Source: Acidobacteriota bacterium (GTDB lineage Bacteria > Acidobacteriota > Vicinamibacteria > Vicinamibacterales > UBA2999). Taken from it: 64,000 nt of DNA. Shown piece by piece: positions 1 to 64,000 of the stretch (position 1 is the first letter of the stretch; each line of letters begins with the position of its first letter). The position numbers and the translations under genes are program-made. Below the pieces are notes generated by a model, which worked only from the letters and a program-made list of their open reading frames with translations, was not told the DNA's origin and ran no database searches. The stretch is taken from positions 434,001 through 498,000 of the forward strand of contig JAUYQQ010000022.1 of the NCBI GenBank assembly GCA_030697165.1. Reading direction: 5' to 3'.

Positions 1-1212
1 GGCGGCCGGCTCGAGCGACACGTTCGGCATGCGCTGGAACGGCACGCTCGACCAGTCGTCCGAGTGCAGGCAGCCGTGCGATTTCGTCTGGCCCACCAGC
101 GGCGCCAGTTCCCTCGTCGTCTGCCAGTCCACGAACATGCCGTCGCGCACCAGGTGCCATCGTTCCGACGGCACCCCCTCATCGTCATAGCCGGTGGTGG
201 CCAGGCCGCCGGGCTGCGTGCGATCGCCGACCAGGTTGACGATCTTCGAGCCGAAGCGAAGCTTGCCGGCGTCGCCCGGCTTGATGAAGCTGGTGCCGGC
301 CATGTTGGCCTCGTAGCCGAGCACGCGATCGAGTTCGGTGGAGTGGCCGACCGACTCGTGGATGGCGAGGAACAACTGCGACGGGTCCACGACCACGTCG
401 TAGCGGCCGGCCACGGCAGGCTTGGCCTTGAGCTTCTCGACCACCTCGTGGCCGGCCTGCACCGCGTCCTGCAGCCACGGATAGTCCTCGACGTATTCGT
501 AGCCCATCAGCTTGGCGCGATCGACGACGGCGCGGGTCTGGAAGTCGCCGGCGGCGCGATCCGCGGCGGTGGTGGTGAACTGCGGATAGGTGCGCACCAG
601 CCGCTGCGTGATCCGCGAGCCTTCGCTCGACGCGAAGTACTTCTGCTCGTCCACGAACTGCAACTGCGAGTTGATGAAGCTGACGCCCGGCACCGCGAGC
701 GCCGCTTCGTTCAGCTTCATCAGGAACGCGGTCTTGGTTTCGAGCGGCACCTCGAACGGATCGCGCTTGATCTGGTTGGTCCACGTCGCCACCACCTTGT
801 CGGCGTTGGCCAGCACCACCTTGCGCGTGGTCATCTGCGCGTTGGCCTTGGCAATGGCGACGGCCTGCTCGGCGGCCGCCCGTGCCGCGGCCGGATCGAC
901 GAGGTTCGTGGCGGCAAAGCCCCAGGTGCCATTCACCAGCACGCGCAGGCCGAGGCCGTAGCTGGTCGAGCGCGACACGTTCTGCACCTGCCGCTCGCGG
1001 GTCGCGATCGACTCGCGGCGATAGCGGTTGATGCGGATGTCGGCATACGACGCGCCGAGCGCCGCGGCGCGGGCCAGGGCCGCCTCGGCCGCTTCCGCCC
1101 GCCGGCTGTCGTCGGTCGCACCGGGCTGGAACGCGTCGGCCCACTCGGGCACCCAGGTGGCCGCGACCAGCGCGCTGCCAGTGGCAATGAATTGGCGTCG
1201 CGAGAATGACAT
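1..1212 (-). CDS. tldD: TldD-type metalloprotease, Tat-exported, 3' end outside window
   Basis: The reading frame is open from ATG at 1212 to the window edge, giving 404 residues of a family that usually runs to about 480-540. The protein starts with a twin-arginine signal (SRRQFI) and an Ala-rich hydrophobic stretch ending near WADA, so it is predicted to be exported; classical TldD is cytoplasmic. The metal-binding motif HESVGH lies at residues 285-290 and matches the HExxxH signature of TldD/PmbA. Family members degrade small or unfolded peptides, usually as TldD-TldE heterodimers. The partner would be expected just downstream, beyond the window. The missing C-terminus prevents checking the remaining zinc ligand. 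Confidence 0.9.
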   Translation of the reverse strand, partial: MSFSRRQFIATGSALVAATWVPEWADAFQPGATDDSRRAEAAEAALARAAALGASYADIRINRYRRESIATRERQVQNVSRSTSYGLGLRVLVNGTWGFAATNLVDPAAARAAAEQAVAIAKANAQMTTRKVVLANADKVVATWTNQIKRDPFEVPLETKTAFLMKLNEAALAVPGVSFINSQLQFVDEQKYFASSEGSRITQRLVRTYPQFTTTAADRAAGDFQTRAVVDRAKLMGYEYVEDYPWLQDAVQAGHEVVEKLKAKPAVAGRYDVVVDPSQLFLAIHESVGHSTELDRVLGYEANMAGTSFIKPGDAGKLRFGSKIVNLVGDRTQPGGLATTGYDDEGVPSERWHLVRDGMFVDWQTTRELAPLVGQTKSHGCLHSDDWSSVPFQRMPNVSLEPAA

Positions 1213-1244
1213 GGGCGCGATTATACCCACGCCGCGCGGCTGGC

Positions 1245-1682
1245 CTATGCCGAGGGAATCTCAGCGACGGTCATGCCTCGACCGCGCGCCAGCGACAGCA
1301 GTTTGCGATCGGCGCTGGCCAGGAGCGCACCTTCACGTTCGGCCAGGGCGAGATAGACGCAGTCTGGCACTTTGTGGCCCAGCGTCAGCGCCAGATTAAG
1401 GGCGGATTGCACCACCGCCTCATCGTCAGCCAGTTCAATGACGCCGTCAGCGATCGCGTCGAGCGTGGCCGCCAGGGCCTCGGCAGCTTCCGCCGTGGTG
1501 AGCACGTCTTGTGCGCATTTCTGCCGCAACGCTGACGCCACCTCCACCACCATCAATCGTGGGGCGAGCCATCGACGGGGACCCTCGAAGACCCTCAGGC
1601 TCTCCGCGGTGCCGGCTTCCGGCACGACCAGTTTGACGGCTACTGATGCATCCAGCACCGCGACGGCCACCGGTTCACCCAC
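1245..1682 (-). CDS. vapC: PIN-domain toxin (VapC family)
   Basis: A 145-residue PIN-domain protein. The N-terminal strand carries VLDASVAVKL with Asp11. The other expected acidic residues are Glu47, Asp107 (VPDCVY) and Asp125 (SADRKL), so the Mg-dependent RNase active site looks complete. The start overlaps the end of the upstream antitoxin by eight bases, the usual arrangement in VapBC-type modules. Family members cleave tRNA or rRNA when freed from the antitoxin. The target here cannot be read from the sequence. Confidence 0.88.
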   Translation of the reverse strand: MGEPVAVAVLDASVAVKLVVPEAGTAESLRVFEGPRRWLAPRLMVVEVASALRQKCAQDVLTTAEAAEALAATLDAIADGVIELADDEAVVQSALNLALTLGHKVPDCVYLALAEREGALLASADRKLLSLARGRGMTVAEIPSA

Positions 1683-1920
1683 GGCGATCGCGTTGCTTGC
1701 GGATCAGTCGTGTGCTGTCCAGGGACGGCGCCGAGGCTTTGTCGCCGATCGACTTGCGGATAGCTCTTGCGCGGCGAAGAAAGGCCTGCCGCTTGACCTC
1801 CACCGACGCGGCCAGGGTGCCGCGCACCTCTTCTTCGAGTGAGATGCCCTTGCGGCCCGCCCGTGCCCGCAGGGCATCGGCCACCTCGTCGCTCAGCTGT
1901 CGCACCTTGAGGTCGGCCAT
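1675..1920 (-). CDS. FitA-like ribbon-helix-helix antitoxin
   Basis: An 81-residue protein starting at MADLKVRQLSDEV. This start is preferred to the upstream in-frame codon at 1944 because FitA-type antitoxins begin exactly so and the longer form would run into a palindrome. The N-terminal RHH motif (KVRQLSDEVADALRARA) should dimerise and bind DNA. The basic C-terminal tail (RKSIGDKASAP and RLIRKQRDRR) would wrap and neutralise the PIN toxin encoded immediately downstream. The palindrome at 1936-1953 just ahead of the start is a natural candidate for autoregulation. Confidence 0.8.
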   Translation of the reverse strand: MADLKVRQLSDEVADALRARAGRKGISLEEEVRGTLAASVEVKRQAFLRRARAIRKSIGDKASAPSLDSTRLIRKQRDRRG

Positions 1921-1935
1921 GGCCCAGCCTAGCAC

Positions 1936-1953
1936 TGACCCCACATGGGGTCA
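1936..1953. promoter_or_regulatory. Perfect 7-bp palindrome upstream of the antitoxin gene
   Basis: TGACCCC and GGGGTCA arms flank a 4-nt centre (ACAT), 16 bases ahead of the FitA-like start codon. RHH antitoxins repress their own operons by binding short palindromes, so this could be the operator. A shorter version with 6-bp arms (TGACCC-ACTG-GGGTCA) occurs at 19356-19371 ahead of an unrelated gene, so a dispersed repeat or another regulator is also possible. Confidence 0.45.
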
Positions 1954-1959
1954 AATTGA

Positions 1960-3201
1960 TCAGCGCAACGTGGCGAAGAACGCGCGCACGTCGTCCACCA
2001 GCAGTTGCGGCTGCTCGAATGCCGCGAAGTGGCCGCCCCTGGGCATTTCAGTCCACCGGGTGATGTTGTAGCGCGCTTCGAGCCAGCGCCGCGGCGACCA
2101 GATGATCTCTTTCGGGAAGTCGGCGCACGCGGTCGGGACCTCGACGCGGCGGCCAGCGGTGGCCGACGGCGGGGCATGCCGGCTCTCGTAGTAGATGCGC
2201 GCGGATGACGCGGCGGTCTGCGTGAACCAGTACAGCGAGATGTTGGTCAGCAGTTCGTCCTTGGTGAACACCTTCTCGGGGTCGCCATCGCAGTCGCACC
2301 ACGAGCGGAACTTCTCGACAATCCAGGCGGCCAGCCCGACGGGCGAGTCGTTGAGCGCGATGCCCAGCGTTTGTGGCTTCGTGCCCTGGATCTGCTGGTA
2401 ACCCGTCTCTTCAGCCTGGAACAGCTGTCGCTGCTTCACGCGCTCGCGTTCGCGGTCGGTGAGCCCGGCATTGGGATCGGTGCCGGCCGGGGCCGCGCCG
2501 AAACACATGTTGAGGTGTAGGCCGGCCACGCGCGGCGCGTCCAGCAGGGCGATCTGCGTGCTGATGATCGACCCCCAATCGCCACCTTGCACGCCGTAGC
2601 GCGAGTAGCCCAGCCGCGCCATGAGCTTGGCCTCGAGCGCGGCAATGCGCGCCGGATCGTAGCCGGCCTCTTTCGGCGCCTGCGAGAACGCGAACCCCGG
2701 AATCGACGGCATCACCACGTGGAACGCGTCGGTGGCGGTGCCGCCATGCGCTTCCGGATCGGTGAGCGGCCCGATGATTTTCGTGAACTCGACAATCGAT
2801 CCGGGCCAGCCGTGGGTGACGAGCAGCGGCAACGCGTTGGCATGCTTCGATCGGCGGTGAATGAAGTGGATCGTCAGGTCGTCGATGGTGGTGGTGAACT
2901 GCTCGAACTGGTTGAGCCTTCGCTCCTGCGCTCGCCAGTCGAACCGCGTCCGCCAATAGTCCACGAGCTGGCGCAAATAGCGGATGTCGGTGCCGTGCGT
3001 CCAACCGTCACCCTGCAGCGGCTCGGGAAGGCGCGGGTTGGCGAGCCGCGCTTTCAGATCGGTCAAGGCCGCGTCTGGAATGTGGATGGTGAACGGCCGC
3101 ACCGCGTCGCCGGCGGCCGGTTGGGCGGCGGCCGCCTGCGGCAGCGCCAGCAGGGCGGCCGCGATGGCGAGCGCCGGAAAGAGACGAACTGGGGTTGGCA
3201 C
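1960..3201 (-). CDS. Secreted epoxide-hydrolase-family alpha/beta hydrolase
   Basis: A 413-residue protein with a signal peptide (about residues 1-26, ending QAAAA). It carries the N-terminal EHN lid region (FTIHIPDAALTDLKARL, residues about 38-52) and an alpha/beta-hydrolase core. The oxyanion motif HGWPGS is at 130-135, the nucleophile elbow GGDWGS places Asp208, and a C-terminal GGH (His391) completes the expected triad. Family members open epoxides through an aspartyl ester intermediate; several relatives act on other substrates. It is divergent from the hydrolase at 3376, with a 26-nt repeat block between them. Substrate unknown. Confidence 0.88.
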   Translation of the reverse strand: MPTPVRLFPALAIAAALLALPQAAAAQPAAGDAVRPFTIHIPDAALTDLKARLANPRLPEPLQGDGWTHGTDIRYLRQLVDYWRTRFDWRAQERRLNQFEQFTTTIDDLTIHFIHRRSKHANALPLLVTHGWPGSIVEFTKIIGPLTDPEAHGGTATDAFHVVMPSIPGFAFSQAPKEAGYDPARIAALEAKLMARLGYSRYGVQGGDWGSIISTQIALLDAPRVAGLHLNMCFGAAPAGTDPNAGLTDRERERVKQRQLFQAEETGYQQIQGTKPQTLGIALNDSPVGLAAWIVEKFRSWCDCDGDPEKVFTKDELLTNISLYWFTQTAASSARIYYESRHAPPSATAGRRVEVPTACADFPKEIIWSPRRWLEARYNITRWTEMPRGGHFAAFEQPQLLVDDVRAFFATLR

Positions 3202-3238
3202 GGCCGGGATTGTACGCCGAGGGCCGCCTTTGATATCC

Positions 3239-3310
3239 GGCTAAAGCCGGATGCTACACCGGCAGGCTAAAGCCGGATGCTACATCGACGAGCTGAAGCC
3301 GGATGTCACA
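3239..3310. repeat. Three tandem 26-nt REP-like units between divergent genes
   Basis: Three copies of a unit containing AAGCCGGATG recur at 3239, 3265 and 3291, an exact 26-nt spacing. Copies 1 and 2 share GGCTAAAGCCGGATGCTACA and the third is degenerate. The first unit, with its flank, forms a small hairpin (CCGGCT-AA-AGCCGG). The block sits between two divergently transcribed hydrolase genes, so it lies in their shared promoter region. It resembles REP elements in size and palindromic content. Confidence 0.85.
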
Positions 3311-3375
3311 TTGGCAGTCCGGCTCCCGCGATGTGTTAGATTCACGAGATTCCAGACCACCAATTGCAGAGGCTT

Positions 3376-4407
3376 ATGTTCACACTCCAGCGATCGCTCG
3401 TGTTCTCGTTCCTGCTGTTCGGCCTGGCGGCAACCGCCGCGGCGCAAGGCGGCAGCGTGCTGCCGCCCGTGCCCACACCGACCGACGTGAAACCTGGCAG
3501 CATTACCTGCGACGAGTGTCCGTACCCGTATCCAAGCTCGTATCTCACTATCAGTGTCTATACCCAGGACGTCCGCATCTCGTATATGGACGTCGCGCCG
3601 CAGGGCACGCCGAACGGCCACACCGCGATGCTGCTGCACGGCAACAACTTCGGCGGCTTTTACTTCAAGGCCATCATCGACGGCCTCACCAAGGAGGGCT
3701 TCCGGGTCGTTGTGCCCGACCAGATTGGCTACGGCCGGTCGTCGAAGCCGATTGCGCCGTACAACTTCAACACGCAGGCGCGCAACACCTCGCTGCTGCT
3801 GCAGCACCTGAAGATCGAGAAGGCCATGGTGATTGGCCATTCGATGGGCGGCATGCTGGCGGCGCGCTTCGCCACGCAGTATCCGAAAATGGTCGAGCGG
3901 ATCGTGATCTACAACCCGATCGGCCTGACCGACGGGCGCTTCACGCGGCCCATGACGCCGATTGACGATGCCTACAGGAACACGCTGACGACGACCAACT
4001 ACCAGAGCACCCGCGCCGGCCTCGGCCGCTATGTCGCGCACAACCCGGCGGCGTGGAACGACGAGTTCGAGAAGTACACGCGCGTGCGGTATTCGTGGAC
4101 GCTCAGCGCCGACTGGCCGCGGCTGGCCATGGTGCAGGCGTTGATCAGCCAGATGCTGTACCAGGACCCGGTCGTCTATGACTGGGCGCACATCCAGGTG
4201 CCGACGCTCGCGTTCGGCGGCGCCGAGGACCTGCTGCTCGGACCCGCGGCGGCATTCCAGGAGCGCATGGCCTACCTGGCCAAGTCGGTCCCCAACGGCA
4301 ACGGCCGCGTGCACTTGATCCCGGGCCTCGGCCACGTGCCGCACCTCGAAGAACCCGAGAAGGTGTTACCGCCGCTCGTCGCCTTCCTGAAAGAGGGCGT
4401 GAAGTAG
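3376..4407 (+). CDS. Exported alpha/beta hydrolase
   Basis: A 343-residue protein. ATG 3376 is chosen over the in-frame TTG at 3364 because an AGAGG sequence lies a few bases upstream and the signal peptide (residues 1-24, ending TAAAQ) then starts normally. The alpha/beta-hydrolase core shows the oxyanion motif HGNNFGG (88-94), the nucleophile elbow GHSMGG with Ser156, an acidic residue in FGGAED and a C-terminal GLGH (His320). This is a typical serine hydrolase or esterase-like triad. It is divergent from the epoxide-hydrolase relative at 3201. Substrate not predictable. Confidence 0.87.
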   Translation: MFTLQRSLVFSFLLFGLAATAAAQGGSVLPPVPTPTDVKPGSITCDECPYPYPSSYLTISVYTQDVRISYMDVAPQGTPNGHTAMLLHGNNFGGFYFKAIIDGLTKEGFRVVVPDQIGYGRSSKPIAPYNFNTQARNTSLLLQHLKIEKAMVIGHSMGGMLAARFATQYPKMVERIVIYNPIGLTDGRFTRPMTPIDDAYRNTLTTTNYQSTRAGLGRYVAHNPAAWNDEFEKYTRVRYSWTLSADWPRLAMVQALISQMLYQDPVVYDWAHIQVPTLAFGGAEDLLLGPAAAFQERMAYLAKSVPNGNGRVHLIPGLGHVPHLEEPEKVLPPLVAFLKEGVK

Positions 4408-4447
4408 CGCGGACCGCGGGCCGGGCATCCGTCGCATACTGGAACCA

Positions 4448-5338
4448 ATGGTTCTGCGCCAGCGCCCCTCCGTCTCCGACGCGGTCGATCGGTCGACGCC
4501 CCTTGGCGTCATCGACTACCTGGCCACCTCGCCGGCGGTGGAGTTCAAGAACGTGTCGATCGCCTTCGACGACAACGTCGTCCTGCGCGATCTGAGCTTC
4601 GCCATCCCACGTGGCGACATGCGCATTCTGCTGGGGCGCAGCGGCTCCGGCAAGTCGGTGCTGCTCAAGTTGATCCTGGGTCTGCTGCGCCCGGACGCCG
4701 GCACGGTGCTGGTGAATGGCGTGCAGGTGGACCATCTGCCCGAGCGCGACCTTCTCGAAGTGCGCGGCGGTATCGGGATGGTGTTCCAGGAGAACGCGCT
4801 GTTTGACTCGTTGACCGTCGCCGAGAACGTCGGCTATCGCCTCTCGGACCAGGCGACGATGCCGGTCGAGGCGGTTCGCGAGCGGGTGGCGGCCGTGCTC
4901 GGCTTCGTCGGACTTGCCGAGTACGCCGATCGGCTGCCGTCGGAACTGTCGGGCGGCGAGCGGCGGCGCGTGGCGATTGCCCGCGCCATGGCCCCGGCAC
5001 CTGGCATCCTGCTGTTCGACGACCCCATCACCGGTCTCGATCCGCTGATCGCCACGACGATCGACAACGAGATCGTCAAGTTGAGGGATCTCGAGCAGGT
5101 GACCTCGGTCCTCGTCACTCACCAGATCCGCGATGCGTTCTACGTGGCCACTCATCGCGCGGTGTGGCACGACGGCGAGGTGCAGGTGGTGAGCGCCGAC
5201 GCGGCGTCACTGCCGCACGTGGAGTTCATGGTGCTGCACGAGGGCCGCATCTACTTCCAGGGCAGCGCCGCCGAGTTGCTGGCCGCTCCCGATCCCTATC
5301 TCAGGGAATACCTGTTGCTCACGCTGCCGCCCTGGTAG
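4448..5338 (+). CDS. MlaF/Ttg2A-like ABC transporter ATPase, orphan
   Basis: A 296-residue ATP-binding subunit. Walker A is GRSGSGKS (63-70), the signature is LSGGE (167-171), Walker B is ILLFDDP (187-193) and the H-loop is VTHQ (His225). The closest family by pattern is MlaF/Ttg2A, the ATPase of MCE-type lipid transporters. No MlaE permease or MCE protein lies next to it. The residue after the Walker B aspartate is Asp192 where a catalytic Glu is expected. The 30-residue N-terminal extension is unusual. It converges on the small lipoprotein gene with only 12 bases between stops. Confidence 0.82.
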   Translation: MVLRQRPSVSDAVDRSTPLGVIDYLATSPAVEFKNVSIAFDDNVVLRDLSFAIPRGDMRILLGRSGSGKSVLLKLILGLLRPDAGTVLVNGVQVDHLPERDLLEVRGGIGMVFQENALFDSLTVAENVGYRLSDQATMPVEAVRERVAAVLGFVGLAEYADRLPSELSGGERRRVAIARAMAPAPGILLFDDPITGLDPLIATTIDNEIVKLRDLEQVTSVLVTHQIRDAFYVATHRAVWHDGEVQVVSADAASLPHVEFMVLHEGRIYFQGSAAELLAAPDPYLREYLLLTLPPW

Positions 5339-5350
5339 CGTCGCGCGGCC

Positions 5351-5527
5351 TTACCGTCGCAGCTTGCTGAACCCGTAGCCCGCCACCACGACGATCAGCA
5401 CCACCACGATCACCCCGGTCACCATGCCGGCCTTGAAGATTCCGCCGATAACCTCGCAGCCGGCCGACACCATGGCCAGGCTCACGAGCAGGACTAATCG
5501 CATCACGGTCGTTGATTGCATGTTCAT
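5351..5527 (-). CDS. Small lipoprotein with one transmembrane segment
   Basis: A 58-residue protein. The N-terminal signal ends in a lipobox-like VSAGC (Cys24), followed by a second, strongly hydrophobic segment of Val/Ile/Leu (about residues 35-50) and a basic tail KLRR. Its ATG overlaps the stop of the YihY gene as ATGA, so the two are probably translationally coupled. I do not recognise a function. A role alongside the YihY membrane protein is an inference from coupling alone. Confidence 0.65.
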   Translation of the reverse strand: MNMQSTTVMRLVLLVSLAMVSAGCEVIGGIFKAGMVTGVIVVVLIVVVAGYGFSKLRR

Positions 5528-6474
5528 ATTTGGCCGCCCCGTCCGGCCTGGGTTAGAGATTGCTGACGTTGACTGTAGGCGCGCGCCGCGCGTCGGCCGA
5601 TGACCTGCCGGCCCGCTGCCGACTTCTCGCCTGCATACGGCGAGGCATGTTCGATTTCGGAGTTGAACTCGGCGCCCACCAGGATCGCCAGGCCGGACAG
5701 GTAGAACCACAGCAGCAGCAGGATGACGCCGCCCAGGGCCCCGTACGACGCGTTGTAGTCGGTGAAGTTCGATACGTAGAGCTTGAACCCCACCGACACG
5801 AGCAGCCACAGGATGGTCGCGAGAACCGCGCCGGGCGAGATCCACACCCAGTCCTGGTCGGCGTCCGGCCCGAAGTAATAGAGCAGGCCGATGGCGAAGG
5901 CGACGAACGCGAAGGCGAGTGGCCACTGCAGGACGAGCCAGGCCGCCGCGAAGGCGGCGCCCAAGCCGGTCAGTTCACCCAGGTAACGCGCGACCGCTGG
6001 GCCGGACAGCACCAGGCTGAACCCGAGCAGGATGAAGACGGCTACGCCGAGGGTCAGGCCAATGGCCACGAGCCTGACCTTCCACCACGGGCGAGTCTCG
6101 GTGAGGTCGTAGGCCCGGTTGAGTGAACTGACGATCGACACGATCGCGGCGGAACTGCTCCACAAGGCGCCGACCACTCCCGCCGTCATCAGCCCGCCGC
6201 TTTCCGCACTGGCCAGTCGCTCCATCTGCTCTTGAATGAGTTTCAGAACCTCGGCGGAGACCAGCGGCCCGAGCGCGCGCGTGACATCGTCGGTCAGGTT
6301 TTCGATTGGAAAAAAGCTGGCCGTGGCGAGCAGGAACAGCATCGCCGGGAATAGCGACAGGAAAAAGTAGTACGACAGCTGGGCCGCGAGCCCGAGGCAG
6401 TCGTCATCCATGCACTCCTTGTAAGTGCGACGAAGCAACTCAAATAGGGAAATCGGCAGGGCAGATCCCAGCAT
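5524..6474 (-). CDS. YihY/BrkB-family inner membrane protein
   Basis: A 316-residue polytopic protein read from ATG 6474 (MLGSALPISLFELLRRTYKE). The frame stays open further upstream, but there it overlaps the TerB gene in another frame. Family features are an N-terminal LAAQLSYYFFLSLFPAML segment, a middle ALWSSSAAIVSIVSSLNRAYD region and several hydrophobic helices up to a WFYLSGLAILVGAEFNSE end. The family was once called ribonuclease BN in error; its real role in the envelope is unknown. No clear Shine-Dalgarno is seen. It lies between a TerB-like gene and a coupled small lipoprotein. Confidence 0.85.
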   Translation of the reverse strand: MLGSALPISLFELLRRTYKECMDDDCLGLAAQLSYYFFLSLFPAMLFLLATASFFPIENLTDDVTRALGPLVSAEVLKLIQEQMERLASAESGGLMTAGVVGALWSSSAAIVSIVSSLNRAYDLTETRPWWKVRLVAIGLTLGVAVFILLGFSLVLSGPAVARYLGELTGLGAAFAAAWLVLQWPLAFAFVAFAIGLLYYFGPDADQDWVWISPGAVLATILWLLVSVGFKLYVSNFTDYNASYGALGGVILLLLWFYLSGLAILVGAEFNSEIEHASPYAGEKSAAGRQVIGRRAARAYSQRQQSLTQAGRGGQI

Positions 6475-6538
6475 TGCGGGCTGGTAATGCAAGGACAGCG
6501 CCAGTGCTGACCGCTGAGCTGCCTGACTTGCGTGTGCG

Positions 6539-7087
6539 TTATTGCTCGGAGGGCTTGGTGCCTGACACGCCGGGCAGGAACGGCCGGTATTGCAGGCGGA
6601 TGGCGGTAAGCGTCTTGGGCTCGAGATACAGGAGATTGGCGATGCGGTGCACTTCCGTTTCCTCGGCCATCGAGATCCGCTGGTCGCTGGCCGCGACCGC
6701 GTAGAGGCAGCGTGCCAGCGCCACCTTCTCGTCGTCAGTGGCCGATGCGGCAAAGTCGCGCGCGACCTCGAAATCGGCGGTGCCGCCAAACAGCAGGCTG
6801 CTCGACTTGGCCAGGCCGACGACCAGCACCGCCTGTGCCGGCGACAGGCGGCCGTGCTCGATCAGCAGGGATTCCATGGTGCGCGTTTCTGCCGCGCTGA
6901 CTTGTTGGTCGGCGCGGGCGACGCGGCCGAGCAGGTAGGCAAACCGGGCCAGGTGTTGCGCGCGAGCCGGCTCGAGGCCATCGAGCGAGTCGACCAGGTC
7001 CCGCAGCGGCGTGCGTTCCGTCGCCGTGACGTCTTCGTCGGCCAACCCCAGCAAGTTTCGAAGTGCTGCCCTCATCGGCAATACCAT
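6539..7087 (-). CDS. TerB-like protein (tellurite-resistance/DUF533-type helical domain)
   Basis: A 182-residue all-helical protein. ATG 7087 is chosen because GGAG lies six bases upstream. The core reads as a TerB fold: FAYLLGRVARADQQVSAAE (a helix pair with an acidic loop), then ARCLYAVAASDQRISMAEE, which repeats the DxxIS/VSxxE pattern twice as in metal-binding TerB domains. No tellurite operon (TerC/D/Z) is nearby, so only the domain assignment is supported. It precedes the YihY gene on the same strand by about 65 bases. Confidence 0.72.
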   Translation of the reverse strand: MVLPMRAALRNLLGLADEDVTATERTPLRDLVDSLDGLEPARAQHLARFAYLLGRVARADQQVSAAETRTMESLLIEHGRLSPAQAVLVVGLAKSSSLLFGGTADFEVARDFAASATDDEKVALARCLYAVAASDQRISMAEETEVHRIANLLYLEPKTLTAIRLQYRPFLPGVSGTKPSEQ

Positions 7088-7130
7088 AGCGCACTCCACG
7101 CGAGGTGGCGCGAATGCTATAAAGGGAATT

Positions 7131-8381
7131 GTGAGTCGCGTCGTCGTCGGCCTGCTGGTTGCGCTCGCGCTTGCGACGCCGGCCGCGGCACAGGAGCATC
7201 ACCCAGAAGAAGCCTCGGGCACGTCGTGGCAACCCGCGGTCACGCCCATGACTGGCGCGCACGCGCAAGCTGGCGGTTGGATGCTGATGGGGCACGCCAA
7301 CCTCTTCGTCCAATTGTTGTACGAATCGGGCGACATCCACCGCACCAGCCACCAGGCCGGCAGCATCAACTGGTTCATGGGCATGGCCGAGCGGCCGATT
7401 GGCGACGGCCGCCTTGGCGTGCGCGCTATGCTTTCGGCCGAGCCATGGACGATTGGCGGGTGCGGCTATCCCGACCTGCTGGCTACCGGCGAAGTGTGCG
7501 ATGGCGACACGATCCACGACCTGCAGCATCCGCACGACCTGTTCATGGAGTTGGCAGCGAGCTACGAGCGGCCGGTCGGCGACCGGGTCCGGATTCACCT
7601 TTACACCGCGCTGGCCGGCGAACCGGCGCTCGGGCCGCCCGCCTTTCCGCACCGTGCGTCGGCCATGCCCAATCCGATCGCGCCGATTGCGCACCACTGG
7701 CTCGATGCCACGCACATTGCGTTTGGCGTGGTGACGGCCGGCGTATCGAGTGCGCGCTGGCGGGTGGAAGGGTCGGCGTTCAACGGCCGCGAGCCCGACG
7801 ACCAGCGCCACGGGCTCGAGTTGGCGCCGCTTGATTCGGTGTCGGTACGCGTCGCCTTCGCGCCAAGCGACCGTTGGTCGTGGCAGATGTCGGCGGGGCA
7901 CTTGCGCGATTCGGAGGCCGGGCTGGGCAGCCAGCCGCGACAGGACGTGACGCGCGCCACGGCGTCGGCGATGTACTACCGTCCACTGTCTTCGGGCGGA
8001 GGATGGGCGGTCACCATCGCCTACGGCGTCAACACGGAGACCGACGCGGTTCCCGAGGGCCTGCTCACGCAGGCGACGCACGCGGTGCTGGCCGAGTCGA
8101 GCGTGCGGTCAGCGAACGGCCGCCACCACTGGTTTGGGCGCATCGAAGCCGTGGGGAAACCCGCGCACGATCTGCACGTGCACGAGTACATCACGGAGGT
8201 TTTCACGGTTGGGAAGGCACAGGTTGGTTACCTGCACCAGTGGCCGGCGATCAAGGGCTGGGCCCCGGGCATCGGTGGGCATCTCAACCTGAGCATCGTC
8301 CCGCCGTTGCTGGCGCCGCGCTACGGCGGGCAAGTCGCGCCCGGCGTGGGTGTCTACGTCAATTTGCAGCCCGGCTGGTAA
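7131..8381 (+). CDS. Putative outer-membrane beta-barrel protein
   Basis: 416 residues from GTG 7131, which has AAAGGGA just upstream; the signal peptide (LVALALATPAAAQ) then begins properly. After cleavage the mature N-terminus is His-rich (EHHPEE). The rest alternates aromatic and polar residues in barrel-like strands and ends in NLQPGW with a terminal aromatic, as many barrels do. A central block (DLQHPHDLFMELAASYE, then FPHRASAMPNPIAPIAHHWLDATH) is rich in His and could bind metal. No named family can be assigned with certainty. Its position near a metal-efflux operon is suggestive only. Confidence 0.65.
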   Translation: MSRVVVGLLVALALATPAAAQEHHPEEASGTSWQPAVTPMTGAHAQAGGWMLMGHANLFVQLLYESGDIHRTSHQAGSINWFMGMAERPIGDGRLGVRAMLSAEPWTIGGCGYPDLLATGEVCDGDTIHDLQHPHDLFMELAASYERPVGDRVRIHLYTALAGEPALGPPAFPHRASAMPNPIAPIAHHWLDATHIAFGVVTAGVSSARWRVEGSAFNGREPDDQRHGLELAPLDSVSVRVAFAPSDRWSWQMSAGHLRDSEAGLGSQPRQDVTRATASAMYYRPLSSGGGWAVTIAYGVNTETDAVPEGLLTQATHAVLAESSVRSANGRHHWFGRIEAVGKPAHDLHVHEYITEVFTVGKAQVGYLHQWPAIKGWAPGIGGHLNLSIVPPLLAPRYGGQVAPGVGVYVNLQPGW

Positions 8382-8390
8382 GCCGCCGGC

Positions 8391-9290
8391 TCATTTGCTG
8401 GCGGGTCCGGTCAGGTTGATCGCGGCGCGAACCGCGGCTGCGAGTTTCTCCGCCGGCCCCTGTCCCCAGTAGTGCAGAAAGATCACCGTCGGCTGCGTGC
8501 CGGTCATGTGATGGTGAATGGCGACGACCTCGATGCCGTGGTCGCGCAGTGCCTTCAGCACGGGCGTGACTTCTGTGTCGATCATCGCCACATCGCCGGC
8601 GACCACCGCGGCGGTGTCGGAGCCGAAGAACGCCGCCCAGGTGTTGAGGCCCATGCGGGCGTCGATGGTCGCGCCCATTTCCACCAGTTTCAGGTCGGGA
8701 CGGCCGATCGTGATCTTGTAGACCTGTCCATTCTGCTCGCCGGCGGTGCCGATGATGCTCGCCAGCTTGGCCGTGTCGAGTGGGCCCGCCGTCACCGTCG
8801 AGGTCATGACCGGTGCCGCGTCAGGCCTGGCGGCGACCTTGCCGATCAGGTCCAGGGCCGGTTTGATCCGCCGGGCCAGGTCGGCCGCCGAGCCGTGCCC
8901 ATGCACGTGCATGTAGAACAGGCGCGGCGACTCCCAGAAGAAGTGGTTGTGCAGCGCGGTGACGTCGAGTCCCTGTGCGAGCACGGCCGACATCACCGGG
9001 TTCACTTCGTCTTGCGTGAGGACGAGGTCCCCCATCATCACGTCCATGCCGCCGGTGCCTTTGCTGAGCGCGACCCAGCCGCCGAACCCAAACGGCGTCG
9101 GTAAGGCGACGCCGGCGACGGTGACCTTAAGGTCGTTGCGCGGGATGTTGACCTTGAGCACGCCGTCCTTGAAGTCGCCGGTGCGCGCCAACGTATCGAG
9201 GACGCCCTTATAGTCGGCGGGCATCTCTTGCGCCACGGCACCCGAGGCGGCGAACAACATCAGCGCGATGGCGATCAACGACTTGGTCAT
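8391..9290 (-). CDS. Exported DUF1259 (LppY/LpqO-type) protein with two repeats
   Basis: 299 residues from ATG 9290 with a clear signal peptide (MLFAASGAVAQ). The mature protein contains two DUF1259-like halves. Each has a conserved VA-D-x-(V/I) strand followed by a His-rich stretch: ALHNHFFWESPRLFYMHVHGHG in the first and IHHHMTGTQPTVIFLHYWGQG in the second. The clustered histidines suggest metal binding. The family is of unknown function and is known from LppY/LpqO lipoproteins of mycobacteria. It follows the CusA-like gene on the same strand after about 100 bases and may be an accessory of metal handling. Confidence 0.82.
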   Translation of the reverse strand: MTKSLIAIALMLFAASGAVAQEMPADYKGVLDTLARTGDFKDGVLKVNIPRNDLKVTVAGVALPTPFGFGGWVALSKGTGGMDVMMGDLVLTQDEVNPVMSAVLAQGLDVTALHNHFFWESPRLFYMHVHGHGSAADLARRIKPALDLIGKVAARPDAAPVMTSTVTAGPLDTAKLASIIGTAGEQNGQVYKITIGRPDLKLVEMGATIDARMGLNTWAAFFGSDTAAVVAGDVAMIDTEVTPVLKALRDHGIEVVAIHHHMTGTQPTVIFLHYWGQGPAEKLAAAVRAAINLTGPASK

Positions 9291-9391
9291 GGTCACTCCC
9301 AGAATCCACTGCGCATTGGACCTGCCAGTGTACCCGAACCGCAGCCAGTGTTGGCGTCGGCGTGGTGTGACTGGCTGTCTGGACCGGATGG

Positions 9392-12300
9392 TCACGCACC
9401 CAGCTCTAGCGGGGCCGCCGCCGAGGTGGCTCCGTCCGCCATCGCGACGCGCACCTGGTGACGACGCCACATCGCGTAGGCGGCGGGAAGTACGAGCAGG
9501 GTCAGCACCATGCACGACCAGAGGCCGCCGACGACCGGCGCGGCGGTGCGCGCCGAGACGTCGGCGCCGATGCCGGCCTCCCACAGCAGGGGCAGCAGGC
9601 CGAGGACGGTCGTGGCCACGGTCATGACGAGCGGCCGGACGCGGGCGGCCGCCCCTTCGACGACTGCGGCATCGACGTCTTCGGGTTTCTGAATGCGGCC
9701 CTCGCGCACGTATCGCAGGAATGCTTCATCGAGGTAGACCACCATCACGATCCCGGTTTCCGCAGCGACCCCCGCCACGGCGATGAGTCCGACCCACACC
9801 GCGGTTGACAGGTTGTAGTCCAGCAACGCCAACAGCCAGACGCTGCCGGCCAGTGCAAACGGCAGGCTCGTCAACACCAGGAACGTTTGCGGCCAACCGC
9901 GCATCGCGAGATACAGCAGGATCACGACAATGATCAGCGTCAGTGGGATGATGTATTGGAGCCGCGCTTCCATCTCGGCGAGGAACTCGTATTGCCCGGT
10001 CCATTGCAGCCGATAACCCGCCGGCAGGCTGAGCTGCTCGGCGACCAGCAGCTTGGCGTCATCGACCCACCCGCCGAGGTCCCGCTGCGTCGGATCGATG
10101 TCGGCAAACACGTAGCCGACCAGCACGCCGTTTTCGTCCTTGATCATCGGCGGGCCGGTGGTCACGCGCACATCGGCGAGCTCGCCGAGTGGGATCGCCG
10201 CCCCGGGCTGGCGCCACTGCTCCATGAAGTCGGGTGACGCCGTGAGCCCGCCCATCGCCGGCGGCGTCAGCGCCGATGAGATGCGGCCGCCGCCGGACAT
10301 GCCGCCACCCATTGCGCCGCCCATCCCGCCGCCCGCTCCGCCAGCCGGGGCACCGGACATGGAGCCGCCCTGCGCGCTGGCGCCGCGACCCGTGTTGCCG
10401 CCGGCGAAGTCCATGACGCTGGCCGTCGACTGCACCGGCACCAGGATGCGGCGCAGGGACTCCGGGTCGGCGCGCTGGTCGGCGGCGTAACGCACGTTGA
10501 TCGTGAAGCGGGCGCGTCCCGCGATGACGGTCGACACGGTCATGCCGCCGACGGCCGCCTCGACGACGTCCTGGACGTCGCGCACCGACAAGCCGTATCG
10601 GGCAATCGCCTCGCGGTTGGGAACGATGTCGATGTACTCGCGGCCGGTCTGCCGTTCGGCGAACGTGCTGCGGGTACCCGGCACCTGCCGCAGCATGCCC
10701 TCGAGGTCGACGCTGATCCGTTCGATCTCGGCCAGGTCGTCGCCAAACACCTTGATGCCGGCCGGTGTACGGACGCCGGTCGACAGCATGTCGATGCGCG
10801 TGCGGATGGGCGGCGCAATCGCCATCTGGTACCCCGGCATCTGCAGCGCGGCATCGAGGTCGCTCGACAACTGGGCGAGCGTGCGGGTGCGCTGCTCTGG
10901 CCACAACGGCCGCAGCGCCGGCTTCACCCAGTCGGGCGCCCGCGAACTGTACCAGCGGGGGGTGTAGCTGGCCGGCCACTGGTCGCGCGGGCGCAGCGCG
11001 ATCACCGATTCGATCATGTCCAGCTGCGCCGGGTCGGTGGCCGTCTCGGCTCGTCCCGCCTTGCCATGCACGGACGCCACTTCGGGAAACCCCATGATGA
11101 TGCGGTTCTGCATGGTCAGCGCCCGGCGCGCCTCCTCGATCGCGATCCCGGGAAACGTGGTCGGCATCACCAGCAGCGAGCCTTCGTCCAGCGGCGGCAT
11201 GAACTCCGAGCCGAGGCGTTGCGCCACCGGCACCGTCGCGATCATCAGCAGCACGGCCGCGGCGACCACGGCGATCCGGAAGCGCACAATCAGGACGGCC
11301 ACTGGCCGGTAGAGCGTCCGGAGGACGCGGCTGACCGGATTGGTGGCTTCGGTGCGGAAGCGTCCCCGCAGCAGGAGCACCATCAGCGGCGGCGCGAGCG
11401 TGATCGACAAAATCGCGGCGGCGAACATCGCCAGCGTCTTGGTGTAGGCGAGCGGCGTGAACAGCTTGCCCGCCTGGCCGGCCAGCGTAAAGATGGGCAG
11501 AAAGCTGACCGTAATCAGCAGCAGCGAGAAGAAGATCGGCCGGCCGACTTCCTTGCAGGCATCGACGATCACCTGCTTGCGATCGGACCCCTTGGGCGCC
11601 GCGGCGAGGCGGACGTGGGCGTTTTCGATCAACACGATCGCCGCGTCGGCCAGTTCGCCGATGGCAATGGCGATGCCGCCCAGGGACATGATGTTCAACG
11701 ACAGGCCCAGGTAGCGCATGGCGATGAACGACAGGAGCACCGACAGCGGCAGCACGATCATGACCACCAGTGCCGAGCGCAGGTGAAACAGGAAGACCAG
11801 GCAGACGATCGTGACGATCACGGCCTGCTGCATCAGCGTCTGAGTCAGCGTGCCGACCGCTCCGAGAATCAGCTCGGACCGGTCGTAGGTGGGGACCAGC
11901 TGCACGCCGTCGGGCAGGCGCAGCGTCGCGATTTCCGCCTCGAGCGCGCGAATAACCTGCAACGCATTGGAGCCGATGCGCATCACGACGATGCCGCCCA
12001 CGGCCTCGCCCGTGCCATTCCAGTCGGCCGCGCCGCGACGGATCTCGGGTCCGAAGCGCACGCTCGCGACGTCGCCGAGACGGATCGGTGTGCCGCCCGC
12101 GCCGACGGCGACCACGCTCTGCTCGAGGTCGGCCAGGGTCTTGACGTAGCCTCGGCCGCGCAGGACGTATTCGCGACCGGCGAGTTCGAGGACCCGGGCG
12201 CCGACTTCGGCGTTGGCCTCGCGCACGGCCCGGGTGACGTCGGTCAGGGTGAGCCCAAACGCGACCAGGCGATCGGGGTTGATGACGACCTGGAACTGGC

Positions 12301-12853
12301 GTTCGAAGCCGCCGAGGGATGCGACTTCCGCCACCCCGGCGACCGCCTGCAAGGCCGGTCGCACGGTGAAGTCCTGGAGTGCCCGCAGCTCGGCGAGGTC
12401 CAGGCGCCCGCTGCTGTCGGTCAGGACGTACTGGTAGACCCAACCAAGGCCACTCGCATCGGGGCCGAGCGTCGGCGAGACCTCGGGCGGCAGCAACTGC
12501 TGCACGCGTCCCAGCTGTTCGAGCACGCGGGTCCGCGCCCAGTAGATGTCCGTCCCGTCATCGAAGATCGCGTAGGTGAAACTCATTCCGAACATCGAAT
12601 AGCCGCGCACGGTCTTGATGCCCGGGGTGCTCTGCAGGGCACGGACCAGCGGATAGGTGACCTGGTCCTCGACCAGGTCGGGGCTGCGCCCCATCCACTC
12701 GGTGTAGACGATGACTTGCGGATCGGAGAGGTCCGGGAGGGCATCGAGGGGTGTCCTGCGGACGGAGTCGACCGCCCAGAGGGACAGGACCAGCACCGCG
12801 CCGAAGACCACCCAGCGGTGGCGAACCGATAGTTCGATGATGCGTTCAACCAT
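9392..12853 (-). CDS. cusA: CusA/CzcA-type heavy-metal RND efflux permease
   Basis: A 1153-residue inner-membrane RND transporter. The N-terminus follows the CusA pattern closely (DLSDPQVIVYTEWMG, EDQVTYPLVRALQSTPG, KTVRGYSMFG, DGTDIYWARTRVLEQL). Transmembrane helix 4 has the charged GELADAAIVLIENAH motif used for proton coupling. The protein exports monovalent copper or silver from periplasm or cytoplasm through a CusC-type channel. An unusual insertion of roughly 45 residues, almost only Gly, Met, Ala and Ser, interrupts the periplasmic porter region at about residues 812-857. It is last in a cusCBA-order operon, eight bases after the adaptor gene. Confidence 0.93.
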   Translation of the reverse strand: MVERIIELSVRHRWVVFGAVLVLSLWAVDSVRRTPLDALPDLSDPQVIVYTEWMGRSPDLVEDQVTYPLVRALQSTPGIKTVRGYSMFGMSFTYAIFDDGTDIYWARTRVLEQLGRVQQLLPPEVSPTLGPDASGLGWVYQYVLTDSSGRLDLAELRALQDFTVRPALQAVAGVAEVASLGGFERQFQVVINPDRLVAFGLTLTDVTRAVREANAEVGARVLELAGREYVLRGRGYVKTLADLEQSVVAVGAGGTPIRLGDVASVRFGPEIRRGAADWNGTGEAVGGIVVMRIGSNALQVIRALEAEIATLRLPDGVQLVPTYDRSELILGAVGTLTQTLMQQAVIVTIVCLVFLFHLRSALVVMIVLPLSVLLSFIAMRYLGLSLNIMSLGGIAIAIGELADAAIVLIENAHVRLAAAPKGSDRKQVIVDACKEVGRPIFFSLLLITVSFLPIFTLAGQAGKLFTPLAYTKTLAMFAAAILSITLAPPLMVLLLRGRFRTEATNPVSRVLRTLYRPVAVLIVRFRIAVVAAAVLLMIATVPVAQRLGSEFMPPLDEGSLLVMPTTFPGIAIEEARRALTMQNRIIMGFPEVASVHGKAGRAETATDPAQLDMIESVIALRPRDQWPASYTPRWYSSRAPDWVKPALRPLWPEQRTRTLAQLSSDLDAALQMPGYQMAIAPPIRTRIDMLSTGVRTPAGIKVFGDDLAEIERISVDLEGMLRQVPGTRSTFAERQTGREYIDIVPNREAIARYGLSVRDVQDVVEAAVGGMTVSTVIAGRARFTINVRYAADQRADPESLRRILVPVQSTASVMDFAGGNTGRGASAQGGSMSGAPAGGAGGGMGGAMGGGMSGGGRISSALTPPAMGGLTASPDFMEQWRQPGAAIPLGELADVRVTTGPPMIKDENGVLVGYVFADIDPTQRDLGGWVDDAKLLVAEQLSLPAGYRLQWTGQYEFLAEMEARLQYIIPLTLIIVVILLYLAMRGWPQTFLVLTSLPFALAGSVWLLALLDYNLSTAVWVGLIAVAGVAAETGIVMVVYLDEAFLRYVREGRIQKPEDVDAAVVEGAAARVRPLVMTVATTVLGLLPLLWEAGIGADVSARTAAPVVGGLWSCMVLTLLVLPAAYAMWRRHQVRVAMADGATSAAAPLELGA

Positions 12854-12861
12854 GATCGTTG

Positions 12862-14097
12862 CTACCGGTGGCCCGCGTGCGGGTCAGCCGGCGCCGCCGT
12901 GGGTTTCGTGGTCGTCGCCGGCGCGCCGTGGCCGTGGTGAACGCCGTTGCCACCCGTGGCACGCAGCCGGCTCTCCGAATCCAGCAGGAACACGCCCGCC
13001 GCCACGACGGGTTCGCCCTCGGCGAGACCGCTGCGGATCTCGACGCGGTTGGCGAGTTGCACCCCCAGCGTGACCGGCCGCGGCTCGAAGTGATCGCCCG
13101 TGGCGACGAAGACGTGCTGCTGCACCCCGGTGTCCACTACGGCATCACGTGGCACGGTGATTACCGATGGGCCCGTCGATTCGAAGGCCACGGTGCCATA
13201 GAGCCCTGGCCTGAGCGTGCCCCGGGGATTGGCAGCTGACAAGCGGACGCGCAGCGTGCGCGTCCGTTCGGACAACGTCGGATAGATGAAGTCGATCCGC
13301 GCGTCAAACGGGACTTGACCGGAGCCCGGAAAGTCCAGCTGGGCCCGGGTGCCGAGGCGCACGGTGGCGATGTGGGTTTCCGGCACTTCGGCGAGAATCC
13401 ACACGCGCGACAGGTCGGCAATGGTCAGCAGCGTCGTCGACGGATCGACCGACGTGCCGACCGTCACGCCGCGGTCCACGACCACGCCGCTGCGAGGCGC
13501 GGCGACGGTGAACAGGCGCTTGGGTTCGCCCGATTGCTCGATGGCGTCGATGTCTGCCGGCGTCATGCCAAGCACGCCCAGGCGCGTGCGCCCGCCGGCT
13601 ACCACCATGCTCGTGAGGCCCGAAGCCGAGGTCGTCTTGCGGATGGCGAGGTACTCGGTCTGGGAGGAGAAGAGTTCCTGCGAGAAAATGTGCGCGAGCG
13701 GCTGCCCGGCGCGAACCATTTCGCCCGTCGTGTTGACGTCGAGATGCTCCACCCAGCCCGAGACCCGGGTGTGCACGTGGGAAATCCGGGATTCATCAGG
13801 CACCACCGTCGCCACGGCCCGCACCACTTCGGTCAACGCTTCGCGCGTGGCCGGCTCGAGACGGATGCCGAGCTGCTGCATGGTGGACGGCGTGACGGTG
13901 ATCGGCACCCGGCTGTGGCTGGATGCGGCGTCGGCGGACGGAGCCGCCGGCAGGCTGTCCGCTGACGCGGACGCCAGCAGAGCGGGCGCGAATGGCCACG
14001 CGTCGCGGGAGTGCTGGAGCCACAGCCCCGCGCTGAAGATGGCTGCGGTCACGGCGACCGCGGCGAGAGCCGACGTGAGTTTGGTGAAATGTGTCAT
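12862..14097 (-). CDS. cusB: CusB-type periplasmic adaptor of the RND efflux system
   Basis: A 411-residue HlyD/CusB membrane-fusion protein. After an N-terminal membrane anchor (AAVAVTAAIFSAGLWL) come the lipoyl-like halves (VRAVATVVPDESRISHVHTRVSGWVEHL and FTVAAPRSGVVVDRGVTVG), an alpha-hairpin (FSSQTEYLAIRK) and the beta-barrel/proximal domain (SRVWILAEVPETHIATVRLG). The C-terminus is His-rich (HHGHGAP and DPHAGHR), which could help capture metal. The start overlaps the stop of the TolC-like gene as ATGA, so translation is coupled. It bridges the CusA-like pump and the outer-membrane channel. Confidence 0.9.
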   Translation of the reverse strand: MTHFTKLTSALAAVAVTAAIFSAGLWLQHSRDAWPFAPALLASASADSLPAAPSADAASSHSRVPITVTPSTMQQLGIRLEPATREALTEVVRAVATVVPDESRISHVHTRVSGWVEHLDVNTTGEMVRAGQPLAHIFSQELFSSQTEYLAIRKTTSASGLTSMVVAGGRTRLGVLGMTPADIDAIEQSGEPKRLFTVAAPRSGVVVDRGVTVGTSVDPSTTLLTIADLSRVWILAEVPETHIATVRLGTRAQLDFPGSGQVPFDARIDFIYPTLSERTRTLRVRLSAANPRGTLRPGLYGTVAFESTGPSVITVPRDAVVDTGVQQHVFVATGDHFEPRPVTLGVQLANRVEIRSGLAEGEPVVAAGVFLLDSESRLRATGGNGVHHGHGAPATTTKPTAAPADPHAGHR

Positions 14098-15356
14098 GGG
14101 ATGATCGCCTCGTACGATCCAATGGCGCGTCCGAGGCGCGCCCACGCGAGACCGAGAGTGGTGTCGGCGGTGATCAGGTCAGACTGGACCAGCCAGAGTG
14201 CCTGGACGGCTTCGATCACGCTGACGAGCGGCAACTGCCCCGAGGCGTAACCGGCGACGGCGGGTTCGATCACCATCCGCGCGCGGGGCAGCACGTCGCG
14301 GGTGAGCGCGGTCTGGCGATCGCGCGAGGCCTGGAGCAGGTTGACGGCGACCGCCGCGTCGCCTTCGATCATCCGGGTCATGGCCAGCAGGTCCGCCTCG
14401 GACATGAGGCGCATGGCCTGGGCCTCGGCGACACCGGCGTGCAACTTCCCTCGCCAGATGGGCAGGGTGACGCCCACCATGGCCATCCAGCCGCGGCCCT
14501 CGGCCATCGTGTACGCCGGCCCCGTGCGGATGGTCGCCATCGGCCGAGACATGTCACGCATCACCAGCACGTCAGCCTCGGCGCGGGCCACCTCGGCGCG
14601 GCCGGCCACCAGTTCCGGTCGCGCCGTGAGTGCGGCCTTGATCGTCGGCCAGGCCGGAATCGGGTTGGCGAAGGCGAGCGGAACGAGTTCCGGCACCGGC
14701 AGGTCCGTGTCCAGGGCCAGGCTGGCATTGAGCATCGCTTCCGCGCTCCGCACTTCTCCGGCGAGCCCCTTGGCGGCGGCCTCCAGCCGTGCCACCTCGA
14801 CTTCGGCGCGCAGGACGTCGGCCTGGGATGCCGTGCCGCCCGAGTACCGCGCGTTGGCCGCCGAGACGATGTCGCGAGCGAATGCGATTTGTTCATCGAC
14901 CAGTGCCGTCGTGCGGCGGCGCTCCTGCAACATCAGGAACGCGTTGGCGGCTTGAACGCTGACGTCCAGGACTGCGCGATTTGCGTCGGCCCGCAGCCGA
15001 TCGACGTCGGCCAGGGCGGCGGCGCGACGGTGCCGCCGGATGCCCGACAGCGGAAATTGTTGCTCGATGGTTACGCTCACGTCAGCGCCGCCCCACATGA
15101 AGGGCAGATGATCGAGGGCGGGCGAGAGCATCGGGTCGTCCAGTGCCGACACGATCGCGGGGCGTTCCTCTCCGGCACGGATGCGGGCGTGCGCGGCCTG
15201 GATCTCATCCCGGCGCTCGCTCGCCACGCGAATGACATCGGCGAGACTGAGCGGCGAGGGGAGTGCTGGCGCCGCTTGGGCGGCGGCAACCGGCGGCCGG
15301 ACGCACGCGACGATCGCGAGCACGACGACGAATCGGACGACTCTGGAACTTCTCAT
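14094..15356 (-). CDS. cusC: TolC/CusC-family outer-membrane efflux channel
   Basis: 420 residues from ATG 15356 with a signal peptide ending PPVAAAQ. Two homologous halves of the outer-membrane efflux protein fold are visible: LSLADVIRVASERRDEIQAAHARI with a following coiled helix, and a second half starting near LAFANPIPAWPTIKAALTARPELVAGRAEV. The central region is unusually Met-rich (MRDMSRPMATIR, EGRGWMAMVG, AMRLMSEADLLAMTRMIEG), in keeping with copper or silver traffic. First gene of the coupled three-gene RND operon. A small Cys-rich gene lies about 140 bases upstream on the same strand. Confidence 0.88.
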   Translation of the reverse strand: MRSSRVVRFVVVLAIVACVRPPVAAAQAAPALPSPLSLADVIRVASERRDEIQAAHARIRAGEERPAIVSALDDPMLSPALDHLPFMWGGADVSVTIEQQFPLSGIRRHRRAAALADVDRLRADANRAVLDVSVQAANAFLMLQERRRTTALVDEQIAFARDIVSAANARYSGGTASQADVLRAEVEVARLEAAAKGLAGEVRSAEAMLNASLALDTDLPVPELVPLAFANPIPAWPTIKAALTARPELVAGRAEVARAEADVLVMRDMSRPMATIRTGPAYTMAEGRGWMAMVGVTLPIWRGKLHAGVAEAQAMRLMSEADLLAMTRMIEGDAAVAVNLLQASRDRQTALTRDVLPRARMVIEPAVAGYASGQLPLVSVIEAVQALWLVQSDLITADTTLGLAWARLGRAIGSYEAIIP

Positions 15357-15494
15357 TGCACGTACCCCGCAAACGCGGGCCTCTCTCGTACTGGTGACCA
15401 ACCGACGCCATGGACGCGCGGGCGATGGCCCGGGCCGGGCGCAGCAATACCGCAGGCGTGCAACCCCTAAGGGATCAGCTGCGGCAGCGAGAGA

Positions 15495-15854
15495 TCAGAT
15501 GCGGAGGATGGTTAGGAGGGGCCGATGAGCGGGGGAGGGCCGACGCCCTGGCTCGTAGCCGAGGTGGTCGGTGGTCGCGGAACGGGCGAGCGCGTCGCCG
15601 AGCACTGGAACCGCGATGTCGCCGCTCGGGAGCGAAGTATCGCGTCGCATGGACGGCAACTGCGACGACGCTGCGCCGGCCATCAGGTCGTCGCAACACT
15701 CGTCACCTGCGGCGATCTGGTAGGGGCTGGTTTCGCCGTGGTCACACGGATTGGTCACGTCCGCCTGCGGAGCACACAGGGCCTGACACACGATGACGGC
15801 GTCTGGACCTATCGCCAGAGTCAGGACGATCGAGAGGATGAAGGCTCGCAGCAT
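15495..15854 (-). CDS. Small exported Cys-rich protein ahead of the copper-efflux operon
   Basis: 119 residues from ATG 15854. The N-terminus is a hydrophobic signal-like helix (AFILSIVLTLAIGPDAVIV) followed by Cys-containing segments CQALC, NPCDHGE and DECCDDLM, then a low-complexity tail. The Cys/His/Asp cluster in a short exported protein next to cusCBA suggests metal capture or sensing. I do not recognise the family firmly. The frame is open further upstream, but that part lacks coding character. Between this gene and the ParE gene (15855-16047) I see no further gene. Confidence 0.55.
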   Translation of the reverse strand: MLRAFILSIVLTLAIGPDAVIVCQALCAPQADVTNPCDHGETSPYQIAAGDECCDDLMAGAASSQLPSMRRDTSLPSGDIAVPVLGDALARSATTDHLGYEPGRRPSPAHRPLLTILRI

Positions 15855-16047
15855 CGCGTGTGCTGACCCAGTGAGCAAGAACGACGCCAACCCACTCGCC
15901 GCCAAAACATTCGAAAATCGAACACCTTTGGTCCGTTCTTCGCGAGGTTGCGGATCCAGATGGGGGATTTTCCCATCGGCGCGGACGAACTCACGTGCAT
16001 CGCCGCGAAGTTGATGGCCTGAGCCTGTCGCGGCCGCGTGCACGGGA

Positions 16048-16371
16048 TTAGCTGTCGTGCATCCACGCCGGGAGGTCGCGCTGCCCGTGCAAGACACGCC
16101 ACACGTCGATGTGATCGTCACGCTCAACGTAGAAGACCAGATGGGGGTGGTGCGCCAGCGGCCAGAATCGCAGGCCAGGGAGGTTCAACTCGTGGGCGTA
16201 GCGGGAAGAGCCGGTTGCCGGGTAGCGTCCGATGTGCGCGTAGGCGTGCTCCAACGCGTCGATGAAGCCCAGCGCCGCCTGCGGCACGCCCTCGCGCACG
16301 TAGTGCGCGAGCACCTCGTCGACATCCCGGTGGGCCAACTCACGCGGCCAGACCGGCTTGGCGCGTGTCAC
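16048..16371 (-). CDS. parE: ParE-family toxin
   Basis: A 107-residue RelE/ParE-superfamily toxin. Characteristic segments are AALGFIDALEHAYAHIGRYPATGSSRYAHELNLPGLRFWPLAHHPHLVFYVERDDHIDVWRVLHGQRDLP, read here in overlapping pieces as the helical hairpin, the ELNLPGLRFWPL strand and the VWRVLHGQRDLP end typical of ParE. ParE members poison DNA gyrase. The start overlaps the ParD stop by four bases, so the pair is one operon. It stands back-to-back with a second toxin-antitoxin operon. Confidence 0.88.
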   Translation of the reverse strand: MTRAKPVWPRELAHRDVDEVLAHYVREGVPQAALGFIDALEHAYAHIGRYPATGSSRYAHELNLPGLRFWPLAHHPHLVFYVERDDHIDVWRVLHGQRDLPAWMHDS

Positions 16372-16607
16372 CGCCGCGCGCGCGGCCGGACGCGTTTGCG
16401 CAGGCCGGCGAAATAGCTGGGGCCAGCGGGTGCCGCAGCAGCGGACGTGGCTCCATCCAGCAGCAGGCCACGCAGGCGCAGGCGATCCGAATCCCTGCGG
16501 ATCAGCTCGCGGACGTACTCGCTGCTGGTGCCGTAGCCGCCGCGGGTGACCTGCTCATCGACGAAGTCCTTGAGCGACTCGGGCAGGGAGATATTCATGG
16601 TGCTCAC
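16368..16607 (-). CDS. parD: ParD-family antitoxin
   Basis: A 79-residue ribbon-helix-helix antitoxin. The N-terminus MSTMNISLPESLKDFVDEQV is the standard ParD opening. It reads from GTG 16607; an ATG at 16598 is the alternative start. GGYGTSSEYVRELIRRD forms the second helix, and the Ala/Pro-rich tail ending in basic residues is the toxin-binding part. Its promoter region is shared with the divergent RHH gene at 16714 and contains a tandem ATTTGGCAA repeat, a possible operator. Confidence 0.87.
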   Translation of the reverse strand: MSTMNISLPESLKDFVDEQVTRGGYGTSSEYVRELIRRDSDRLRLRGLLLDGATSAAAAPAGPSYFAGLRKRVRPRARR

Positions 16608-16623
16608 GATGCCAAGCTATGAG

Positions 16624-16643
16624 ATTTGGCAAAATTTGGCAAG
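16624..16643. promoter_or_regulatory. Tandem 10-nt direct repeat in the divergent toxin-antitoxin promoter
   Basis: ATTTGGCAAA is followed immediately by ATTTGGCAAG. The pair lies 17 bases upstream of the ParD start and about 70 bases upstream of the divergent RHH gene. RHH repressors bind tandem short sites cooperatively, so this is a candidate operator for one or both operons. Binding has not been shown; the assignment rests on position and symmetry. Confidence 0.5.
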
Positions 16644-16713
16644 ACCACACCCGGTTCGGCCAAGGTGGGGTCGGGGTAGGAAAAAGGTAGGATAGTCGTA
16701 GTATTGTCTGGGT

Positions 16714-16944
16714 ATGCGACAGAAGACCTCACTGACCCTCTCTGAGGACGTCCTTGCGGGCATCGCGAAGGCCTCACGCCGAGGCGAGAGCCGTTCCGAG
16801 ACGGTCAACCGGCTGCTACGGGAGCGGCTGGCCGACGAAGCTGCGCAGCTCGCCCGCGCCCGCGAGGTGGCCCAGATCAACCGCCACGCCGATGCCCTCA
16901 ATGCCGAGGCCGCCGACGTGCTCTCGTATCAAGGCGACGTGTGA
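16714..16944 (+). CDS. RHH antitoxin of a MazF-type module
   Basis: A 76-residue protein. The N-terminus [17 protein letters not shown] fits a ribbon-helix-helix strand and first helix, and [15 protein letters not shown] the second helix. The acidic C-terminal tail ([18 protein letters not shown]) is suited to binding a MazF toxin. The stop overlaps the GTG start of the toxin gene by four bases. It diverges from the ParDE operon across a 106-nt promoter region. Confidence 0.82.
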
Positions 16945-17285
16945 GGCGGGGCGACCTGTATCGGGTCGCGCGGCCAGGTGGCGCCGATCCCAAGGCCTTC
17001 CGGGTGTTCGCGGTCGTCGGCCGGCAGGCGGTGATCGACTCGCGGTTTTCAACCGTCGTGTGCGCGCCGGTGTATTCGGCTCGACACGGGCTGAGCAGCC
17101 AGGTCGCGATTGGTGTGGACGAAGGTTTGAAACACGACAGCGCGCTTCACTGCGACGAACTGGTCAGCCTGCCCAAGGCGCGCCTGACCGCCTTTGTCGG
17201 ACGGCTCTCAGCCGCCAAGATCCGCGCGCTTGATCTGGCGTTGGTCGCCGCGCTCGACATCGACCCCGACGCGCTGATCGCCTGA
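16941..17285 (+). CDS. MazF/PemK-type endoribonuclease toxin
   Basis: 114 residues starting at GTG 16941. The N-terminus [14 protein letters not shown] corresponds to the RGDIxxV opening of MazF/PemK proteins. [22 protein letters not shown] covers the following strands, and [26 protein letters not shown] matches the conserved CDQ-like loop plus the L-x-x-x-x-G end. MazF toxins cut mRNA at short sequence motifs. Translation is coupled to the antitoxin by the GTGA overlap. Confidence 0.85.
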
Positions 17286-17314
17286 ACCCTATCGCCCCCC
17301 TTGGCGATCGCGAA

Positions 17315-18202
17315 TTACCGCGACTGTGTGCACTCGTAGAAGCCGCCGTACCCGACCTCCAGGTCGTCGCCAACCCGCAGCCAGGCGTTGGCCTCACGCG
17401 CGTCATCGCCGGAGGACCGCTCATAAGGAGAGGCGACGACCGTGACGTCATCACTGGACAACTCGAAACCTTCGCCGGCCGACGTCTCGTATTGAACGTT
17501 CATCGGGACCAGGCGCCCGTGCAGCTTGATCACCCCGCGCCCGGCGCCGGCGCCTGGCGCCGTCGCCGCGGCCACGGCCGCCGCGCCTGCCGCGTAGGCG
17601 AACCGGCAGACCGGACCGGCCCCAAGCATCCCCTGAAGCTCCGCGTCGGTCACCGACTCGAGATCGGTCGTGGCGAGATTGGCAGTCCGGGCCGCCTCGC
17701 GAGCCGCCATCTCCGCGGGCGGCGGCGCCGGCCTGCGAGCGGGCGGCACCGGCTCGTGCGCCAAGGCGCGAATCAGGTACTTCATCTCGGCGATTTCCTT
17801 GCGCTGGGCCGCGATGATTTCGTCCGCGAGCTTGCGCACGCGCGGATCCTCGATGCCTGACCGCTCACTGGTGAGAATCGCGATCGAGTGATGAGGGATC
17901 ATCGCCTCCATGTAGTCGGTGCCGCTCACGGTCACCTGCGACCGCACCAGCCACGTGGTCAGGCCGAAGGTCAGGATCGCGCCGACGAAGATCGCGAGGT
18001 TCACGGTTCGGTTCTTGTACATGTTCAACATGTAGCCGAGCATGATGATCGCCATGGCGGCGCCCATCAGCAGCGCCATCCACGCCCGGGTCTCGCTGAA
18101 CGACGCGTGGTCCCAAGTGTAGGTATGGATGTACATCAGTCCGAACATCACCAGCGTTGAGGTGGCGATCATGGCGGCAAACCGCCAGTAGCTCGTCTGC
18201 AT
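17315..18202 (-). CDS. Membrane-anchored DUF305 protein
   Basis: 295 residues from ATG 18202 (MQTSYWRF). Three hydrophobic segments (about 8-28, 40-60 and 67-87) are followed by a DUF305 ferritin-like four-helix segment with DYMEAMIPHHS (residues 97-106) and RKLADEIIAAQRKEIAEMKYLI. The His pair and Met of this motif are the presumed metal ligands. A 130-residue C-terminal region of unclear family follows, ending VGYGGFYECTQSR. DUF305 proteins are common in copper-resistance loci. It is the last of a run of Met/His-rich genes on this strand. Confidence 0.8.
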   Translation of the reverse strand: MQTSYWRFAAMIATSTLVMFGLMYIHTYTWDHASFSETRAWMALLMGAAMAIIMLGYMLNMYKNRTVNLAIFVGAILTFGLTTWLVRSQVTVSGTDYMEAMIPHHSIAILTSERSGIEDPRVRKLADEIIAAQRKEIAEMKYLIRALAHEPVPPARRPAPPPAEMAAREAARTANLATTDLESVTDAELQGMLGAGPVCRFAYAAGAAAVAAATAPGAGAGRGVIKLHGRLVPMNVQYETSAGEGFELSSDDVTVVASPYERSSGDDAREANAWLRVGDDLEVGYGGFYECTQSR

Positions 18203-18225
18203 AGGGTCCTCCCTCGTTGGCGAGA

Positions 18226-18348
18226 TCACCGCTTCTTCGCGAACTGGCCCCACATCACCAGCACGCCGAGACCGATCACGATCAGAGTGGTAATCCACAT
18301 CCAGCCGAATCCGCCCATCCACGCGTTCCCCATCATGTTGCCGCCCAT
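18226..18348 (-). CDS. Met/Trp-rich single-span membrane peptide
   Basis: A 40-residue protein starting MGGNMMGNAWMGG, with a transmembrane segment FGWMWITTLIVIGLGVLVMW and a basic end FAKKR. It lies 23 bases before the DUF305 gene on the same strand. The Met-rich extracytoplasmic start fits a metal-related role. Such short proteins are easily missed by gene callers. The longer open frame upstream lacks coding character. Confidence 0.6.
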   Translation of the reverse strand: MGGNMMGNAWMGGFGWMWITTLIVIGLGVLVMWGQFAKKR

Positions 18349-18389
18349 CACTGCCCCCTGTCTTGGTTCCGGATTGACGCCGGTGTGCC

Positions 18390-18863
18390 TCACCGGCGCG
18401 TCATCGTCATCTGGCCGTTGCTGAACGACCCGGTGCACGAATTCGCGCCGCTGTAGGTGCCGGTCATCGTCATCCTGGTGCGGTCGACGCGCGCCGTGCC
18501 GGTGGCTCGCGCGGTGCACCCGGTCGACATCATGCTGTTGTTTGGCAGATCCATCGTGAAGGTCATGTCGTCACCAGAGATCGTGCCCGAGAACGCACCG
18601 GGGCTCCGGCCCTGCATGCCGCCGAAGCTCATGGAGCCGGTGATCGTCGAGCCGCTCTGCGTGAGCGGCCACGTCATCGTCCCCATGCCGGCCTGCCCCA
18701 TCATGCTGCCCGCACCCATGGAGCTGCTCGAGTCCGATGCGCTGCCGGCCCAGATGCCGGTCATGCCCGTCTGAGCCGTCGGCCCCGTCGGCCCCATGGA
18801 CGAGGAGTTGCCACAGGCTGCCGCGACGCCTGCCAGCAGAACCACTGCGAGTACTCGTTTCAT
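18390..18863 (-). CDS. Met-rich lipoprotein
   Basis: A 157-residue protein with a lipoprotein signal (VVLLAGVAAAC, lipobox Cys17). The mature part is low in charge and rich in Ser, Gly, Thr and Met (SSSSMGAGSMMGQAGMGTMTW). It then shows a lipocalin-like series of short strands (LTQSGSTITGSMSF, GAFSGTISGDDMTFTMD, TMTGTYSGANSCTGSFSNGQMTMT). This strand pattern is common in small lipoproteins of unknown function. It lies within a run of Met/His-rich envelope genes (17315-19328). Confidence 0.7.
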   Translation of the reverse strand: MKRVLAVVLLAGVAAACGNSSSMGPTGPTAQTGMTGIWAGSASDSSSSMGAGSMMGQAGMGTMTWPLTQSGSTITGSMSFGGMQGRSPGAFSGTISGDDMTFTMDLPNNSMMSTGCTARATGTARVDRTRMTMTGTYSGANSCTGSFSNGQMTMTRR

Positions 18864-18890
18864 GTTCGTGCCTCGTCTTGCTGCCGGCGA

Positions 18891-19328
18891 TCAGGGCTTC
18901 ATGGTGCCCATTTGTTTCATCATCGGGCACATCGCCATCGAGTCTTTCCCCTCCTGCATATGCTCCATCATGTGGGGCATCATGCCCTGCTGCATCTTCA
19001 TCATGCCTTCGCGCATGCTCCGGCTCTGCGCCACCATCTCGGTGACAGCGGCGGCGATCGCCGTCGTCTGCTCCGCCCCCGACGCGCTGTTCATCCGGGT
19101 GACGAGGTCGGTGAGCCGCTGATCGGCGGCCTTCATGTCGGCCATCATCTTCTCGCGCTCGGCCATCATGGCGTGGTCCTTGGCCGCCATGCCCGAGGCC
19201 GGCTTCGCCTGGTCGGTCGCGGCGTGCTGGTGCTCCTGAGGCGTCTGCGCGGCGAACCCTGGCGCCGCCGAGATCACGACCGCGACACAACCTGCCATCA
19301 CGACTGTGGCGATGCTCTTCATGCTCAT
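18891..19328 (-). CDS. Met/His-rich periplasmic protein, putative metal binder
   Basis: 145 residues from ATG 19328 with a signal peptide (ATVVMAGCVAVVISAAPGFAAQ). The mature protein starts with a His-rich stretch (EHQHAATDQ) and is largely helical. It carries many MM pairs (MMAEREKMMADMKAADQ, REGMMKMQQGMMPHMMEHMQ) and ends CPMMKQMGTMKP. The Met, His and Cys spacing on amphipathic helices suggests Cu(I)/Ag(I) binding. It is the first gene of the run leading to the DUF305 protein and could be a periplasmic metal sink. Function inferred from composition only. Confidence 0.68.
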   Translation of the reverse strand: MSMKSIATVVMAGCVAVVISAAPGFAAQTPQEHQHAATDQAKPASGMAAKDHAMMAEREKMMADMKAADQRLTDLVTRMNSASGAEQTTAIAAAVTEMVAQSRSMREGMMKMQQGMMPHMMEHMQEGKDSMAMCPMMKQMGTMKP

Positions 19329-19355
19329 GTCTTGATTCCTCTCGAAAATGACGAT

Positions 19356-19371
19356 TGACCCACTGGGGTCA
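19356..19371. promoter_or_regulatory. 6-bp palindrome upstream of the Met/His-rich gene
   Basis: TGACCC and GGGTCA arms surround ACTG, 28 bases upstream of the start at 19328. It shares its arms with the longer palindrome at 1936-1953. The rest of the 270-nt spacer up to the GAPDH gene (19329-19598) shows no gene. Confidence 0.35.
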
Positions 19372-19598
19372 CCACCCAAACGCATGTAAGCGCGACACCA
19401 GCCCAGATTGGACAAGGCGGTTCCCTAAACAGGGAAACCTCGGGATGCCGGCGCTACGCATGCGGCTCTCGGAGAGGACTTATGCAAGCCCATGTCCACG
19501 CCGCTCCTGTCCATGAGTGTCTCTTTCGGCACAGGTTGGCGTCCCGTCTGTTGATACCGTTCAGTGGATGACCGCGTTGAAAGGGACCACGGTTGAGC

Positions 19599-20639
19599 AT
19601 GTCTGAGGCGAACAAGGTCAGGGTGGCCGTGAACGGCTACGGCGTGATCGGCAAGCGGGTGGCGGCAGCCGTGGCGTGCCAGGAGGACATGACGCTGGCT
19701 GGCGTGTCAGATGTCGTGACGGACTGGCGGGCTCGGATGGCGATTCGACATCACTTTCGTCTGTTTGGTGCCACGGGCGAACACGCCAACGCCATGCGTG
19801 CGGTCGGGTTGGGAGTTGCCGGTACGTTGGACGACCTGTTGGGCCATGCTGACATCGTCGTGGACTGCACCCCCAAGCACGTTGCCGCAAAGAACATCGA
19901 TGGTTATCGCCGGCGCCGATTGAAGTTCATCGTGCAGGGCGGCGAGAAACACGAAGTGACCGGCCATTCCTTTGTGGCCGAGTCCAACTACGTCAGTGCC
20001 ATCGATCGCGATGCGACTCGCGTGGTGTCGTGCAACACCACCTCGATCGTCCGAACACTGACCGCACTCAAGCGCGCCGGGTTGCTTCGGCGTGCCAGAG
20101 GGACTCTGCTCAGACGCGCGACTGATCCCTGGGAGAGCCACGACAGCGGGATCATGAACACGCTGGTGCCAGAGCCTGAGATCCCGAGCCACCAGGGTCC
20201 CGATGCACAGAGCGTCGATCCGGATCTCGACGTGCTGACCATGGCAGTGAAAGTGCCGGAGACGATCGGGCATCTCCATTATTGGTCGGTGCAAATGACG
20301 CGCAGTGCCAGCCAAGACGAGGTGCTCGACGCGTTTCGCACCTCATCTCGAATCGCGCTGATCAACATCAGCAACGGCCTGCCGGCCCTCAACTCGGTGA
20401 AGGAGTTCATGGCCGATCGCGGACGGCCCCTCGCTGACCTGTACGAAGTGGCTCTCTGGGCCGACATGTTGCGGGTCCAGGGCGACGAACTGTTTTACGC
20501 GTATATGGTCGACAATCAGGCCATCGTCATCCCTGAGACGATCGACGCCATTCGAGCGTTGACGGGACGTGAGAAGGATCCGAGCAAGTCGATGGCCCGC
20601 ACCAATGCCGCGCTCGGCATTGACGCCCTGTTGGGCTGA
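19599..20639 (+). CDS. gap: Type II (archaeal-type) glyceraldehyde-3-phosphate dehydrogenase
   Basis: 346 residues from ATG 19599; TTG 19593 is a weaker alternative. The N-terminal nucleotide-binding motif is VAVNGYGVIGKRVA, followed by the SD-x-x-x-D-W-R segment. The catalytic Cys145 lies in SCNTTS, and the overall order (DCTPKHVAAKNI, FIVQGGEKHEV, VPEPEIPSHQGPDAQ, HLHYWSVQM) follows the archaeal type II family, not the usual bacterial GapA. The enzyme oxidises glyceraldehyde 3-phosphate with NAD(P). It stands alone, between metal-related genes and a two-component system. Type II enzymes are uncommon in bacteria, which suggests transfer or a special redox role. Confidence 0.87.
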   Translation: MSEANKVRVAVNGYGVIGKRVAAAVACQEDMTLAGVSDVVTDWRARMAIRHHFRLFGATGEHANAMRAVGLGVAGTLDDLLGHADIVVDCTPKHVAAKNIDGYRRRRLKFIVQGGEKHEVTGHSFVAESNYVSAIDRDATRVVSCNTTSIVRTLTALKRAGLLRRARGTLLRRATDPWESHDSGIMNTLVPEPEIPSHQGPDAQSVDPDLDVLTMAVKVPETIGHLHYWSVQMTRSASQDEVLDAFRTSSRIALINISNGLPALNSVKEFMADRGRPLADLYEVALWADMLRVQGDELFYAYMVDNQAIVIPETIDAIRALTGREKDPSKSMARTNAALGIDALLG

Positions 20640-20756
20640 GAGCCCGCCGCGATGTTGACGGCCGGCGCCGTCTCGGCGCATCCTTGGCACGAGTTGAAGG
20701 TCCTGGGCACGGTCACGAAGCGGCGCAGGAGCGGATTGCTCACAAGGGAGACGACT

Positions 20757-21224
20757 ATGAAGAGCCTGCTTGCCGTCGCTACGCTGCTGCTCGTGCTGCC
20801 GTGGGGTGCAGCCGCTCAAGGTAGTACGGGCGATGCCGCCAGCGTTGAAGCCTGGCTGAAAGGCTACGACGCCGCGTTCATGGCGAAGGATCTCGACCGG
20901 CTCGCGGCCTTCTATCATCCCGACGTGACGATCTACGAAGGCACTGGCATCAACCACGGCTGGGCCGATTACCGCGATCGCCACCTGGGTCCCGAGCTGA
21001 AGGCCTTCGAGAACCTGGCGTTCGGCCACACCGAGACCAAGGTCACGCTGATGCCCGGCGGCGAGTCAGCCTATGCGACGTCGCGCTACACCATCAAGGC
21101 CAAGATGGGCGAGCGGATGCTCGACTCTGAGGGGCTCGAAACGCTGATCCTGGTGAAGACCCCGGAGGGCTGGAAGATCCGGCATTCGCACACCTCGAGC
21201 CGCGCGCGCCGGCCCGCGCAGTAG
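20757..21224 (+). CDS. Exported SnoaL/DUF4440-like (NTF2-fold) protein
   Basis: 155 residues from ATG 20757, preceded by AAGGGAG. The signal peptide ends near WGAAAQG. The mature sequence is an NTF2-like cone: VEAWLKGYDAAFMAKDLDRLAAFYHPDVTIYEGTG, then WADYRDRHLGPEL, a YTIKAKMGERMLDSEGLETLILVKT strand pair and WKIRHSHTSSR. Family members include enzymes and binding proteins; no catalytic set is evident. It lies between the GAPDH and response-regulator genes. Confidence 0.75.
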   Translation: MKSLLAVATLLLVLPWGAAAQGSTGDAASVEAWLKGYDAAFMAKDLDRLAAFYHPDVTIYEGTGINHGWADYRDRHLGPELKAFENLAFGHTETKVTLMPGGESAYATSRYTIKAKMGERMLDSEGLETLILVKTPEGWKIRHSHTSSRARRPAQ

Positions 21225-21240
21225 GGCAGAGGGCACCGCT

Positions 21241-21270
21241 ATCCTGACGGGAACTTCAGGATGCGTTCAG
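21241..21270 (+). promoter_or_regulatory. Operator-like array (TTCAG-N6-TTCAG) before the response regulator
   Basis: ATCCTGA, seven bases, TTCAG at 21255, six bases, TTCAG at 21266. The two TTCAG units are spaced 11 nt, the typical half-site spacing of OmpR/PhoB-family regulators. The identical layout recurs at 23380-23409 in front of the decaheme cytochrome gene, including the leading ATCCTGA. This suggests autoregulation by the response regulator encoded at 21312. Confidence 0.65.
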
Positions 21271-21311
21271 GGCGGTTCTTGCGGAAGGCTGTTACTCTGG
21301 TCGCTGCAACC

Positions 21312-21998
21312 ATGATGCGGGTGCTGGTGATCGAGGACGACCCGAAAGTGGCCGCCGCCGTGAAGGCCGGCCTGCAAGGCGAGGGCTACGAAGCCGTGGT
21401 CTCCGCGACCGGCGAGGACGGCTACTTCCGGGCGACGACCGAGCCGTTCGATGCCATCCTCCTCGACCTCGGACTACCGGGCCGCGGTGGGCTGGAAGTC
21501 CTGGCGAGCCTTCGCGGGCAGGGCTTGAAGGTTCCGGTGCTGGTGCTGACCGCCCGCGATACCGTGGACGACCGCGTCAAGGGTCTCGACGCCGGAGCCG
21601 ACGACTACCTGGTCAAGCCCTTTGCCTTCGCCGAATTGGTGGCCCGTGTGCGGGCGATGCTGCGCCGCGGGCGACCCGAAGAGACCCTGCGGCTGCGGCT
21701 GGCCGACCTCCAACTGGATCCGATCACCCGGTCCGCCACCCGCGGCGACCTGCCGATCGAGCTGACCACGCGGGAGTTCGAGCTGCTCGATTACCTGCTC
21801 CGGCACCAGGGACACATCGTCTCGCGCGAGATGCTGGCCCGCGACGTCTGGAAGCAGCCCGATCGCGGCACGCCGCTCGACAACGTGATCGATGTCCACA
21901 TCACCCGCCTGCGCAAGAAGGTGGATCAAGGCGCCGGGGAACGGCTGATCCACACGATCCGGGGTGTCGGGTTCCTGATGAAGAACGGGGCGCTGTGA
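21312..21998 (+). CDS. OmpR-family response regulator (CusR/CopR-like)
   Basis: 228 residues from ATG 21312. The receiver domain has the acidic pair ED9-10, phospho-acceptor Asp52 in LLDLGLPG, Thr80 in LTARD and Lys102 in YLVKPF. The C-terminal winged helix (LTTREFELLDYLLRHQGHIVSREMLARDVWK to RKKVDQGAGERLIHTIRGVGFLM) binds tandem half-sites. Its gene overlaps the sensor kinase start by four bases. Two matching operator-like arrays flank the two-component operon, one upstream of this gene and one ahead of the decaheme cytochrome. It therefore probably controls itself and the electron-transfer genes. Confidence 0.92.
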   Translation: MMRVLVIEDDPKVAAAVKAGLQGEGYEAVVSATGEDGYFRATTEPFDAILLDLGLPGRGGLEVLASLRGQGLKVPVLVLTARDTVDDRVKGLDAGADDYLVKPFAFAELVARVRAMLRRGRPEETLRLRLADLQLDPITRSATRGDLPIELTTREFELLDYLLRHQGHIVSREMLARDVWKQPDRGTPLDNVIDVHITRLRKKVDQGAGERLIHTIRGVGFLMKNGAL

Positions 21999-23386
21999 CG
22001 GCGCTCGGCCTGCGGACGCGGCTCACGATCTGGTTTGCCGCGTCCATCCTGCTCATCCTGGCGCCGTTCCTGATCTGGATCCTGGCGTTGCAGTGGCAGT
22101 CGATGCGCGCGGCCCTCGATCACCATCTCGCGGAAGACCTGGAGGTCGTGCTCGAGATGCTCGCCGTCCGCGATGGCGCCATCAGGTGGCGCACCGAGGT
22201 CGAACACGACCTGGGCTACGATGCCGGCGAGCGGCGCTGGGTGGAGGTGTACGGGCCAGACGGGACCGTGCGCTACCTGCGCGGGCTGCCCGATCGCGCC
22301 GGCCTCCGCGACGCGCTTCCCCGGCCCGTGGCCGAGCCCCCCGGCTACCGGACGATACGCACACCGGCCGGGGCCTCCGTCCGGACGCTGGTCGCCGACC
22401 GGACGGTCGGGACCGAGGTCGTGCGGGTGCGCGTCGCGCGTGCCGAAGACAAGCTCAGGGCCGATCTCTGGTGGCTCGGACTCGTGTTTGGCCTGGCCGC
22501 GCCACTCGCCGTGCTGGCAGCTGCCGTCTCGGGGTACTTCATTTCGGGCAAGGCGCTCGCCCCCCTGGGGCGCATGGCCGACCGCGCGCGCGCCATCGGC
22601 GCCGACCAGCTTTCCGAGCGTCTCCCGGTCGAGAACCCGAACGACGAACTGGGCCAGCTCGCCGCGGTGTTCAACGAGACGTTTGCGCGGCTCGAGCAGT
22701 CGTTCGCGCGGTTGCGGCAGTTCACCGCCGACGCCTCGCACGAACTGCGGACGCCGCTTACCGCCATCCGCAGCGTCGGCGAGGTGGGGCTGCGCGAAGC
22801 CAGGGACGTGACCGACTATCAGGAGATCGTCGGCAGCATGCTCGAAGAGTCCGACCGCCTGTCGCACGTCGTCGAGACGCTGCTGACCCTGTCCCGGTGG
22901 GAAAGTGGGCGAGTCCATCCGCGGGCGGACGCCGTGGACCTCGGTGACATGGTCCGCGACGTGGCGGCGCAGCTGGGGGTGCTGGCCGAGGACCGCGACA
23001 TTGCAATCGAGGTCGCCATCGACCGGCCGCTCAGAGCGGTCACTGACGAGGTCATGGCGCGCCAGGCGTTCTGCAACGTCCTCGACAACGCGATCAAGTA
23101 CACCCGCGAAGGCGGCCGGATCCGGATCGGGTGTGCGAGTCCGGCCGGCGAGCACCAGGTCGTTGTGGACGATGAAGGGCCGGGCATTCCGGAAGACCAG
23201 CGCCAGCGCGTGCTGGAACGGTTCTACCGGATCGAGGGGGGGCACTCGCGCCGCCTCGGTGGTGCGGGCCTGGGGCTGGCGATCGTGCACTGGGCGATGA
23301 CCGCCAACGGGGGCCGCGTCGCGATCGGCGACAACGACGCCGGCGGGGCCCGGGTCGTGCTGGCCTGGCCGGCATCGCCATCCTGA
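21995..23386 (+). CDS. Sensor histidine kinase (CusS-like)
   Basis: 463 residues from GTG 21995. It has two transmembrane helices (about 11-32 and 160-183) with a periplasmic sensor loop of about 125 residues between them. A HAMP linker, the HisKA motif FTADASHELRTPL (His249) and a HATPase_c domain with NVLDNAIKYT, DDEGPGIP and GAGLGLAIV complete the protein. The sensor loop has few Cys/Met/His residues, so the signal cannot be named as copper from sequence. Its stop codon lies inside the second operator-like array. Confidence 0.92.
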   Translation: MTALGLRTRLTIWFAASILLILAPFLIWILALQWQSMRAALDHHLAEDLEVVLEMLAVRDGAIRWRTEVEHDLGYDAGERRWVEVYGPDGTVRYLRGLPDRAGLRDALPRPVAEPPGYRTIRTPAGASVRTLVADRTVGTEVVRVRVARAEDKLRADLWWLGLVFGLAAPLAVLAAAVSGYFISGKALAPLGRMADRARAIGADQLSERLPVENPNDELGQLAAVFNETFARLEQSFARLRQFTADASHELRTPLTAIRSVGEVGLREARDVTDYQEIVGSMLEESDRLSHVVETLLTLSRWESGRVHPRADAVDLGDMVRDVAAQLGVLAEDRDIAIEVAIDRPLRAVTDEVMARQAFCNVLDNAIKYTREGGRIRIGCASPAGEHQVVVDDEGPGIPEDQRQRVLERFYRIEGGHSRRLGGAGLGLAIVHWAMTANGGRVAIGDNDAGGARVVLAWPASPS

Positions 23387-23409
23387 ACGCGAATTCAGAA
23401 TCTCTTCAG
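23380..23409 (+). promoter_or_regulatory. Second TTCAG-N6-TTCAG array, before the decaheme cytochrome gene
   Basis: ATCCTGA-N7-TTCAG-N-AT-N3-TTCAG, with TTCAG at 23394 and 23405. It is identical in layout to the array at 21241-21270. It ends about 100 bases upstream of the cytochrome start, leaving room for a promoter. The leading TGA doubles as the kinase stop codon. Confidence 0.65.
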
Positions 23410-23507
23410 TTCCACGGCTCCGTCACACTCCTAGACTGGAGTTGATTCACTTCGACGCGCGCTCGACGCGGGCGCCCGCCAGGACCGTGAAGGCAGGAGT
23501 TACTGTC

Positions 23508-24422
23508 ATGTCACAACATCGTTGGGGATGGCTGGTCGGCGCCGCCGCCGCATTCGTGGCGTCGCTCGCCTGGAGCGTCGCCTCCGCGAAACCACCCAAG
23601 CCGCTCGACTGGGCGGCGCTGAACCCGGCGTTCGCCGGCGCCACCTTCGTGAACGACACGGCGACCTGTGCCACGTGTCATGGCGACTACCTCGAGGCCT
23701 ACGGCAAGACCAAGCACGCCAAGGCCTTTGCCGCGAAGTCGCCCGATGGCGTGGGAGAATGTGAAAGCTGCCACGGTCCGCGCAGCAAGCACATCGAGAA
23801 TCCGACCGCCGAGCTGGCGATCGTCGAGGCCCGGTCGCAGTCGCTGGTCTGCGCCCAGTGCCACGAGGGCGGCTCGCGCATGGGATTCAAGGCCGGCGCG
23901 CATCTCAACGCCGACGTGAGCTGCCAGTCGTGCCACACGGTGATGACGCCGGTGAGCGAGCGGGCATTGCTGAAGACGGCCACCGCGTCCGACACCTGCT
24001 ACACCTGCCACGCCGAGGTGCGCGCCGACCTCAACAAGATGTCGCGCCACCCGGTGCGCGAAGGCCGCATGGACTGCGCCAGTTGTCACAACGTGCACGG
24101 CTCGACTCCGAGCCTGCTGACCAAGGCCACGGTCAACGACACCTGCTTTGTGTGTCACACCGAGAAGCGAGGCCCGTACGTGTGGGAGCACGCGCCGGTG
24201 CGCGAGAGCTGCGCGACCTGCCACACGCCGCACGGCTCGAACAACCGCAACCTGCTCAACGCCAAGGACTCGTTCCTGTGCCTCAGTTGCCATTCCTATG
24301 GTGGCCACATCAACCTGCCGCGTTACAACCGCACCAGCAATCCCTATGGCAGCGGCTGTGTGAACTGCCATACCAGCGTGCACGGGTCGAATCACCCGTC
24401 GGGCGCCAAGTTGACACGGTAG
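23508..24422 (+). CDS. DmsE/MtrA-type periplasmic decaheme c-type cytochrome
   Basis: 304 residues from ATG 23508; an in-frame TTG further upstream is less likely. A signal peptide ends near ASA (residue 27). Ten CxxCH heme sites are present in order: CATCH, CESCH, CAQCH, CQSCH, CYTCH, CASCH, CFVCH, CATCH, CLSCH and CVNCH. The size and ten hemes match the MtrA/DmsE/PioA family, which forms an electron wire inside an MtrB barrel. The barrel gene follows after ten bases. No outer-surface cytochrome or CymA-like quinol oxidase gene is in the window. Confidence 0.93.
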   Translation: MSQHRWGWLVGAAAAFVASLAWSVASAKPPKPLDWAALNPAFAGATFVNDTATCATCHGDYLEAYGKTKHAKAFAAKSPDGVGECESCHGPRSKHIENPTAELAIVEARSQSLVCAQCHEGGSRMGFKAGAHLNADVSCQSCHTVMTPVSERALLKTATASDTCYTCHAEVRADLNKMSRHPVREGRMDCASCHNVHGSTPSLLTKATVNDTCFVCHTEKRGPYVWEHAPVRESCATCHTPHGSNNRNLLNAKDSFLCLSCHSYGGHINLPRYNRTSNPYGSGCVNCHTSVHGSNHPSGAKLTR

Positions 24423-24432
24423 GGGGGCTGTC

Positions 24433-26883
24433 ATGATCAAACTCATGCTCTTGTGCGTCATTCTCAGTGCGGCCGAGGCCTTCGGGCAGACCGCGCCGCC
24501 CGCGCCCCAGGCGCCGACGGTGGAAGTCAGCGGCAGCGTCGCCTCAGGCGTGCTGGGGCTCGACAACTCCACCAACTCGGCGAAGCTGACCGAGTACCGC
24601 GATCTGCGCAACAACTTCTTCGTGCCGGCCATGACCTTCTCGATGGCCGATCGCGCGGCGGGCTGGTATTTCGACCTGAGCGGCGTCAACGTCAGCCGCG
24701 ATGACCAGACCATCAGGGCCGAGGCCGGCTCGTTCGGCCGGTGGCGCCTCAAAGCCGACTGGGTCGAGACCCCGCACAACTTCAGCAACAAGGCGGTCAC
24801 GCCCTACCTCCAGGCGGCGCCGGGCTTGTTCACCGTGCCGGCCACCATCCCGATTACCTTCAAGAAGCTGGCGACGGCCGCAGCCGACGCCGCCGGCGTG
24901 CTGGCCAGCGATGACCTGATCGCGGCGTACCAGGCGGCCTTCCTGGTGCCGACGCCGCTGGCGATGCAAACCAATGCCGGCAGCTTCGCCGCCCGGTGGC
25001 TGGCGGTCGACAGCCTGGCTCTGGACGTGGTCTACGACCGTCGCGACAAGTCCGGTTCCCGGCCGACCTATGGCCCGATCGGCGATCGTCCGCCGCGCAC
25101 GTTGAATGTTCAACTGGCCGAGCCGGTGGACTACAACACCAACGAGGTCACCCTGGCGGCCGAGCATCAGGGCGGACGCTACCAGGTGCGTGGTGAGTAC
25201 CAGTTCTCCGATTTCGCCAACCAGATCGACACCATGCAGTGGCAGAACATCTACACCAACGGCCAGCCCGGCGCCACTTACGATGTCTGGGACCGATCGG
25301 TGTCCGTGTTCGGCGTCCGGCCGCTGTCGCCGGACAATCGTTACCACAACCTGACCGGCATGTTCGGCACCAACCTGCCGAAGGACAGCCGGCTGACGGC
25401 CACGGTCGCCTACGGCATGCTCGAACAGAACCAGACCCTGCTGCCCTACAGCTACCACAACGATCAGCTGGCCGTGCAGACGCTGCCGAGGGTATCGGCC
25501 GAAGCCGCGATCAACACGCTGAACTTCGTGGCGGACTACACCGTCACGCCGACCCCGAAGCTCAACCTGCGGGCGTACTACCGCAGCTACGACCTGAACA
25601 ACGACACGCCGTCCAGCAACTGGCAATACGTCACGCAGGACACCAGCAACCTGAACGGCACCGTGTCGTACTTGAACAAGCGAGTCAGCCTGCCCTACGC
25701 GTGGAACCGGCGCAACGCCGGGGTCGACGCCACCTGGCGCCTGCCGGCGCGGACCAGCCTGCTGGTGGGCTTCGAGCGAGAGTCGATGGACCGCGACCAC
25801 CGCGAAGCCGACACGGCCGAGAACATCTTCCGGGCCACGCTGCGCACGCGCGGCGCGCGGTGGGCGACGTTCGAGGCCCGCGCCCTGTTTGGCGCCCGCG
25901 ACGGCGGCGACTACCACAACACGGTCACCCGCGAAGGCTACTGGTACTCCCAGAGCGACGGCGTCGACAACAACAACCCGGCGCTGACCTTCGACAACCA
26001 TCCCGACATGCGGCGCTACGACGTGTCGGACCGCATGCGGCAGCAGTTCGACGTGCGGGCGAACTTCACGCCGCGCGACCTGGTGTCCCTGTCGGCGTAC
26101 GCGCGCTACCGGCATGACGACTTCGACTCGGACGTGCAGCCCTCGCAGCCGTTACTGGGCACCGGACTCGCTGAGCAGAATGCGGTGACACCGGGCAATC
26201 AGCTGGGGCGCCTCGACGACAAGCGGACGCGATTCGGCGTCGATGCCTACACCGAGGTCAAGACCGGCTTGTCCGTCAATGCGTTCCTGAACTTCGACCG
26301 CGGCACCGCGCTCGACCGGTCGCTCGAGTTCCAAGAGAACAACAAGGCCAATCCGAGCGTCGTGGCCACGGCGGAACTCGGCCCCTGGACGAGGGCCGGG
26401 AGCCAGTGGACGGCCGAGCAACGTGACGAGACGTGGAGCGCCGGCGTCGGCACGACCTGGCAGATCGCGCCTGACAAGGCCACCCTGATTGCCGATTACA
26501 CGGCCTCGCTGGCCAGCATCGACATCGACTACTCCGGTTTCGGCGTCACCAACTTTAACGGCACGCCGTTTCCGCCGAACCACCAGTTTGCGTTCTCGGC
26601 GCCGTCGACGGTGTCCGAAGACTGGCACGTCATCAACCTGCGGCTGGAAATCCCGGTGCGGGCGCTGGTCGTGGTGACCAGCTACACCTACGAGAACTAC
26701 GCGCTCGACGACTGGGCGCAGGCGAGCGCGGCGCCATGGGTGGAATCGGTGGGGGCGGACACCCTGCTGCGTGACACCTCCCGGTCGCACCAGTGGGGAA
26801 ACCGGTTATTCAATTTCGGGACCTATCTGGCGCCGCGGTACGTGGCGCACATCGGCTTCGTTGGATTCCGCTACCGGTTCTGA
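24433..26883 (+). CDS. MtrB/PioB-family outer-membrane barrel
   Basis: 816 residues with a signal peptide (MLLCVILSAAEAFGQ). The mature part has the family start (YRDLRNNFFVPAMTFSMADRAAGWYFDLSGVNV), long alternating strands (LNLRAYYRSYDLNNDTP, LPARTSLLVGFERESMDRDH) and the C-terminal HIGFVGFRYRF with terminal Phe for barrel assembly. The N-terminal CXXC found in Shewanella MtrB is absent. MtrB forms a 26-strand sheath around the decaheme cytochrome, so this gene and its neighbour together form a trans-outer-membrane electron conduit. The direction of electron flow is unknown. Confidence 0.9.
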   Translation: MIKLMLLCVILSAAEAFGQTAPPAPQAPTVEVSGSVASGVLGLDNSTNSAKLTEYRDLRNNFFVPAMTFSMADRAAGWYFDLSGVNVSRDDQTIRAEAGSFGRWRLKADWVETPHNFSNKAVTPYLQAAPGLFTVPATIPITFKKLATAAADAAGVLASDDLIAAYQAAFLVPTPLAMQTNAGSFAARWLAVDSLALDVVYDRRDKSGSRPTYGPIGDRPPRTLNVQLAEPVDYNTNEVTLAAEHQGGRYQVRGEYQFSDFANQIDTMQWQNIYTNGQPGATYDVWDRSVSVFGVRPLSPDNRYHNLTGMFGTNLPKDSRLTATVAYGMLEQNQTLLPYSYHNDQLAVQTLPRVSAEAAINTLNFVADYTVTPTPKLNLRAYYRSYDLNNDTPSSNWQYVTQDTSNLNGTVSYLNKRVSLPYAWNRRNAGVDATWRLPARTSLLVGFERESMDRDHREADTAENIFRATLRTRGARWATFEARALFGARDGGDYHNTVTREGYWYSQSDGVDNNNPALTFDNHPDMRRYDVSDRMRQQFDVRANFTPRDLVSLSAYARYRHDDFDSDVQPSQPLLGTGLAEQNAVTPGNQLGRLDDKRTRFGVDAYTEVKTGLSVNAFLNFDRGTALDRSLEFQENNKANPSVVATAELGPWTRAGSQWTAEQRDETWSAGVGTTWQIAPDKATLIADYTASLASIDIDYSGFGVTNFNGTPFPPNHQFAFSAPSTVSEDWHVINLRLEIPVRALVVVTSYTYENYALDDWAQASAAPWVESVGADTLLRDTSRSHQWGNRLFNFGTYLAPRYVAHIGFVGFRYRF

Positions 26884-26893
26884 CGATCGCGCG

Positions 26894-26914
26894 GCGGCCG
26901 ACATCCTCGGCCGC
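26894..26914. terminator. Hairpin between convergent genes
   Basis: GCGGCCGA and TCGGCCGC form a perfect 8-bp stem with a 5-nt loop, eleven bases after the MtrB stop. No run of T follows, so the strength as an intrinsic terminator is doubtful. The remaining 107 bases before the adaptor gene stop hold nothing recognisable. Confidence 0.4.
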
Positions 26915-27021
26915 CCGGACAAATCGCCCACGTCAGTCGCGGCGCCGGCTTCGCTACGCGGGCGACGATCTGTGTGCCGCAGGCTCGGCCGCGACCTTGA
27001 CGCGCTGGTCGCCTGAACCGA

Positions 27022-28254
27022 TCACCTTCCCCGCACGCGATCGCCGTCGCTCAACGCGCGCAACGTCTGGAAGGGGCCGCTGACGATCGCGGTGCCTTCG
27101 GCCACCCCGTCCACCTCGATCGACAATCCGCCGATGATGCCGGTCTTCACTGGCGTGAACACCACACCCCCGTCGCGCACCACGAATACGCCGGTCTTGC
27201 CCGCTTTCTCGACCACCGCCTGCAGCGGGACGACCAGCGCGTTCTTGCGCTCGGCCGCCAGGATCTCGGTGTCGCAGGTGAGACCCGGCCGCAGCGACGA
27301 GGCGGCGGGACCGTCAAGCCGGACCTTCACGCGGAACTCACGCGCGGCGGCCTGCGTGCCGACCTGCGGCAGCGCGCTCGCGCCAATCTCCACCACCCGG
27401 CCGCTGAAGGTCTGGAGGGGCAGAGCTTCGAGCGTGACGGTGGCGGGGAAGCCGTTCGACAACCGCATCACGTCGGCTTCGGCCACCTTGACCTCGGCGT
27501 TCACCGCGCTCAGGTCCGACACGGTCATCAGGATCGTCCCGGGCTGGTTCTGCACGCCCATCACCACCATCTCGCCCTGTTCAACCTCCAGGCGCGTGAC
27601 GACGCCGTCGATCGGGGCGGTGATTTCGGTCTTCGAGAGCGCGTCGCGGGCGCGGGTGCTTTCGGCCCGGCCCTGGGTGATGCGCCGCTCGGCGCTGGTC
27701 TGCGCCTGCTGCGCGCGCTCGAACGACGCCGTGGCGGCCGCAACTTGTGCCGCCGCCGTGGTGCCGGCCATGTTCGCCTTGTCGAACTCCGATTGCGGCA
27801 ACAAGCCGGCGCGTTGCAGTTCCTGCGCCCGCGTCAACGAGGCCGCGGCTTCTTTCTCTCGGGACCGGGCTTCTTCGAGGGCCGCCTGGGCCGCCTTCAC
27901 CTGGGTCGCCGCCGCTCGCGCGTCGGCCTCGAGCGCACCCACCGACGCGGCGGCCGCATCCGCAGACGAGGCGGCTTGCACCGGATCGATGCGCGCCAGC
28001 ACCTGCCCGGCCTTGACGGTGTCACCTTCCTTGACCGTCAACTCGACCAGCCGGCCCATGACCGCAGACCCAATGTCGGCATACTTGGTGGCCACGATTT
28101 CGCCCGAAGCCGTGACGAAGGACTGCAGCGCGTCCACCCGGGCGACCTGCGCCTGCTCAACCTCGAGCCCCGAGTTGCCGGAGCGCATCGCAACTGCCGC
28201 CGCTCCGCCGAGCACTGCCACGACAACCACACCCACGAGGATCCGCCTGCGCAT
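27022..28254 (-). CDS. HlyD/MacA-like periplasmic adaptor protein
   Basis: 410 residues from ATG 28254 (MRRRILVGVVVVAVLGG), with a single N-terminal membrane anchor. It has a biotinyl-lipoyl-like domain (VTASGEIVATKYADIGSAVMGRLVELTVKEGDTVKAGQVLARID), a long alpha-hairpin rich in Ala/Glu/Arg and a beta-barrel with TILMTVSDLSAVNAEVKVAEADVMRL. It diverges from two MacB-type permease genes 61 bases away, so the three probably form one efflux or lipoprotein-export system, although no ATPase is present. Confidence 0.87.
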   Translation of the reverse strand: MRRRILVGVVVVAVLGGAAAVAMRSGNSGLEVEQAQVARVDALQSFVTASGEIVATKYADIGSAVMGRLVELTVKEGDTVKAGQVLARIDPVQAASSADAAAASVGALEADARAAATQVKAAQAALEEARSREKEAAASLTRAQELQRAGLLPQSEFDKANMAGTTAAAQVAAATASFERAQQAQTSAERRITQGRAESTRARDALSKTEITAPIDGVVTRLEVEQGEMVVMGVQNQPGTILMTVSDLSAVNAEVKVAEADVMRLSNGFPATVTLEALPLQTFSGRVVEIGASALPQVGTQAAAREFRVKVRLDGPAASSLRPGLTCDTEILAAERKNALVVPLQAVVEKAGKTGVFVVRDGGVVFTPVKTGIIGGLSIEVDGVAEGTAIVSGPFQTLRALSDGDRVRGR

Positions 28255-28315
28255 ATGCTTAGTTTGACGCGGATCGGGGACGCGGGGTCCCCAAACTGCG
28301 TCATAAGACATTGCA

Positions 28316-29542
28316 ATGCGGCTTGAATCCCTGCGCCAGGGGGCGTTTGCGCTCGCGGCGTATCCCCTGCGGTCGGCGCTTGGCGCCCTGGCCATTGCCG
28401 TGGCGGTGGCCACCATCGTGACCGTGGTGACGGCTCTGGACGGCGTCCGGCTTTACACCGAAATGACCACCGCTCGGACCTTCGGGTCCGACACCTTCGT
28501 GATCGCCCAGGTCGCCGGATCGAGCCGGGTGTCGCGCCGGGAACTGCAGGAGCAGTTGGCCCGCAATCCGCCCATTCGCCGCTCGGACCACGCGTTTCTC
28601 GAGCGCCACGCGGACGACCTGGTCCTGTATGCGCCGAGCGCGCAGACCAGGGCCGAAGTGTCGTCAGGCTCGCGCCTGCTCGAAGACGGCACGGTGACGG
28701 GCACCACCGCGGCGCTGGCCGAGATTCGCGACCTCGACCTGGCGCGCGGCCGTTTTTTCCGGCCGGCCGAAGACGTGGCGGGCGATGCCGTTGCCGTGAT
28801 CGGTGCCGACGTCGCCGATGCCTTGTTTCCCACCAGCGATCCCTTGCAGCAGACGCTGCGGCTCGGCGGCCGGCGGTTCACGGTGATCGGCGTCCAGGCC
28901 CGCCTGGGGAGTGCCGGGTCCGGGTCACTCGACAAGTACGTCTGGATTCCCCTGCGTGCGTACGAGCGCGCGTTCGGGGCGCCGCGCACGCTGCAGGTGT
29001 TTGCGAAGGCCGCTCCCGGCCACGACGCCGTGTCGGCTGAAGGGCGGGCACGCGTGTCGATGCGGGCGCGGCGGGCGCTCGGCCCGGGCCAGGCCGACTC
29101 GTTCGACGTGCTGACGCCGGACGCGGCCCGCAGCTTCGTGGCCAACCTGTCGCAGCGCATCGGCGCGGCCGCCGGCCCGATCTCGTTGATGGCGCTACTG
29201 GCGGCCATCGTGGTGGTGACCAACACCGTGCTGGTGTCGGTCACCCAGCGCACCCGGGAGATCGGCGTGCGCCGCGCCCTCGGCGCCCGCGCCGGCGACA
29301 TCGTCCGCGAGATTGTCGCCGAGTCGTTGTTGCTGTCGGTGGCCGGCGGCCTGGCCGGTGCGCTGGCGGCGTGGCTGCTGCTGGCCACGCTCGAGTACGC
29401 GCTGGTGTTGCCGCTTACGGTGGCGCCGCAGACGCTCGTCATCGCGATCACGGCCGCCGCGGGCAGCGGCATTCTGGCCGCGTGGTACCCGGCGACGCGG
29501 GCCGTGGCGCTCGACGTGGTGGCCGCGATCAGGATGGAATAG
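28316..29542 (+). CDS. MacB-type ABC permease (FtsX domain)
   Basis: 408 residues. It has an N-terminal transmembrane helix (ALGALAIAVAVATIVTVVTAL), a periplasmic MacB_PCD domain (about 45-260) and a C-terminal FtsX unit with three helices around SLMALLAAIVVVTNTVLVSVTQRTREIGVRRALGA. The RTREIGVRRALGA motif is the coupling helix that would contact an ATPase. No ATP-binding subunit is encoded nearby. It is followed after 53 bases by a second, similar permease. Confidence 0.88.
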   Translation: MRLESLRQGAFALAAYPLRSALGALAIAVAVATIVTVVTALDGVRLYTEMTTARTFGSDTFVIAQVAGSSRVSRRELQEQLARNPPIRRSDHAFLERHADDLVLYAPSAQTRAEVSSGSRLLEDGTVTGTTAALAEIRDLDLARGRFFRPAEDVAGDAVAVIGADVADALFPTSDPLQQTLRLGGRRFTVIGVQARLGSAGSGSLDKYVWIPLRAYERAFGAPRTLQVFAKAAPGHDAVSAEGRARVSMRARRALGPGQADSFDVLTPDAARSFVANLSQRIGAAAGPISLMALLAAIVVVTNTVLVSVTQRTREIGVRRALGARAGDIVREIVAESLLLSVAGGLAGALAAWLLLATLEYALVLPLTVAPQTLVIAITAAAGSGILAAWYPATRAVALDVVAAIRME

Positions 29543-29559
29543 GCCACCGACAAAGCAGC

Positions 29560-29589
29560 CACCGATTAGACACCGATTAGACACCGATT
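29560..29589. repeat. 11-nt tandem repeat between the permease genes
   Basis: CACCGATTAGA occurs twice in tandem with a third partial copy (CACCGATT). The array ends six bases before the second permease ATG, so it occupies the ribosome-binding region. It could affect translation of the second gene. Confidence 0.7.
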
Positions 29590-29595
29590 CTTTTC

Positions 29596-30873
29596 ATGGG
29601 AAATGCCAGCCGCCGGGCCAGCCTGTTCACGCATCTTGCCGAAGCCACTACCCTGGCGGCCGAGTCGCTGCGCGCCAACAAGGCGCGGTCGGGGCTGGCG
29701 ATTCTCGGCGTGGTGATCGGCATCGTCACCGTGGTGCTGGTGGCGTCGACCCTGGTCGGTCTCCGCAACAGCGTGGCGCTGCTGTTCCGGGAACTCGGCA
29801 CCGACAACATCTTTGCGTATCACCTGAACGGCGAACCTTATTCGGCCCCGACCGAGCTTGATGCCAAGCGGCCCCAACTGAAAGCCGAGTACGCGGCCCA
29901 ACTCGAGCGGCTTGGGCCGTCGATTCGCGAGGTCGGCATCCAGCTGATCGTGCCGGCGGTGACCAGCACCCGCGTGATTACGGCGCGGGCCGGTGGCAAC
30001 GAGCTCGACACGGTGCTCGTCGAGGGCGCTTCGTCGAACTTCTTCGACGTGGTCGGCGCGTCGTTCAGGCAAGGCCGCCCGTTTACGCCCACCGAGGAGC
30101 GGGCGCGCGGCCAGGTGGCGGTGATCGGTGCCAACGTGTCGAGGGCCTTGTTTGGCGCGGACGGCGCGGTCGGCAAGTCGTTCCTGCTCGGCGGCGATCG
30201 CTACTTCGTCGTCGGCGAACTGGCGCCGCGACAGGGCACGTTCTTCGGAGAGAACCGCAACGACAGTGTGGTGGCGATCCCGGTGCCGACGGCGCGCCGC
30301 AAGTTTCCCGAGGCCCGCAACATGGTGCTGTACATCCGCGCGTTCCCCGGCTTGCGCGAGCAGGCGCGACAGGAAGCGGACACCATCCTGCGGCTGGTGC
30401 GCAATGTCCCGATCGGCGCGGAGAGCAACTTCGCCATGAACAGCGCCGACCAGATCATCGCGCAATTCGACCGCATCGGCCTGCAGATCTTCATTGCCAC
30501 CATCGCGCTGGCGGCGATCAGCCTGGTGATTGGCGGCATCGGCATCGCCAACGTGATGGTGATCAGCGTCACCGAACGGACGCGCGAGATCGGCGTGCGG
30601 TTGGCGATTGGCGCGCGTCGCTCCGAGGTGCGGCGGCAGTTCCTGATCGAAGCGGCGATCCTGAGCGGCACCGGCGGGCTGCTGGGCGTGGCGCTGGCGA
30701 CGCTGATCGGCGTGCTGGTAGCGTTCGTGGCGCCGACCTTCCCGGCGGCGCCGCCGCTGTGGGCAGTGACTTCGGGCCTGGTGACATCGATCGCGGTGGG
30801 GATGATTGCCGGCTATTGGCCGGCCCGCGCCGCCTCGGCGCTCGATCCGGTCGAGGCCTTGCGCCACGAGTGA
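29596..30873 (+). CDS. MacB-type ABC permease (second copy)
   Basis: 425 residues with the same plan as its neighbour: helix 1 (ARSGLAILGVVIGIVTVVLVAS), a periplasmic MacB_PCD domain, then an FtsX unit with IGGIGIANVMVISVTERTREIGVRLAIGARRSEVRRQFLIE and a final AVGMIAGYWPARAASALDPVEALRHE. The GYxPARxAxxxDPxEALR ending is diagnostic of this family. The start ATG 29596 has no clear Shine-Dalgarno because a tandem repeat abuts it. The pair with the permease at 28316 would form a heterodimer. Confidence 0.9.
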   Translation: MGNASRRASLFTHLAEATTLAAESLRANKARSGLAILGVVIGIVTVVLVASTLVGLRNSVALLFRELGTDNIFAYHLNGEPYSAPTELDAKRPQLKAEYAAQLERLGPSIREVGIQLIVPAVTSTRVITARAGGNELDTVLVEGASSNFFDVVGASFRQGRPFTPTEERARGQVAVIGANVSRALFGADGAVGKSFLLGGDRYFVVGELAPRQGTFFGENRNDSVVAIPVPTARRKFPEARNMVLYIRAFPGLREQARQEADTILRLVRNVPIGAESNFAMNSADQIIAQFDRIGLQIFIATIALAAISLVIGGIGIANVMVISVTERTREIGVRLAIGARRSEVRRQFLIEAAILSGTGGLLGVALATLIGVLVAFVAPTFPAAPPLWAVTSGLVTSIAVGMIAGYWPARAASALDPVEALRHE

Positions 30874-30880
30874 AAGAGAA

Positions 30881-30936
30881 ACAGGAGATCAGGAGATCAA
30901 GAGTAAATATTGCTCCTGACCTCTTTATCTCCTGTT
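30881..30936. repeat. CAGGAG-type periodic palindrome, copy 1
   Basis: The left arm begins ACAGGAGATC-AGGAGATC-AAGAG. The right arm is its approximate inverse (GCTCCTGACC-TCTTTATCTC-CTGTT) across a short AT-rich centre. The arms have an internal 8-nt period. It sits between two convergent genes, and the lipoprotein gene at 30925 takes its TAA stop from the right arm. Confidence 0.85.
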
Positions 30937-31896
30937 GCTTGTGGTACGCGCGGCGCCTAGCGCCGCGCCTTCCTCGCCCTTAGCTCGTAGCCGCTTGATG
31001 AAGCGCGCGGCCACTTCGGGCTCATAGCCTCCCGCCCGGAACGCATCGTGCCACTGCCGATCGCTCAGCCGGCCAAGCCAGCTGCTGATCCACACCACGT
31101 CGGCCGGCGAGATCCGATTGTCAACCAGGTCGCGGTGCGCACCCTTGTAGGCAAAGTCAACGTGACCCTGATTGACGCCCACGATGAACGGCGCCCGCTC
31201 GAACGAGTTGATGTGGTTCGTGCGCGGCACCCACCGGTCGGTGTCGCCGAGGGCCGCGCCGGCGTCGCGGACCGCGTACCACTGCTCGACCAGGTCGCCG
31301 GTGCGCCGCTGGTACAGCGTGTTGTTACGGTCCTTCAGGTCGCTGTTGTTCAGCATCATCATCATCACCAGTAATCCCTGGTACGGCTGCGTGCCGATGA
31401 ACGGGTTCTCGGCCCACGACCAAGCGCCCTCGTCCTTCAGGGAGGCGTGCGTCAACCGGAACCGGCCGCCCACCATGGTCCGCGTGCCCAGGTCGTCCTT
31501 CAACTTGAACGCCGGCAGGAAATACACCGGCGGTTGCGGATAACCGACGGCCGAAAGCAGCCGCGACACGGTGACCTCCACCGGCGCTTCTGAATCAAGG
31601 TTGCCGGGGAACGGCGTCTTCACGCTCCACTCGCGGCCCTGGCTGTCTTGCACGCGCATCCCGGAATTGACGCCGGAACGCTTGGCGACGAGCAGCGTGA
31701 ACGTGTCGGCCGGATTGGGTGCGTGCTCCGGACCCCACGGGCCATGGAAGACGTCGCGCGTCGCGAGGTCGGTGGGTTCCGTCCACAACACCGCGCCTGC
31801 CACCGGCGCCGAGGGCTGCAGGGCGGGCGGCGGCGCTTTCGCACACGCCGTCGACGCGGCGAACAACGTGAGCAGAATCAGATCCGCGGGTCTCAT
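30925..31896 (-). CDS. Lipoprotein with kinase-like motifs, function unknown
   Basis: 323 residues from ATG 31896 with a lipoprotein signal (LLTLFAASTAC). No family name is certain. Two blocks, NNSDLKDRNNTLYQ and, some 15 residues on, WYAVRDAGAALGD, resemble the catalytic loop (DxKxxNN) and metal loop (RDxG) of atypical kinases such as HipA or Fam20-like proteins. A Lys in the N-terminal lobe is plausible but not proven. An exported kinase would be odd for lack of periplasmic ATP. Its start is 13 bases after the stop of the D15-like barrel gene, so both are probably one operon. The C-terminus ends inside a repeat. Confidence 0.6.
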   Translation of the reverse strand: MRPADLILLTLFAASTACAKAPPPALQPSAPVAGAVLWTEPTDLATRDVFHGPWGPEHAPNPADTFTLLVAKRSGVNSGMRVQDSQGREWSVKTPFPGNLDSEAPVEVTVSRLLSAVGYPQPPVYFLPAFKLKDDLGTRTMVGGRFRLTHASLKDEGAWSWAENPFIGTQPYQGLLVMMMMLNNSDLKDRNNTLYQRRTGDLVEQWYAVRDAGAALGDTDRWVPRTNHINSFERAPFIVGVNQGHVDFAYKGAHRDLVDNRISPADVVWISSWLGRLSDRQWHDAFRAGGYEPEVAARFIKRLRAKGEEGAALGAARTTSNRR

Positions 31897-31909
31897 GGTC
31901 TCGTCCTCG

Positions 31910-33136
31910 TCAGGGCACAAACGGAAATGGGGCCGTGCGGCGTTCGGTGCGCGACAGGCTCAGGGGTTCGCTCATGCTGAACATGACTCGCCAGCCTTCG
32001 CGGCCGTTCGCGGCCTCGGCGCGCAGGATGGTGGCGCGCCTGGTGTGGAAGCGCAGGCCGCCGCCGTACGACCGCTTGTCCAGGTTCAGGTCGCCCAATC
32101 GCGGCGCGACGTTGCCGGCATCGGCGAACGCGACCGCATCGATGTGGGTCATCAGCGCCACGCGCACCTCGAGGTTGCCGACCAGCATGTGATCGTCGCG
32201 AAAGCGGAAGTGCGGGTACGAGCGAAGCGATTGGCTGCCGCCAAGCGTGGGCTGCAAGTAGCCGGGCACCGACTGGCCGGCGTCGCTGTCGGACGCCACC
32301 AGCCACCCGCGCAGGGCGACGACAATGCGGGAGTCGGCCAGCGGAATGAACGCGGCGGCCTCGGACTCGAACCGCTGGAAGCTGTAGAGACCCGTATCCT
32401 GATCGTCGAATCGCGCGCCGGCGACGCGCACCAGGGCGCCGCTGGTCGGGTGGTCGGGATAGTCCCGGGTATCGGCTACGAGCGAGGTCTCGGCGTGCAT
32501 GAACCGGGGTTCGTCGCCGCCGATCGACCGGACTTCCGGATTTACCCATCCCAGGCTGGAATTGAGATTGAGCCATCGCTGGATCCGCACGGTGGCGTAG
32601 CCAACCACATTCTGCGAACTCAGGTGATAGGTCGAGACGTCGGCCTCGGCGGTGTTCGGACCGGCGCCGTACGACTTGATCGAGCGAAAGTCCTGCCATC
32701 GATACATGGAGCCGAGGACCAGCCGGCTCCGGAGCAGTTTGGGGAACTCGAGCTGCGCCTGCGCCACCTTGTAGCCCCGCCACGACACGCCGGCCGACCC
32801 GTCGATGAAGACGCGGTCGTCCCTGAACCAGTGCCGGTAACCGGGGCCGACCGAGATCCACCCAGAACCCTGGATCGGACTCTTGGTGCTGACATAGAAG
32901 CCGTTGCTCTGTCCGCCGCCGCTCAGGTTCCGATCGGCAAACACCGCGGCCCGCTCCACCACGGCGGGCTCTGGAATGAATCCCTGGGGCTCGCCGAGCT
33001 CGGGAACCGGCGGGACATCTTGTGGCGCGGGCTGGCCTTGCTGGGCAATAGCGGTGGCTGCCAGGCCGAAAGCCAGGACCAGCGTGAGCCCCGCAACCAC
33101 CCAATCGCGGGAGTACAGGGGAGGACAGCCTGCCAT
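31910..33136 (-). CDS. BamA/D15-type outer-membrane barrel without POTRA domains
   Basis: 408 residues from ATG 33136 with a signal peptide (LTLVLAFGLAATAIAQ). A Pro-rich linker leads straight into a bacterial surface antigen barrel. The conserved late strands read GSQSLRSYPHFRFRDDHMLVGNLEVRVAL and DAVAFADAGNVAPRL, including the (V/L)RGY/F-like turn region. No POTRA repeats are present, so it resembles small Omp85-like or patatin-barrel relatives, not the assembly machine itself. It is followed by the kinase-motif lipoprotein gene. Confidence 0.8.
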   Translation of the reverse strand: MAGCPPLYSRDWVVAGLTLVLAFGLAATAIAQQGQPAPQDVPPVPELGEPQGFIPEPAVVERAAVFADRNLSGGGQSNGFYVSTKSPIQGSGWISVGPGYRHWFRDDRVFIDGSAGVSWRGYKVAQAQLEFPKLLRSRLVLGSMYRWQDFRSIKSYGAGPNTAEADVSTYHLSSQNVVGYATVRIQRWLNLNSSLGWVNPEVRSIGGDEPRFMHAETSLVADTRDYPDHPTSGALVRVAGARFDDQDTGLYSFQRFESEAAAFIPLADSRIVVALRGWLVASDSDAGQSVPGYLQPTLGGSQSLRSYPHFRFRDDHMLVGNLEVRVALMTHIDAVAFADAGNVAPRLGDLNLDKRSYGGGLRFHTRRATILRAEAANGREGWRVMFSMSEPLSLSRTERRTAPFPFVP

Positions 33137-33204
33137 GCCCTCCGCTCTTGCAGTTTGCGCGCCAACCGCCGAGGGTGGAGGCAACCTTGTCGGGTCCAGG
33201 TGGA

Positions 33205-33227
33205 GGCAACCCCTTCTTGGGGTTGCC
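33205..33227. repeat. GGCAACCCC hairpin, copy 1
   Basis: GGCAACCCC and GGGGTTGCC form a perfect 9-bp stem with loop TTCTT. The same stem with loop AAAGAA occurs at 40413-40436 inside another gene, so this is a dispersed element. It lies between the barrel start at 33136 and the small lipoprotein stop at 33236. Confidence 0.75.
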
Positions 33228-33235
33228 TGCGGTCT

Positions 33236-33607
33236 TCACCAGTCGATGGCGGCTTCGTATGTGCCGGCGAGCGTATCCCTGGCAGTCACGTTAATACGGG
33301 CTGGCTGCGACATCGATAACTCGAAGAGCGTGCCATCTTCCGACCGGAAGTTCGCAAAGGCCAGGTTGGCCTCCTGGCCGGTATCGAGCGCCTGGAGCAC
33401 CTGGACGAAGGTCGCACCGGTATCGGTCCCGATGGTGGCGCGAATGGCGAGGAGCGGCCGGCCCGTGTGGTTCTCGACCACCACCGCCGTCGCTGACCGG
33501 CGAACGGCAATGCCCTCGCCAGGACCGTCGCCGGCCGCCTTGTCGATCGCGGCGTTCGTACAGGCCGCGAGCGAGATCAAGAGCACGGCGCTGAATATTC
33601 GCTGCAT
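33236..33607 (-). CDS. Small lipoprotein of unknown function
   Basis: 123 residues from ATG 33607 with a lipobox (LLISLAAC). The mature protein has alternating strands (AVVVENHTGRPLLAIRATIG, TFVQVLQALDTGQEANLAFANF, ELSMSQPARINVTARDTLAGTYEAAIDW), suggestive of an immunoglobulin-like or YcfL-like sandwich. No catalytic motif is seen. It lies upstream of the barrel/lipoprotein pair on the same strand, and a CAGGAG palindrome lies just upstream of its start. Confidence 0.6.
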   Translation of the reverse strand: MQRIFSAVLLISLAACTNAAIDKAAGDGPGEGIAVRRSATAVVVENHTGRPLLAIRATIGTDTGATFVQVLQALDTGQEANLAFANFRSEDGTLFELSMSQPARINVTARDTLAGTYEAAIDW

Positions 33608-33622
33608 GGCACGGGCGATCTT

Positions 33623-33686
33623 ACAGGAGGTCAAGAGATCAGGAGCATTTCAACCTAATCTTCTTCTGAACTCCTTATCTCCTGTT
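33623..33686. repeat. CAGGAG-type periodic palindrome, copy 2
   Basis: Left arm ACAGGAGGTC-AAGAGATC-AGGAG; right arm TTCTTCTGAA-CTCCTTATCTC-CTGTT. It lies between divergent genes, 15 bases before the small lipoprotein start, which argues against a pure terminator role. The rest of the 33608-33807 spacer shows no gene. Confidence 0.85.
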
Positions 33687-33807
33687 CGATTGCATCTTCT
33701 TCAATGTTCCGGGGCGGCCGATATGGAAACTTCTGCGAACGACGTGGACCGTTTTCACGGGAATCCTAAGGAATCCTGATGGCGCAGTTCGTGCTCCATC
33801 GGTGGGG

Positions 33808-34230
33808 ATGGACCTAAATCACGACCAGATCAACGCGTTGACCGACCGGGTGATTGGATGCGCGATCGAGGTGCACCGGCATCTCGGGCCAGGGTTGCTT
33901 GAGAGCATCTACCGTGAGTGCCTGGCGATGGAACTGGCCTCGCATCAGGTGCACTTTGAGAACGAGCGTCACGTGCCCATCGACTACAAAGGCCAGCGGG
34001 TGCGGGGCACGCTGAAACTGGACCTTCTGGTCGAGGGCTGCATCGTCGTCGAATTGAAAGCCGTCGAAGCGATTCATTCGATCCATCTCGCGCAGGTCAT
34101 GACCTACTTGAAGCTCACCGGGTATCCGGCCGGGCTGCTGATGAATTTCAACGTGACGAGTCTGCGATCAGGGCTGCGGAGGCTCGATCATCCGGATCGT
34201 TACGTCAAGAAACAGGAGGTCAGGAGTTAA
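33808..34230 (+). CDS. GxxExxY-family protein
   Basis: 140 residues from ATG 33808 (MDLNHDQINALTDRVIGCAIEVHRHLGPG). The signature GLLESIY (G-x-x-E-x-x-Y) is clear. LKLDLLVEGCIVVELKAVEAI carries a D-x-n-E-x-K pattern like a PD-(D/E)XK nuclease core, and QVMTYLKLTGYPAGLLMNFN follows. The family is of unknown role and often appears beside mobile or repeat-rich DNA. Its last codons (KKQEVRS and stop) are made of a CAGGAG-type repeat arm. Confidence 0.88.
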   Translation: MDLNHDQINALTDRVIGCAIEVHRHLGPGLLESIYRECLAMELASHQVHFENERHVPIDYKGQRVRGTLKLDLLVEGCIVVELKAVEAIHSIHLAQVMTYLKLTGYPAGLLMNFNVTSLRSGLRRLDHPDRYVKKQEVRS

Positions 34231-34236
34231 GGAGGC
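34211..34236. repeat. CAGGAG-type repeat, left arm only
   Basis: AACAGGAGGTC-AGGAGTTA-AGGAG forms one arm, overlapping the end of the GxxExxY gene and supplying its TAA. No right arm follows nearby. The next right-arm copies lie at 35621-35695, beyond the S41 peptidase gene. Confidence 0.75.
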
Positions 34237-34255
34237 ACATCTTGAGAACTTACGC

Positions 34256-34546
34256 TCAGTGCCAGTCTATGAGCCACTGGTGGGCACGCCTGGGCTCGGC
34301 CCCTTTGAGTTCGTAGCGCCCCAATTGCGCGGCGAGTTCATTCGGCTGGCGCTTCCCGTTGGTGAGTATGCGACGCGGGGAATCAGCGCCTTGGCCGGCG
34401 CGAACCGGCGTCGCCAAGAGCAGGCCGTTCGTCGACGCGTCGAAGCCGAACTCAATGCGTGGAAAGAGCGCACCCCGAAGCCTCACTAGCGGCGTGTCTG
34501 GAAACGTTTTCAACTGCAGCGAACCGTCGTTGAAGGACCGCTTCAC
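34256..34546 (-). CDS. Possible small hypothetical protein
   Basis: A 96-residue frame from GTG 34546, with AGGAG nine bases upstream and reasonable codon use. It begins MKRSFNDGSLQLKTFPDTP and ends RRAHQWLIDWH. No motif, signal or known family is seen. It occupies most of the 339-nt gap between the GxxExxY and S41 genes, and its start is close to the divergent S41 start. It could be a remnant or non-coding. Confidence 0.35.
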   Translation of the reverse strand: MKRSFNDGSLQLKTFPDTPLVRLRGALFPRIEFGFDASTNGLLLATPVRAGQGADSPRRILTNGKRQPNELAAQLGRYELKGAEPRRAHQWLIDWH

Positions 34547-34569
34547 TACTGATCGCTCCTGAGCACATT

Positions 34570-35589
34570 ATGGCTAAGCAGACTCGAGTTGCGCCGACGA
34601 TTAACGCCCTGCTCGTGTGCCTCTTTTGGACAGCGAGCTCACTGGCGGGTGCGCAGACCGCATCGCCGGTCGTGCTGTCCGATAAAGCACGCAACTATCT
34701 CGAATCGGTGCTCACATTGGCGCAGACAAACTCGATTAACCGGTCACGGATTGACTGGCCGACGGTGCGACAGGAGATCTTCTCGAGGGCCGGCAGCGCA
34801 CAAGTGCCCTCTGATACCCATGCTGCCGTTCAATGGCTCGTGTCAACGTTGGGAGATCGACATAGTGCCTTCCTCGATCCCGTCGCGCTCAAGTCACTGC
34901 CGGCGCGCAGCGCGGCCGTATCGGGCAAACCAGAAGGCCGGGTGGTGGATGGTCGTTTCGGCTACGTTCTGGTTCCGACATTCGGCTCACCGAATCAGGC
35001 TGTAATCGATCAGTTCGCGACCGACCTCCAAGGTGTGATTGCTTCGGTCGGGGCTTCGAAACCCTGCGGCTGGGTCGTCGATTTGCGTTCGAACGGTGGC
35101 GGCAACATGTGGCCGATGCTTGCTGGTATCGGGCCTGTCCTGGGATCTGGCCGCCTCGGTTCGTTCAGAGATCCCGATGGCCGTGGCGCTTCGTGGTCCT
35201 ACGAAAACGGCGAAGCCAAGTCGGATGGCCGGACTCTCGCGAGGACCCTCACGGTTCCGGTGACTCTCCAGGTTGAAGCTCCGCCGGTGGCCGTCCTGGT
35301 CGGACCGACGACAGCGAGCTCTGGAGAGGCCATCGCAATTGCGTTCCGTGGCCGTCCGTCGACGCGTTTGTTTGGCGCAACGACACGCGGGTTAACGACC
35401 TCAAACCGTGTGTTCCCTCTCTCGGACGGCTCGTTGCTGAACTTGACGACTGCCGCTTTCGCCGATCGCACTGGAACGCCATACCAGAATGGCGTGACGC
35501 CCGACGAGCTTTGGGACAGCCCACCCGACATCCCCGAGAATAGTCTTCCGCTTAACTGGTTAGGCGCGCAGCCGGCCTGCTCGAAGTGA
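34570..35589 (+). CDS. Exported S41-family peptidase without PDZ domain
   Basis: 339 residues with a signal peptide (LLVCLFWTASSLAGAQ). The tail-specific-protease fold is visible in FGYVLVPTFGSP, CGWVVDLRSNGGGNMWPMLAGI and VAVLVGPTTASSGEAIAIAFRGRPSTRLFGATTRG, where the second Ser of TASSGE is the expected nucleophile. A preceding PDZ domain, present in CtpA-type enzymes, is missing. Codon use is visibly less GC-rich than in neighbouring genes, and CAGGAG-type repeat arms lie on both sides. This hints at acquisition. Substrate unknown. Confidence 0.85.
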   Translation: MAKQTRVAPTINALLVCLFWTASSLAGAQTASPVVLSDKARNYLESVLTLAQTNSINRSRIDWPTVRQEIFSRAGSAQVPSDTHAAVQWLVSTLGDRHSAFLDPVALKSLPARSAAVSGKPEGRVVDGRFGYVLVPTFGSPNQAVIDQFATDLQGVIASVGASKPCGWVVDLRSNGGGNMWPMLAGIGPVLGSGRLGSFRDPDGRGASWSYENGEAKSDGRTLARTLTVPVTLQVEAPPVAVLVGPTTASSGEAIAIAFRGRPSTRLFGATTRGLTTSNRVFPLSDGSLLNLTTAAFADRTGTPYQNGVTPDELWDSPPDIPENSLPLNWLGAQPACSK

Positions 35590-35620
35590 ATGTTGAGATG
35601 TTCAGATGCCACCCCGGAGA

Positions 35621-35695
35621 TTCTCCTGAACTCCTGATCTCCTGTGACGTCCTGCGATTGCCTAAGCTTTTCTCCTGACCTCCTAATCTCCTGTA
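35621..35695. repeat. CAGGAG-type repeat, two right-arm copies
   Basis: Two similar arms occur, TTCTCCTGAA-CTCCTGATCTC-CTGTG at 35621 and TTCTCCTGACC-TCCTAATCTC-CTGTAA at 35670. No left arm is nearby; the matching left arm lies at 34211 on the other side of the S41 gene. The second copy ends a few bases before the zinc-ribbon gene start. Confidence 0.8.
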
Positions 35696-35706
35696 ATCTT
35701 CGTGAC

Positions 35707-36417
35707 GTGGACTGCCCGCGCTGCTCCCTTCCCATGTCCTCCCACACCGTTGAAGGCCAGCTTGGCCGGGCGGTGACTATCGACATCTGCGACCCGTGCC
35801 AGGCGATCTGGTTCGACCCTCACGAGAGCCTGCAGCTCACGCCCGGCGCGACGTTGATGCTGTTTCGCGTGATCGGCGAGCACGTCGCGAAGCCGCAGCC
35901 GATCGAGGCCGACACCGCCAAGTGCCCCCGCTGCCAGGCGCGGCTCCGGCGAACGCAGGACATGCAGCGGTCGACGCGGTTCGAATATTTCAAGTGCCCG
36001 CACGACCACGGCCGGTTGACGACGTTCTTTGACTTCCTGAAAGAGAAAGACTTCATCCGGCCGCTGACGCCGGCGCAGATTGCCGAACTGCGCAAGAACC
36101 TCCAGACCGTCAATTGCTCGAACTGCGGCGCGCCGATCGACCTGGCCCGGCGCACCGACTGTGGGCACTGCGGATCGCCGCTCTCGATGCTCGACATGAA
36201 ACAGGCCGAGTCACTGGTCGCCCAACTGCGCGAGGCGGATCGCACCGACAAGACCGTCGATCCCGCGCTGCCGCTCGAGCTGGCCCGGGCGCGCCGCGAG
36301 GCCGACCAGGCCTTCCGGGGGTTGCCCCAGGACACGCTGTGGCTCGAACAGGGCAGCTCCTTCGGCCTCGTGGGGGCCGGGCTGCTCGGGCTCGTGCGTT
36401 GGCTGAAGGACAAGTAG
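35707..36417 (+). CDS. Zinc-ribbon protein (zf-TFIIB type)
   Basis: 236 residues from GTG 35707 (VDCPRC). The upstream open frame would translate a repeat arm and is rejected. Three zinc-binding modules are seen: CPRC...CDPC near the start with the IWFDPHE sequence typical of zf-TFIIB, CPRC...C with CPHDHGRL (residues about 75-105), and CSNCG...CGHCG (about 137-158). The C-terminal part ends in a hydrophobic SSFGLVGAGLLGLVRWL segment that may touch membrane. It starts a four-gene set with SPFH-HTH and a second zinc-ribbon protein. Confidence 0.78.
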   Translation: MDCPRCSLPMSSHTVEGQLGRAVTIDICDPCQAIWFDPHESLQLTPGATLMLFRVIGEHVAKPQPIEADTAKCPRCQARLRRTQDMQRSTRFEYFKCPHDHGRLTTFFDFLKEKDFIRPLTPAQIAELRKNLQTVNCSNCGAPIDLARRTDCGHCGSPLSMLDMKQAESLVAQLREADRTDKTVDPALPLELARARREADQAFRGLPQDTLWLEQGSSFGLVGAGLLGLVRWLKDK

Positions 36418-36432
36418 TGCTGGCGCCGCGCG

Positions 36433-36493
36433 TTAGTCAGGAGTCGTAAGGAGTGTTAGAGAAGTGGTCTCCTGATCTCTTGATCTCCTGTTA
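36433..36493. repeat. CAGGAG-type periodic palindrome, copy 5
   Basis: The left arm is degenerate (GTCAGGAGTCG-TAAGGAGTG). The right arm is good (TCTCCTGATC-TCTTGATCTC-CTGTTA). It lies between the zinc-ribbon and SPFH genes and ends ten bases before the SPFH start. Confidence 0.8.
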
Positions 36494-36503
36494 AGATCCC
36501 GCT

Positions 36504-37547
36504 ATGGGCATTGCGGACTTCTTCAAGGGCGAACTGATTGACGTCATCGAGTGGACCGATGACTCGCGCGATACCTTATCGTACCGGTTTCCGGACGAGG
36601 ACAAGGCGATCAAGAACGGCGCGCAGCTGATTGTCCGCGAGTCGCAGGTGGCGCAGTTCGTCTACCTCGGCGAGTTCGGCGACACCTTCGTGCCGGGCAA
36701 GCACACGCTGACCACCGACAACATCCCGATCCTCACCAGGCTCAAGTCGTGGAAGTACGGCTTCAACTCGCCGTTCAAGGCCGACGTCTACTACGTGATC
36801 ACGCGGCTGTTCACGGGCAACAAGTGGGGCACCTCGAACCCGGTGATGTTGCGCGACGCCGACTTCGGCGTGGCCCGGGTCCGCGCCTTCGGCACCTACG
36901 ACTTCAAGATCGTCGAGCCCAAGACCTTTCTGCGCGAGGTCGCCGGCTCGGATCACAACTTCCGCCTTGACGAATTCGCCGACACCATGCGCTCGCGCAT
37001 CGTCAGCCTGTTCACCGACGCGATTGCGTCCGCCAAGATTCCCGTGCTGGACGTGGCGTCGCGCTACACCGAGCTCGGTGACGCGCTGTTGCCGATGATC
37101 AACCCGGCGGTGACCGCGAAGTACGGCCTGGCCATCACCAGCTTCATCGTCGAGAACGTGTCGGTGCCGCCCGAGGTGGAGGCGGCGCTCGACAAGCGCG
37201 CCAGCATGACGGCCATCGGCAACCTCAACGACTACGTGAAGTATCAGATGGCGCAGGGCATGGCGGCCGGCGGCTCGGGTGGCGGCCCCGCTGCGACGGC
37301 GGCGGAACTGGCGATGGGCTTCGGCATGGCGCAGCAGATGATGCAGCAGGGGTTTGCCGGCGGTTCGGCGACGCCGACGGTTGCGGCCGCGCCCGAGCTG
37401 CTTGGCCTGGCCGAGGTGGCCACGGCGCTCGGCGTCACCGAGGCCGACGTCAAGACGGTGCTCGAATCGGGTGAGCTCAAGGGGAAGAAGATCGGCGCGT
37501 CGTGGCGCATTACGCGCACGGCCCTCAACAGCTACTTGTCGGAGTAA
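36504..37547 (+). CDS. SPFH-domain protein with C-terminal helix-turn-helix (YdjI-like)
   Basis: 347 residues. The N-terminus (MGIADFFKGELIDVIEWTDDSRDTLSYRFP) and the following NGAQLIVRESQVAQFVYLGE segment match the YdjI/virion-core-like SPFH family. A Gly/Ala/Met-rich linker (about 253-290) leads to an excisionase-like winged helix (VATALGVTEADVKTVLESGELKGKKIGASWRITRTALNSYL). SPFH proteins scaffold membrane microdomains; the HTH tail is unusual and may bind partner proteins or nucleic acid. Its TAA stop is in frame with the next gene, three bases before that gene's likely CTG start. Confidence 0.85.
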   Translation: MGIADFFKGELIDVIEWTDDSRDTLSYRFPDEDKAIKNGAQLIVRESQVAQFVYLGEFGDTFVPGKHTLTTDNIPILTRLKSWKYGFNSPFKADVYYVITRLFTGNKWGTSNPVMLRDADFGVARVRAFGTYDFKIVEPKTFLREVAGSDHNFRLDEFADTMRSRIVSLFTDAIASAKIPVLDVASRYTELGDALLPMINPAVTAKYGLAITSFIVENVSVPPEVEAALDKRASMTAIGNLNDYVKYQMAQGMAAGGSGGGPAATAAELAMGFGMAQQMMQQGFAGGSATPTVAAAPELLGLAEVATALGVTEADVKTVLESGELKGKKIGASWRITRTALNSYLSE

Positions 37548-37550
37548 GCG

Positions 37551-38645
37551 CTGGCTCCGGAAGTCTCGGCGCTCGACAAGCACGCCTGCCCGGCGTGTGG
37601 CGCGCAGGCGGAGTGGAACCCGTCCAAACAGATGCTCGTGTGCCCGTTCTGCGGCACCGAGTCGCCCTACACGATTGACCGCGACCTGGGGAAGGTGGCC
37701 GAGAAGGACCTGGCCGCCGCGCTGCGCGACTTGCCGGCCGCCGAGCAGGAATATCAGGCGACCCGCCGCAGCGTGCAGTGCCAAAGCTGCCGCGCGGTGA
37801 TGGTCTACGGCTCGGAGCGCGTCGGCCAGAACTGCGAATTCTGCGGCTCGCCCGCGCTTGTGGCCTACGAGCAGATCCAGTCGCCGATCCGTCCGGAAGG
37901 CGTGTTGCCGTTTCGCATCGACCGCAACCGCGTGCGCGACGACATTCGCCGCTGGTGGCGCAGCAAGTGGTTCGCGCCAGGGCGGCTGGCCAAGGCGGCG
38001 CTCGTCGATACGGTCCACAGTCTCTACATCCCGTATTGGACCTTTGATGCGCACGCCCACTGCCCGTGGGAAGCGGAGGCGGGTCACTACTATTACGTCA
38101 ACGTCGAAGGCCGAGACAGCCAGGGCCGGACCGTCATGCGGCAGGAGCGGCGCGTGCGGTGGGAACACGCCGCCGGCGTGGTCGAGCACGATTTTGACGA
38201 TGAGCCGGTGCCCGGGACGCAGGGCTTGCCGCTCGACCTGCTGCGCGAGGTCGAGCCGTTCCCGACGCAGGAACTCGTGCCGTACGACACGGCGTTTCTC
38301 TCGGGTCATGTCGTCGAGCACTACCAGGTCGTGCTGACCGACGCCTCGAGTCAGTCGGTGGAGCAGATGCACGCCACGCTGCGACAGCTGTGCGCCGGCC
38401 AGGTGCCGGGCGACACGCATCGCAATCTCGTCATCCACCCGACGTTCTCGGGACAGACCTTCAAGCACATCCTGGTGCCGATCTGGCTGCTGACGTACGT
38501 GTTCGGCCGCAAGACCTACCAGGTGCTGGCCAACGGATCGACCGGCCGAATTGCCGGGAAGTACCCCATCAGCCCGTGGAAGGTCTTCTTCGTCGCGGTG
38601 CTCGTGGTGTTCGCGTTCATCATCTTTGTGCTGGCCAACCAGTAA
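37551..38645 (+). CDS. Zinc-ribbon membrane protein, probable CTG start
   Basis: 364 residues if started at CTG 37551, which has GGAG six bases upstream. The first ATG (37632) would cut away the first half of a zinc ribbon (CPACG then CPFCG), so the non-standard start is preferred. A second ribbon (CQSC and CEFCGSPA, about residues 78-100) follows. A mixed domain of unknown fold with aromatic segments (SLYIPYWTFDAHAH, GHYYYVNVEGRD) precedes a C-terminal transmembrane helix (WKVFFVAVLVVFAFIIFVLANQ). Likely partner of the SPFH protein encoded just upstream in the same frame. Confidence 0.78.
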   Translation: MAPEVSALDKHACPACGAQAEWNPSKQMLVCPFCGTESPYTIDRDLGKVAEKDLAAALRDLPAAEQEYQATRRSVQCQSCRAVMVYGSERVGQNCEFCGSPALVAYEQIQSPIRPEGVLPFRIDRNRVRDDIRRWWRSKWFAPGRLAKAALVDTVHSLYIPYWTFDAHAHCPWEAEAGHYYYVNVEGRDSQGRTVMRQERRVRWEHAAGVVEHDFDDEPVPGTQGLPLDLLREVEPFPTQELVPYDTAFLSGHVVEHYQVVLTDASSQSVEQMHATLRQLCAGQVPGDTHRNLVIHPTFSGQTFKHILVPIWLLTYVFGRKTYQVLANGSTGRIAGKYPISPWKVFFVAVLVVFAFIIFVLANQ

Positions 38646-39185
38646 TTGAAGGCGATCCTGATTCACGGCAACGGCGGCTGCACCGCCGCCGACGCCTGGT
38701 TGCCGTGGCTCGAGCGCGAGCTCGGCGCACTCGGCATCGACGTCATCAACCACACTTTTCCCGACAACGTGAAGGCGCGGGCCTCGGTGTGGTTGCCGTA
38801 TCTCGAGTCGCTCGACGCCGACGAGCAGACCATTCTCGTCGGGCATTCATCGGGGGCCGTAGCGGCCATGCGCTATGCCGAGACGCATCGCCTGCTGGGC
38901 TCGGTGCTCGTCAGCGTGTGCCACACCGATCTCGGCGACGCGTTCGAGGCGGCAAGCGGCTACTACCGCGACCCGTGGCAGTGGCAGCGCATCCGCGACC
39001 ACCAGCAGTGGATCGGCATCTTCCACTCAGCGGACGATCCGCTGATCCCGGTGGCCGAGGCGCGGCACGTGGCGGCGCAGTTGAAGGGCAGCTACTTCGA
39101 GTTCAAGGACCGGGGTCACTTCATCAACACGCATGAGTTTCCCGAGGCGCTCGACTTCATCAGGCGGAAGGTTCGCGGTCGTTAA
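38646..39185 (+). CDS. RBBP9/YdeN-type alpha/beta hydrolase
   Basis: 179 residues starting at TTG 38646, directly after the upstream TAA. The sequence is a compact alpha/beta hydrolase: ILIHGNGGCTAADAWLPWLERELG, the nucleophile elbow LVGHSSG, an acid in HSADDPLIP and the terminal His in RGHF. This is the standard serine hydrolase set of the RBBP9 family. It closes the zinc-ribbon/SPFH cluster and converges on a small minus-strand gene, with 26 bases of overlap. Confidence 0.8.
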   Translation: MKAILIHGNGGCTAADAWLPWLERELGALGIDVINHTFPDNVKARASVWLPYLESLDADEQTILVGHSSGAVAAMRYAETHRLLGSVLVSVCHTDLGDAFEAASGYYRDPWQWQRIRDHQQWIGIFHSADDPLIPVAEARHVAAQLKGSYFEFKDRGHFINTHEFPEALDFIRRKVRGR

Positions 39186-39357
39186 ACTCGGGACTGTTCC
39201 GCTCGGTCTTGGCATCGTCTTCCCCACGCGGCATGGTCGAGGGCCTGGTGGGATTGATGCCTTCCGGCACCGGGGTGACCGGCCTCGGCGAGTGACTGCC
39301 CTCGGCTTCCGGGATGTATTCGTTGGGCGAAGTGTCTGGGACTCGTGGATCTCGCAT
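39160..39357 (-). CDS. Small Pro-rich, charged hypothetical protein
   Basis: 65 residues from ATG 39357 with GGAG nearby upstream. The sequence (MRDPRVPDTSPNEYIPEAEG, later GEDDAKTERNSPEFNDREPSA) is hydrophilic and Pro/Glu-rich, probably disordered. No signal or domain is present. It lies after the barrel gene at 39407 on the same strand and overlaps the 3' end of the convergent hydrolase gene. Coding status is moderately supported. Confidence 0.45.
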   Translation of the reverse strand: MRDPRVPDTSPNEYIPEAEGSHSPRPVTPVPEGINPTRPSTMPRGEDDAKTERNSPEFNDREPSA

Positions 39358-39406
39358 GGTTGTCTCCGCTTCTTCTTGCTGCAAGAGACAGGCCGGGGCG
39401 CAGTCC

Positions 39407-40531
39407 CTACCTGATTTTCTTCGCAAACACGGCCGAGACCAGCATCTGGTCGTCCCAGAAGCCGACCGCATAGCCCTTGCGCGTCATATAACTGGCGCGC
39501 AAGGTCAGCTCCGGCAGCACGCGATACCCGGCCGTGGTTTCGAGGCGCCGGTAAGGCTCGTGGCGCTGCCGCAGATCGGGCTCGCTCGTCCAGCTGGTGT
39601 ACTGGTCGTCGTAGCGCGCCGCCACAAACCATCGCGGATTGAGCGTCTGTGTGACCTCGACCCACCCGCCATCCACCCGCGCCGAGCCGCTGGCCATTTC
39701 GCGCCGGGTCCACAGGTACTCGCCGGCCACGCGGGTATACCCGAACGACCATTCCGCTTCGCCCTGGATCACCGTCGCACTGCGGTCGCCGGCGGACTGA
39801 TCCCGGACCTCGCGCGCGAGCGCGAACGAACCGTGCGACACCGCGGCGCCGAGGCGCAGGCCAATGCGCGGCGTCACGCCACCACCGGCCACCACATTCA
39901 TCATGCGGGGCGGCAGGTTGTCGCCAAAGAGCGGCCGGCTGCGAATGGGCGAGCTGTCAATCACGGCCGCGCGCACGTCCCAGGTCCCGGTGGATGCCGT
40001 CACCTGCGCGCCCAGCGGATACGACGCCGCGATCAGGTTCGTGCTGGGTGTGCCGGGCTCGTAGCGCACCACGGGCAAGTACAACGTCGAGTGCTGCGAG
40101 ATTACCGGATTGCGGTTGGGCCGGTTCTCGAGAATGGCCAGGCCAATCGACGAGACGAACTGGCCCACGTCAACGCGCACGCCGACCGCGCCGGGGCGTT
40201 CGTAGCGTAGCGCCAACTCGTACATCTGCGCGTGCCATGAGCCATCGAACAAGCGCCGAAAGACGACCGGCCGCGCCCGCAGGCTCACGCGGTCGGACAC
40301 GTGCATGGCGCCAAACAGGTCGAACCAGCCGGTCGGCTTGCGCGTGACGTCAGACCCGGCGCCGCCATCGACCGCGACCACGGCGTCGAGCGAGAGGCGC
40401 GATGTCTGAACAGGCAACCCCAAAGAAGGGGTTGCCTCCACCGACTGGGCGAAAGCCGGCGCGCCCGTGACCAGGCCGCCGGCGATCGCCACCAGCCAGA
40501 CGATTAGGCGGTACGGCTGTGTTGAGCCCAT
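39407..40531 (-). CDS. Outer-membrane porin-like barrel
   Basis: 374 residues from ATG 40531 with a signal peptide (LVAIAGGLVTGAPAFAQ). The mature protein shows alternating strands (VSLRARPVVFRRLF, YELALRYERPGAVGVRVDVGQFVSSIGLAI, WFVAARYDDQYTSW, LRASYMTRKGYAVGFWDDQMLVSAVFAKKI). Phosphate- or alginate-porin relatives look similar, but none is certain. A GGCAACCCC hairpin element is inserted in frame just after the signal peptide. The gene follows the cupredoxin-like gene by 53 bases and probably shares its transcript. Confidence 0.68.
   Translation of the reverse strand: MGSTQPYRLIVWLVAIAGGLVTGAPAFAQSVEATPSLGLPVQTSRLSLDAVVAVDGGAGSDVTRKPTGWFDLFGAMHVSDRVSLRARPVVFRRLFDGSWHAQMYELALRYERPGAVGVRVDVGQFVSSIGLAILENRPNRNPVISQHSTLYLPVVRYEPGTPSTNLIAASYPLGAQVTASTGTWDVRAAVIDSSPIRSRPLFGDNLPPRMMNVVAGGGVTPRIGLRLGAAVSHGSFALAREVRDQSAGDRSATVIQGEAEWSFGYTRVAGEYLWTRREMASGSARVDGGWVEVTQTLNPRWFVAARYDDQYTSWTSEPDLRQRHEPYRRLETTAGYRVLPELTLRASYMTRKGYAVGFWDDQMLVSAVFAKKIR
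40413..40436. repeat. GGCAACCCC hairpin, copy 2, inside a coding region
   Basis: GGCAACCCC and GGGGTTGCC arms enclose AAAGAA. The element encodes about eight residues (ATPSLGLP) right after the signal peptide of the barrel protein. The same 9-bp stem is at 33205-33227. Confidence 0.75.
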
Positions 40532-40584
40532 TGGAAAGCCGACAAGTCGAGTGGCGCCAGGGCGGGTGACCAGGCGCGGTGCGG

Positions 40585-41328
40585 TCACGGCTGCGGCTCC
40601 AGCACGGGCAAAGTCACGGTCAGGGTGGTGGTGGCGCCGGGCCGAATCGTCACCCGATCGCGCCGTTCGCCAATCCGTTCGTGCCACGCCACGACGGTGT
40701 GTTCGCCGGGCGGCACGCCCTCGATGGCAAAGGTGCCGTTGGCCGCGGGAATGGTGAACCACGGGTGATCGAACACTCGCGCCACCGCGCTCATGTGCGA
40801 GTGAATCTGGCAATACACCTTGATCAGGCCGGGACGCCTGAACACGCGCGACCTCGACGAGCCGGGCGGGAAGCGGCCCAGGTCGAACGTCGCCGGCCGT
40901 GACAGCGAGAAGACGTTGTGGAAGAACGGGTCTTCGTTCGGGAACGCCACCACCGAACCGGCGGTCACCGCGACGACATGGGGCACGAACTGCTCGTCCT
41001 TCTGGACAATCGCGGCCGGTGTCGGCTTGAGCGGCGCGACCGCCGCAACGCGCTCGAAAAAGACGATGACGTTCTGCGCCTCGGCCTGGGCGGCCGGCTT
41101 CGGGCTGACCGAGCGGCGATCGTAGGCGGACGCCGGCGACGGCGACTTCGCCGCCGTCAGGTGCACCACGCCGGTCAGCCGGCCCGTCGGCGTGGTCTGG
41201 CCAGCGGCGCCCGCGGTCGTCTTCTGGGGCCAGGCCGCCACGGTGGCTGCCACCACGAGCAGGCACGCACGCACACCCGCTCCAACACGAGGCCGGGTCG
41301 GGGGAATGGGGGTGTGAACGGCAATCAT
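40585..41328 (-). CDS. Exported cupredoxin-like protein with regulatory-like C-terminal domain
   Basis: 247 residues from ATG 41328 with an N-terminal signal/anchor (ACLLVVAATVAAWPQ). The middle domain is plastocyanin-like: VAFPNEDPFFHNVFSLS gives the first His ligand, and VYCQIHSHM gives Cys, His and Met in the expected order for a type 1 copper site. The C-terminal AANGTFAIEGVPPGEHTVVAWHER is a carboxypeptidase-regulatory-like beta sandwich. The protein probably carries electrons or binds copper in the periplasm. The porin-like gene follows downstream. Confidence 0.8.
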   Translation of the reverse strand: MIAVHTPIPPTRPRVGAGVRACLLVVAATVAAWPQKTTAGAAGQTTPTGRLTGVVHLTAAKSPSPASAYDRRSVSPKPAAQAEAQNVIVFFERVAAVAPLKPTPAAIVQKDEQFVPHVVAVTAGSVVAFPNEDPFFHNVFSLSRPATFDLGRFPPGSSRSRVFRRPGLIKVYCQIHSHMSAVARVFDHPWFTIPAANGTFAIEGVPPGEHTVVAWHERIGERRDRVTIRPGATTTLTVTLPVLEPQP

Positions 41329-41380
41329 TCGGTGGGGGCGCACACGACAATCAGCAGTATACGCCCGACGTACAGGCAAC

Positions 41381-41436
41381 TCATGTGGCGGCCGGCTTCT
41401 TGACCGCCGGAGCCTTGGCGAAGGTGGTTAGCCGGA
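41381..41436. repeat. CCGGCT/AGCCGG structured repeat, copy 1
   Basis: Outer arms CCGGCT and AGCCGG enclose an inner TTGACCGCCGGAGCC-TTGGCGAAGG core. The reverse complement of nearly the same 55 bases lies at 53307-53361, inside a gene. Here it lies between the cupredoxin-like and HD-hydrolase genes. Confidence 0.85.
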
Positions 41437-41456
41437 CAATGCGCTAGGCTTGCGGA

Positions 41457-42035
41457 GTGACGCGATTTGAATCCGCCCTCCTGTATGCGAACCAGGTGCA
41501 CCAGGGACAGCAGCGCAAGGGCACCGGTATTCCGTACATGGCCCACATTCTCGGGGTGACTGCGATCGCGCTCGAGTACGGCGCCACCGAAGACGAGGCG
41601 ATCGGCGCGCTGCTGCATGACGCGGCGGAAGACGGCGGCGGCGAGGCGCGCCTCGCCGAAATCCGCGCCCGGTTCGGCGATGCGGTCGGTGACATCGTCC
41701 TCGGCTGCAGCGACAGCCTGGTCGAGCATCCCGAAGACAAGCTGCCGTGGCGCGAACGCAAGGACGGCTACCTGGCCCACCTGGAAGCTGCAAGCCAGTC
41801 GGTCTGCGTGGTCTCGGCGGCCGACAAGCTGCACAACGTGCGGTCAATCGTTCGCGATCTGCGCATGCATGGCGACGAGGTGTGGGCGCGGTTCCAGGGC
41901 AAGCGTGACGGCACGCTCTGGTACTACGATGCCGTGGCCGACGCCCTGGCTCGCCGCTACCGATCCCAGCTCACCAGGGACTTGTTGCGCGAAGTAGAGG
42001 AACTGCAGCGATTAGCCGTAGCCGATAATCACTGA
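41457..42035 (+). CDS. Stand-alone RelA/SpoT-type HD hydrolase
   Basis: 192 residues from GTG 41457. The HD-domain motifs follow the RSH order: NQVHQGQQRKGTGIPYMAHILGV, the HD pair in GALLHDAAEDGG, and AADKLHNVRSIVRDL. No synthetase, TGS or ACT domain is present, so it resembles small alarmone hydrolases (Mesh1-like) that degrade (p)ppGpp. The hydrolase assignment rests on the intact HD set. A structured repeat lies directly upstream. Confidence 0.82.
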   Translation: MTRFESALLYANQVHQGQQRKGTGIPYMAHILGVTAIALEYGATEDEAIGALLHDAAEDGGGEARLAEIRARFGDAVGDIVLGCSDSLVEHPEDKLPWRERKDGYLAHLEAASQSVCVVSAADKLHNVRSIVRDLRMHGDEVWARFQGKRDGTLWYYDAVADALARRYRSQLTRDLLREVEELQRLAVADNH

Positions 42036-42083
42036 CGTGAGTCTCCTCGTCCGGCGCTTGTTGTTCTCCGCGGCAACGAGCTG

Positions 42084-42515
42084 CTACTTCACCTGCACCG
42101 TTTCCAGGTAGTCGATCAGGGCGTTGATACGGTGCGTCACCGCGTCGGGGTTGTCAGGGCCGACGGCGGCCAGGAACGTCGGGCCCCATTCCGGCATGTC
42201 GCCGCCGCCGTGTCCCTTGACCTTCTGGCGGCCATCGATCACCTGAAACACCATGTCGCGCGGGAACGTGCCGCCGTTGTTCTTGCTGAGCAAGGTCAGG
42301 TCCGCAGGCTTCGGCCTGAGGTTTGGGGCCAGCGTGCCGGTGCCCTTGGCGTCTTTGCCGTGGCAGGCTACACAGTACTGGGCGAAGTTGTTCCCGCCCG
42401 TGATCGCCAGCGAAGCCCTCTGGGCCGCGGGTTCCTGGGCGGTGATGACGGGGGCGCTACTGAGCGCGACCGCGACCAGGAGCGCGAATCCGAGTGCGCA
42501 GAATGTCAGACGCAT
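42084..42515 (-). CDS. Single-heme class I cytochrome c
   Basis: 143 residues from ATG 42515 with a signal peptide (LGFALLVAVALSSAPVITAQ). One heme site, CVACH, follows GGNNFAQY. LAPNLRPKPADLTLLSKNNGGTFP and the later GGGDMPEWGPTF supply the axial Met region. Such cytochromes shuttle electrons in the periplasm. It stands alone, converging with the HD-hydrolase gene across a 48-nt gap. Confidence 0.87.
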   Translation of the reverse strand: MRLTFCALGFALLVAVALSSAPVITAQEPAAQRASLAITGGNNFAQYCVACHGKDAKGTGTLAPNLRPKPADLTLLSKNNGGTFPRDMVFQVIDGRQKVKGHGGGDMPEWGPTFLAAVGPDNPDAVTHRINALIDYLETVQVK

Positions 42516-42676
42516 AACAGTTCTCCTGGCAGGCACAAGTGCACGACTGGTGCCAACCGTTCTGATGGCGGCAACCGCGGGTGTTTACTGGCAAGAATCT
42601 AGCATGAACGGGAAACCTGGACGGGCGTACCGGGGAAAATGCCGCGGGGCGTGGGAATTTCAGGTGATGAGCCGCC

Positions 42677-44548
42677 TCAGTGACGTGCGCGCTTCGGCGT
42701 GGCACTCCGCCGCCGCCCGCCACCGGCCGGTGTGTGGGTCGGCGCCCCGTGGTCGCCGCCTCGCCGCGCGCGGACGTCGGCCACGAGCGCGGCAAACCGC
42801 GGATGCGCACGCAGGAACTCGAGCCGAGGGTCGACTGACAGGTAGGCAATCCAGCCGGATCGTTCCTGAACAGCAATGCCCAACCAATCGAACGCGTCGC
42901 GGTGGTCACCGAGCGCGGCATGAATCACGCCGATTTCGTAGCCAAACAACCCCTTGTCACCGCGCAACCGCAACAACTCCTGGATGATCCGCAGGGCTTC
43001 TCGTCGATCCTGCATGGCCCCAAAGGCGTGTCCCAGCCCCGCCACCATGACAGGATTCTCCGACGACTGCCGGACGGCCTCCCTGAGCGTGCCGATCGCC
43101 TCGGCGCCGCGTCCCAGCTTCTCCAGCGCCCACCCGGCGAAGAAGTGCCCCCAATGGAACCCGGACTCCATGCGAATGACATGCTCCGATGTTGCCAGCG
43201 CGGCGGAATACTCGCGCGCCATGAAGTGGTGCCAGGCCTGGTGGGCGTGCATTAAAGGGTTGAGGGGATCCAGGTGCAACATCTGCTCGCACGCGACGAG
43301 CGATTCGGGGAAGCGTCCGGCGGCGCACAACGCATGCGAGAGCCAGTGGTGCGCATCGACCCACGCCGGGTTCAACGCGAGCGCCTGCTCAAACTGGGCG
43401 CAGGCTGCCTCGGCATCCCAGTCGAAATGCAAGGTCGCATAGCCCCGTGCGGTGTGCCCGGCGGCGAGTAGCGGATCGAGCGCGAGCGCCCGTTCAGCCG
43501 ACACCTTGGATTTCGCGAGTGCCTCGGCTGGCGGCAGCACGCCAAACTCCCAGGCGCCGAGCGTGCCGTAGACCCCCGCCAGCGCCGCGTGCGCCGGAGC
43601 AAATTCTGGATCGGTCGCAATCGCGCGCTCGAAGCGGTCGATGGCCTGCCACACGACCTCACCGGGCCGCTTGTTCCACAGGTGGCGTCCCTCGAGGTAG
43701 AGGGAATAGGCATCGGTGTTCGTAGTGGTGGACGTGACGAGGGGGCTCGCCCCCGCGCCGACGCGTTGCGTCAGGGTCTGCGCGATCATCCCGGCGATCT
43801 CGTCCTGGACGCTGAAGATATCGTCGAGTGTTCGATCGAACCGGCCACTCCAGGCGCTGAAGCCGTCGCTGGCGCGCACCAGCTGCACCGCGATGCGGAC
43901 CAGGTCACCAGACTTGCGGACGCTGCCCTCCAGCAACCACGCGACCATCAGTTCCTGGCCGATGCCCTGGGTATGGGTGGCCGCCGCCTTGTAGCGCTGC
44001 GATGAGGTATACGAGGCGACTCTCAGTTCAGGGACGCGGCCGAGCGCGTTGATGATCTCCTCGCTCATGCCCTCGCAGAAAAAGTCATGGTCCCGCGCCG
44101 GGCTCATGTCCGTGAAAGGCATGACCGCGATGGAATTCTCCCGAGGAAGCGCCGGTCCGCCTGCTGAACCGGGATCGGCCAAGCCGGCGGCGGTGGACAG
44201 CGGCGGCGGCTCGGTTGCTGCGGCGGCGTCACCAACGGCGGCGACGAACCGGTAACCCCGCTTGGAGACGGTCTCGATGTACGGCGTGCCGTCAGAGTGC
44301 CCGAGCGCCTGGCGCAGGCTCGAGACGCCCTTCGCCAGGTTGCCCTCTTCGACCGCGACGTCCGGCCACACCGCCTGTAGCAGCACGTCCTTCTCCACCA
44401 ACCGGCCGGCGTTGGCGACGAGGACGGCGAGCAGGTCGAACAGCTTGGGAGTGAGCGCGATGGTGACGCCGTCCCGTTTCAGGGAGTGATCGGCCACATC
44501 GAGCGAGAACGGACCGAACCTTGCGACCGGGGGAGTGGCTGCAGGCAT
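42677..44548 (-). CDS. Winged-helix DNA-binding protein with TolB-like and TPR regions (CadC-like)
   Basis: 623 residues. The N-terminal OmpR/CadC-type winged helix runs about 8-105 (FGPFSLDVADHSLKRDG, LTPKLFDLLAVLVANAGRLVEKDVLLQAVWPD, YIETVSKRGYRFVA). A TolB-amino-terminal-like segment follows (SIAVMPFTDMSPARDHDFFCEGMSEEIINALGRVPELRVASYTSS), then many tetratricopeptide repeats (such as AHAALAGVYGTLGAWEF, AWVDAHHWLSHALCAAGRFPESL). No transmembrane helix is evident. This layout is frequent in Acidobacteriota. It lies divergent from the P-ATPase fragment and RND operon and could regulate them. Confidence 0.88.
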   Translation of the reverse strand: MPAATPPVARFGPFSLDVADHSLKRDGVTIALTPKLFDLLAVLVANAGRLVEKDVLLQAVWPDVAVEEGNLAKGVSSLRQALGHSDGTPYIETVSKRGYRFVAAVGDAAAATEPPPLSTAAGLADPGSAGGPALPRENSIAVMPFTDMSPARDHDFFCEGMSEEIINALGRVPELRVASYTSSQRYKAAATHTQGIGQELMVAWLLEGSVRKSGDLVRIAVQLVRASDGFSAWSGRFDRTLDDIFSVQDEIAGMIAQTLTQRVGAGASPLVTSTTTNTDAYSLYLEGRHLWNKRPGEVVWQAIDRFERAIATDPEFAPAHAALAGVYGTLGAWEFGVLPPAEALAKSKVSAERALALDPLLAAGHTARGYATLHFDWDAEAACAQFEQALALNPAWVDAHHWLSHALCAAGRFPESLVACEQMLHLDPLNPLMHAHQAWHHFMAREYSAALATSEHVIRMESGFHWGHFFAGWALEKLGRGAEAIGTLREAVRQSSENPVMVAGLGHAFGAMQDRREALRIIQELLRLRGDKGLFGYEIGVIHAALGDHRDAFDWLGIAVQERSGWIAYLSVDPRLEFLRAHPRFAALVADVRARRGGDHGAPTHTPAGGGRRRSATPKRARH

Positions 44549-44627
44549 CGGACGGGAAGAATACTACCAGAAAAAATCCATCGCCCCGGAAGGACGCGGC
44601 CACCAGCGCGTCGCTATTGTCGCTTCC

Positions 44628-45008
44628 ATGGTGAACCAACCCAGGCTCGTGTCGGTGATGGCCCTCGATGGCCGTGACGACCGCGCCCTGCTGGCGCTCG
44701 TGGCCAGCCTCGCCGGCGGTCTCGAGCCGCCGGTGCGGTCGGCCATTCTCGAGAGCGCTCGCGAGCGCGAGATCGCGGTCGGCGAAGTTCAACCGGTGCC
44801 AGGAACCGTCGGCCAGTGTGTCGCTGGCTGCGTGGCCGGGCACACCGTCGTCGTCGGCAACGCCGCCCTCTTCGCGGATCTCGGCATCTCGACGGGCCAA
44901 CTGGGCGAGTGGCCCGCGCGGCTCATGAAGCAGGGCCAATACGTGTTGTTTGTCGCTATCGATGGCCGCGCTGCCGGGTTTGTCGGCGTGGCCGGAATCG
45001 CAGAGTGA
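44628..45008 (+). pseudogene. Orphan fragment of a heavy-metal P1B-type ATPase (nucleotide-binding domain)
   Basis: 126 residues from ATG 44628. The sequence matches only the ATP-binding domain of CopA/CadA-like ATPases: ALDGRDDRALLALVASLAGGLEPPV, then PGTVGQCVAGCVAGHTVVVGNAALF and KQGQYVLFVAIDGRAAGFVGVAGIAE. It starts about where the DKTGT loop would end and stops before the P-domain. The conserved His-Pro of the N-domain is replaced by Pro-Pro (LEPPV). Transmembrane, actuator and phosphorylation parts are absent. It precedes the RND operon by about 35 bases. A small functional protein cannot be excluded. Confidence 0.72.
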
Positions 45009-45045
45009 AGGAGAGATAAACGTGCTGCCAGTCATGGAGGATTCA

Positions 45046-46176
45046 ATGGAAGTGTCACGTCGGTGGTGGACGGTCGGAGTGATGCGAGGGGTGGTGGCGA
45101 GTGCCGCGGTCATGTTGACCGTCGCCTGCGAAACCCGGGCGCAATCGACCGAGGAGGCGCCAATCCCTTCGGTAGGAGTGGTGCTCGCGGAGCACCGCGA
45201 TATTCCGCTCGAGACTGCGTATACAGGCCGCGTGGAAGCCGTGCACACGGTCGAACTGCGCCCCCGTGTCGGCGGCGCCCTCGAGCATGTGCTGTTTCGC
45301 GAAGGGAGCCTGGTGCGTCGCGGCACGCCGTTGTTCCGGATCGACCCCCGGCCGTACTCAATTGCATTGCGGCGCGCCGAAGCCGAACTGGCCACGGTAG
45401 CGGCACAGCTCGTGCGGGCCCGCGAAGAGGCGCGTCGCGCCGAGCGGCTGGCGGCGGCCGACGCGGTCGCGGTCGAGGAACTCGATCGCCGTCGCGCTGA
45501 AGTCGCGATGCTCGAAGGCCAGCTCGATGCGGCCCGCGCGGCAGTGCAGGACGCGGCCCTGAACCTGGAGTTTACGACCGTGCAGGCGCCGGTCACCGGC
45601 CGCGTCGGCCGCGCCGAGGTCATGCCGGGCAACCTGGTCAACGGCGGCACTGGTGAGGGCACCCGCCTCGCCGTCCTGCACTCGACCGATCCCGTCTACG
45701 TCTATTTCGATCTCGATCCGGCGACCGCGACCGCGGCCGCCGCGCAGACCCGGGCGGCGTGGCGTGCCTCGGTGTCGGTGCTCGATGGCGGCGGCGCGAT
45801 CCAGGGGCCGATCGACTTCGTCGACAACGGCGTCGGTCCCCAGACCGGCACGCTCCGGGTTCGGGCCCGGTTGCCCAATGCTGATGGCCGGCTGCTACCG
45901 GGCTCGGTCGTCAAGGTCGGGTTTCGGTATGGCACGGCCGCGCGTGCCACCGTGGTGCCCGAACTCGCCATTGGCACCGATCAGGGCGCGCGGTTCGTGT
46001 TCGTGGCGGCCGCCGACGGGACGGTCGAGTACCGGCCGATCACGACCGGGGCCAGGTCGGGCAGCTGGCGGGTCGTCAGCGACGCGGTCCGCGCCGGTGA
46101 TCAGGTCATCCTGCCGGGCATGCCGGGCCTGCGGCCCGGCATCAAGGTGGCGCCGGTGCAGGAGGTGGCGCGATGA
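45046..46176 (+). CDS. AcrA/MexE-type periplasmic adaptor of an RND pump
   Basis: 376 residues from ATG 45046, with GGAGG six bases upstream; GTG 45022 with AAGGAGA is an alternative start. A lipoprotein-like signal ends LTVACE. The lipoyl halves are VEAVHTVELRPRVGGALEHVLFREGSLVRRGTPLFRID and FTTVQAPVTGRVGRAEVMPGNLVNGG, with an Ala/Glu/Arg hairpin between them, then a beta-barrel VYVYFDLDPATA. The stop overlaps the RND permease start (ATGA). It is the first gene of an AcrAB-OprM-type operon. Confidence 0.9.
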   Translation: MEVSRRWWTVGVMRGVVASAAVMLTVACETRAQSTEEAPIPSVGVVLAEHRDIPLETAYTGRVEAVHTVELRPRVGGALEHVLFREGSLVRRGTPLFRIDPRPYSIALRRAEAELATVAAQLVRAREEARRAERLAAADAVAVEELDRRRAEVAMLEGQLDAARAAVQDAALNLEFTTVQAPVTGRVGRAEVMPGNLVNGGTGEGTRLAVLHSTDPVYVYFDLDPATATAAAAQTRAAWRASVSVLDGGGAIQGPIDFVDNGVGPQTGTLRVRARLPNADGRLLPGSVVKVGFRYGTAARATVVPELAIGTDQGARFVFVAAADGTVEYRPITTGARSGSWRVVSDAVRAGDQVILPGMPGLRPGIKVAPVQEVAR

Positions 46177-49100
46177 ACTTGTCTCGCGTGTTCATCGATC
46201 GCCCGATCGCCGCGATCGTCCTGTCGGCCATGATCGTGATTGCCGGCGCCCTCAGCCTCGGTGGACTGCCGCTGACCGAATATCCTCAGGTGACGCCGCC
46301 CACGGTGGTGGTGCGGGCGGCGTATCCCGGTGCCAACCCGACCGTCATTGCCGAAACGGTGGCGGCGCCGCTCGAGCAGGAGATCAACGGCGTCGAGGGC
46401 ATGCTCTACATGAGCTCGCAGGCGTCGGGCAACGGCGCACTCACGCTGACGGTGACGTTCGAAGCCGGCGTGGACGCCGACATGGCGCAAGTCCAGGTGC
46501 AGAACCGCGTCTCGCGCGCCGCCCCTCGACTGCCGCAGGAAGTCCAACGCCTCGGCATCACGACCCAGAAGGCATCGCCCGACATCCTGATGGTCGTGCA
46601 CCTGCTGTCGCCGGAGGACCGCTACGACCCTCTCTACCTTTCGAACTTCGCGGCCTTGCGCATTCGCGACGAGCTGGCGCGCATTCCGGGCGTCGGTGAC
46701 GTCCTGATCTTCGGCGCCGGCGACTACAGCCTGCGGGTGTGGCTCGATCCCGACAAGGTGGCGGCCCGATCGCTGACGGCGGGCGACGTCGTCCGCGCCA
46801 TCCGCGAGCAGAATGTGCAGGTCGCGGCCGGCGCCGTCGGGCAGCAGCCGTCCGCCGGCAGCGCGTTCCAGCTGGCGGTCAATGCGACCGGCCGGCTGAC
46901 CGATCCCGAGGAGTTTGCCGACATCATCGTTCGGGTCGGCGACGACGGCGGCGTGGTCAGGGTTCGCGACCTGGGCCGCGTCGAACTGGGGTCGAACCAG
47001 TACGCGGTCCGCAGCCTGCTGGACAACCAGCCGGCCGCCGCGATCCAGATCCTCCAGGATCCGCAGGCCAGCGCCATCGAAGTCTCGGCCGCCGTCCGTG
47101 AGACGATGGCGCGCCTGGCGGCGGAGTTCCCCGATGGCATCGAGCACCGCATCGTCTACGACCCGACCCTCTTCGTACGGGCGTCGATCCGCAATGTGAT
47201 CGTCACGTTGTTCGAAGCGACCGCCCTCGTCGTGCTGGTGGTGCTGCTGTTCCTGCAGACCTGGCGGGCTTCCATCATCCCCGTGGTCGCGGTGCCGGTG
47301 TCGCTGATTGGCACGTTGGCGGTGATGCACGCGTTTGGTTTCACCCTCAACACGCTCTCGCTGTTCGGGTTGGTGCTGTCGATTGGCATCGTGGTGGACG
47401 ATGCGATCGTGGTCGTAGAGAACGTCGAGCGTCACCTCGAGCAGGGGCGCACGCCGCGAGACGCCGCGATCCAGGCCATGAATGAAGTGACCAGTCCCAT
47501 CCTGGCGATCACCGCGGTCCTGTCGGCGGTGTTCGTGCCCGCGGCGTTCATGGGCGGGTTGTCCGGCCAGTTCTACCGTCAGTTTGCATTGACCATCGCC
47601 ATTTCGACGGTGTTGTCGGCGATCAACTCGCTGACGCTCTCGCCGGCGCTGGCGGCGATGATCCTGCGTCCGCAGGGCGCGCCGGCCGACTGGCTGACCC
47701 GGCTCCTGGACGTGACGATTGGGCCGCTGACACGTCGCTTCAATGCGCTGTTCGAGCAGGCGTCGGGTTCGTATGTCGCGGCGGTCAGCCGCAGCGTCCG
47801 GTTTGCGGGCGTCACGGGCCTGGTCTACGCCGGGCTGCTGGTGCTCGCCTGGTTCGGGTTTACGCGCGTGCCGTCCGGCTTTGTGCCGGCTCAGGACAAG
47901 TACTACCTCGTGGGCATCGCGCAGCTGCCGAATGGAGCATCGCTCGACCGCACCGAAGCCGTGGTCCGTCAGATGACGCAGATCGCGCTCGAGCAACCGG
48001 GCGTGGAGAGTGTCGTGGCGTTCCCGGGCTTCTCCATCAACGGCTTCGTCGCCAGCCCCAATTCCGCGGTGATGTTCGCCATGCTCGACCCCTTCGAATC
48101 ACGCGGCTCCGACAGCCTGGGCGCCGGTGCGATTGCCGGCGCGCTCAATCAGCGGTTCACGACCATCGGTGGCGCGATGGCGGCGATGTTCCCGCCGCCG
48201 CCGGTGCCGGGCCTGGGCACGATTGGCGGGTTCAAGCTGCAGATTGAAGACCGCGGTAACCTGGGCGATCGCGCCCTGTTCGAGGCGATGCAGAAAGTAG
48301 TGGGCGACGCGCGCCAGTCGCCGCTGCTCACGGGCGTGTTCTCCAACTACCAGGTCGATGTGCCCCAAGTGTTCTTCGACCTGGACCGCGACCGCGCCAA
48401 GCACCTGAACGTGCCCCTCGAGCGGGTCTTCGAGACACTGCAGGTGTATCTCGGCTCACTCTACGTCAACGACTTCAACATGCTCGGCCGTACCTACCAG
48501 GTCACCGTGCAAGCCGACCAGCGGTTCCGTGCCGACGCGGACCAGATCGGCGTGTTGCAGGTCCGCAGCGACGATGGCGCCATGCTGCCGATGTCGGCCC
48601 TGGCGGCCGTGCGTCCAGACGCCGGCCCCGATCCCGTGTCCAGGTACAACGGGTTTGTCGCGGCCGATATCAACGGCGGTCCGGCGCCGGGCGTGAGCTC
48701 GGGACAGGCGGTCGCCGAGATGACCCGGATCCTGGACGAGGCGCTGCCGCCGGGGTTTGCGTACGAATGGACCGACCTCACGTATCAGCAGATGCGGGAA
48801 GGGCGTGGTGCCCAGGTCGTGTTTGCGCTCGCCGTGCTGCTGGCCTTCCTATTGCTCGCCGCGCAGTACAACAGCTGGACCTTGCCGCTGTCGGTGATGG
48901 TGGTGATCCCGGCTGTCCTGTTCAGTGCCGTCGCCGGACTCTGGCTCACCGGGCGCGACAACAACATCTTCACGCAAATCGGCCTGGTCGTGCTGATTGG
49001 ACTGGCGGCGAAGAACGCCATCCTGATCGTGGAGTTCGCCCGGCGTCGCGAGGATGACGGCGTGCCGTTGATGGCGGCCGTGCTCGAGGCGTGCCGCCTG

Positions 49101-49346
49101 CGGCTGCGTCCCGTGCTGATGACGTCACTGGCGTTCATCATGGGCGTCGTGCCGCTGGCGCTGGCCACCGGCGCGGGTGCCGAGATGCGGCGCGCCATGG
49201 GCGTCGCCGTGTTCTCCGGCATGCTCGGCGTGACCCTGTTCGGTCTGATTCTGACCCCTGTTGCCTATTACCTGGTGCGCCGGATGCGCACACGATTGGT
49301 CGCTCCCACGGTTGGTGCGATCGCAGAAGGAGCCGTCCGTGCGTAA
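46173..49346 (+). CDS. HAE1-family RND multidrug efflux permease
   Basis: 1057 residues of an AcrB/MexF-like trimeric proton antiporter. The N-terminus is MNLSRVFIDRPIAAIVLSAMIVIAGALSLGGLPLTEYPQVTPPTVVV. TM4 holds the Asp pair in LSIGIVVDDAIVVVENVERHLE, and the C-terminal half has the matching GLAAKNAILIVEFARRREDDG. Two large periplasmic loops are present. Substrates are usually hydrophobic drugs or solvents; the specific one is unknown. Coupled upstream to the adaptor (ATGA) and overlapping the channel gene start downstream. Confidence 0.93.
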   Translation: MNLSRVFIDRPIAAIVLSAMIVIAGALSLGGLPLTEYPQVTPPTVVVRAAYPGANPTVIAETVAAPLEQEINGVEGMLYMSSQASGNGALTLTVTFEAGVDADMAQVQVQNRVSRAAPRLPQEVQRLGITTQKASPDILMVVHLLSPEDRYDPLYLSNFAALRIRDELARIPGVGDVLIFGAGDYSLRVWLDPDKVAARSLTAGDVVRAIREQNVQVAAGAVGQQPSAGSAFQLAVNATGRLTDPEEFADIIVRVGDDGGVVRVRDLGRVELGSNQYAVRSLLDNQPAAAIQILQDPQASAIEVSAAVRETMARLAAEFPDGIEHRIVYDPTLFVRASIRNVIVTLFEATALVVLVVLLFLQTWRASIIPVVAVPVSLIGTLAVMHAFGFTLNTLSLFGLVLSIGIVVDDAIVVVENVERHLEQGRTPRDAAIQAMNEVTSPILAITAVLSAVFVPAAFMGGLSGQFYRQFALTIAISTVLSAINSLTLSPALAAMILRPQGAPADWLTRLLDVTIGPLTRRFNALFEQASGSYVAAVSRSVRFAGVTGLVYAGLLVLAWFGFTRVPSGFVPAQDKYYLVGIAQLPNGASLDRTEAVVRQMTQIALEQPGVESVVAFPGFSINGFVASPNSAVMFAMLDPFESRGSDSLGAGAIAGALNQRFTTIGGAMAAMFPPPPVPGLGTIGGFKLQIEDRGNLGDRALFEAMQKVVGDARQSPLLTGVFSNYQVDVPQVFFDLDRDRAKHLNVPLERVFETLQVYLGSLYVNDFNMLGRTYQVTVQADQRFRADADQIGVLQVRSDDGAMLPMSALAAVRPDAGPDPVSRYNGFVAADINGGPAPGVSSGQAVAEMTRILDEALPPGFAYEWTDLTYQQMREGRGAQVVFALAVLLAFLLLAAQYNSWTLPLSVMVVIPAVLFSAVAGLWLTGRDNNIFTQIGLVVLIGLAAKNAILIVEFARRREDDGVPLMAAVLEACRLRLRPVLMTSLAFIMGVVPLALATGAGAEMRRAMGVAVFSGMLGVTLFGLILTPVAYYLVRRMRTRLVAPTVGAIAEGAVRA

Positions 49347-50724
49347 TCTCGCATCTGTCATGGTTTTGTCGCTCGCCATCCTGGGGGCTGCCTGCGCGCC
49401 GCGTTACCAGGTCCCCCAGAGCACCATTGCCGCGCCGCAGACGCTGGCCGCCACCGGCACTTCGGAGGCCGCGTTCGAGGCGGAATGGTGGCGTCAGTTC
49501 GAGGATCCCGTGCTCGACGGCCTCATGGCGCAGGCGCTCTCGGCGAACCGGGATCTCCAGGCCGCGGCGTCCCGCTTTGCCGCCGCCACCGAGTTGGCCG
49601 GGGCCGCGGCGCTGCTGCGGGCGCCCCGGGGCGGGGCCACCGCGGTGGCGGCGCGGCAACACCTGAGCGCCAGCGAGACCCCGGGTGATGCGGGCAGCGG
49701 CTCGGTCTCCCGTATTCAGGCGGCGGTTGGGGTCGCGTGGGAGGCCGACCTGTTCGGCCGCCTGCGTGAGACGCACCGCGCGGCGGTCGCCGAGGCCGCG
49801 GCCGCGGCGATGGATGTGCGTGGCGCGCAGGTTGCGATCGCGGCGCAGGTGGCGGCGGCGTACTTCGAGTTGCGCGGCGCCGAGCAGGACCTGGCGCTGA
49901 TCGACCGGCTGCAGTCGAGCACGCAGCAGCAACTCGAGACGACGCGCGCGCTGATTGCGGCCGGACGCGTCACCCGGCTCGACCTGTTGCGCGCGCAGCA
50001 GGTGGAGGACGAGTTGGCGGTGGCGCGGTCCGCGGCGTTGCATCGCGCCGAGCGCGCCCGCCACCGGCTGGCGACGCTGACCGCCCAGCCGGCCGGCACG
50101 CTTCAGATCGACGTGCAGGCCCCTCGGCCACTGCGAGCGTCGACGCTCGCGATTGGCGCGCCGTCGGAACTGCTGCGCCGCCGGCCCGACGTGGCTGGCG
50201 CGGAAGCGCGGGTCCAGGCGGCCGCGGCCCGGGCCGGCATCGCGCGCGCGGAACTGTTCCCCAGGGTTGAGATCTCTGGCACCGTTGGCCTCGTGGCCGG
50301 CAGTGTCGGACGTCTGGCCGACGCGGCCTCGGGGTCGTGGGTCCTCGCGCCGAGGCTGGTGTGGAACGCGCTGGACTGGCCGCGACTCCGCCGCGAATGG
50401 CGGGCCGCCGGCGCACTGGCGGACGCCGCTTTCGCGGATTACGAGCAGACGGTACTGGTCGGGATCGAGGAAGCGGAGACCGCGATCGATGCCTACGCCG
50501 CGGCCAATCGCGAACTGCAGGCTTTCGAGCGGCGTGCGGGCGCGTCGGCCGATACCGCCAATGTCGTGTTCATTCAGTACCGCGAAGGCTTTGTCGATTC
50601 GCTGGCGCGCACGCAGGCCGAGCGCGATGCCATCGCCGGCGCGCTCGATGCCAACCGGGCACTGACGGCGCACCGCATGGCAGTGGTCGGCGTCTATCGA
50701 GCCTTGGGTGGCGGCTGGCGCTGA
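49339..50724 (+). CDS. OprM/NodT-type outer-membrane efflux lipoprotein
   Basis: 461 residues from GTG 49339, inside the end of the RND gene. The lipobox is LGAAC (Cys18). FEAEWWRQFEDPVLDGLMAQALSANRDLQAAASR is the typical opening of the NodT family. ARLVWNALDWPRLRREWRAAGALADAAFADYEQTVLVGIEEAETAI is the second-half signature. It is the third and last gene of the RND operon and converges with the amidase gene, 13 bases between stops. Confidence 0.9.
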   Translation: MRNLASVMVLSLAILGAACAPRYQVPQSTIAAPQTLAATGTSEAAFEAEWWRQFEDPVLDGLMAQALSANRDLQAAASRFAAATELAGAAALLRAPRGGATAVAARQHLSASETPGDAGSGSVSRIQAAVGVAWEADLFGRLRETHRAAVAEAAAAAMDVRGAQVAIAAQVAAAYFELRGAEQDLALIDRLQSSTQQQLETTRALIAAGRVTRLDLLRAQQVEDELAVARSAALHRAERARHRLATLTAQPAGTLQIDVQAPRPLRASTLAIGAPSELLRRRPDVAGAEARVQAAAARAGIARAELFPRVEISGTVGLVAGSVGRLADAASGSWVLAPRLVWNALDWPRLRREWRAAGALADAAFADYEQTVLVGIEEAETAIDAYAAANRELQAFERRAGASADTANVVFIQYREGFVDSLARTQAERDAIAGALDANRALTAHRMAVVGVYRALGGGWR

Positions 50725-50737
50725 CCGTCAGCCGCCG

Positions 50738-52435
50738 TTACGGCGCCGCCGGGGGCGGTACCCGGCGTTTCGTGGCTTGTTCGAAGGCGAATGCCAGTTC
50801 GATCAGCTTCGGCTCGCTGCACTGTGCGCCGACGAAGCCCACGCCGAATGGGGCCGGCATAGCGTTGAACCCAGCGGGGAACGGCGGGCTCGGCGCGTTG
50901 GGGACCATGCCGAACGGTACGGCGATGACCGGATAGCCGGCGCGCGCGGCGATCCCGGCGCCGCTGCCACCGGGCGTGATGATGGCGTCGAGGTTGTGGG
51001 CCTTCAGCACCGCATCGATTCCCTGGGCGCGACTGAGCCGCAGGTCCTTGGCGTGGTCCGCTTCGTAGCGGGCCTTGTCGGCGACCAGATCGATTTCGTC
51101 CGAGATGTCGAGGCGCGACTGGTTGTACTTGATCGCGTTCGCCTTCGCGTGCGCCAGGTTCCACTGGCGCAGTTCGGTCAGCGTCTTGACCGGCGCCGAC
51201 GGTCCCAGGCTTGCCAGCCACGCGTTGAAATCACGCTTCATGCCGTACTTGAAGTTGGACGTGCAGGTGCTGTCCTTACCCTTCGCGTGCTCCGCGCCGG
51301 CGCAGAAATCGAACAGCGGAAAACTGTCGTTGGCGTTGGTGGCCACGAAACTCGGGAGGTCGGCGGGGTCGACGATGGTGGCGCCGTACTGCTTGAGCAC
51401 CGCGATCGCCTCGGCCATCACCCTGGCCTGCTCGGCGTTGAGTCCGCCGCGTGCCGTGGATTCGCCCGGCAGCGTCACGCGATCCAGGTAGAACGCGCGC
51501 GGCACGCCGATGCGCGCGCCCTTCAGGCCGCCGGCATTGAGGAACTTCGTGTAGTCACGATTGGGCGGCGGGGCGCACGTGCGCGTGGCCGCGTCGTTGG
51601 GATCCGGCGCTGCGCCCTCCATGGCCCCCAGCATGATCGCTGCGTCGGCCACCGTGCGCGTCATCGGACCGGCGGTGTCATGGTCGGCCGTGATCGGGAT
51701 GACGCCGTGGCGGCTGATGCGGCCAAGGGTCGGGCGAATGCCGACCAGCATGTTGGCGTTCGACGGACTGATGACTGACCCGCCGGTGTCGGTCCCGACG
51801 CTGGCGGCCCACAGGTTGGCGGCCGTGCCGATGCCCGAACTCGAGCCGCCGGTCTGCAGCACCGGCCGGCCGTCGCCCGGCTCGGGCCGCGGGTCTGGCC
51901 TGGGGTCGTAGGGATTGAAGGCGAAGCCGCCGACCGCGTTGTAATTGCCGGGCATCGCCGTCGGGTTGCCGGCGACCCAGTTGGCTAGCTCCGTGAGGCC
52001 GGTCTTGGCGATGATGATGGCGCCAGCCGCGATGAGGTTCCTGGTGAGCGTCGCCTCGTACGGCGGCACGTAGCCGGCAAACGCGAGCGCGCCGCCGGTG
52101 GTGGGCATGTTCGTGGTGTGGATGTTGTCCTTCAAGGCGACCGGAATGCCGTGGAGCGGCCCGCGCAATTTACCTTGCGCCCTCTCGCGATCCAGCACGT
52201 CGGCTTCCTGGAGGGCGGTGGGGCTTACCGCCAGCGCCGCATTCAGGCGGTCCTCGTCAATCGCCAGGCGGATCAGGTACTGCTCCACCAACTGGCGCGA
52301 CGTGATCTGCCCCTTGGCCATGGCCGCCTGCATGGCCGGAATCGTCGCCTCGACAACCGAGAAGCGCTGCTGGCCAGATGGGGCGAGCGCGAATGCCGAC
52401 ACGAGCAACACCAGGGTGACAGTGAACCGTTTCAT
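50738..52435 (-). CDS. Exported amidase-signature family enzyme
   Basis: 565 residues with an N-terminal signal peptide (LVLLVSAFALAPSGQQ). The amidase triad is complete: Lys102 in ALKDN, the cis-Ser in GGSSSG (197-201 region) and the nucleophile Ser220 in TDTGGSV. The conserved LHGIPVALKDNI and LVGIRPTLGRISRHGVIPI blocks agree. Family members hydrolyse amides of many kinds, including peptide amides; none is indicated here. It diverges from the unknown gene at 52527, across a tandem-repeat palindrome. Confidence 0.92.
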   Translation of the reverse strand: MKRFTVTLVLLVSAFALAPSGQQRFSVVEATIPAMQAAMAKGQITSRQLVEQYLIRLAIDEDRLNAALAVSPTALQEADVLDRERAQGKLRGPLHGIPVALKDNIHTTNMPTTGGALAFAGYVPPYEATLTRNLIAAGAIIIAKTGLTELANWVAGNPTAMPGNYNAVGGFAFNPYDPRPDPRPEPGDGRPVLQTGGSSSGIGTAANLWAASVGTDTGGSVISPSNANMLVGIRPTLGRISRHGVIPITADHDTAGPMTRTVADAAIMLGAMEGAAPDPNDAATRTCAPPPNRDYTKFLNAGGLKGARIGVPRAFYLDRVTLPGESTARGGLNAEQARVMAEAIAVLKQYGATIVDPADLPSFVATNANDSFPLFDFCAGAEHAKGKDSTCTSNFKYGMKRDFNAWLASLGPSAPVKTLTELRQWNLAHAKANAIKYNQSRLDISDEIDLVADKARYEADHAKDLRLSRAQGIDAVLKAHNLDAIITPGGSGAGIAARAGYPVIAVPFGMVPNAPSPPFPAGFNAMPAPFGVGFVGAQCSEPKLIELAFAFEQATKRRVPPPAAP

Positions 52436-52445
52436 GCGGGTATTC

Positions 52446-52523
52446 TAGTAGCCAGATGCCAGATGCCAGAAGCCAGTTCTGGCTACTGGCTACTGGCTAC
52501 TGGCTACTGGCTACTGGCTACTA
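52446..52523. repeat. 7-nt-period palindrome (CTGGCTA units)
   Basis: The left arm has TAGCCAG, ATGCCAG and AAGCCAG units. The right arm is six tandem copies of GGCTACT. Together they form an imperfect hairpin with an internal 7-nt period. It fills the space between the divergent amidase and the gene at 52527 and ends three bases before that gene's ATG, so it replaces the ribosome-binding region. The layout is like the 8-nt-period CAGGAG family, but the sequence is unrelated. Confidence 0.85.
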
Positions 52524-52526
52524 CCT

Positions 52527-53858
52527 ATGGACATCACTTTCGAGCACGCCTGCACTCTCGTGGGCAGCGCCCTGCGCGGTTCGGCGCGCCAGGAAATCGT
52601 CGCGGACGCGGCCCGTGCCCCGAACCTTGGCAAGGCCCTACTGCGCCTGCGCGACAGCATGCGCGCCAACGAGTTCAAGGCCGGCGCCCATCAGATCTTT
52701 CTGGACCGGATGATCCGCACCTATGACGGCCGGACGCGCAGCGAAGGCTTCCATGTCCTGCACGACTGGGACGGCGTGTCGCAGCAGGTCAATCCCGACA
52801 TCATCCCGATTGACGTGCTGCATTTCCTGGTCGAGCAGCGTGGCGGGGAGCCGGCCACCGAGATCGAACTGGCCATCCTGCTGGATTATTACTTCGCGCA
52901 CGTCCTGCAGCTACTGACGCTGCGCGTTTGGGACGATGGCGACGCGGATCGCAACCTGGATCTGGTGGGCGAGTTGCTGGCCGAACTGCAGGGGCCGAAC
53001 GGCAGCGGCCAACAGTTTGCCGCGGATGCCGAGACGCTCTTGCTGATCGGCACGTCGCATTACGAGCTGAACGAGTCGGGCTTTGTCACCTTGCTGGCGA
53101 AGACCCGGACGCTGAACGAGGCGCACCAGGTGCGAATTGCTCTCGGCCATGCCGCCGCCATGGGCTGTCACCTGCGCTTTGGCTTCGAGGCCCAGTGTGG
53201 CCGCGATACCGTCGCGCTGCGCGACGACAATGTCGCCGACTACCCCTGGTTGTGCTTCGCGCTCGCGGGGGTGATGCGCGAGTACGACCGGCGGGTCACT
53301 GAGGGGCCGGCTAACCTCCTTCGCCAAGGCTCCGGCGGTCAAGCAGCCGGACACCACATGACGGATCAAGCCGGGCGCGACATTGCCATCCTCGAAGAAG
53401 CGCTGCTCAACGGACTGACCCCGGACGCCCGTGCCTTCGTGGGCGTCCCGCCCGCCTCGCTCAACGACTCGCAGGACGATCGCGCGCAGTTCCACCAGTT
53501 GTTTACGAAGCACAAGCCGGCCCTGCTGGCGGCGTTCGAAACGTATCGTCCCACCGAGACGGCCTACTCACCGCTGTCGTTCTTCTTCAACTTCTCCCAC
53601 AACGTCGTGAAGGGCACCGTGGTGGACGCGCTGCTGTGGGGCGAGGCCTGGGACCTGACGCTGAACGACCTGTTCACAGGCGGGCCGCGTGCGGGAGTGG
53701 AGGAGGGGTCACAGCAACTGCTGGCGTCGACCCTGATGGGCTATGCGCGGTCGAACCCCGATCGCATTCGCGGGCGGCTGATGCCGGTGATCGTCTACGA
53801 CCCGCAGTCAGGCCGCCGCGCGTTCACCATCGCGATGGAGAAGCTCTCCCAGCCGTGA
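52527..53858 (+). CDS. Unknown protein with an in-frame repeat insertion
   Basis: 443 residues; I do not recognise the family. The sequence is mostly helical and without a signal peptide (HACTLVGSALRGSARQEIVADAARAP, later AILLDYYFAHVLQLLTLRVWDD and SFFFNFSHNVVKGTVVDALLW). Residues about 260-279 (ANLLRQGSGGQAAGHHM) are encoded by a structured repeat also found at 41381-41436. They look like a later insertion in the middle of the protein. The start is uncertain because a 7-nt-period repeat occupies the upstream region; no Shine-Dalgarno is visible. Confidence 0.7.
   Translation: MDITFEHACTLVGSALRGSARQEIVADAARAPNLGKALLRLRDSMRANEFKAGAHQIFLDRMIRTYDGRTRSEGFHVLHDWDGVSQQVNPDIIPIDVLHFLVEQRGGEPATEIELAILLDYYFAHVLQLLTLRVWDDGDADRNLDLVGELLAELQGPNGSGQQFAADAETLLLIGTSHYELNESGFVTLLAKTRTLNEAHQVRIALGHAAAMGCHLRFGFEAQCGRDTVALRDDNVADYPWLCFALAGVMREYDRRVTEGPANLLRQGSGGQAAGHHMTDQAGRDIAILEEALLNGLTPDARAFVGVPPASLNDSQDDRAQFHQLFTKHKPALLAAFETYRPTETAYSPLSFFFNFSHNVVKGTVVDALLWGEAWDLTLNDLFTGGPRAGVEEGSQQLLASTLMGYARSNPDRIRGRLMPVIVYDPQSGRRAFTIAMEKLSQP
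53307..53361. repeat. CCGGCT/AGCCGG structured repeat, copy 2, inside a coding region
   Basis: Reverse complement of the element at 41381-41436, with outer arms CCGGCT and AGCCGG. It adds LLRQGSGGQ and flanking residues to the unknown protein without breaking the frame. A short related stretch (GCCTTGGCGAAGGTGG) also lies near 61780. Confidence 0.85.
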
Positions 53859-53865
53859 CGTCGCT

Positions 53866-53937
53866 AACAGGAGCTCAAGAGATCAAGAGCTAAGAATCTT
53901 TGACAAAAATTCTCCTGAACTCCTGAACTCCTGTTTA
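53866..53937. repeat. CAGGAG-type periodic palindrome, copy 6
   Basis: Left arm AACAGGAGCTC-AAGAGATC-AAGAGCTA; right arm TCTCCTGAA-CTCCTGAA-CTCCTGTT, a very regular 8-nt period. It lies between convergent genes, and the TAA of the methyltransferase gene is part of it. Confidence 0.87.
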
Positions 53938-54750
53938 TCTCGTTGCTTTCCAGGGCCGCTGCCCGGCGGGCGTGGTGATGGTTCCGGTGATCTCGTTGCC
54001 GGTGATCTTGCCCTGGTAGGTGAAGCCGCCGGCAATGAAGGTGATCTCGTCACCGCGCAGCGCCCGGCTTGAAATGGTGTGCTTCGCGCCGTCGACGGTA
54101 ATCGAGCCCTCGACCATCTGGTAGGTCTGGAACAGTTCCAGCATCCCGTTGGCCATTTTCCATTGCCCCTGCGCCTTGGCCGGCACAATCCACAACAGCA
54201 CCTCGCACCAGCTCGCGCAGTCGCTGCTCTCGGGTTCGAGCGTGAGCCGTTCGTCGGGCTCCCAGCCGTCAATGCCGAAAGTGTTGCCGACAATGCGTGA
54301 GCCCGGCGTCATCTCGAGGAACTTCGGGGCCAGCCGGTTCAGGTTGACCGGTAGCAGGAACAGGGCCAGCACGCTGGCCTTCGAGATGTCGGCGGCGTAC
54401 ATGTCGCCTTCGACGAACTGCGCCTTGTCGGCGACGCCGGCTTCGGCCGCCAGCTTGCGCGACAGCACCACCATGTCGGGGTTGTACTCAACCCCGACGC
54501 CGCGCGCGCCGAGCTGGGCGGCGGCAATGATGTTGCGGCCGTCCCCCGAGCCCAGGTCCATCACGAAGTCGTTCGGCGTGACCTTGGCCACTTCGAGCAT
54601 CTTGCTGACCATGGCCGGCGGCGACGGCACCCAGACCACGTCCTTGCCGGCCTGCCCGCTCCTGGGCTCGAACGGGGTCTGCGGCTCTTGCGCGTGCGCG
54701 ACAGCGCCCAACGCAAGCACGAGGAACACGAGAGAGGCTTTCATGCGCAT
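53935..54750 (-). CDS. Exported SAM-dependent methyltransferase-like protein
   Basis: 271 residues with a clear signal peptide (LVFLVLALGAVAHAQ). The Rossmann methyltransferase motif I is FVMDLGSGDGRNIIAAAQLGARGVGVEYN, followed by VEGDMYAADISKASVLALFLLPVNLNRLAP. An additional C-terminal beta domain (about 195-271) ends PAGQRPWKATR. SAM is not expected in the periplasm, so a signal peptide on an otherwise intact enzyme is odd; it may bind another ligand. It starts 18 bases after the metallo-beta-lactamase-fold gene and probably shares its transcript. Confidence 0.8.
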   Translation of the reverse strand: MRMKASLVFLVLALGAVAHAQEPQTPFEPRSGQAGKDVVWVPSPPAMVSKMLEVAKVTPNDFVMDLGSGDGRNIIAAAQLGARGVGVEYNPDMVVLSRKLAAEAGVADKAQFVEGDMYAADISKASVLALFLLPVNLNRLAPKFLEMTPGSRIVGNTFGIDGWEPDERLTLEPESSDCASWCEVLLWIVPAKAQGQWKMANGMLELFQTYQMVEGSITVDGAKHTISSRALRGDEITFIAGGFTYQGKITGNEITGTITTPAGQRPWKATR

Positions 54751-54768
54751 AACCGGTCGGACGCTTTC

Positions 54769-56211
54769 CTATTGGCCGGCGGCCTTCACCAGTTCCGCGA
54801 ACGGCGCGATGACGCTGTGCAGCGGAACGATGCGGTCGACGACGAGTTTGCGGGACTGGATATTCTCCAACAAGTTGGCCGCATATGGGTTGGCTTGTGA
54901 GCCGGGACCGAACGCGTCGACCTGGATCACCACCCTCGCGCTGGGCACGTAGGCCATCAGCATGGTGTCGGAGTGCGGGTTGCCGGCGACATGGTACAGC
55001 GTCACCGCCATGGCGGCGTCCTTGAACGCCCGCTCGCCGTCCACGGTCTCGACGGTTACCGGCCGGGGGTTCTTCGCCAGCGCGTCGGGTTGACGCGTGT
55101 GCGGACGCTTGGCCATGTTCTCGACCCACTCGCGGTTGCCGGCGTGGGTGATCACGGTCAGGCCCTCGGCCATGGCCGCCCGCAAGCCCGCGGTGTGATC
55201 GAAATGATGATGGGTGGTCACGAGCTGGGTCAGCGGTTTGCCCGGGACGGTTGCGCGGGCGGTGGCGATCACGGCCATGGTGCGTGCCTCGCTTTGCGGC
55301 GCGTCGATCAGCATCAGGTGATCGCTGAACTCGATCAGGGCGCTGTGGTGCGACTGGCCGGCGAGCAGCCACACGCCCTTGCCGACCGCCTGGGCGACGA
55401 CATTCGGCGCCGCCGGGGCCGCCGCGGGCGCCGAGACCGAGGCCGGCGCGGCGAGGTCGGCGATGGTGCCGTCAACGGTCTGTGACGAGGCCTGGATTTC
55501 CCAGGTGGTGAAGTCGTCCACCTTGCCGGCCAGGCGGCGCGGCAACTTCAGGCCGCTCACGTCCTGGTAGTCCGAAAACGTCGTCGTCATCACCACGTCG
55601 CCGAGGTTGGCGTGGTACGCGTTCGACGAGATGGCGAGCGGCACGCCCGCGGCGTCGATCGTCAACGTCAACACCGGCCCGGCGGCGGTGTGGATTTCGG
55701 CCTGTCGCACGGCGCCCAGCGTTCGCACGTTGGCAATCGTCGTCTTCGGGTCGGCGGTCGAGCGCAGCAGTGTGAGCGGGTGGTGATAGAGATCCGTGGC
55801 CCGGTCGGCGGCGGCGACCCCGCCCAGCCGCGTGGCGGTCCCGGCCGGGTTCACGTTGAACGCGACCGCTCCATCCAGTCCCTGGATCTGCGTCTGCGGT
55901 TGTGGCCCCTGGAAGAACGCAAACTTCGGTGTCCGCGTCTGCTGCACCCGCTGGCGGCTGTTGGCGAGGTCGATTTCCCGCTTGTAGCCGGTAATGGCGA
56001 AGGTCTGCGTCGTCGCCTCGGGCTTCATGTCCTGGCCGAGGTTGAAATTGACGCCCTCGCCCTCGATGGTCAGTGTCTTTACCGCGTCAATCAGGTCGCG
56101 GCCCCCCATCGCGGCGGCGGCATCGTTGACGAACTGCTGCTCGGGCGTGGCCCGGGCGCAGCCGGCCAGGGTGAGCGTGAGGAACAGGGCTGCCTGCAAA
56201 TGTTGTCTCAT
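54769..56211 (-). CDS. Metallo-beta-lactamase-fold lipoprotein
   Basis: 480 residues with a lipobox (LTLTLAGC). The N-terminal half (about 20-265) is an outer-membrane-lipoprotein-like beta region (NLGDVVMTTTFSDYQDVSGLKLPRRL). The C-terminal half carries the MBL zinc motif THHHFDHTAG plus downstream His in THAGNREW and VAGNPHSDT. Many MBL-fold proteins hydrolyse lactones, phosphodiesters or thioesters; the substrate is unknown. First gene of a two-gene unit with the exported methyltransferase-like protein. Divergent from the TonB-receptor gene. Confidence 0.87.
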   Translation of the reverse strand: MRQHLQAALFLTLTLAGCARATPEQQFVNDAAAAMGGRDLIDAVKTLTIEGEGVNFNLGQDMKPEATTQTFAITGYKREIDLANSRQRVQQTRTPKFAFFQGPQPQTQIQGLDGAVAFNVNPAGTATRLGGVAAADRATDLYHHPLTLLRSTADPKTTIANVRTLGAVRQAEIHTAAGPVLTLTIDAAGVPLAISSNAYHANLGDVVMTTTFSDYQDVSGLKLPRRLAGKVDDFTTWEIQASSQTVDGTIADLAAPASVSAPAAAPAAPNVVAQAVGKGVWLLAGQSHHSALIEFSDHLMLIDAPQSEARTMAVIATARATVPGKPLTQLVTTHHHFDHTAGLRAAMAEGLTVITHAGNREWVENMAKRPHTRQPDALAKNPRPVTVETVDGERAFKDAAMAVTLYHVAGNPHSDTMLMAYVPSARVVIQVDAFGPGSQANPYAANLLENIQSRKLVVDRIVPLHSVIAPFAELVKAAGQ

Positions 56212-56357
56212 GATGTCTACCAGAAGGAAATGCGCCTAATCTTTGGAGTATATGCCTTCCCACTCGTCCCACGGTTTCGTCTAAAGCCCTACCACCTGAG
56301 GCGGGAATCGGAGACAATGGCGCCGCGTTGTTTCCGTTTGTATTGAGGAGGAAGAGA

Positions 56358-59168
56358 ATGACAGCTGTTCGCCGAATAGTGGTGTGTGTGTGTACGGCGC
56401 TGCTGCTGGGGACCCCCCTGGCACATGCGCAGATAACCGGGTCGATCGCGGGTACCGTGACCGACGCCAGCGGTGCGGTTCTGCCAGGCGTGACCATCAC
56501 GCTCAGCGGCGAGCGCCTGATTGGCGGTCCGCAGACCCAGGTCAGCGACACCAACGGCACCTATCGCTTCGACCGCCTGGTGCCCGGCACCTACGGTGTG
56601 AAGATGGAACTGCAGGGCTTCCGCTCGGTGGACCGTCCCGACGTCCGCATCAGCGCCGCGTTCGTGGCGACCATCAACGGCAAGATGGAGGTCGGCTCGC
56701 TCAGTGAGACGATCACCGTCACCGGTGAGTCGCCCACCGTTGACGTGCGCTCGAACGTGCAGCAGACGGTGATGAACCAGGAGATCCTGGAAGGCATCCC
56801 GACCGGCCGCGACCCGTGGTCGCTGGCCAAGCTGATCCCCGGCGTGCAGGTGGCGACCTATGACGTCGGCGGCACGCAGTCGATGCAGCAGAGCAGCATG
56901 TCGGCGCACGGCTCGAACACGGCCGACGTCAGCTACAACATCGATGGCGCGACGGTGAACTGGCCCGGCGGCGGCGGCGGCGCGACGATGATCTATTACG
57001 ACCAGGGCATGTTCGAAGAGGTCAACTACATGACCTCGGCGATCCCGGCGGAAACGCTGGCTGGCGGCGTCTCCATCAACATGGTGACCAAGGATGGCGG
57101 CAACGTGTGGAAGGGCAACGCCCGCTACAACTTCGCCAACGACGACCTGCAGTCCGAGAACTGGGCCCAGACGCAGAAGACCAATCCCCTGTTCCTGGGC
57201 AACCCGACTCTGAAGACCTACGACTTCAACCTGTCGGGCGGCGGCGCGTTGGTGCAGAACCGACTGTGGGTCAACGGTACCTATCGCAAGTGGGTGGTCA
57301 ACAAGCTGGTCAGCGCCAGAAACTCCGATGGCTCGCAGGCGCTCGACGACAACGACTTGAAGAACTACTCCGGCAAGATGGTCGGGCAGATGACGCCCAA
57401 TAACAAACTGTCGGTGTCCTACCTGTGGAATGACAAGATCCGGGGTCACCGGCGAGACGGCAATGAGCGCATCGAGGATGTCGCCTCCGTTGTGCAGAGC
57501 AACCCGGTGCAGACGACGCAGGCCAAGTACGCGGGCATCAGGGGCAGCCTGGTGTTCGAGTCGAACTTCAGCGTGATGGACGGCCAGACCAACTACACCT
57601 ACCAGCCCGACACGGCGCCCGATGCGATTCGCAAGATCGACACGGTGACCACCGAGGTAACGAGGGCCTCGAATCGCCAGGACCACCAGCCCAACTCGCG
57701 GACCCAGTTCGACAACATCTTCACCTTCGGCAAGCGCGGCCTGGGCGGCGAGCACCTGGTGAAAGCCGGCGTGCAGTGGAGCCGTTTGTACTACGGTTCT
57801 GACTACTCTGTTCGCGGCGATCACCACGTGATCTACAACAACGGCGTGCCGACCTCGGTACGCCAGTTCAACTCGCCGGCGTTTTCGGAAAACGTCGCGA
57901 CCGTCACCGGCTTTTTCATCCAGGACTCCTGGTCGATAAACCGCCTGACGCTGAACATCGGCGGCCGCTACGACAAGTACGTCGGCAGGCTGCCCGAACA
58001 GTCCAGTCCCGGTGGCACCTTTGCCGGCCCCCGTTCCGTGGCCGCGCAGGAAGTGATCAACCAGAGCATCGCCGTCTGGCGTTCCGGCGCGTCCTATGAC
58101 CTGACCGGGTCGGGTCGCACGGCCGTCAAGGCCAGCTACAGCCGCTACGGCCTGCAGACCGGCATCGACCGCGTGACCAACGTCAACCCGCTGACCATCG
58201 GCTCGCGCGACTGCCCGTGGACCGACCCGAACGGCGACGGCAAGGTGCAGGCCTCGGAGATCGGGACCTGCCCGGCGGCGTTTAGCGGCGGCACCCAGGT
58301 GCAGTACGCGCCTGGCGTCGCGTGGCCGAACTCGGATGAGGCGACCTTCGGCGTCGAAACCCAGCTGCCTGGGGCGGTCCGCGTGGGCGCGATGTTCTAC
58401 TACCGCACCAACCGGAACCAGATCGGCCAGGTCGATACCCTGAAGCCGGCCTCGGCGTACACCGCGCATACCATCACGGTGCCGAACGGTCCCGGGGGTA
58501 CGGTGGCCAACCCCAAACCGACGACGGCGACGGTCTACAACATCTCGCCGGCGGCCAACGCCGTTACGGCCAGTCTGCGCGACAACGTCGACTACCTTGA
58601 CACCACATATAAGGGCGTCGAGTTCACCGCCACCAAGCGCTTCTCGCAGAAGTGGCAGATGCAGGCGGGCTTCACCATCGGCAAGAACGAGGGTGGCGTC
58701 GCGGCTGGCACCGACCTGAACGACCCGAATAACACGCTCTACCCCAAGGGCATCATCGGCAACGACTCCGAGACGGCGCTGCGCCTCTCGGGCAGCTATG
58801 AACTCCCTGGTCGCATCAACCTGGCGGGTTCGATGATCGCCAACAACGGCTATCCCTACGTGTCAACATTTTCGTTGACCCGTGCCGCTGCGGCAGCCCA
58901 GGGCATTGCCCTGACCCGCGCCAGCCAGACGATTCAGCTGAGCGAGCGAGGCGATGAACGCTTCGGCGACGTCACGATGTTCGACATCCGCCTGTCGCGG
59001 TCGTTCCGCTTCGGCAGCCGCAGCATCCAGCCGCAGGTGGACTTCTTCAACATCACCAACTCCGACACCGCCGTCTCCCGCACCGTCGCGGTGGGCGGCA
59101 GTTACCTGAACCCGACCGAGATCCTGTCGCCGCGGATCATCCGCATCGGCTTCTCGCTCAATTTCTAG
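56358..59168 (+). CDS. Oar-like TonB-dependent receptor with carboxypeptidase-regulatory-like domain
   Basis: 936 residues from ATG 56358, preceded by GAGGAGGAAGAG. The signal peptide ends LAHAQ. An N-terminal beta sandwich follows (GSIAGTVTDASGAVLPGVTITLSG, about residues 28-115). A plug domain (VQQTVMNQEILEGIPTGRDPW, SYNIDGATVNWPGGGGG) and a long barrel finish in IIRIGFSLNF with a terminal Phe. Members take up large substrates such as peptides or saccharides. Oar-like receptors are abundant in Acidobacteriota. No TonB box is obvious. Confidence 0.92.
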   Translation: MTAVRRIVVCVCTALLLGTPLAHAQITGSIAGTVTDASGAVLPGVTITLSGERLIGGPQTQVSDTNGTYRFDRLVPGTYGVKMELQGFRSVDRPDVRISAAFVATINGKMEVGSLSETITVTGESPTVDVRSNVQQTVMNQEILEGIPTGRDPWSLAKLIPGVQVATYDVGGTQSMQQSSMSAHGSNTADVSYNIDGATVNWPGGGGGATMIYYDQGMFEEVNYMTSAIPAETLAGGVSINMVTKDGGNVWKGNARYNFANDDLQSENWAQTQKTNPLFLGNPTLKTYDFNLSGGGALVQNRLWVNGTYRKWVVNKLVSARNSDGSQALDDNDLKNYSGKMVGQMTPNNKLSVSYLWNDKIRGHRRDGNERIEDVASVVQSNPVQTTQAKYAGIRGSLVFESNFSVMDGQTNYTYQPDTAPDAIRKIDTVTTEVTRASNRQDHQPNSRTQFDNIFTFGKRGLGGEHLVKAGVQWSRLYYGSDYSVRGDHHVIYNNGVPTSVRQFNSPAFSENVATVTGFFIQDSWSINRLTLNIGGRYDKYVGRLPEQSSPGGTFAGPRSVAAQEVINQSIAVWRSGASYDLTGSGRTAVKASYSRYGLQTGIDRVTNVNPLTIGSRDCPWTDPNGDGKVQASEIGTCPAAFSGGTQVQYAPGVAWPNSDEATFGVETQLPGAVRVGAMFYYRTNRNQIGQVDTLKPASAYTAHTITVPNGPGGTVANPKPTTATVYNISPAANAVTASLRDNVDYLDTTYKGVEFTATKRFSQKWQMQAGFTIGKNEGGVAAGTDLNDPNNTLYPKGIIGNDSETALRLSGSYELPGRINLAGSMIANNGYPYVSTFSLTRAAAAAQGIALTRASQTIQLSERGDERFGDVTMFDIRLSRSFRFGSRSIQPQVDFFNITNSDTAVSRTVAVGGSYLNPTEILSPRIIRIGFSLNF

Positions 59169-59223
59169 ACATCAACGGGCGCGGTGCTTCGGCATCGCGC
59201 CCGTGCTATGTACCGCGAGGATC

Positions 59224-59272
59224 GACAGGAGATCAAGAGCTCAGAAGCTCTTGATCTTCTCAACTCCTGTTG
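59224..59272. repeat. CAGGAG-type periodic palindrome, copy 7
   Basis: GACAGGAGATC-AAGAGCTC and CTCTTGATCTT-CTCAACTCCTGTTG are close inverted arms with almost no loop. It follows the TonB-receptor gene and precedes the type III restriction-modification remnants. Confidence 0.85.
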
Positions 59273-59299
59273 TTGGTGATCCCCGGATATACTCCGACC

Positions 59300-59854
59300 G
59301 TGGCGCCTCCCGTCATCTCGAACCCCATTTTGAACTTGCCGTTCAGCGAGCCGGAACGCCATTTCCTGTTTAACGACGAAGGCATTACCGACCAGATTGC
59401 TGACGGCCGGCGTGCAAGCGGCGGCCGCCATCTACCTGGCCGAGATCGCCAGCCACTACGGGGATGCGTGGATCGAGAACGAGCTTCGCAAGGAGAACGC
59501 CGATTTCAACGGTGGGCTGCCGCGCCTAACCTCGTCGTCCACCTGAATGGCCTGGACGTCTACGACCCGACGACGGGCGCCATCCGCAGCCATTCGACCG
59601 ACGACATCGCCTGCTGGTTCATCGACACCAACTACGACGGCGAAAGCTTTTTCGTCCGTCACGCCTATTTCACCGGCGCTGACGAGCCGTACGAGAAGCT
59701 CAAGCGCGCGCTGAAGGCCGAGATCGACGAGGCCGCGTGGGCGACGCTCTACAGCACCGTCAGCCGCCCGTTCGCGCAGCCGGAAACGGGGAAGATCGCC
59801 GTGAAGGTGATTAACCATTACGGCGACGAAGTGCTGAAAGTCTTCGAGGTGTAG
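59300..59854 (+). pseudogene. Remnants of a type III restriction-modification locus
   Basis: Three pieces in different frames. Piece A (59300 to about 59400) reads NPILNLPFSEPERHFLFNDEGITDQI, the start of type III Res helicase-nucleases. Piece B (59409-59546, other frame) reads VQAAAIYLAEIASHYGDAWIENELRKENADF, a later part of the same N-terminal region, then stops. Piece C (about 59530-59854) reads LDVYDPTTGAIRSHSTDDIACWFIDTNYDGESFFVRHAYFTG to the end VINHYGDEVLKVFEV, the C-terminus of a type III DNA methyltransferase. All catalytic motifs are missing. The locus has been deleted internally. Confidence 0.75.
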
Positions 59855-59862
59855 CGAGGGCG

Positions 59863-60705
59863 ATGGGCTTCACCGATCTCGTGTGGGAGGCCGTCCGCTT
59901 TGAGCAGGCGATGCCAACAGGACGAACCAAGCCCTTGTTGCTCGAATGCGCACACGTTGACGGAGACACCGAGCGCCGTTGTCGATACGTAGTAAAGGCC
60001 ATCGGCTTGCCGGAGGTCTTTGACTTCACCCTGTGTCACGAGCTTATCGGCTGTCGCTTGGCCAGGTTGTTTGGTTTGGCGGCCCCAAATTCTGCCTTGG
60101 TCAACTTGACTCCGCAGTTCCTGGACGCAGTTGGTGATGACCTCGAGCGTGCAGGCCTTCAGCCAATACCAGGATTGGCAGTTGGTGTCGAGCACGTCCG
60201 AAACCTCTACGCGTTTCCAGCGTCACCAACTTTGGGCGAGAACGAGATCGTAGAGGCCGCGAGGATCTATGCCTTCGACCTGGCGACTCAGAATCCCGAT
60301 CGCACGGCGCGCTGGCCCAATTGTGGGCGGGCACCCGATGGATTGGTCCCATACGACTTCGAGAACGCGTTTAGTTTTCGCTTCGCTCTGCTAAAACCTG
60401 AGCCATGGGAGGCCAGCCGGTTGGGTTTTGCGAAACAACACCTGTTTCATGGTCAACTCAGCTCGGCTGATGTGGACTGGGCGAGTGTTTTTGGCCCGAT
60501 GGCGGCAGCGGGAATCAAGCCGATAGAGACGGTCTGTGGTACGATTCCTGATTCTTGGCGACCGATAGGGGACGACATCGGCACCACATGGCCGAACTCG
60601 TCGCGCACTGGCCAGATTTTGAACGTGAAGTCAGGGCAACCATCTCATGAGCAATCCATATTCGTTCGTCGTGCTTCGTGCGACTCCAGATATTGGCGCC
60701 GGTGA
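59863..60705 (+). CDS. HipA-like kinase
   Basis: 280 residues. Kinase-fold residues are visible: Lys45 in YVVKAIG, the catalytic loop NPDR with Asp146 followed by Asn153, and a metal-binding Asp165 in PYDFENAF. The protein is shorter than HipA and lacks the N-subdomain-1. Its last 19 codons overlap the next gene, which encodes a DUF3037 protein, the usual partner of this HipA-like family. It lies immediately after type III restriction-modification remnants, so a defence or toxin-antitoxin role is plausible. Confidence 0.82.
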   Translation: MGFTDLVWEAVRFEQAMPTGRTKPLLLECAHVDGDTERRCRYVVKAIGLPEVFDFTLCHELIGCRLARLFGLAAPNSALVNLTPQFLDAVGDDLERAGLQPIPGLAVGVEHVRNLYAFPASPTLGENEIVEAARIYAFDLATQNPDRTARWPNCGRAPDGLVPYDFENAFSFRFALLKPEPWEASRLGFAKQHLFHGQLSSADVDWASVFGPMAAAGIKPIETVCGTIPDSWRPIGDDIGTTWPNSSRTGQILNVKSGQPSHEQSIFVRRASCDSRYWRR

Positions 60706-61480
60706 ATCGTTGAACGTCGGCGTAATCGTATTCAGCCCGCAGGCGCGCTACCTCAGACTAAGAGTCGAAACGCGATACGAACGGTTGACGCACGCCTTCT
60801 CCCAGTTCGACGGGACAAGTTTCAGGCGCGCTGTTGCAAACCTGTTCGCATCATTCCGAACAGCTGAGCGCGAAATTGCAGATCGGCCGCTCTTCAACAA
60901 CGACCAGTCGCTCCTTGATTGGCTCAATTCGGTCGTCCCGGACCGGTCGACTAGCCTGTCGGTCGGCAGTGTTCGTCACGGCGTGACATCTGACCTGGAT
61001 AAGGAGACCGAGCTGCTTTTCGACAGGATGGTTCAGTCGCAGAAGGGTCAGTCCGACGAGTCGCCGCGTCGAGACGATGCCCAGGTGTGGAACGGTTTCG
61101 TGAGGCAGCTACCAAGTGAGGTGCGCCGGCAGCTCACGCCAAGGGCGTTTGCAACTTCCAAGCTCAAGATCACGTTCGACCACGCAGTCAAGAACGGCAA
61201 ATGGCACGTCGTGCAACCTGTCTCGATGGACTTTAAGCGGCCTGAATCCATGCAGAGGAAGGCGTCCCAGTGGGTTGGGACGGCCGTCGGCCTCAGGGAC
61301 GCTGAAGAATTGGGGACGATCTACTTTCTGCTTGGCAGACCCTCAAACGAAACCAAGGCCTATGAGCGAGCGAAGTCCCTTCTAGACGCGGCGCCAATTC
61401 CGCACAAAATTGTGGAAGAGGACGAGGCGCTGGCCTTGGGCCAGACGCTCCTGGATTTGCTCTCTCATGAAGGCCACTAG
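60647..61480 (+). CDS. DUF3037 protein paired with the HipA-like kinase
   Basis: 277 residues from ATG 60647. The start YSFVVLRATPDIGAGESLNVGVIVFSPQARYLRLRV is typical for DUF3037. The rest is of mixed helix/strand with no catalytic motif visible. It overlaps the kinase gene by 59 bases, so production of the two is linked. This pairing is conserved among bacteria and its function is not established. It could be the antitoxin, or the substrate or adaptor of the kinase. Confidence 0.85.
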   Translation: MSNPYSFVVLRATPDIGAGESLNVGVIVFSPQARYLRLRVETRYERLTHAFSQFDGTSFRRAVANLFASFRTAEREIADRPLFNNDQSLLDWLNSVVPDRSTSLSVGSVRHGVTSDLDKETELLFDRMVQSQKGQSDESPRRDDAQVWNGFVRQLPSEVRRQLTPRAFATSKLKITFDHAVKNGKWHVVQPVSMDFKRPESMQRKASQWVGTAVGLRDAEELGTIYFLLGRPSNETKAYERAKSLLDAAPIPHKIVEEDEALALGQTLLDLLSHEGH

Positions 61481-61524
61481 GATGCCGACCAGCCAGGAGC
61501 ATCACTTGTCGGATTGTGGCGGGA

Positions 61525-61737
61525 CTATCTCTCGTCGTCAGGTGTCGGGGTGTCTCGCTCAATAACGCAAAGCACCCGCAGCATTGGCTGGTTCGTCCCG
61601 GGCCACTGACTGCGAAGGTGCTGAACCGCGGCGATCCGTTCTTCCGGAGGGCGACTCAGCCAGTACGCCAGCCGTTCCTCTGAACTGGCGACCTCAGCCC
61701 CCACACTGAAGGCGTTTCGATCAATTCGGAATTCCAT
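61525..61737 (-). CDS. Small protein of a possible toxin-antitoxin accessory type
   Basis: 70 residues from ATG 61737 (MEFRIDRNAFSVGAEVASSEERLAYWLSRPPEERIAAVQHLR). It resembles short proteins encoded upstream of nucleotidyltransferase genes (AbiEii-like), with the PPEERIAAVQ helix and RVLCVIER ending. No nucleotidyltransferase follows here, so it would be an orphan. The 155 bases between it and the Nramp-like stop hold a partial structured repeat and no gene. Confidence 0.5.
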   Translation of the reverse strand: MEFRIDRNAFSVGAEVASSEERLAYWLSRPPEERIAAVQHLRSQWPGTNQPMLRVLCVIERDTPTPDDER

Positions 61738-61892
61738 GTGTCCACCCCACGAGGTGCAACGCGCCGACCTGTCCACCGTAGCCTTGGCGAAGGTGGAGCC
61801 CTACGAAGGCGCGGAGCGCCGAGCCCCACGCCGACCGCAGCGAGGCGCCCCACGAACGCCAGGTCTTGCGCGTTCGCCCTCCCGCATCGCGT

Positions 61893-63188
61893 TCACCCCC
61901 CGAATGCCTGCCGCCAGGCGCCGATGGCCTCCTGGGAGCCGACGATGGCGAACAGGAGAAGGATCGCGACCAGCAGCAGGTTCGTGTACCAGGCGTTGTG
62001 CGGCACCGCCTCGGTCCACTTCACCTTGTTGTTCAGGTAGAGCAGGGTCGCCGCCAGGAACGGCACGAACAGGCTGCCGACGATGGTGTAGAGCACGATG
62101 ATGGCGATGGGCTGGCCCGTGAACGCAAACGGCAGTGGCACCAGCGTGATGAACGCCAGCGCGAGCCGGTAGGGCGTGCTCGTGACCTTCACGACCTCGA
62201 GGCGGTCGACCGGCGACATCTTCTTGAGGATGCCGTAGAAGTCGGCATAGAGATACGGCACGCTTTGCCACACGCCCAGTAGCGACGCGAAGACGGCGGC
62301 CCAGAAGCCGGCCGAGAACGCGACCCGGCCGAAAGTGCCCAGCAACTCGCCGAGCGCCGCCGCCATGCGCGGCACGGCTTCGTTGTTACGGAGGGCGACG
62401 CCCGGCTCATGCAGCGCATCGCTCGCGATCAGCATGATCGAGATGCCGAAGAGCGCGGTGAAGATGTAGGCGACGGCGATGTCGCCGCGGACGTAGCCCA
62501 GGAAGCCGGCGCCGCGCATCTTCTCTTCGCGCATCCAGTAGTTGTAGGACAGCATCGTGATCGAGCCGCCGACGCCGCCAATCAGCGAGAGCACGTAAGT
62601 GCCGCTGCCCATGGGAATGCTCGGAATGAGCAGGCCCTGCACGGCGGGAATCGGATCGCTCAGGGTCAGGCCGGCACAGATCAGGATGGTAAAGGCCATC
62701 ACGCCGACCAGCAGCTTCATCATCTTCTCGAAGTTGCCGTAGCCGCCCAGCCAGACAAACGCGAACCCGATGATGCTGTGCGCGACCGCGCCCCACGATT
62801 GGGGAACGGCGCCGCCGGTAAGGTTGGCAATGCCCAGGCCGGTGGCGTTGGTGAGGGCCGCGCTCACGAACACCGTCCAGATGACCAGGTAGACGGCGAA
62901 GAACCACTTGACCCACCCCGGCAGGTGATCGGCCCAGCCCTCGAGCGCGGTCGTGCCGGTGGCCAGCTGCCACCGGGCAATGCCCTCGCTCAGCACGAAC
63001 TTGAAGAACGCGCCGGCGACGATCGCCCAGAGCAGCACATAGCCGTAGCGCGCGCCGCCGACCGTGGCCGACACGACGTCGCCCGAGCCGATGCCGGTGG
63101 CGGCGACGACCAGCCCGGGGCCGGCCAGTTTGAGAAAGCTGAAGGACTGCGGCTTTGACGAATCAGGCACGCCGAGATTATGACGCAA
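61893..63188 (-). CDS. Nramp-superfamily transporter lacking the DPGN motif
   Basis: 431 residues with about eleven hydrophobic helices. The order of helices and the tail resemble the Nramp family. In TM1, however, the metal-binding DPGN is replaced by TGIGSGDVVSAT, and the TM6 MPHN-type motif is replaced by SYNYWMREEKMRG. Such members may carry a different ion or couple differently from Mn/Fe Nramp proteins. Upstream is a CAGGAG-type palindrome and then arfB on the same strand. Confidence 0.78.
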   Translation of the reverse strand: MRHNLGVPDSSKPQSFSFLKLAGPGLVVAATGIGSGDVVSATVGGARYGYVLLWAIVAGAFFKFVLSEGIARWQLATGTTALEGWADHLPGWVKWFFAVYLVIWTVFVSAALTNATGLGIANLTGGAVPQSWGAVAHSIIGFAFVWLGGYGNFEKMMKLLVGVMAFTILICAGLTLSDPIPAVQGLLIPSIPMGSGTYVLSLIGGVGGSITMLSYNYWMREEKMRGAGFLGYVRGDIAVAYIFTALFGISIMLIASDALHEPGVALRNNEAVPRMAAALGELLGTFGRVAFSAGFWAAVFASLLGVWQSVPYLYADFYGILKKMSPVDRLEVVKVTSTPYRLALAFITLVPLPFAFTGQPIAIIVLYTIVGSLFVPFLAATLLYLNNKVKWTEAVPHNAWYTNLLLVAILLLFAIVGSQEAIGAWRQAFGG

Positions 63189-63193
63189 AACAA

Positions 63194-63268
63194 AACAGGA
63201 GATTAGGAGGTCACGAGCAATTTCTTGGACCGCCCAAGAATGACTCCTGATCTCCTTGACTCCTGTTA
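63194..63268. repeat. CAGGAG-type periodic palindrome, copy 8
   Basis: Left arm AACAGGAGATT-AGGAGGTC-ACGAG; right arm GACTCCTGATC-TCCTTGAC-TCCTGTTA, with an extra inner hairpin (TTCTTGG and CCAAGAA). It lies between arfB and the Nramp-like gene on the same strand, and the arfB TAA is inside its edge. Confidence 0.87.
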
Positions 63269-63688
63269 CTCTTCGCGATCGGGCCGAGTCGTTCTTGTCT
63301 TCTTGACCTGCGCGTGGTGCTTCTTGCCGGCGAGCCGGCGCTCCTTGGCGGCCCTGGTCAGCGCCGTCGGGGTGCGCTTCTTGGGCGGCACCGAGGCGCG
63401 CTGGATCAGATCGATCAGGCGTTCGCGCGCCGCCTCGCGGTTGCGGGCCTGGGTGCGGTGGGCCCGGCTGTCGATCATCAGCACGCCGTCGGTCAGGGCC
63501 TTGCGCCCGGCGAGGGCCTTGAGGCGCGCCTTCATGTCGTGAGGCAGCGATGAGTTGTCGATGTCGAACCGCAGCTCGACCGCGGTCGCCACCTTGTTGA
63601 CGTTCTGGCCACCGGGACCGGAGGCCCGGACAAACCGCTCGTCAACGTGCAGGGGGATGCGTAGGGGAGACGAGAACAGGGTCGCCAT
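63266..63688 (-). CDS. arfB: Alternative ribosome-rescue factor ArfB (YaeJ)
   Basis: 140 residues. The GGQ motif lies in ASGPGGQNVNKV (GGQ at 26-28), with the conserved ELRFDID strand and a basic C-terminal tail (PPKKRTPT, RRLAGKKHHAQVKKTRTTRP). The tail would enter the empty mRNA channel of stalled ribosomes, and GGQ hydrolyses the peptidyl-tRNA. The length matches ArfB and is much shorter than RF1/RF2. Its TAA stop is formed at the edge of a CAGGAG-type repeat. Confidence 0.93.
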   Translation of the reverse strand: MATLFSSPLRIPLHVDERFVRASGPGGQNVNKVATAVELRFDIDNSSLPHDMKARLKALAGRKALTDGVLMIDSRAHRTQARNREAARERLIDLIQRASVPPKKRTPTALTRAAKERRLAGKKHHAQVKKTRTTRPDREE

Positions 63689-63711
63689 GCCTCATTCTAG
63701 TCACGTTATCG

Positions 63712-64000
63712 CTAGCGATGCTTGATGAAGGTCCCATTCTTGAGCTCCGCATACGCCTGCTGCAGCTCCGAGCGCTCGTTCATCACGATTGGCCCATACC
63801 AGGCGACCGGTTCCTGCAGCGGCCGTCCCGACACCAACAGGAAACGAATCCCTTCGTCACCGGCTGTCACCGTAATCTCGTCGCCGCTGTCGAACACCAC
63901 CAGCGAGCGGTTGCCCAGCATCGACGGCGTGGCCTCGTCCGAGACGCCGACCAGCTCGGTCTGCACCGGCAGCGGCTTCGAGGCGTCGCGGAACGAACCG
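63712..64000 (-). CDS. Pirin-family protein, C-terminal part
   Basis: The frame runs open to the window end; about 95 residues are visible. EITVTAGDEGIRFLLVSGRPLQEPVAWYGPIVMNERSELQQAYAELKNGTF is the C-terminal cupin part of pirins (the GxPLxEPVxxxGPFVMN signature). The N-terminal metal-binding cupin lies outside the window. Pirins act as quercetinases or redox-linked regulators. It lies upstream of arfB on the same strand. Confidence 0.88.
   Translation of the reverse strand, partial: GSFRDASKPLPVQTELVGVSDEATPSMLGNRSLVVFDSGDEITVTAGDEGIRFLLVSGRPLQEPVAWYGPIVMNERSELQQAYAELKNGTFIKHR

Follow-up and report, generated by a model that had tools for sequence, protein, structure and literature searches.

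The window analyzed here comprises 64,000 nt of contig JAUYQQ010000022.1 (assembly GCA_030697165.1, forward strand, 434,001-498,000) from an Acidobacteriota bacterium (UBA2999). Positions 21315-26883 encode an OmpR-type response regulator, a histidine kinase, a ten-heme MtrA/DmsE-type cytochrome, and an MtrB/PioB barrel, all on the plus strand (Table 1), which is the gene order claimed by an earlier sequence-only reading. The short gaps it described hold for cytochrome and barrel, which are separated by 10 nt, but kinase and cytochrome lie 121 nt apart, and the cytochrome has an apparent promoter of its own. Two gene starts were corrected: the regulator most likely begins at ATG 21315 (or 21312) rather than at 21261, and the cytochrome at ATG 23508 rather than at TTG 23442. 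The regulator start given by the ORF tool, 21261, falls within putative operator 1, and the CCTGA half-site of putative operator 2 (23382-23386) overlaps the stop codon of the kinase.

Table 1. Genes and putative regulatory elements of the conduit locus (window coordinates)
Feature	Positions	Strand	Remarks
Putative operator 1	21243..21270	+	CCTGA half-site 21243-21247 and TTCAG-N6-TTCAG 21255-21270, 5' of regulator; exact match and alignment of relatives
Putative -10 hexamer TACTCT	21293..21298	+	22 nt past operator 1; inferred from conserved position
OmpR-family response regulator	21315..21998	+	PF00072, PF00486; alternative ATG 21312
Sensor histidine kinase	21995..23386	+	PF00672 (HAMP), PF00512 (HisKA), PF02518 (HATPase)
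Putative operator 2	23382..23409	+	CCTGA 23382-23386 and TTCAG-N6-TTCAG 23394-23409, 5' of cytochrome
Putative -10 hexamer TAGACT	23432..23437	+	22 nt past operator 2
Decaheme c-type cytochrome, MtrA/DmsE type	23508..24422	+	304 aa; AGGAG 5' of ATG
MtrB/PioB-type outer-membrane barrel	24433..26883	+	816 aa; PF11854; 26 long strands in model

The cytochrome, which is probably periplasmic, accounts for 10 of the 12 CXXCH motifs counted in six frames across the window. It passed the DmsE-family model TIGR03508 (239 bits, cut-off 192.2), which we take to span MtrA, PioA, and DmsE types alike, and its best PDB match was 6r2q_A (E = 4e-58). The PDB listing labels the 6r2q_A molecule "Cystathionine beta-synthase," and entry 6r2q itself is titled "Structure of the Mtr complex." In an alignment of 35 sequences, ten His residues outside the motifs were conserved (seven invariant, three nearly so), making them candidates for the second (distal) axial ligands of bis-His hemes. 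The AlphaFold2 model of the cytochrome was poor (pLDDT 53.9), as expected for a fold computed without hemes, and of no use for docking.

The barrel matched PF11854 (MtrB_PioB) at 296 bits (cut-off 23), and its sequence also matched 6r2q_B. It scored 197.4 bits against NCBIfam TIGR03509, under the cut-off of 240.05, but this cut-off serves for naming and does not define the barrel type. The barrel model (pLDDT 79.1, pTM 0.73) shows 26 long strands by hand count and superimposes on Shewanella MtrB (6r2q_B) with a Z score of 28.0 and an rmsd of 2.5 Å over 638 residues. Only 6r2q_B stood apart in the VIA-align list for this model, with the next entry at Z 16.8. The predicted fold is thus MtrB-like, with 26 strands.

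The absence of MtrC reported by the sequence-only reading extends to the whole genome, where TIGR03507 found no match, so no complete MtrCAB was found. The claimed absence of a CymA-like partner is correct at the locus, where neither the gene map nor the Pfam domains of the neighbors revealed a CymA-type gene beside the conduit, but not genome-wide: a NapC/NirT-type pentaheme protein lies within a second MtrAB cluster on contig C10, and a smaller NapC/NirT match lies on contig C17, with no others in the genome. Two more MtrAB-type loci are present in the genome, and one of them (C10) has quinone-linked cytochromes, so the description of a minimal conduit without partners is true only locally. 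The C10 cytochrome passes TIGR03508, and the C10 barrel misses TIGR03509 at 185.8 bits. The third locus (C22:180k) belongs to the GSU2203/GSU2204 family, above both cut-offs. We regard the C10 cluster as a candidate source of quinone-linked partners for the window conduit.

The two signaling proteins form an OmpR-type two-component system by their Pfam domains, with a receiver and winged helix in the regulator and a HAMP-HisKA-HATPase arrangement in the kinase. Ahead of the HAMP domain, the kinase has a sensor stretch of about 125 aa that contains no cysteine. The best NCBIfam models were TIGR01387 for the regulator (231.3 bits, below the cut-off of 279.2) and TIGR01386 for the kinase (263.2 bits, below the cut-off of 292.55).

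The exact repeat TTCAG-N6-TTCAG occurs at two places only in the window, 5' of the regulator and 5' of the cytochrome. With one mismatch allowed, there were four repeats in the window, and 11 of 100 shuffles had at least four, so the case for an operator rests on the exact sites, their positions, and their conservation. A genome-wide search for TTCAGGAACTCTTCAG, which is blind to repeats with different spacers, returned five matches with up to two mismatches, and operator 2 alone retained both TTCAG halves. Regulators of the PmrA/OmpR-like kind bind tandem direct repeats with an 11-bp period at promoters, and the TTCAG repeats at both putative promoters have this period and are conserved in relatives. 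A promoter consensus scan returned no promoter-like sites (shuffle mean 0.5); terminator-like sites numbered two, on the minus strand (shuffle mean 3.2).

Counting the window, 8 of the 10 clade loci (the clade is defined below) with a similar kinase carry the exact repeat 5' of the cytochrome, 244-293 nt before the first heme codon (window, L090, L091, L092, L097, L045, L060, and L062); a ninth, L116, has it with one mismatch. No repeat was found before the cytochrome of L110, where a similar kinase lies downstream and a further pair upstream, or before the cytochrome in any of 36 non-clade loci. At 8 of the 11 exact sites, a TAnnCT hexamer begins precisely 22 nt past the repeat. The repeat also precedes the regulator gene in the window, L090, and L062 (exact) and in L092 and L045 (one mismatch); no such repeat was seen upstream of the regulator genes in L060 and L116 or, with up to one mismatch, in L097 and L110. 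From these sequence patterns, we propose that the repeats are a putative operator at both transcription units.

Barrels of the MtrB type are widespread in the phylum, occurring in 87 of 396 genomes, but only 10 of the 396 hold a member of the conduit's own, distinct clade. A branch with 100/99 support sets the clade apart in a cytochrome tree built without PioA/MtoA reference sequences; in the phylum sample, clade members scored 504-1877 bits versus 172 for the next match. The clade spans several phyla, and its named records are exclusively metagenome-assembled genomes, which is the source of all 31 named loci (14 with "NC_groundwater" in the title). Looking for the same gene order in other genomes, a check set by the sequence-only reading, revealed two-component linkage as a property of the whole clade: a codirectional two-component system lay within 3.5 kb at 17 of the 19 clade loci whose flanks were long enough to judge versus 2 of 28 non-clade MtrAB-type loci of the phylum (Fisher P = 9e-9, relatedness ignored). 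Restricted to the same phylum, the counts were 11 of 12 versus 2 of 28, and among other conduits in genomes with a clade member, 1 of 17 had a pair beside it (L066). The non-clade loci with a pair are L055 and L066; such linkage thus also occurs outside the clade. No two-component system was in reach at clade loci L108 and L111, both with full flanks, or within the short flanks of L093, L096, L098, L103, and L115.

These counts bear on whether the genes are chance neighbors, with the two-component system controlling something else and the conduit constitutive. The promoter-like sequence of the cytochrome-barrel pair, which means that the pair need not be cotranscribed with the kinase, and the solitary conduits at L108 and L111 would fit such an arrangement. 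Given the 17 of 19 versus 2 of 28 difference and the conserved putative operator 5' of the cytochrome, we consider it very unlikely. The earlier claim that a two-component system is tied to an MtrAB-type conduit is well supported by the clade linkage together with the putative operator before both units.

In L096, whose barrel is the closest relative of the window's, a TGA stop codon interrupts the first heme motif. Reading this TGA as selenocysteine was rejected; downstream RNA folding was no better than in shuffles (z 0.11), which makes a broken gene likelier. L096 lacks the operator, and the flanking sequence compared (1.8 kb upstream, 8 kb downstream) contains no two-component system.

The two-component systems linked to the clade are of several unrelated types. 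An assignment of the deltaproteobacterial regulators to the NarL type was dropped, as Pfam shows that the L105 protein joins a receiver to an ArsR-like helix-turn-helix. That regulator types have changed within the clade points to selection on how such conduits are controlled.

Clustering of neighboring genes, with flanks mostly of 4-8 kb, yielded seven gene clusters common to at least three clade loci, three of which are the barrel, the regulator/kinase, and the cytochrome. A TauE/SafE-like permease follows the barrel directly in five loci and lies at a distance in a sixth. The others are an ATP-binding protein encoded at scattered positions in five loci, a short protein preceding the kinase in three, and one further cluster, also in three. 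None of the seven is a reductase, which speaks against a DmsEF-like conduit that supplies an extracellular terminal reductase. The cytochrome does exceed the DmsE-family cut-off, but so does that of C10, and the model covers MtrA and PioA types too; we give this possibility very little weight.

The sequence-only reading placed the conduit in a metal-resistance neighborhood, and a Cus-like RND efflux cluster indeed lies 6-12 kb upstream, with a DUF305 protein 3 kb upstream. Together with the heavy-metal subfamilies that are the best NCBIfam models for both signaling proteins, this raises the question of whether the kinase is a Cus/Czc-type copper or heavy-metal sensor and the conduit a metal-stress device, whose outward electrons would act on metal ions at the surface, reducing or precipitating them. 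However, both proteins miss the cut-offs of those models, and the efflux cluster has no operator even at one mismatch. No efflux gene recurred in the clade flanks compared, most of which reach only 4-5 kb past the regulator and thus end short of the distance at which the window's efflux cluster lies. Other clade members have unrelated regulators. A metal-stress role is unlikely in our estimation. Reading the system as a metal regulon was likewise not favored, as the exact repeat occurs at just two window sites, both fronting the conduit system.

The repeated pairing with unrelated sensor kinases could also mean that the conduit acts as a redox antenna, relaying the redox state of minerals outside to the periplasm, where the neighboring kinase would read it, so that the main product is a signal. 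The window locus has no inner-membrane partner, NtrC-type kinases beside conduits L095 and L101 have one CXXCH before the kinase domain, and the kinases at L099 and L100 have a CXXC there. However, a single CXXCH is no proof of heme, the sensor stretch of the window kinase has no cysteine, and quinone-linked or Fe-S partner modules stand beside conduits L098, L107, L111, and L115 (identified largely by eye). Plain transcriptional control accounts for these data, and we find an antenna at this locus highly improbable. The broader form, in which the clade's conduits are signaling hardware for mineral redox state and kinase types were swapped several times while the pairing was kept, strikes us as a long shot.

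We consider it likely that the locus encodes an inducible trans-outer-membrane electron conduit commanded by its own two-component system. The kinase would detect a periplasmic or envelope cue and phosphorylate the OmpR-type regulator, which would bind the tandem TTCAG repeats where the -35 elements of its own promoter and of the cytochrome-barrel promoter would lie, and so turn the conduit on. The decaheme cytochrome, presumably inserted in the 26-strand barrel, would then conduct electrons through the outer membrane and exchange them in the periplasm with quinone-linked cytochromes encoded elsewhere, perhaps in the C10 cluster. We lean slightly toward outward electron flow.

MtrC-less MtrAB conduits in many genomes lack a known substrate, direction, and control. 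The conduit of this clade travels with a two-component system, joined in one branch by a likely operator, and this offers a handle, as the inducer of the promoter would tell when the wire is used. Since all named loci come from metagenome-assembled genomes, the operator could be of use in reading transcriptomes from the environment.

Among known systems, PioAB of Rhodopseudomonas and MtoAB of Sideroxydans are MtrC-less conduits for iron oxidation, and the window conduit likewise pairs a cytochrome and a barrel without MtrC. Unlike PioABC and MtoABD, it has no adjacent PioC, MtoD, or CymA-type gene, as judged from the gene map and neighbor Pfam domains rather than PioC/MtoD profiles. PioA/MtoA homologs occur in Acidobacteria according to the portion available of PMC10654088. 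The accessible part of PMC8805035 describes MtrCAB in Acidobacteriia and Gemmatimonadetes, whose phyla and core proteins overlap with ours, but those systems carry mtrC. Desulfobacterota mtrAB, with mtrC elsewhere in the genome (PMC12133095, as far as available), resemble the window in having no adjoining mtrC, and this group also has clade members; unlike the window genome, those genomes have an mtrC, and "histidine kinase" does not occur in the main text accessible. The Geobacter electrode-sensing network Esn, needed for extracellular respiration on electrodes, consists of an MCP, CheW, CheA, and a diguanylate cyclase, with no kinase-regulator pair beside a conduit in the available text (PMC5585712). 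Our literature search found no report of two-component linkage to this conduit clade: "two-component" is absent from the main text available for PMC12133095, PMC7399161, PMC6295460, PMC10654088, and PMC8805035, and appears twice, on cheY genes, in that of PMC8235581. The GSU2203/GSU2204 decaheme-barrel family belongs to the same superfamily as the window conduit, whose proteins fall under the cut-offs of NF041028 (228.4 versus 325) and NF041027 (67.8 versus 350). With the MtrAB of Shewanella MtrCAB (6r2q), the window conduit shares ten hemes, adjacent mtrA and mtrB genes, and the predicted barrel fold; it differs in having no MtrC, in belonging to a separate cytochrome clade, and in the two-component system adjacent to it.

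Sequence analysis supports the interpretation of the locus as a regulated MtrAB-type conduit. The window lies at G000:C22:434001-498000 (contig C22 of its own genome, G000; 5.39 Mb, 23 contigs), and four codirectional genes make up the locus, as the sequence-only reading had it: response regulator, kinase, decaheme cytochrome, and barrel, with domains, motifs, and profiles in agreement. Using Pfam, we found receiver and OmpR-type winged-helix domains in the regulator, HAMP, HisKA, and HATPase domains in the kinase, and the MtrB/PioB profile in the fourth protein. The third protein exceeded the DmsE-family decaheme cut-off in a profile search and contains ten CXXCH motifs. The Shewanella Mtr complex (6r2q) supplied the best PDB sequence matches, chain A for the cytochrome and chain B for the barrel. 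The tabulated regulator start is likelier than the ORF tool's ATG at 21261, because the latter falls within a repeat common to relatives; the cytochrome start has AGGAG 5′ of it and agrees with relatives. The window also encodes a type II (archaeal-type) glyceraldehyde-3-phosphate dehydrogenase in a bacterium (PRK04207, 435.5 bits, cut-off 185).

Coordinates of features in the window and in the compared loci (L-numbers), numbered within each stretch
Feature	Stretch	Coordinates	Strand
Four-gene locus	window	21315-26883	+
Glyceraldehyde-3-phosphate dehydrogenase	window	19593-20639	
Putative operator before regulator	window	21255-21270	
Likelier regulator start (ATG)	window	21315 (or 21312)	
Putative operator before cytochrome	window	23394-23409	
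Cytochrome start (ATG)	window	23508	
Second conduit	L004 (G000:C10:117000-135000)	3099-10197	
Third conduit	L005 (G000:C22:172000-187000, near 180 kb)	6663-11086	minus
NtrC-type kinase	L095	3713-4843	
NtrC-type kinase	L101	244-1983	
Receiver/ArsR-like fusion	L105	6165-6815	
In-frame TGA region	L096	1840-1870	
MtrB-profile match with four in-frame TGA	L132 (G399:C12)	~4.3-5.7 kb	

The window conduit falls in a distinct clade. PF11854 scored above cut-off in 87 of the 396 genomes of the phylum sample and gave one match, below cut-off, in 14 control genomes. Searching the same 396 with the window barrel returned 12 at E 1e-40 or better: ten genomes (own included) at 504-1877 bits, and the next two at 172 and 139 bits. 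A barrel-alignment scan of genome contigs recovered 31 loci spanning Acidobacteria, Vicinamibacterales/Vicinamibacteria, Holophagaceae, Gemmatimonadetes/Gemmatimonadota, Deltaproteobacteria, Desulfobulbaceae, Desulfobacterales, Desulfuromonadales, and Schekmanbacteria; one, L120, is a short fragment match only and may not belong. All bore MAG titles, which does not prove that isolates lack clade conduits, and the scan, seeded by short patterns, may miss members. In a 74-row cytochrome tree, excluding rows with <9 CXXCH (L096 included) and the same-contig repeats L043, L065, L072, L121, and L123, 29 clade rows (one of them a same-contig repeat) lay on one side of a branch of length 0.66 with support 100/99, and Shewanella MtrA was placed outside. 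In L096, nearest to the window by barrel, an in-frame TGA falls at the second Cys of heme motif 1; the stretch examined shows no two-component system, and the cytochrome-barrel locus looks like a decaying copy. The L132 match, from a genome with several conduits, is perhaps a selenoprotein or a broken barrel.

Putative control of the conduit by its neighboring two-component system is the best-supported new point, and the portion of the literature searched held no description of this linkage. The clade set comprised 35 loci (the window, L090-L120, L045, L060, and L062), after removal of L043, L065, and L072, which duplicate L096, L095, and L107, respectively. The rule was fixed: a pair required a regulator gene and a kinase gene sharing one strand and no more than 3.5 kb away, and a locus was evaluable with at least 3.5 kb of flank on both sides. 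A codirectional pair was present at 17 of 19 evaluable clade loci versus 2 of 28 evaluable non-clade loci (L055, L066; one partner in 2), with a Fisher p of 9e-9 that is overstated, the loci being related. The 36 non-clade loci were from this phylum and included the genome's own other two conduits. The remaining 16 clade loci were two short-flanked with a pair, two with one partner near a contig edge, five short-flanked without, and seven without a complete cytochrome. Clade loci of this phylum alone gave 11/12, and L122, a clade locus added later with its pair downstream on the opposite strand, makes the codirectional count 17/20. The 40 comparison stretches were hand-picked from a longer PF11854 match list (29 no more distant than the same order, 11 elsewhere in the phylum), and six turned out to be clade members. 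A same-genome control took 17 other conduits from genomes also holding a clade member (nine later conduits from five genomes, plus L004, L005, L044, L046, L059, L063, L064, and L066), a few of them short-flanked, and excluded L128 (barrel at contig edge) and L133 (no recognized cytochrome). Only L066 had a pair; L046 and L129 had one partner in or near reach. L055 (G229:C149), on the Shewanella MtrA branch, has its regulator and kinase directly upstream and downstream genes resembling, by eye, molybdopterin oxidoreductase.

Judged by predicted domains, the clade's two-component partners are not a single family. Of the 19 pair-bearing clade loci (Pfam on L105 and L095, extended to close relatives), seven have an OmpR-type pair upstream (the window, L090, L092, L045, L060, L062, L107), and the other 12 have different regulator types or placements: OmpR type downstream (L097, L099, L100), a kinase before and a regulator after the conduit (L116), NtrC type upstream (L095, L101), and, in six deltaproteobacterial-type loci, a receiver with an ArsR-like helix-turn-helix upstream (L102, L104, L105, L106, L110, L119). 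L110 additionally carries an OmpR-type pair downstream. The unusual receiver fusion was assigned by Pfam in L105 only, with likes in L102, L104, L106, L109, L110, and L119; a TauE/SafE-like permease, again Pfam-assigned in L105 only, lies 3′ of the barrel in deltaproteobacterial-type L102, L104, L105, L106, and L109. Both NtrC-type kinases have a single CXXCH ahead of the kinase domain and are possibly c-heme sensors, and the L099 and L100 kinases have a CXXC within the sensor stretch. Electron-transfer modules adjoin some clade conduits, instead of or besides the pair: a Fer4_5 protein in L111 (Pfam; similar sequence in L107/L072 by eye) and, named by eye from sequences, b561-like and multiheme proteins in L115 and bc-type-like and 9-, 17-, and 11-heme proteins in L098.

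PF11854 found three barrels in the window's genome. The second conduit orders a mono-heme cytochrome c, a nine-heme cytochrome, a cytochrome b561-like protein, a pentaheme NapC/NirT-like protein, a DmsE-type decaheme, and MtrB, plausibly a complete quinone-to-outside route. The third, a GSU2203/GSU2204-type pair with both members above cut-offs, adjoins a PAS-sigma54 activator. The window conduit is therefore not the genome's sole wire, and candidates for inner partners are encoded in trans. The surface MtrC reported missing was not found genome-wide by profile: OmcA/MtrC (TIGR03507) had no match.

A barrel model built from 25 sequences (the window and named loci) reached pLDDT 79.1 and pTM 0.73, with 26 long strands counted. 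Foldseek placed 6r2q_B first (E 9.6e-38; second entry 1e-8), and VIA-align gave Z 28.0 and 2.5 Å over 638 residues of the 649-residue chain (second entry Z 16.8). With this MtrB-like fold, the predicted lumen should thus accommodate an MtrA-like cytochrome. The cytochrome modeled alone failed (pLDDT 53.9). Across 35 cytochrome sequences, ten His besides the ten CXXCH are conserved (seven invariant, three nearly so), which is what bis-His ligation would need.

The putative operator, TTCAG-N6-TTCAG, occurs exactly at only two sites in the window. We grouped, post hoc, ten clade loci having a cytochrome and an OmpR-type kinase similar to that of the window (294 bits or more). In eight of these (window included), the exact repeat precedes the first heme codon by 244-293 nt; L116 has it before the cytochrome with one mismatch, and it was not found there in L110. 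It was absent from the 400 nt upstream of the first heme codon in the other 18 cytochrome-bearing clade loci and from the 36 non-clade loci scanned. Before the regulator gene, the repeat is exact in the window, L090, and L062, has one mismatch in L092 and L045, and was not found in L060 and L116. Genome-wide, TTCAGGAACTCTTCAG within two mismatches matched five times, with both TTCAG halves intact only at this cytochrome, other spacers being invisible to the search; a reversed control pattern matched once. Specificity of the window regulator for this operator is plausible, and the genome has nine further regulators similar at E <1e-30 (best 50% identical). Of the 11 exact sites at cytochrome and regulator promoters taken together, nine have a CTGA half-site whose first base lies 11 or 12 nt ahead of the repeat, and eight have a TAnnCT hexamer beginning exactly 22 nt after it. 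With this spacing the repeat would cover the -35 region, a layout familiar from PhoB-, PmrA-, and CusR-like activators.
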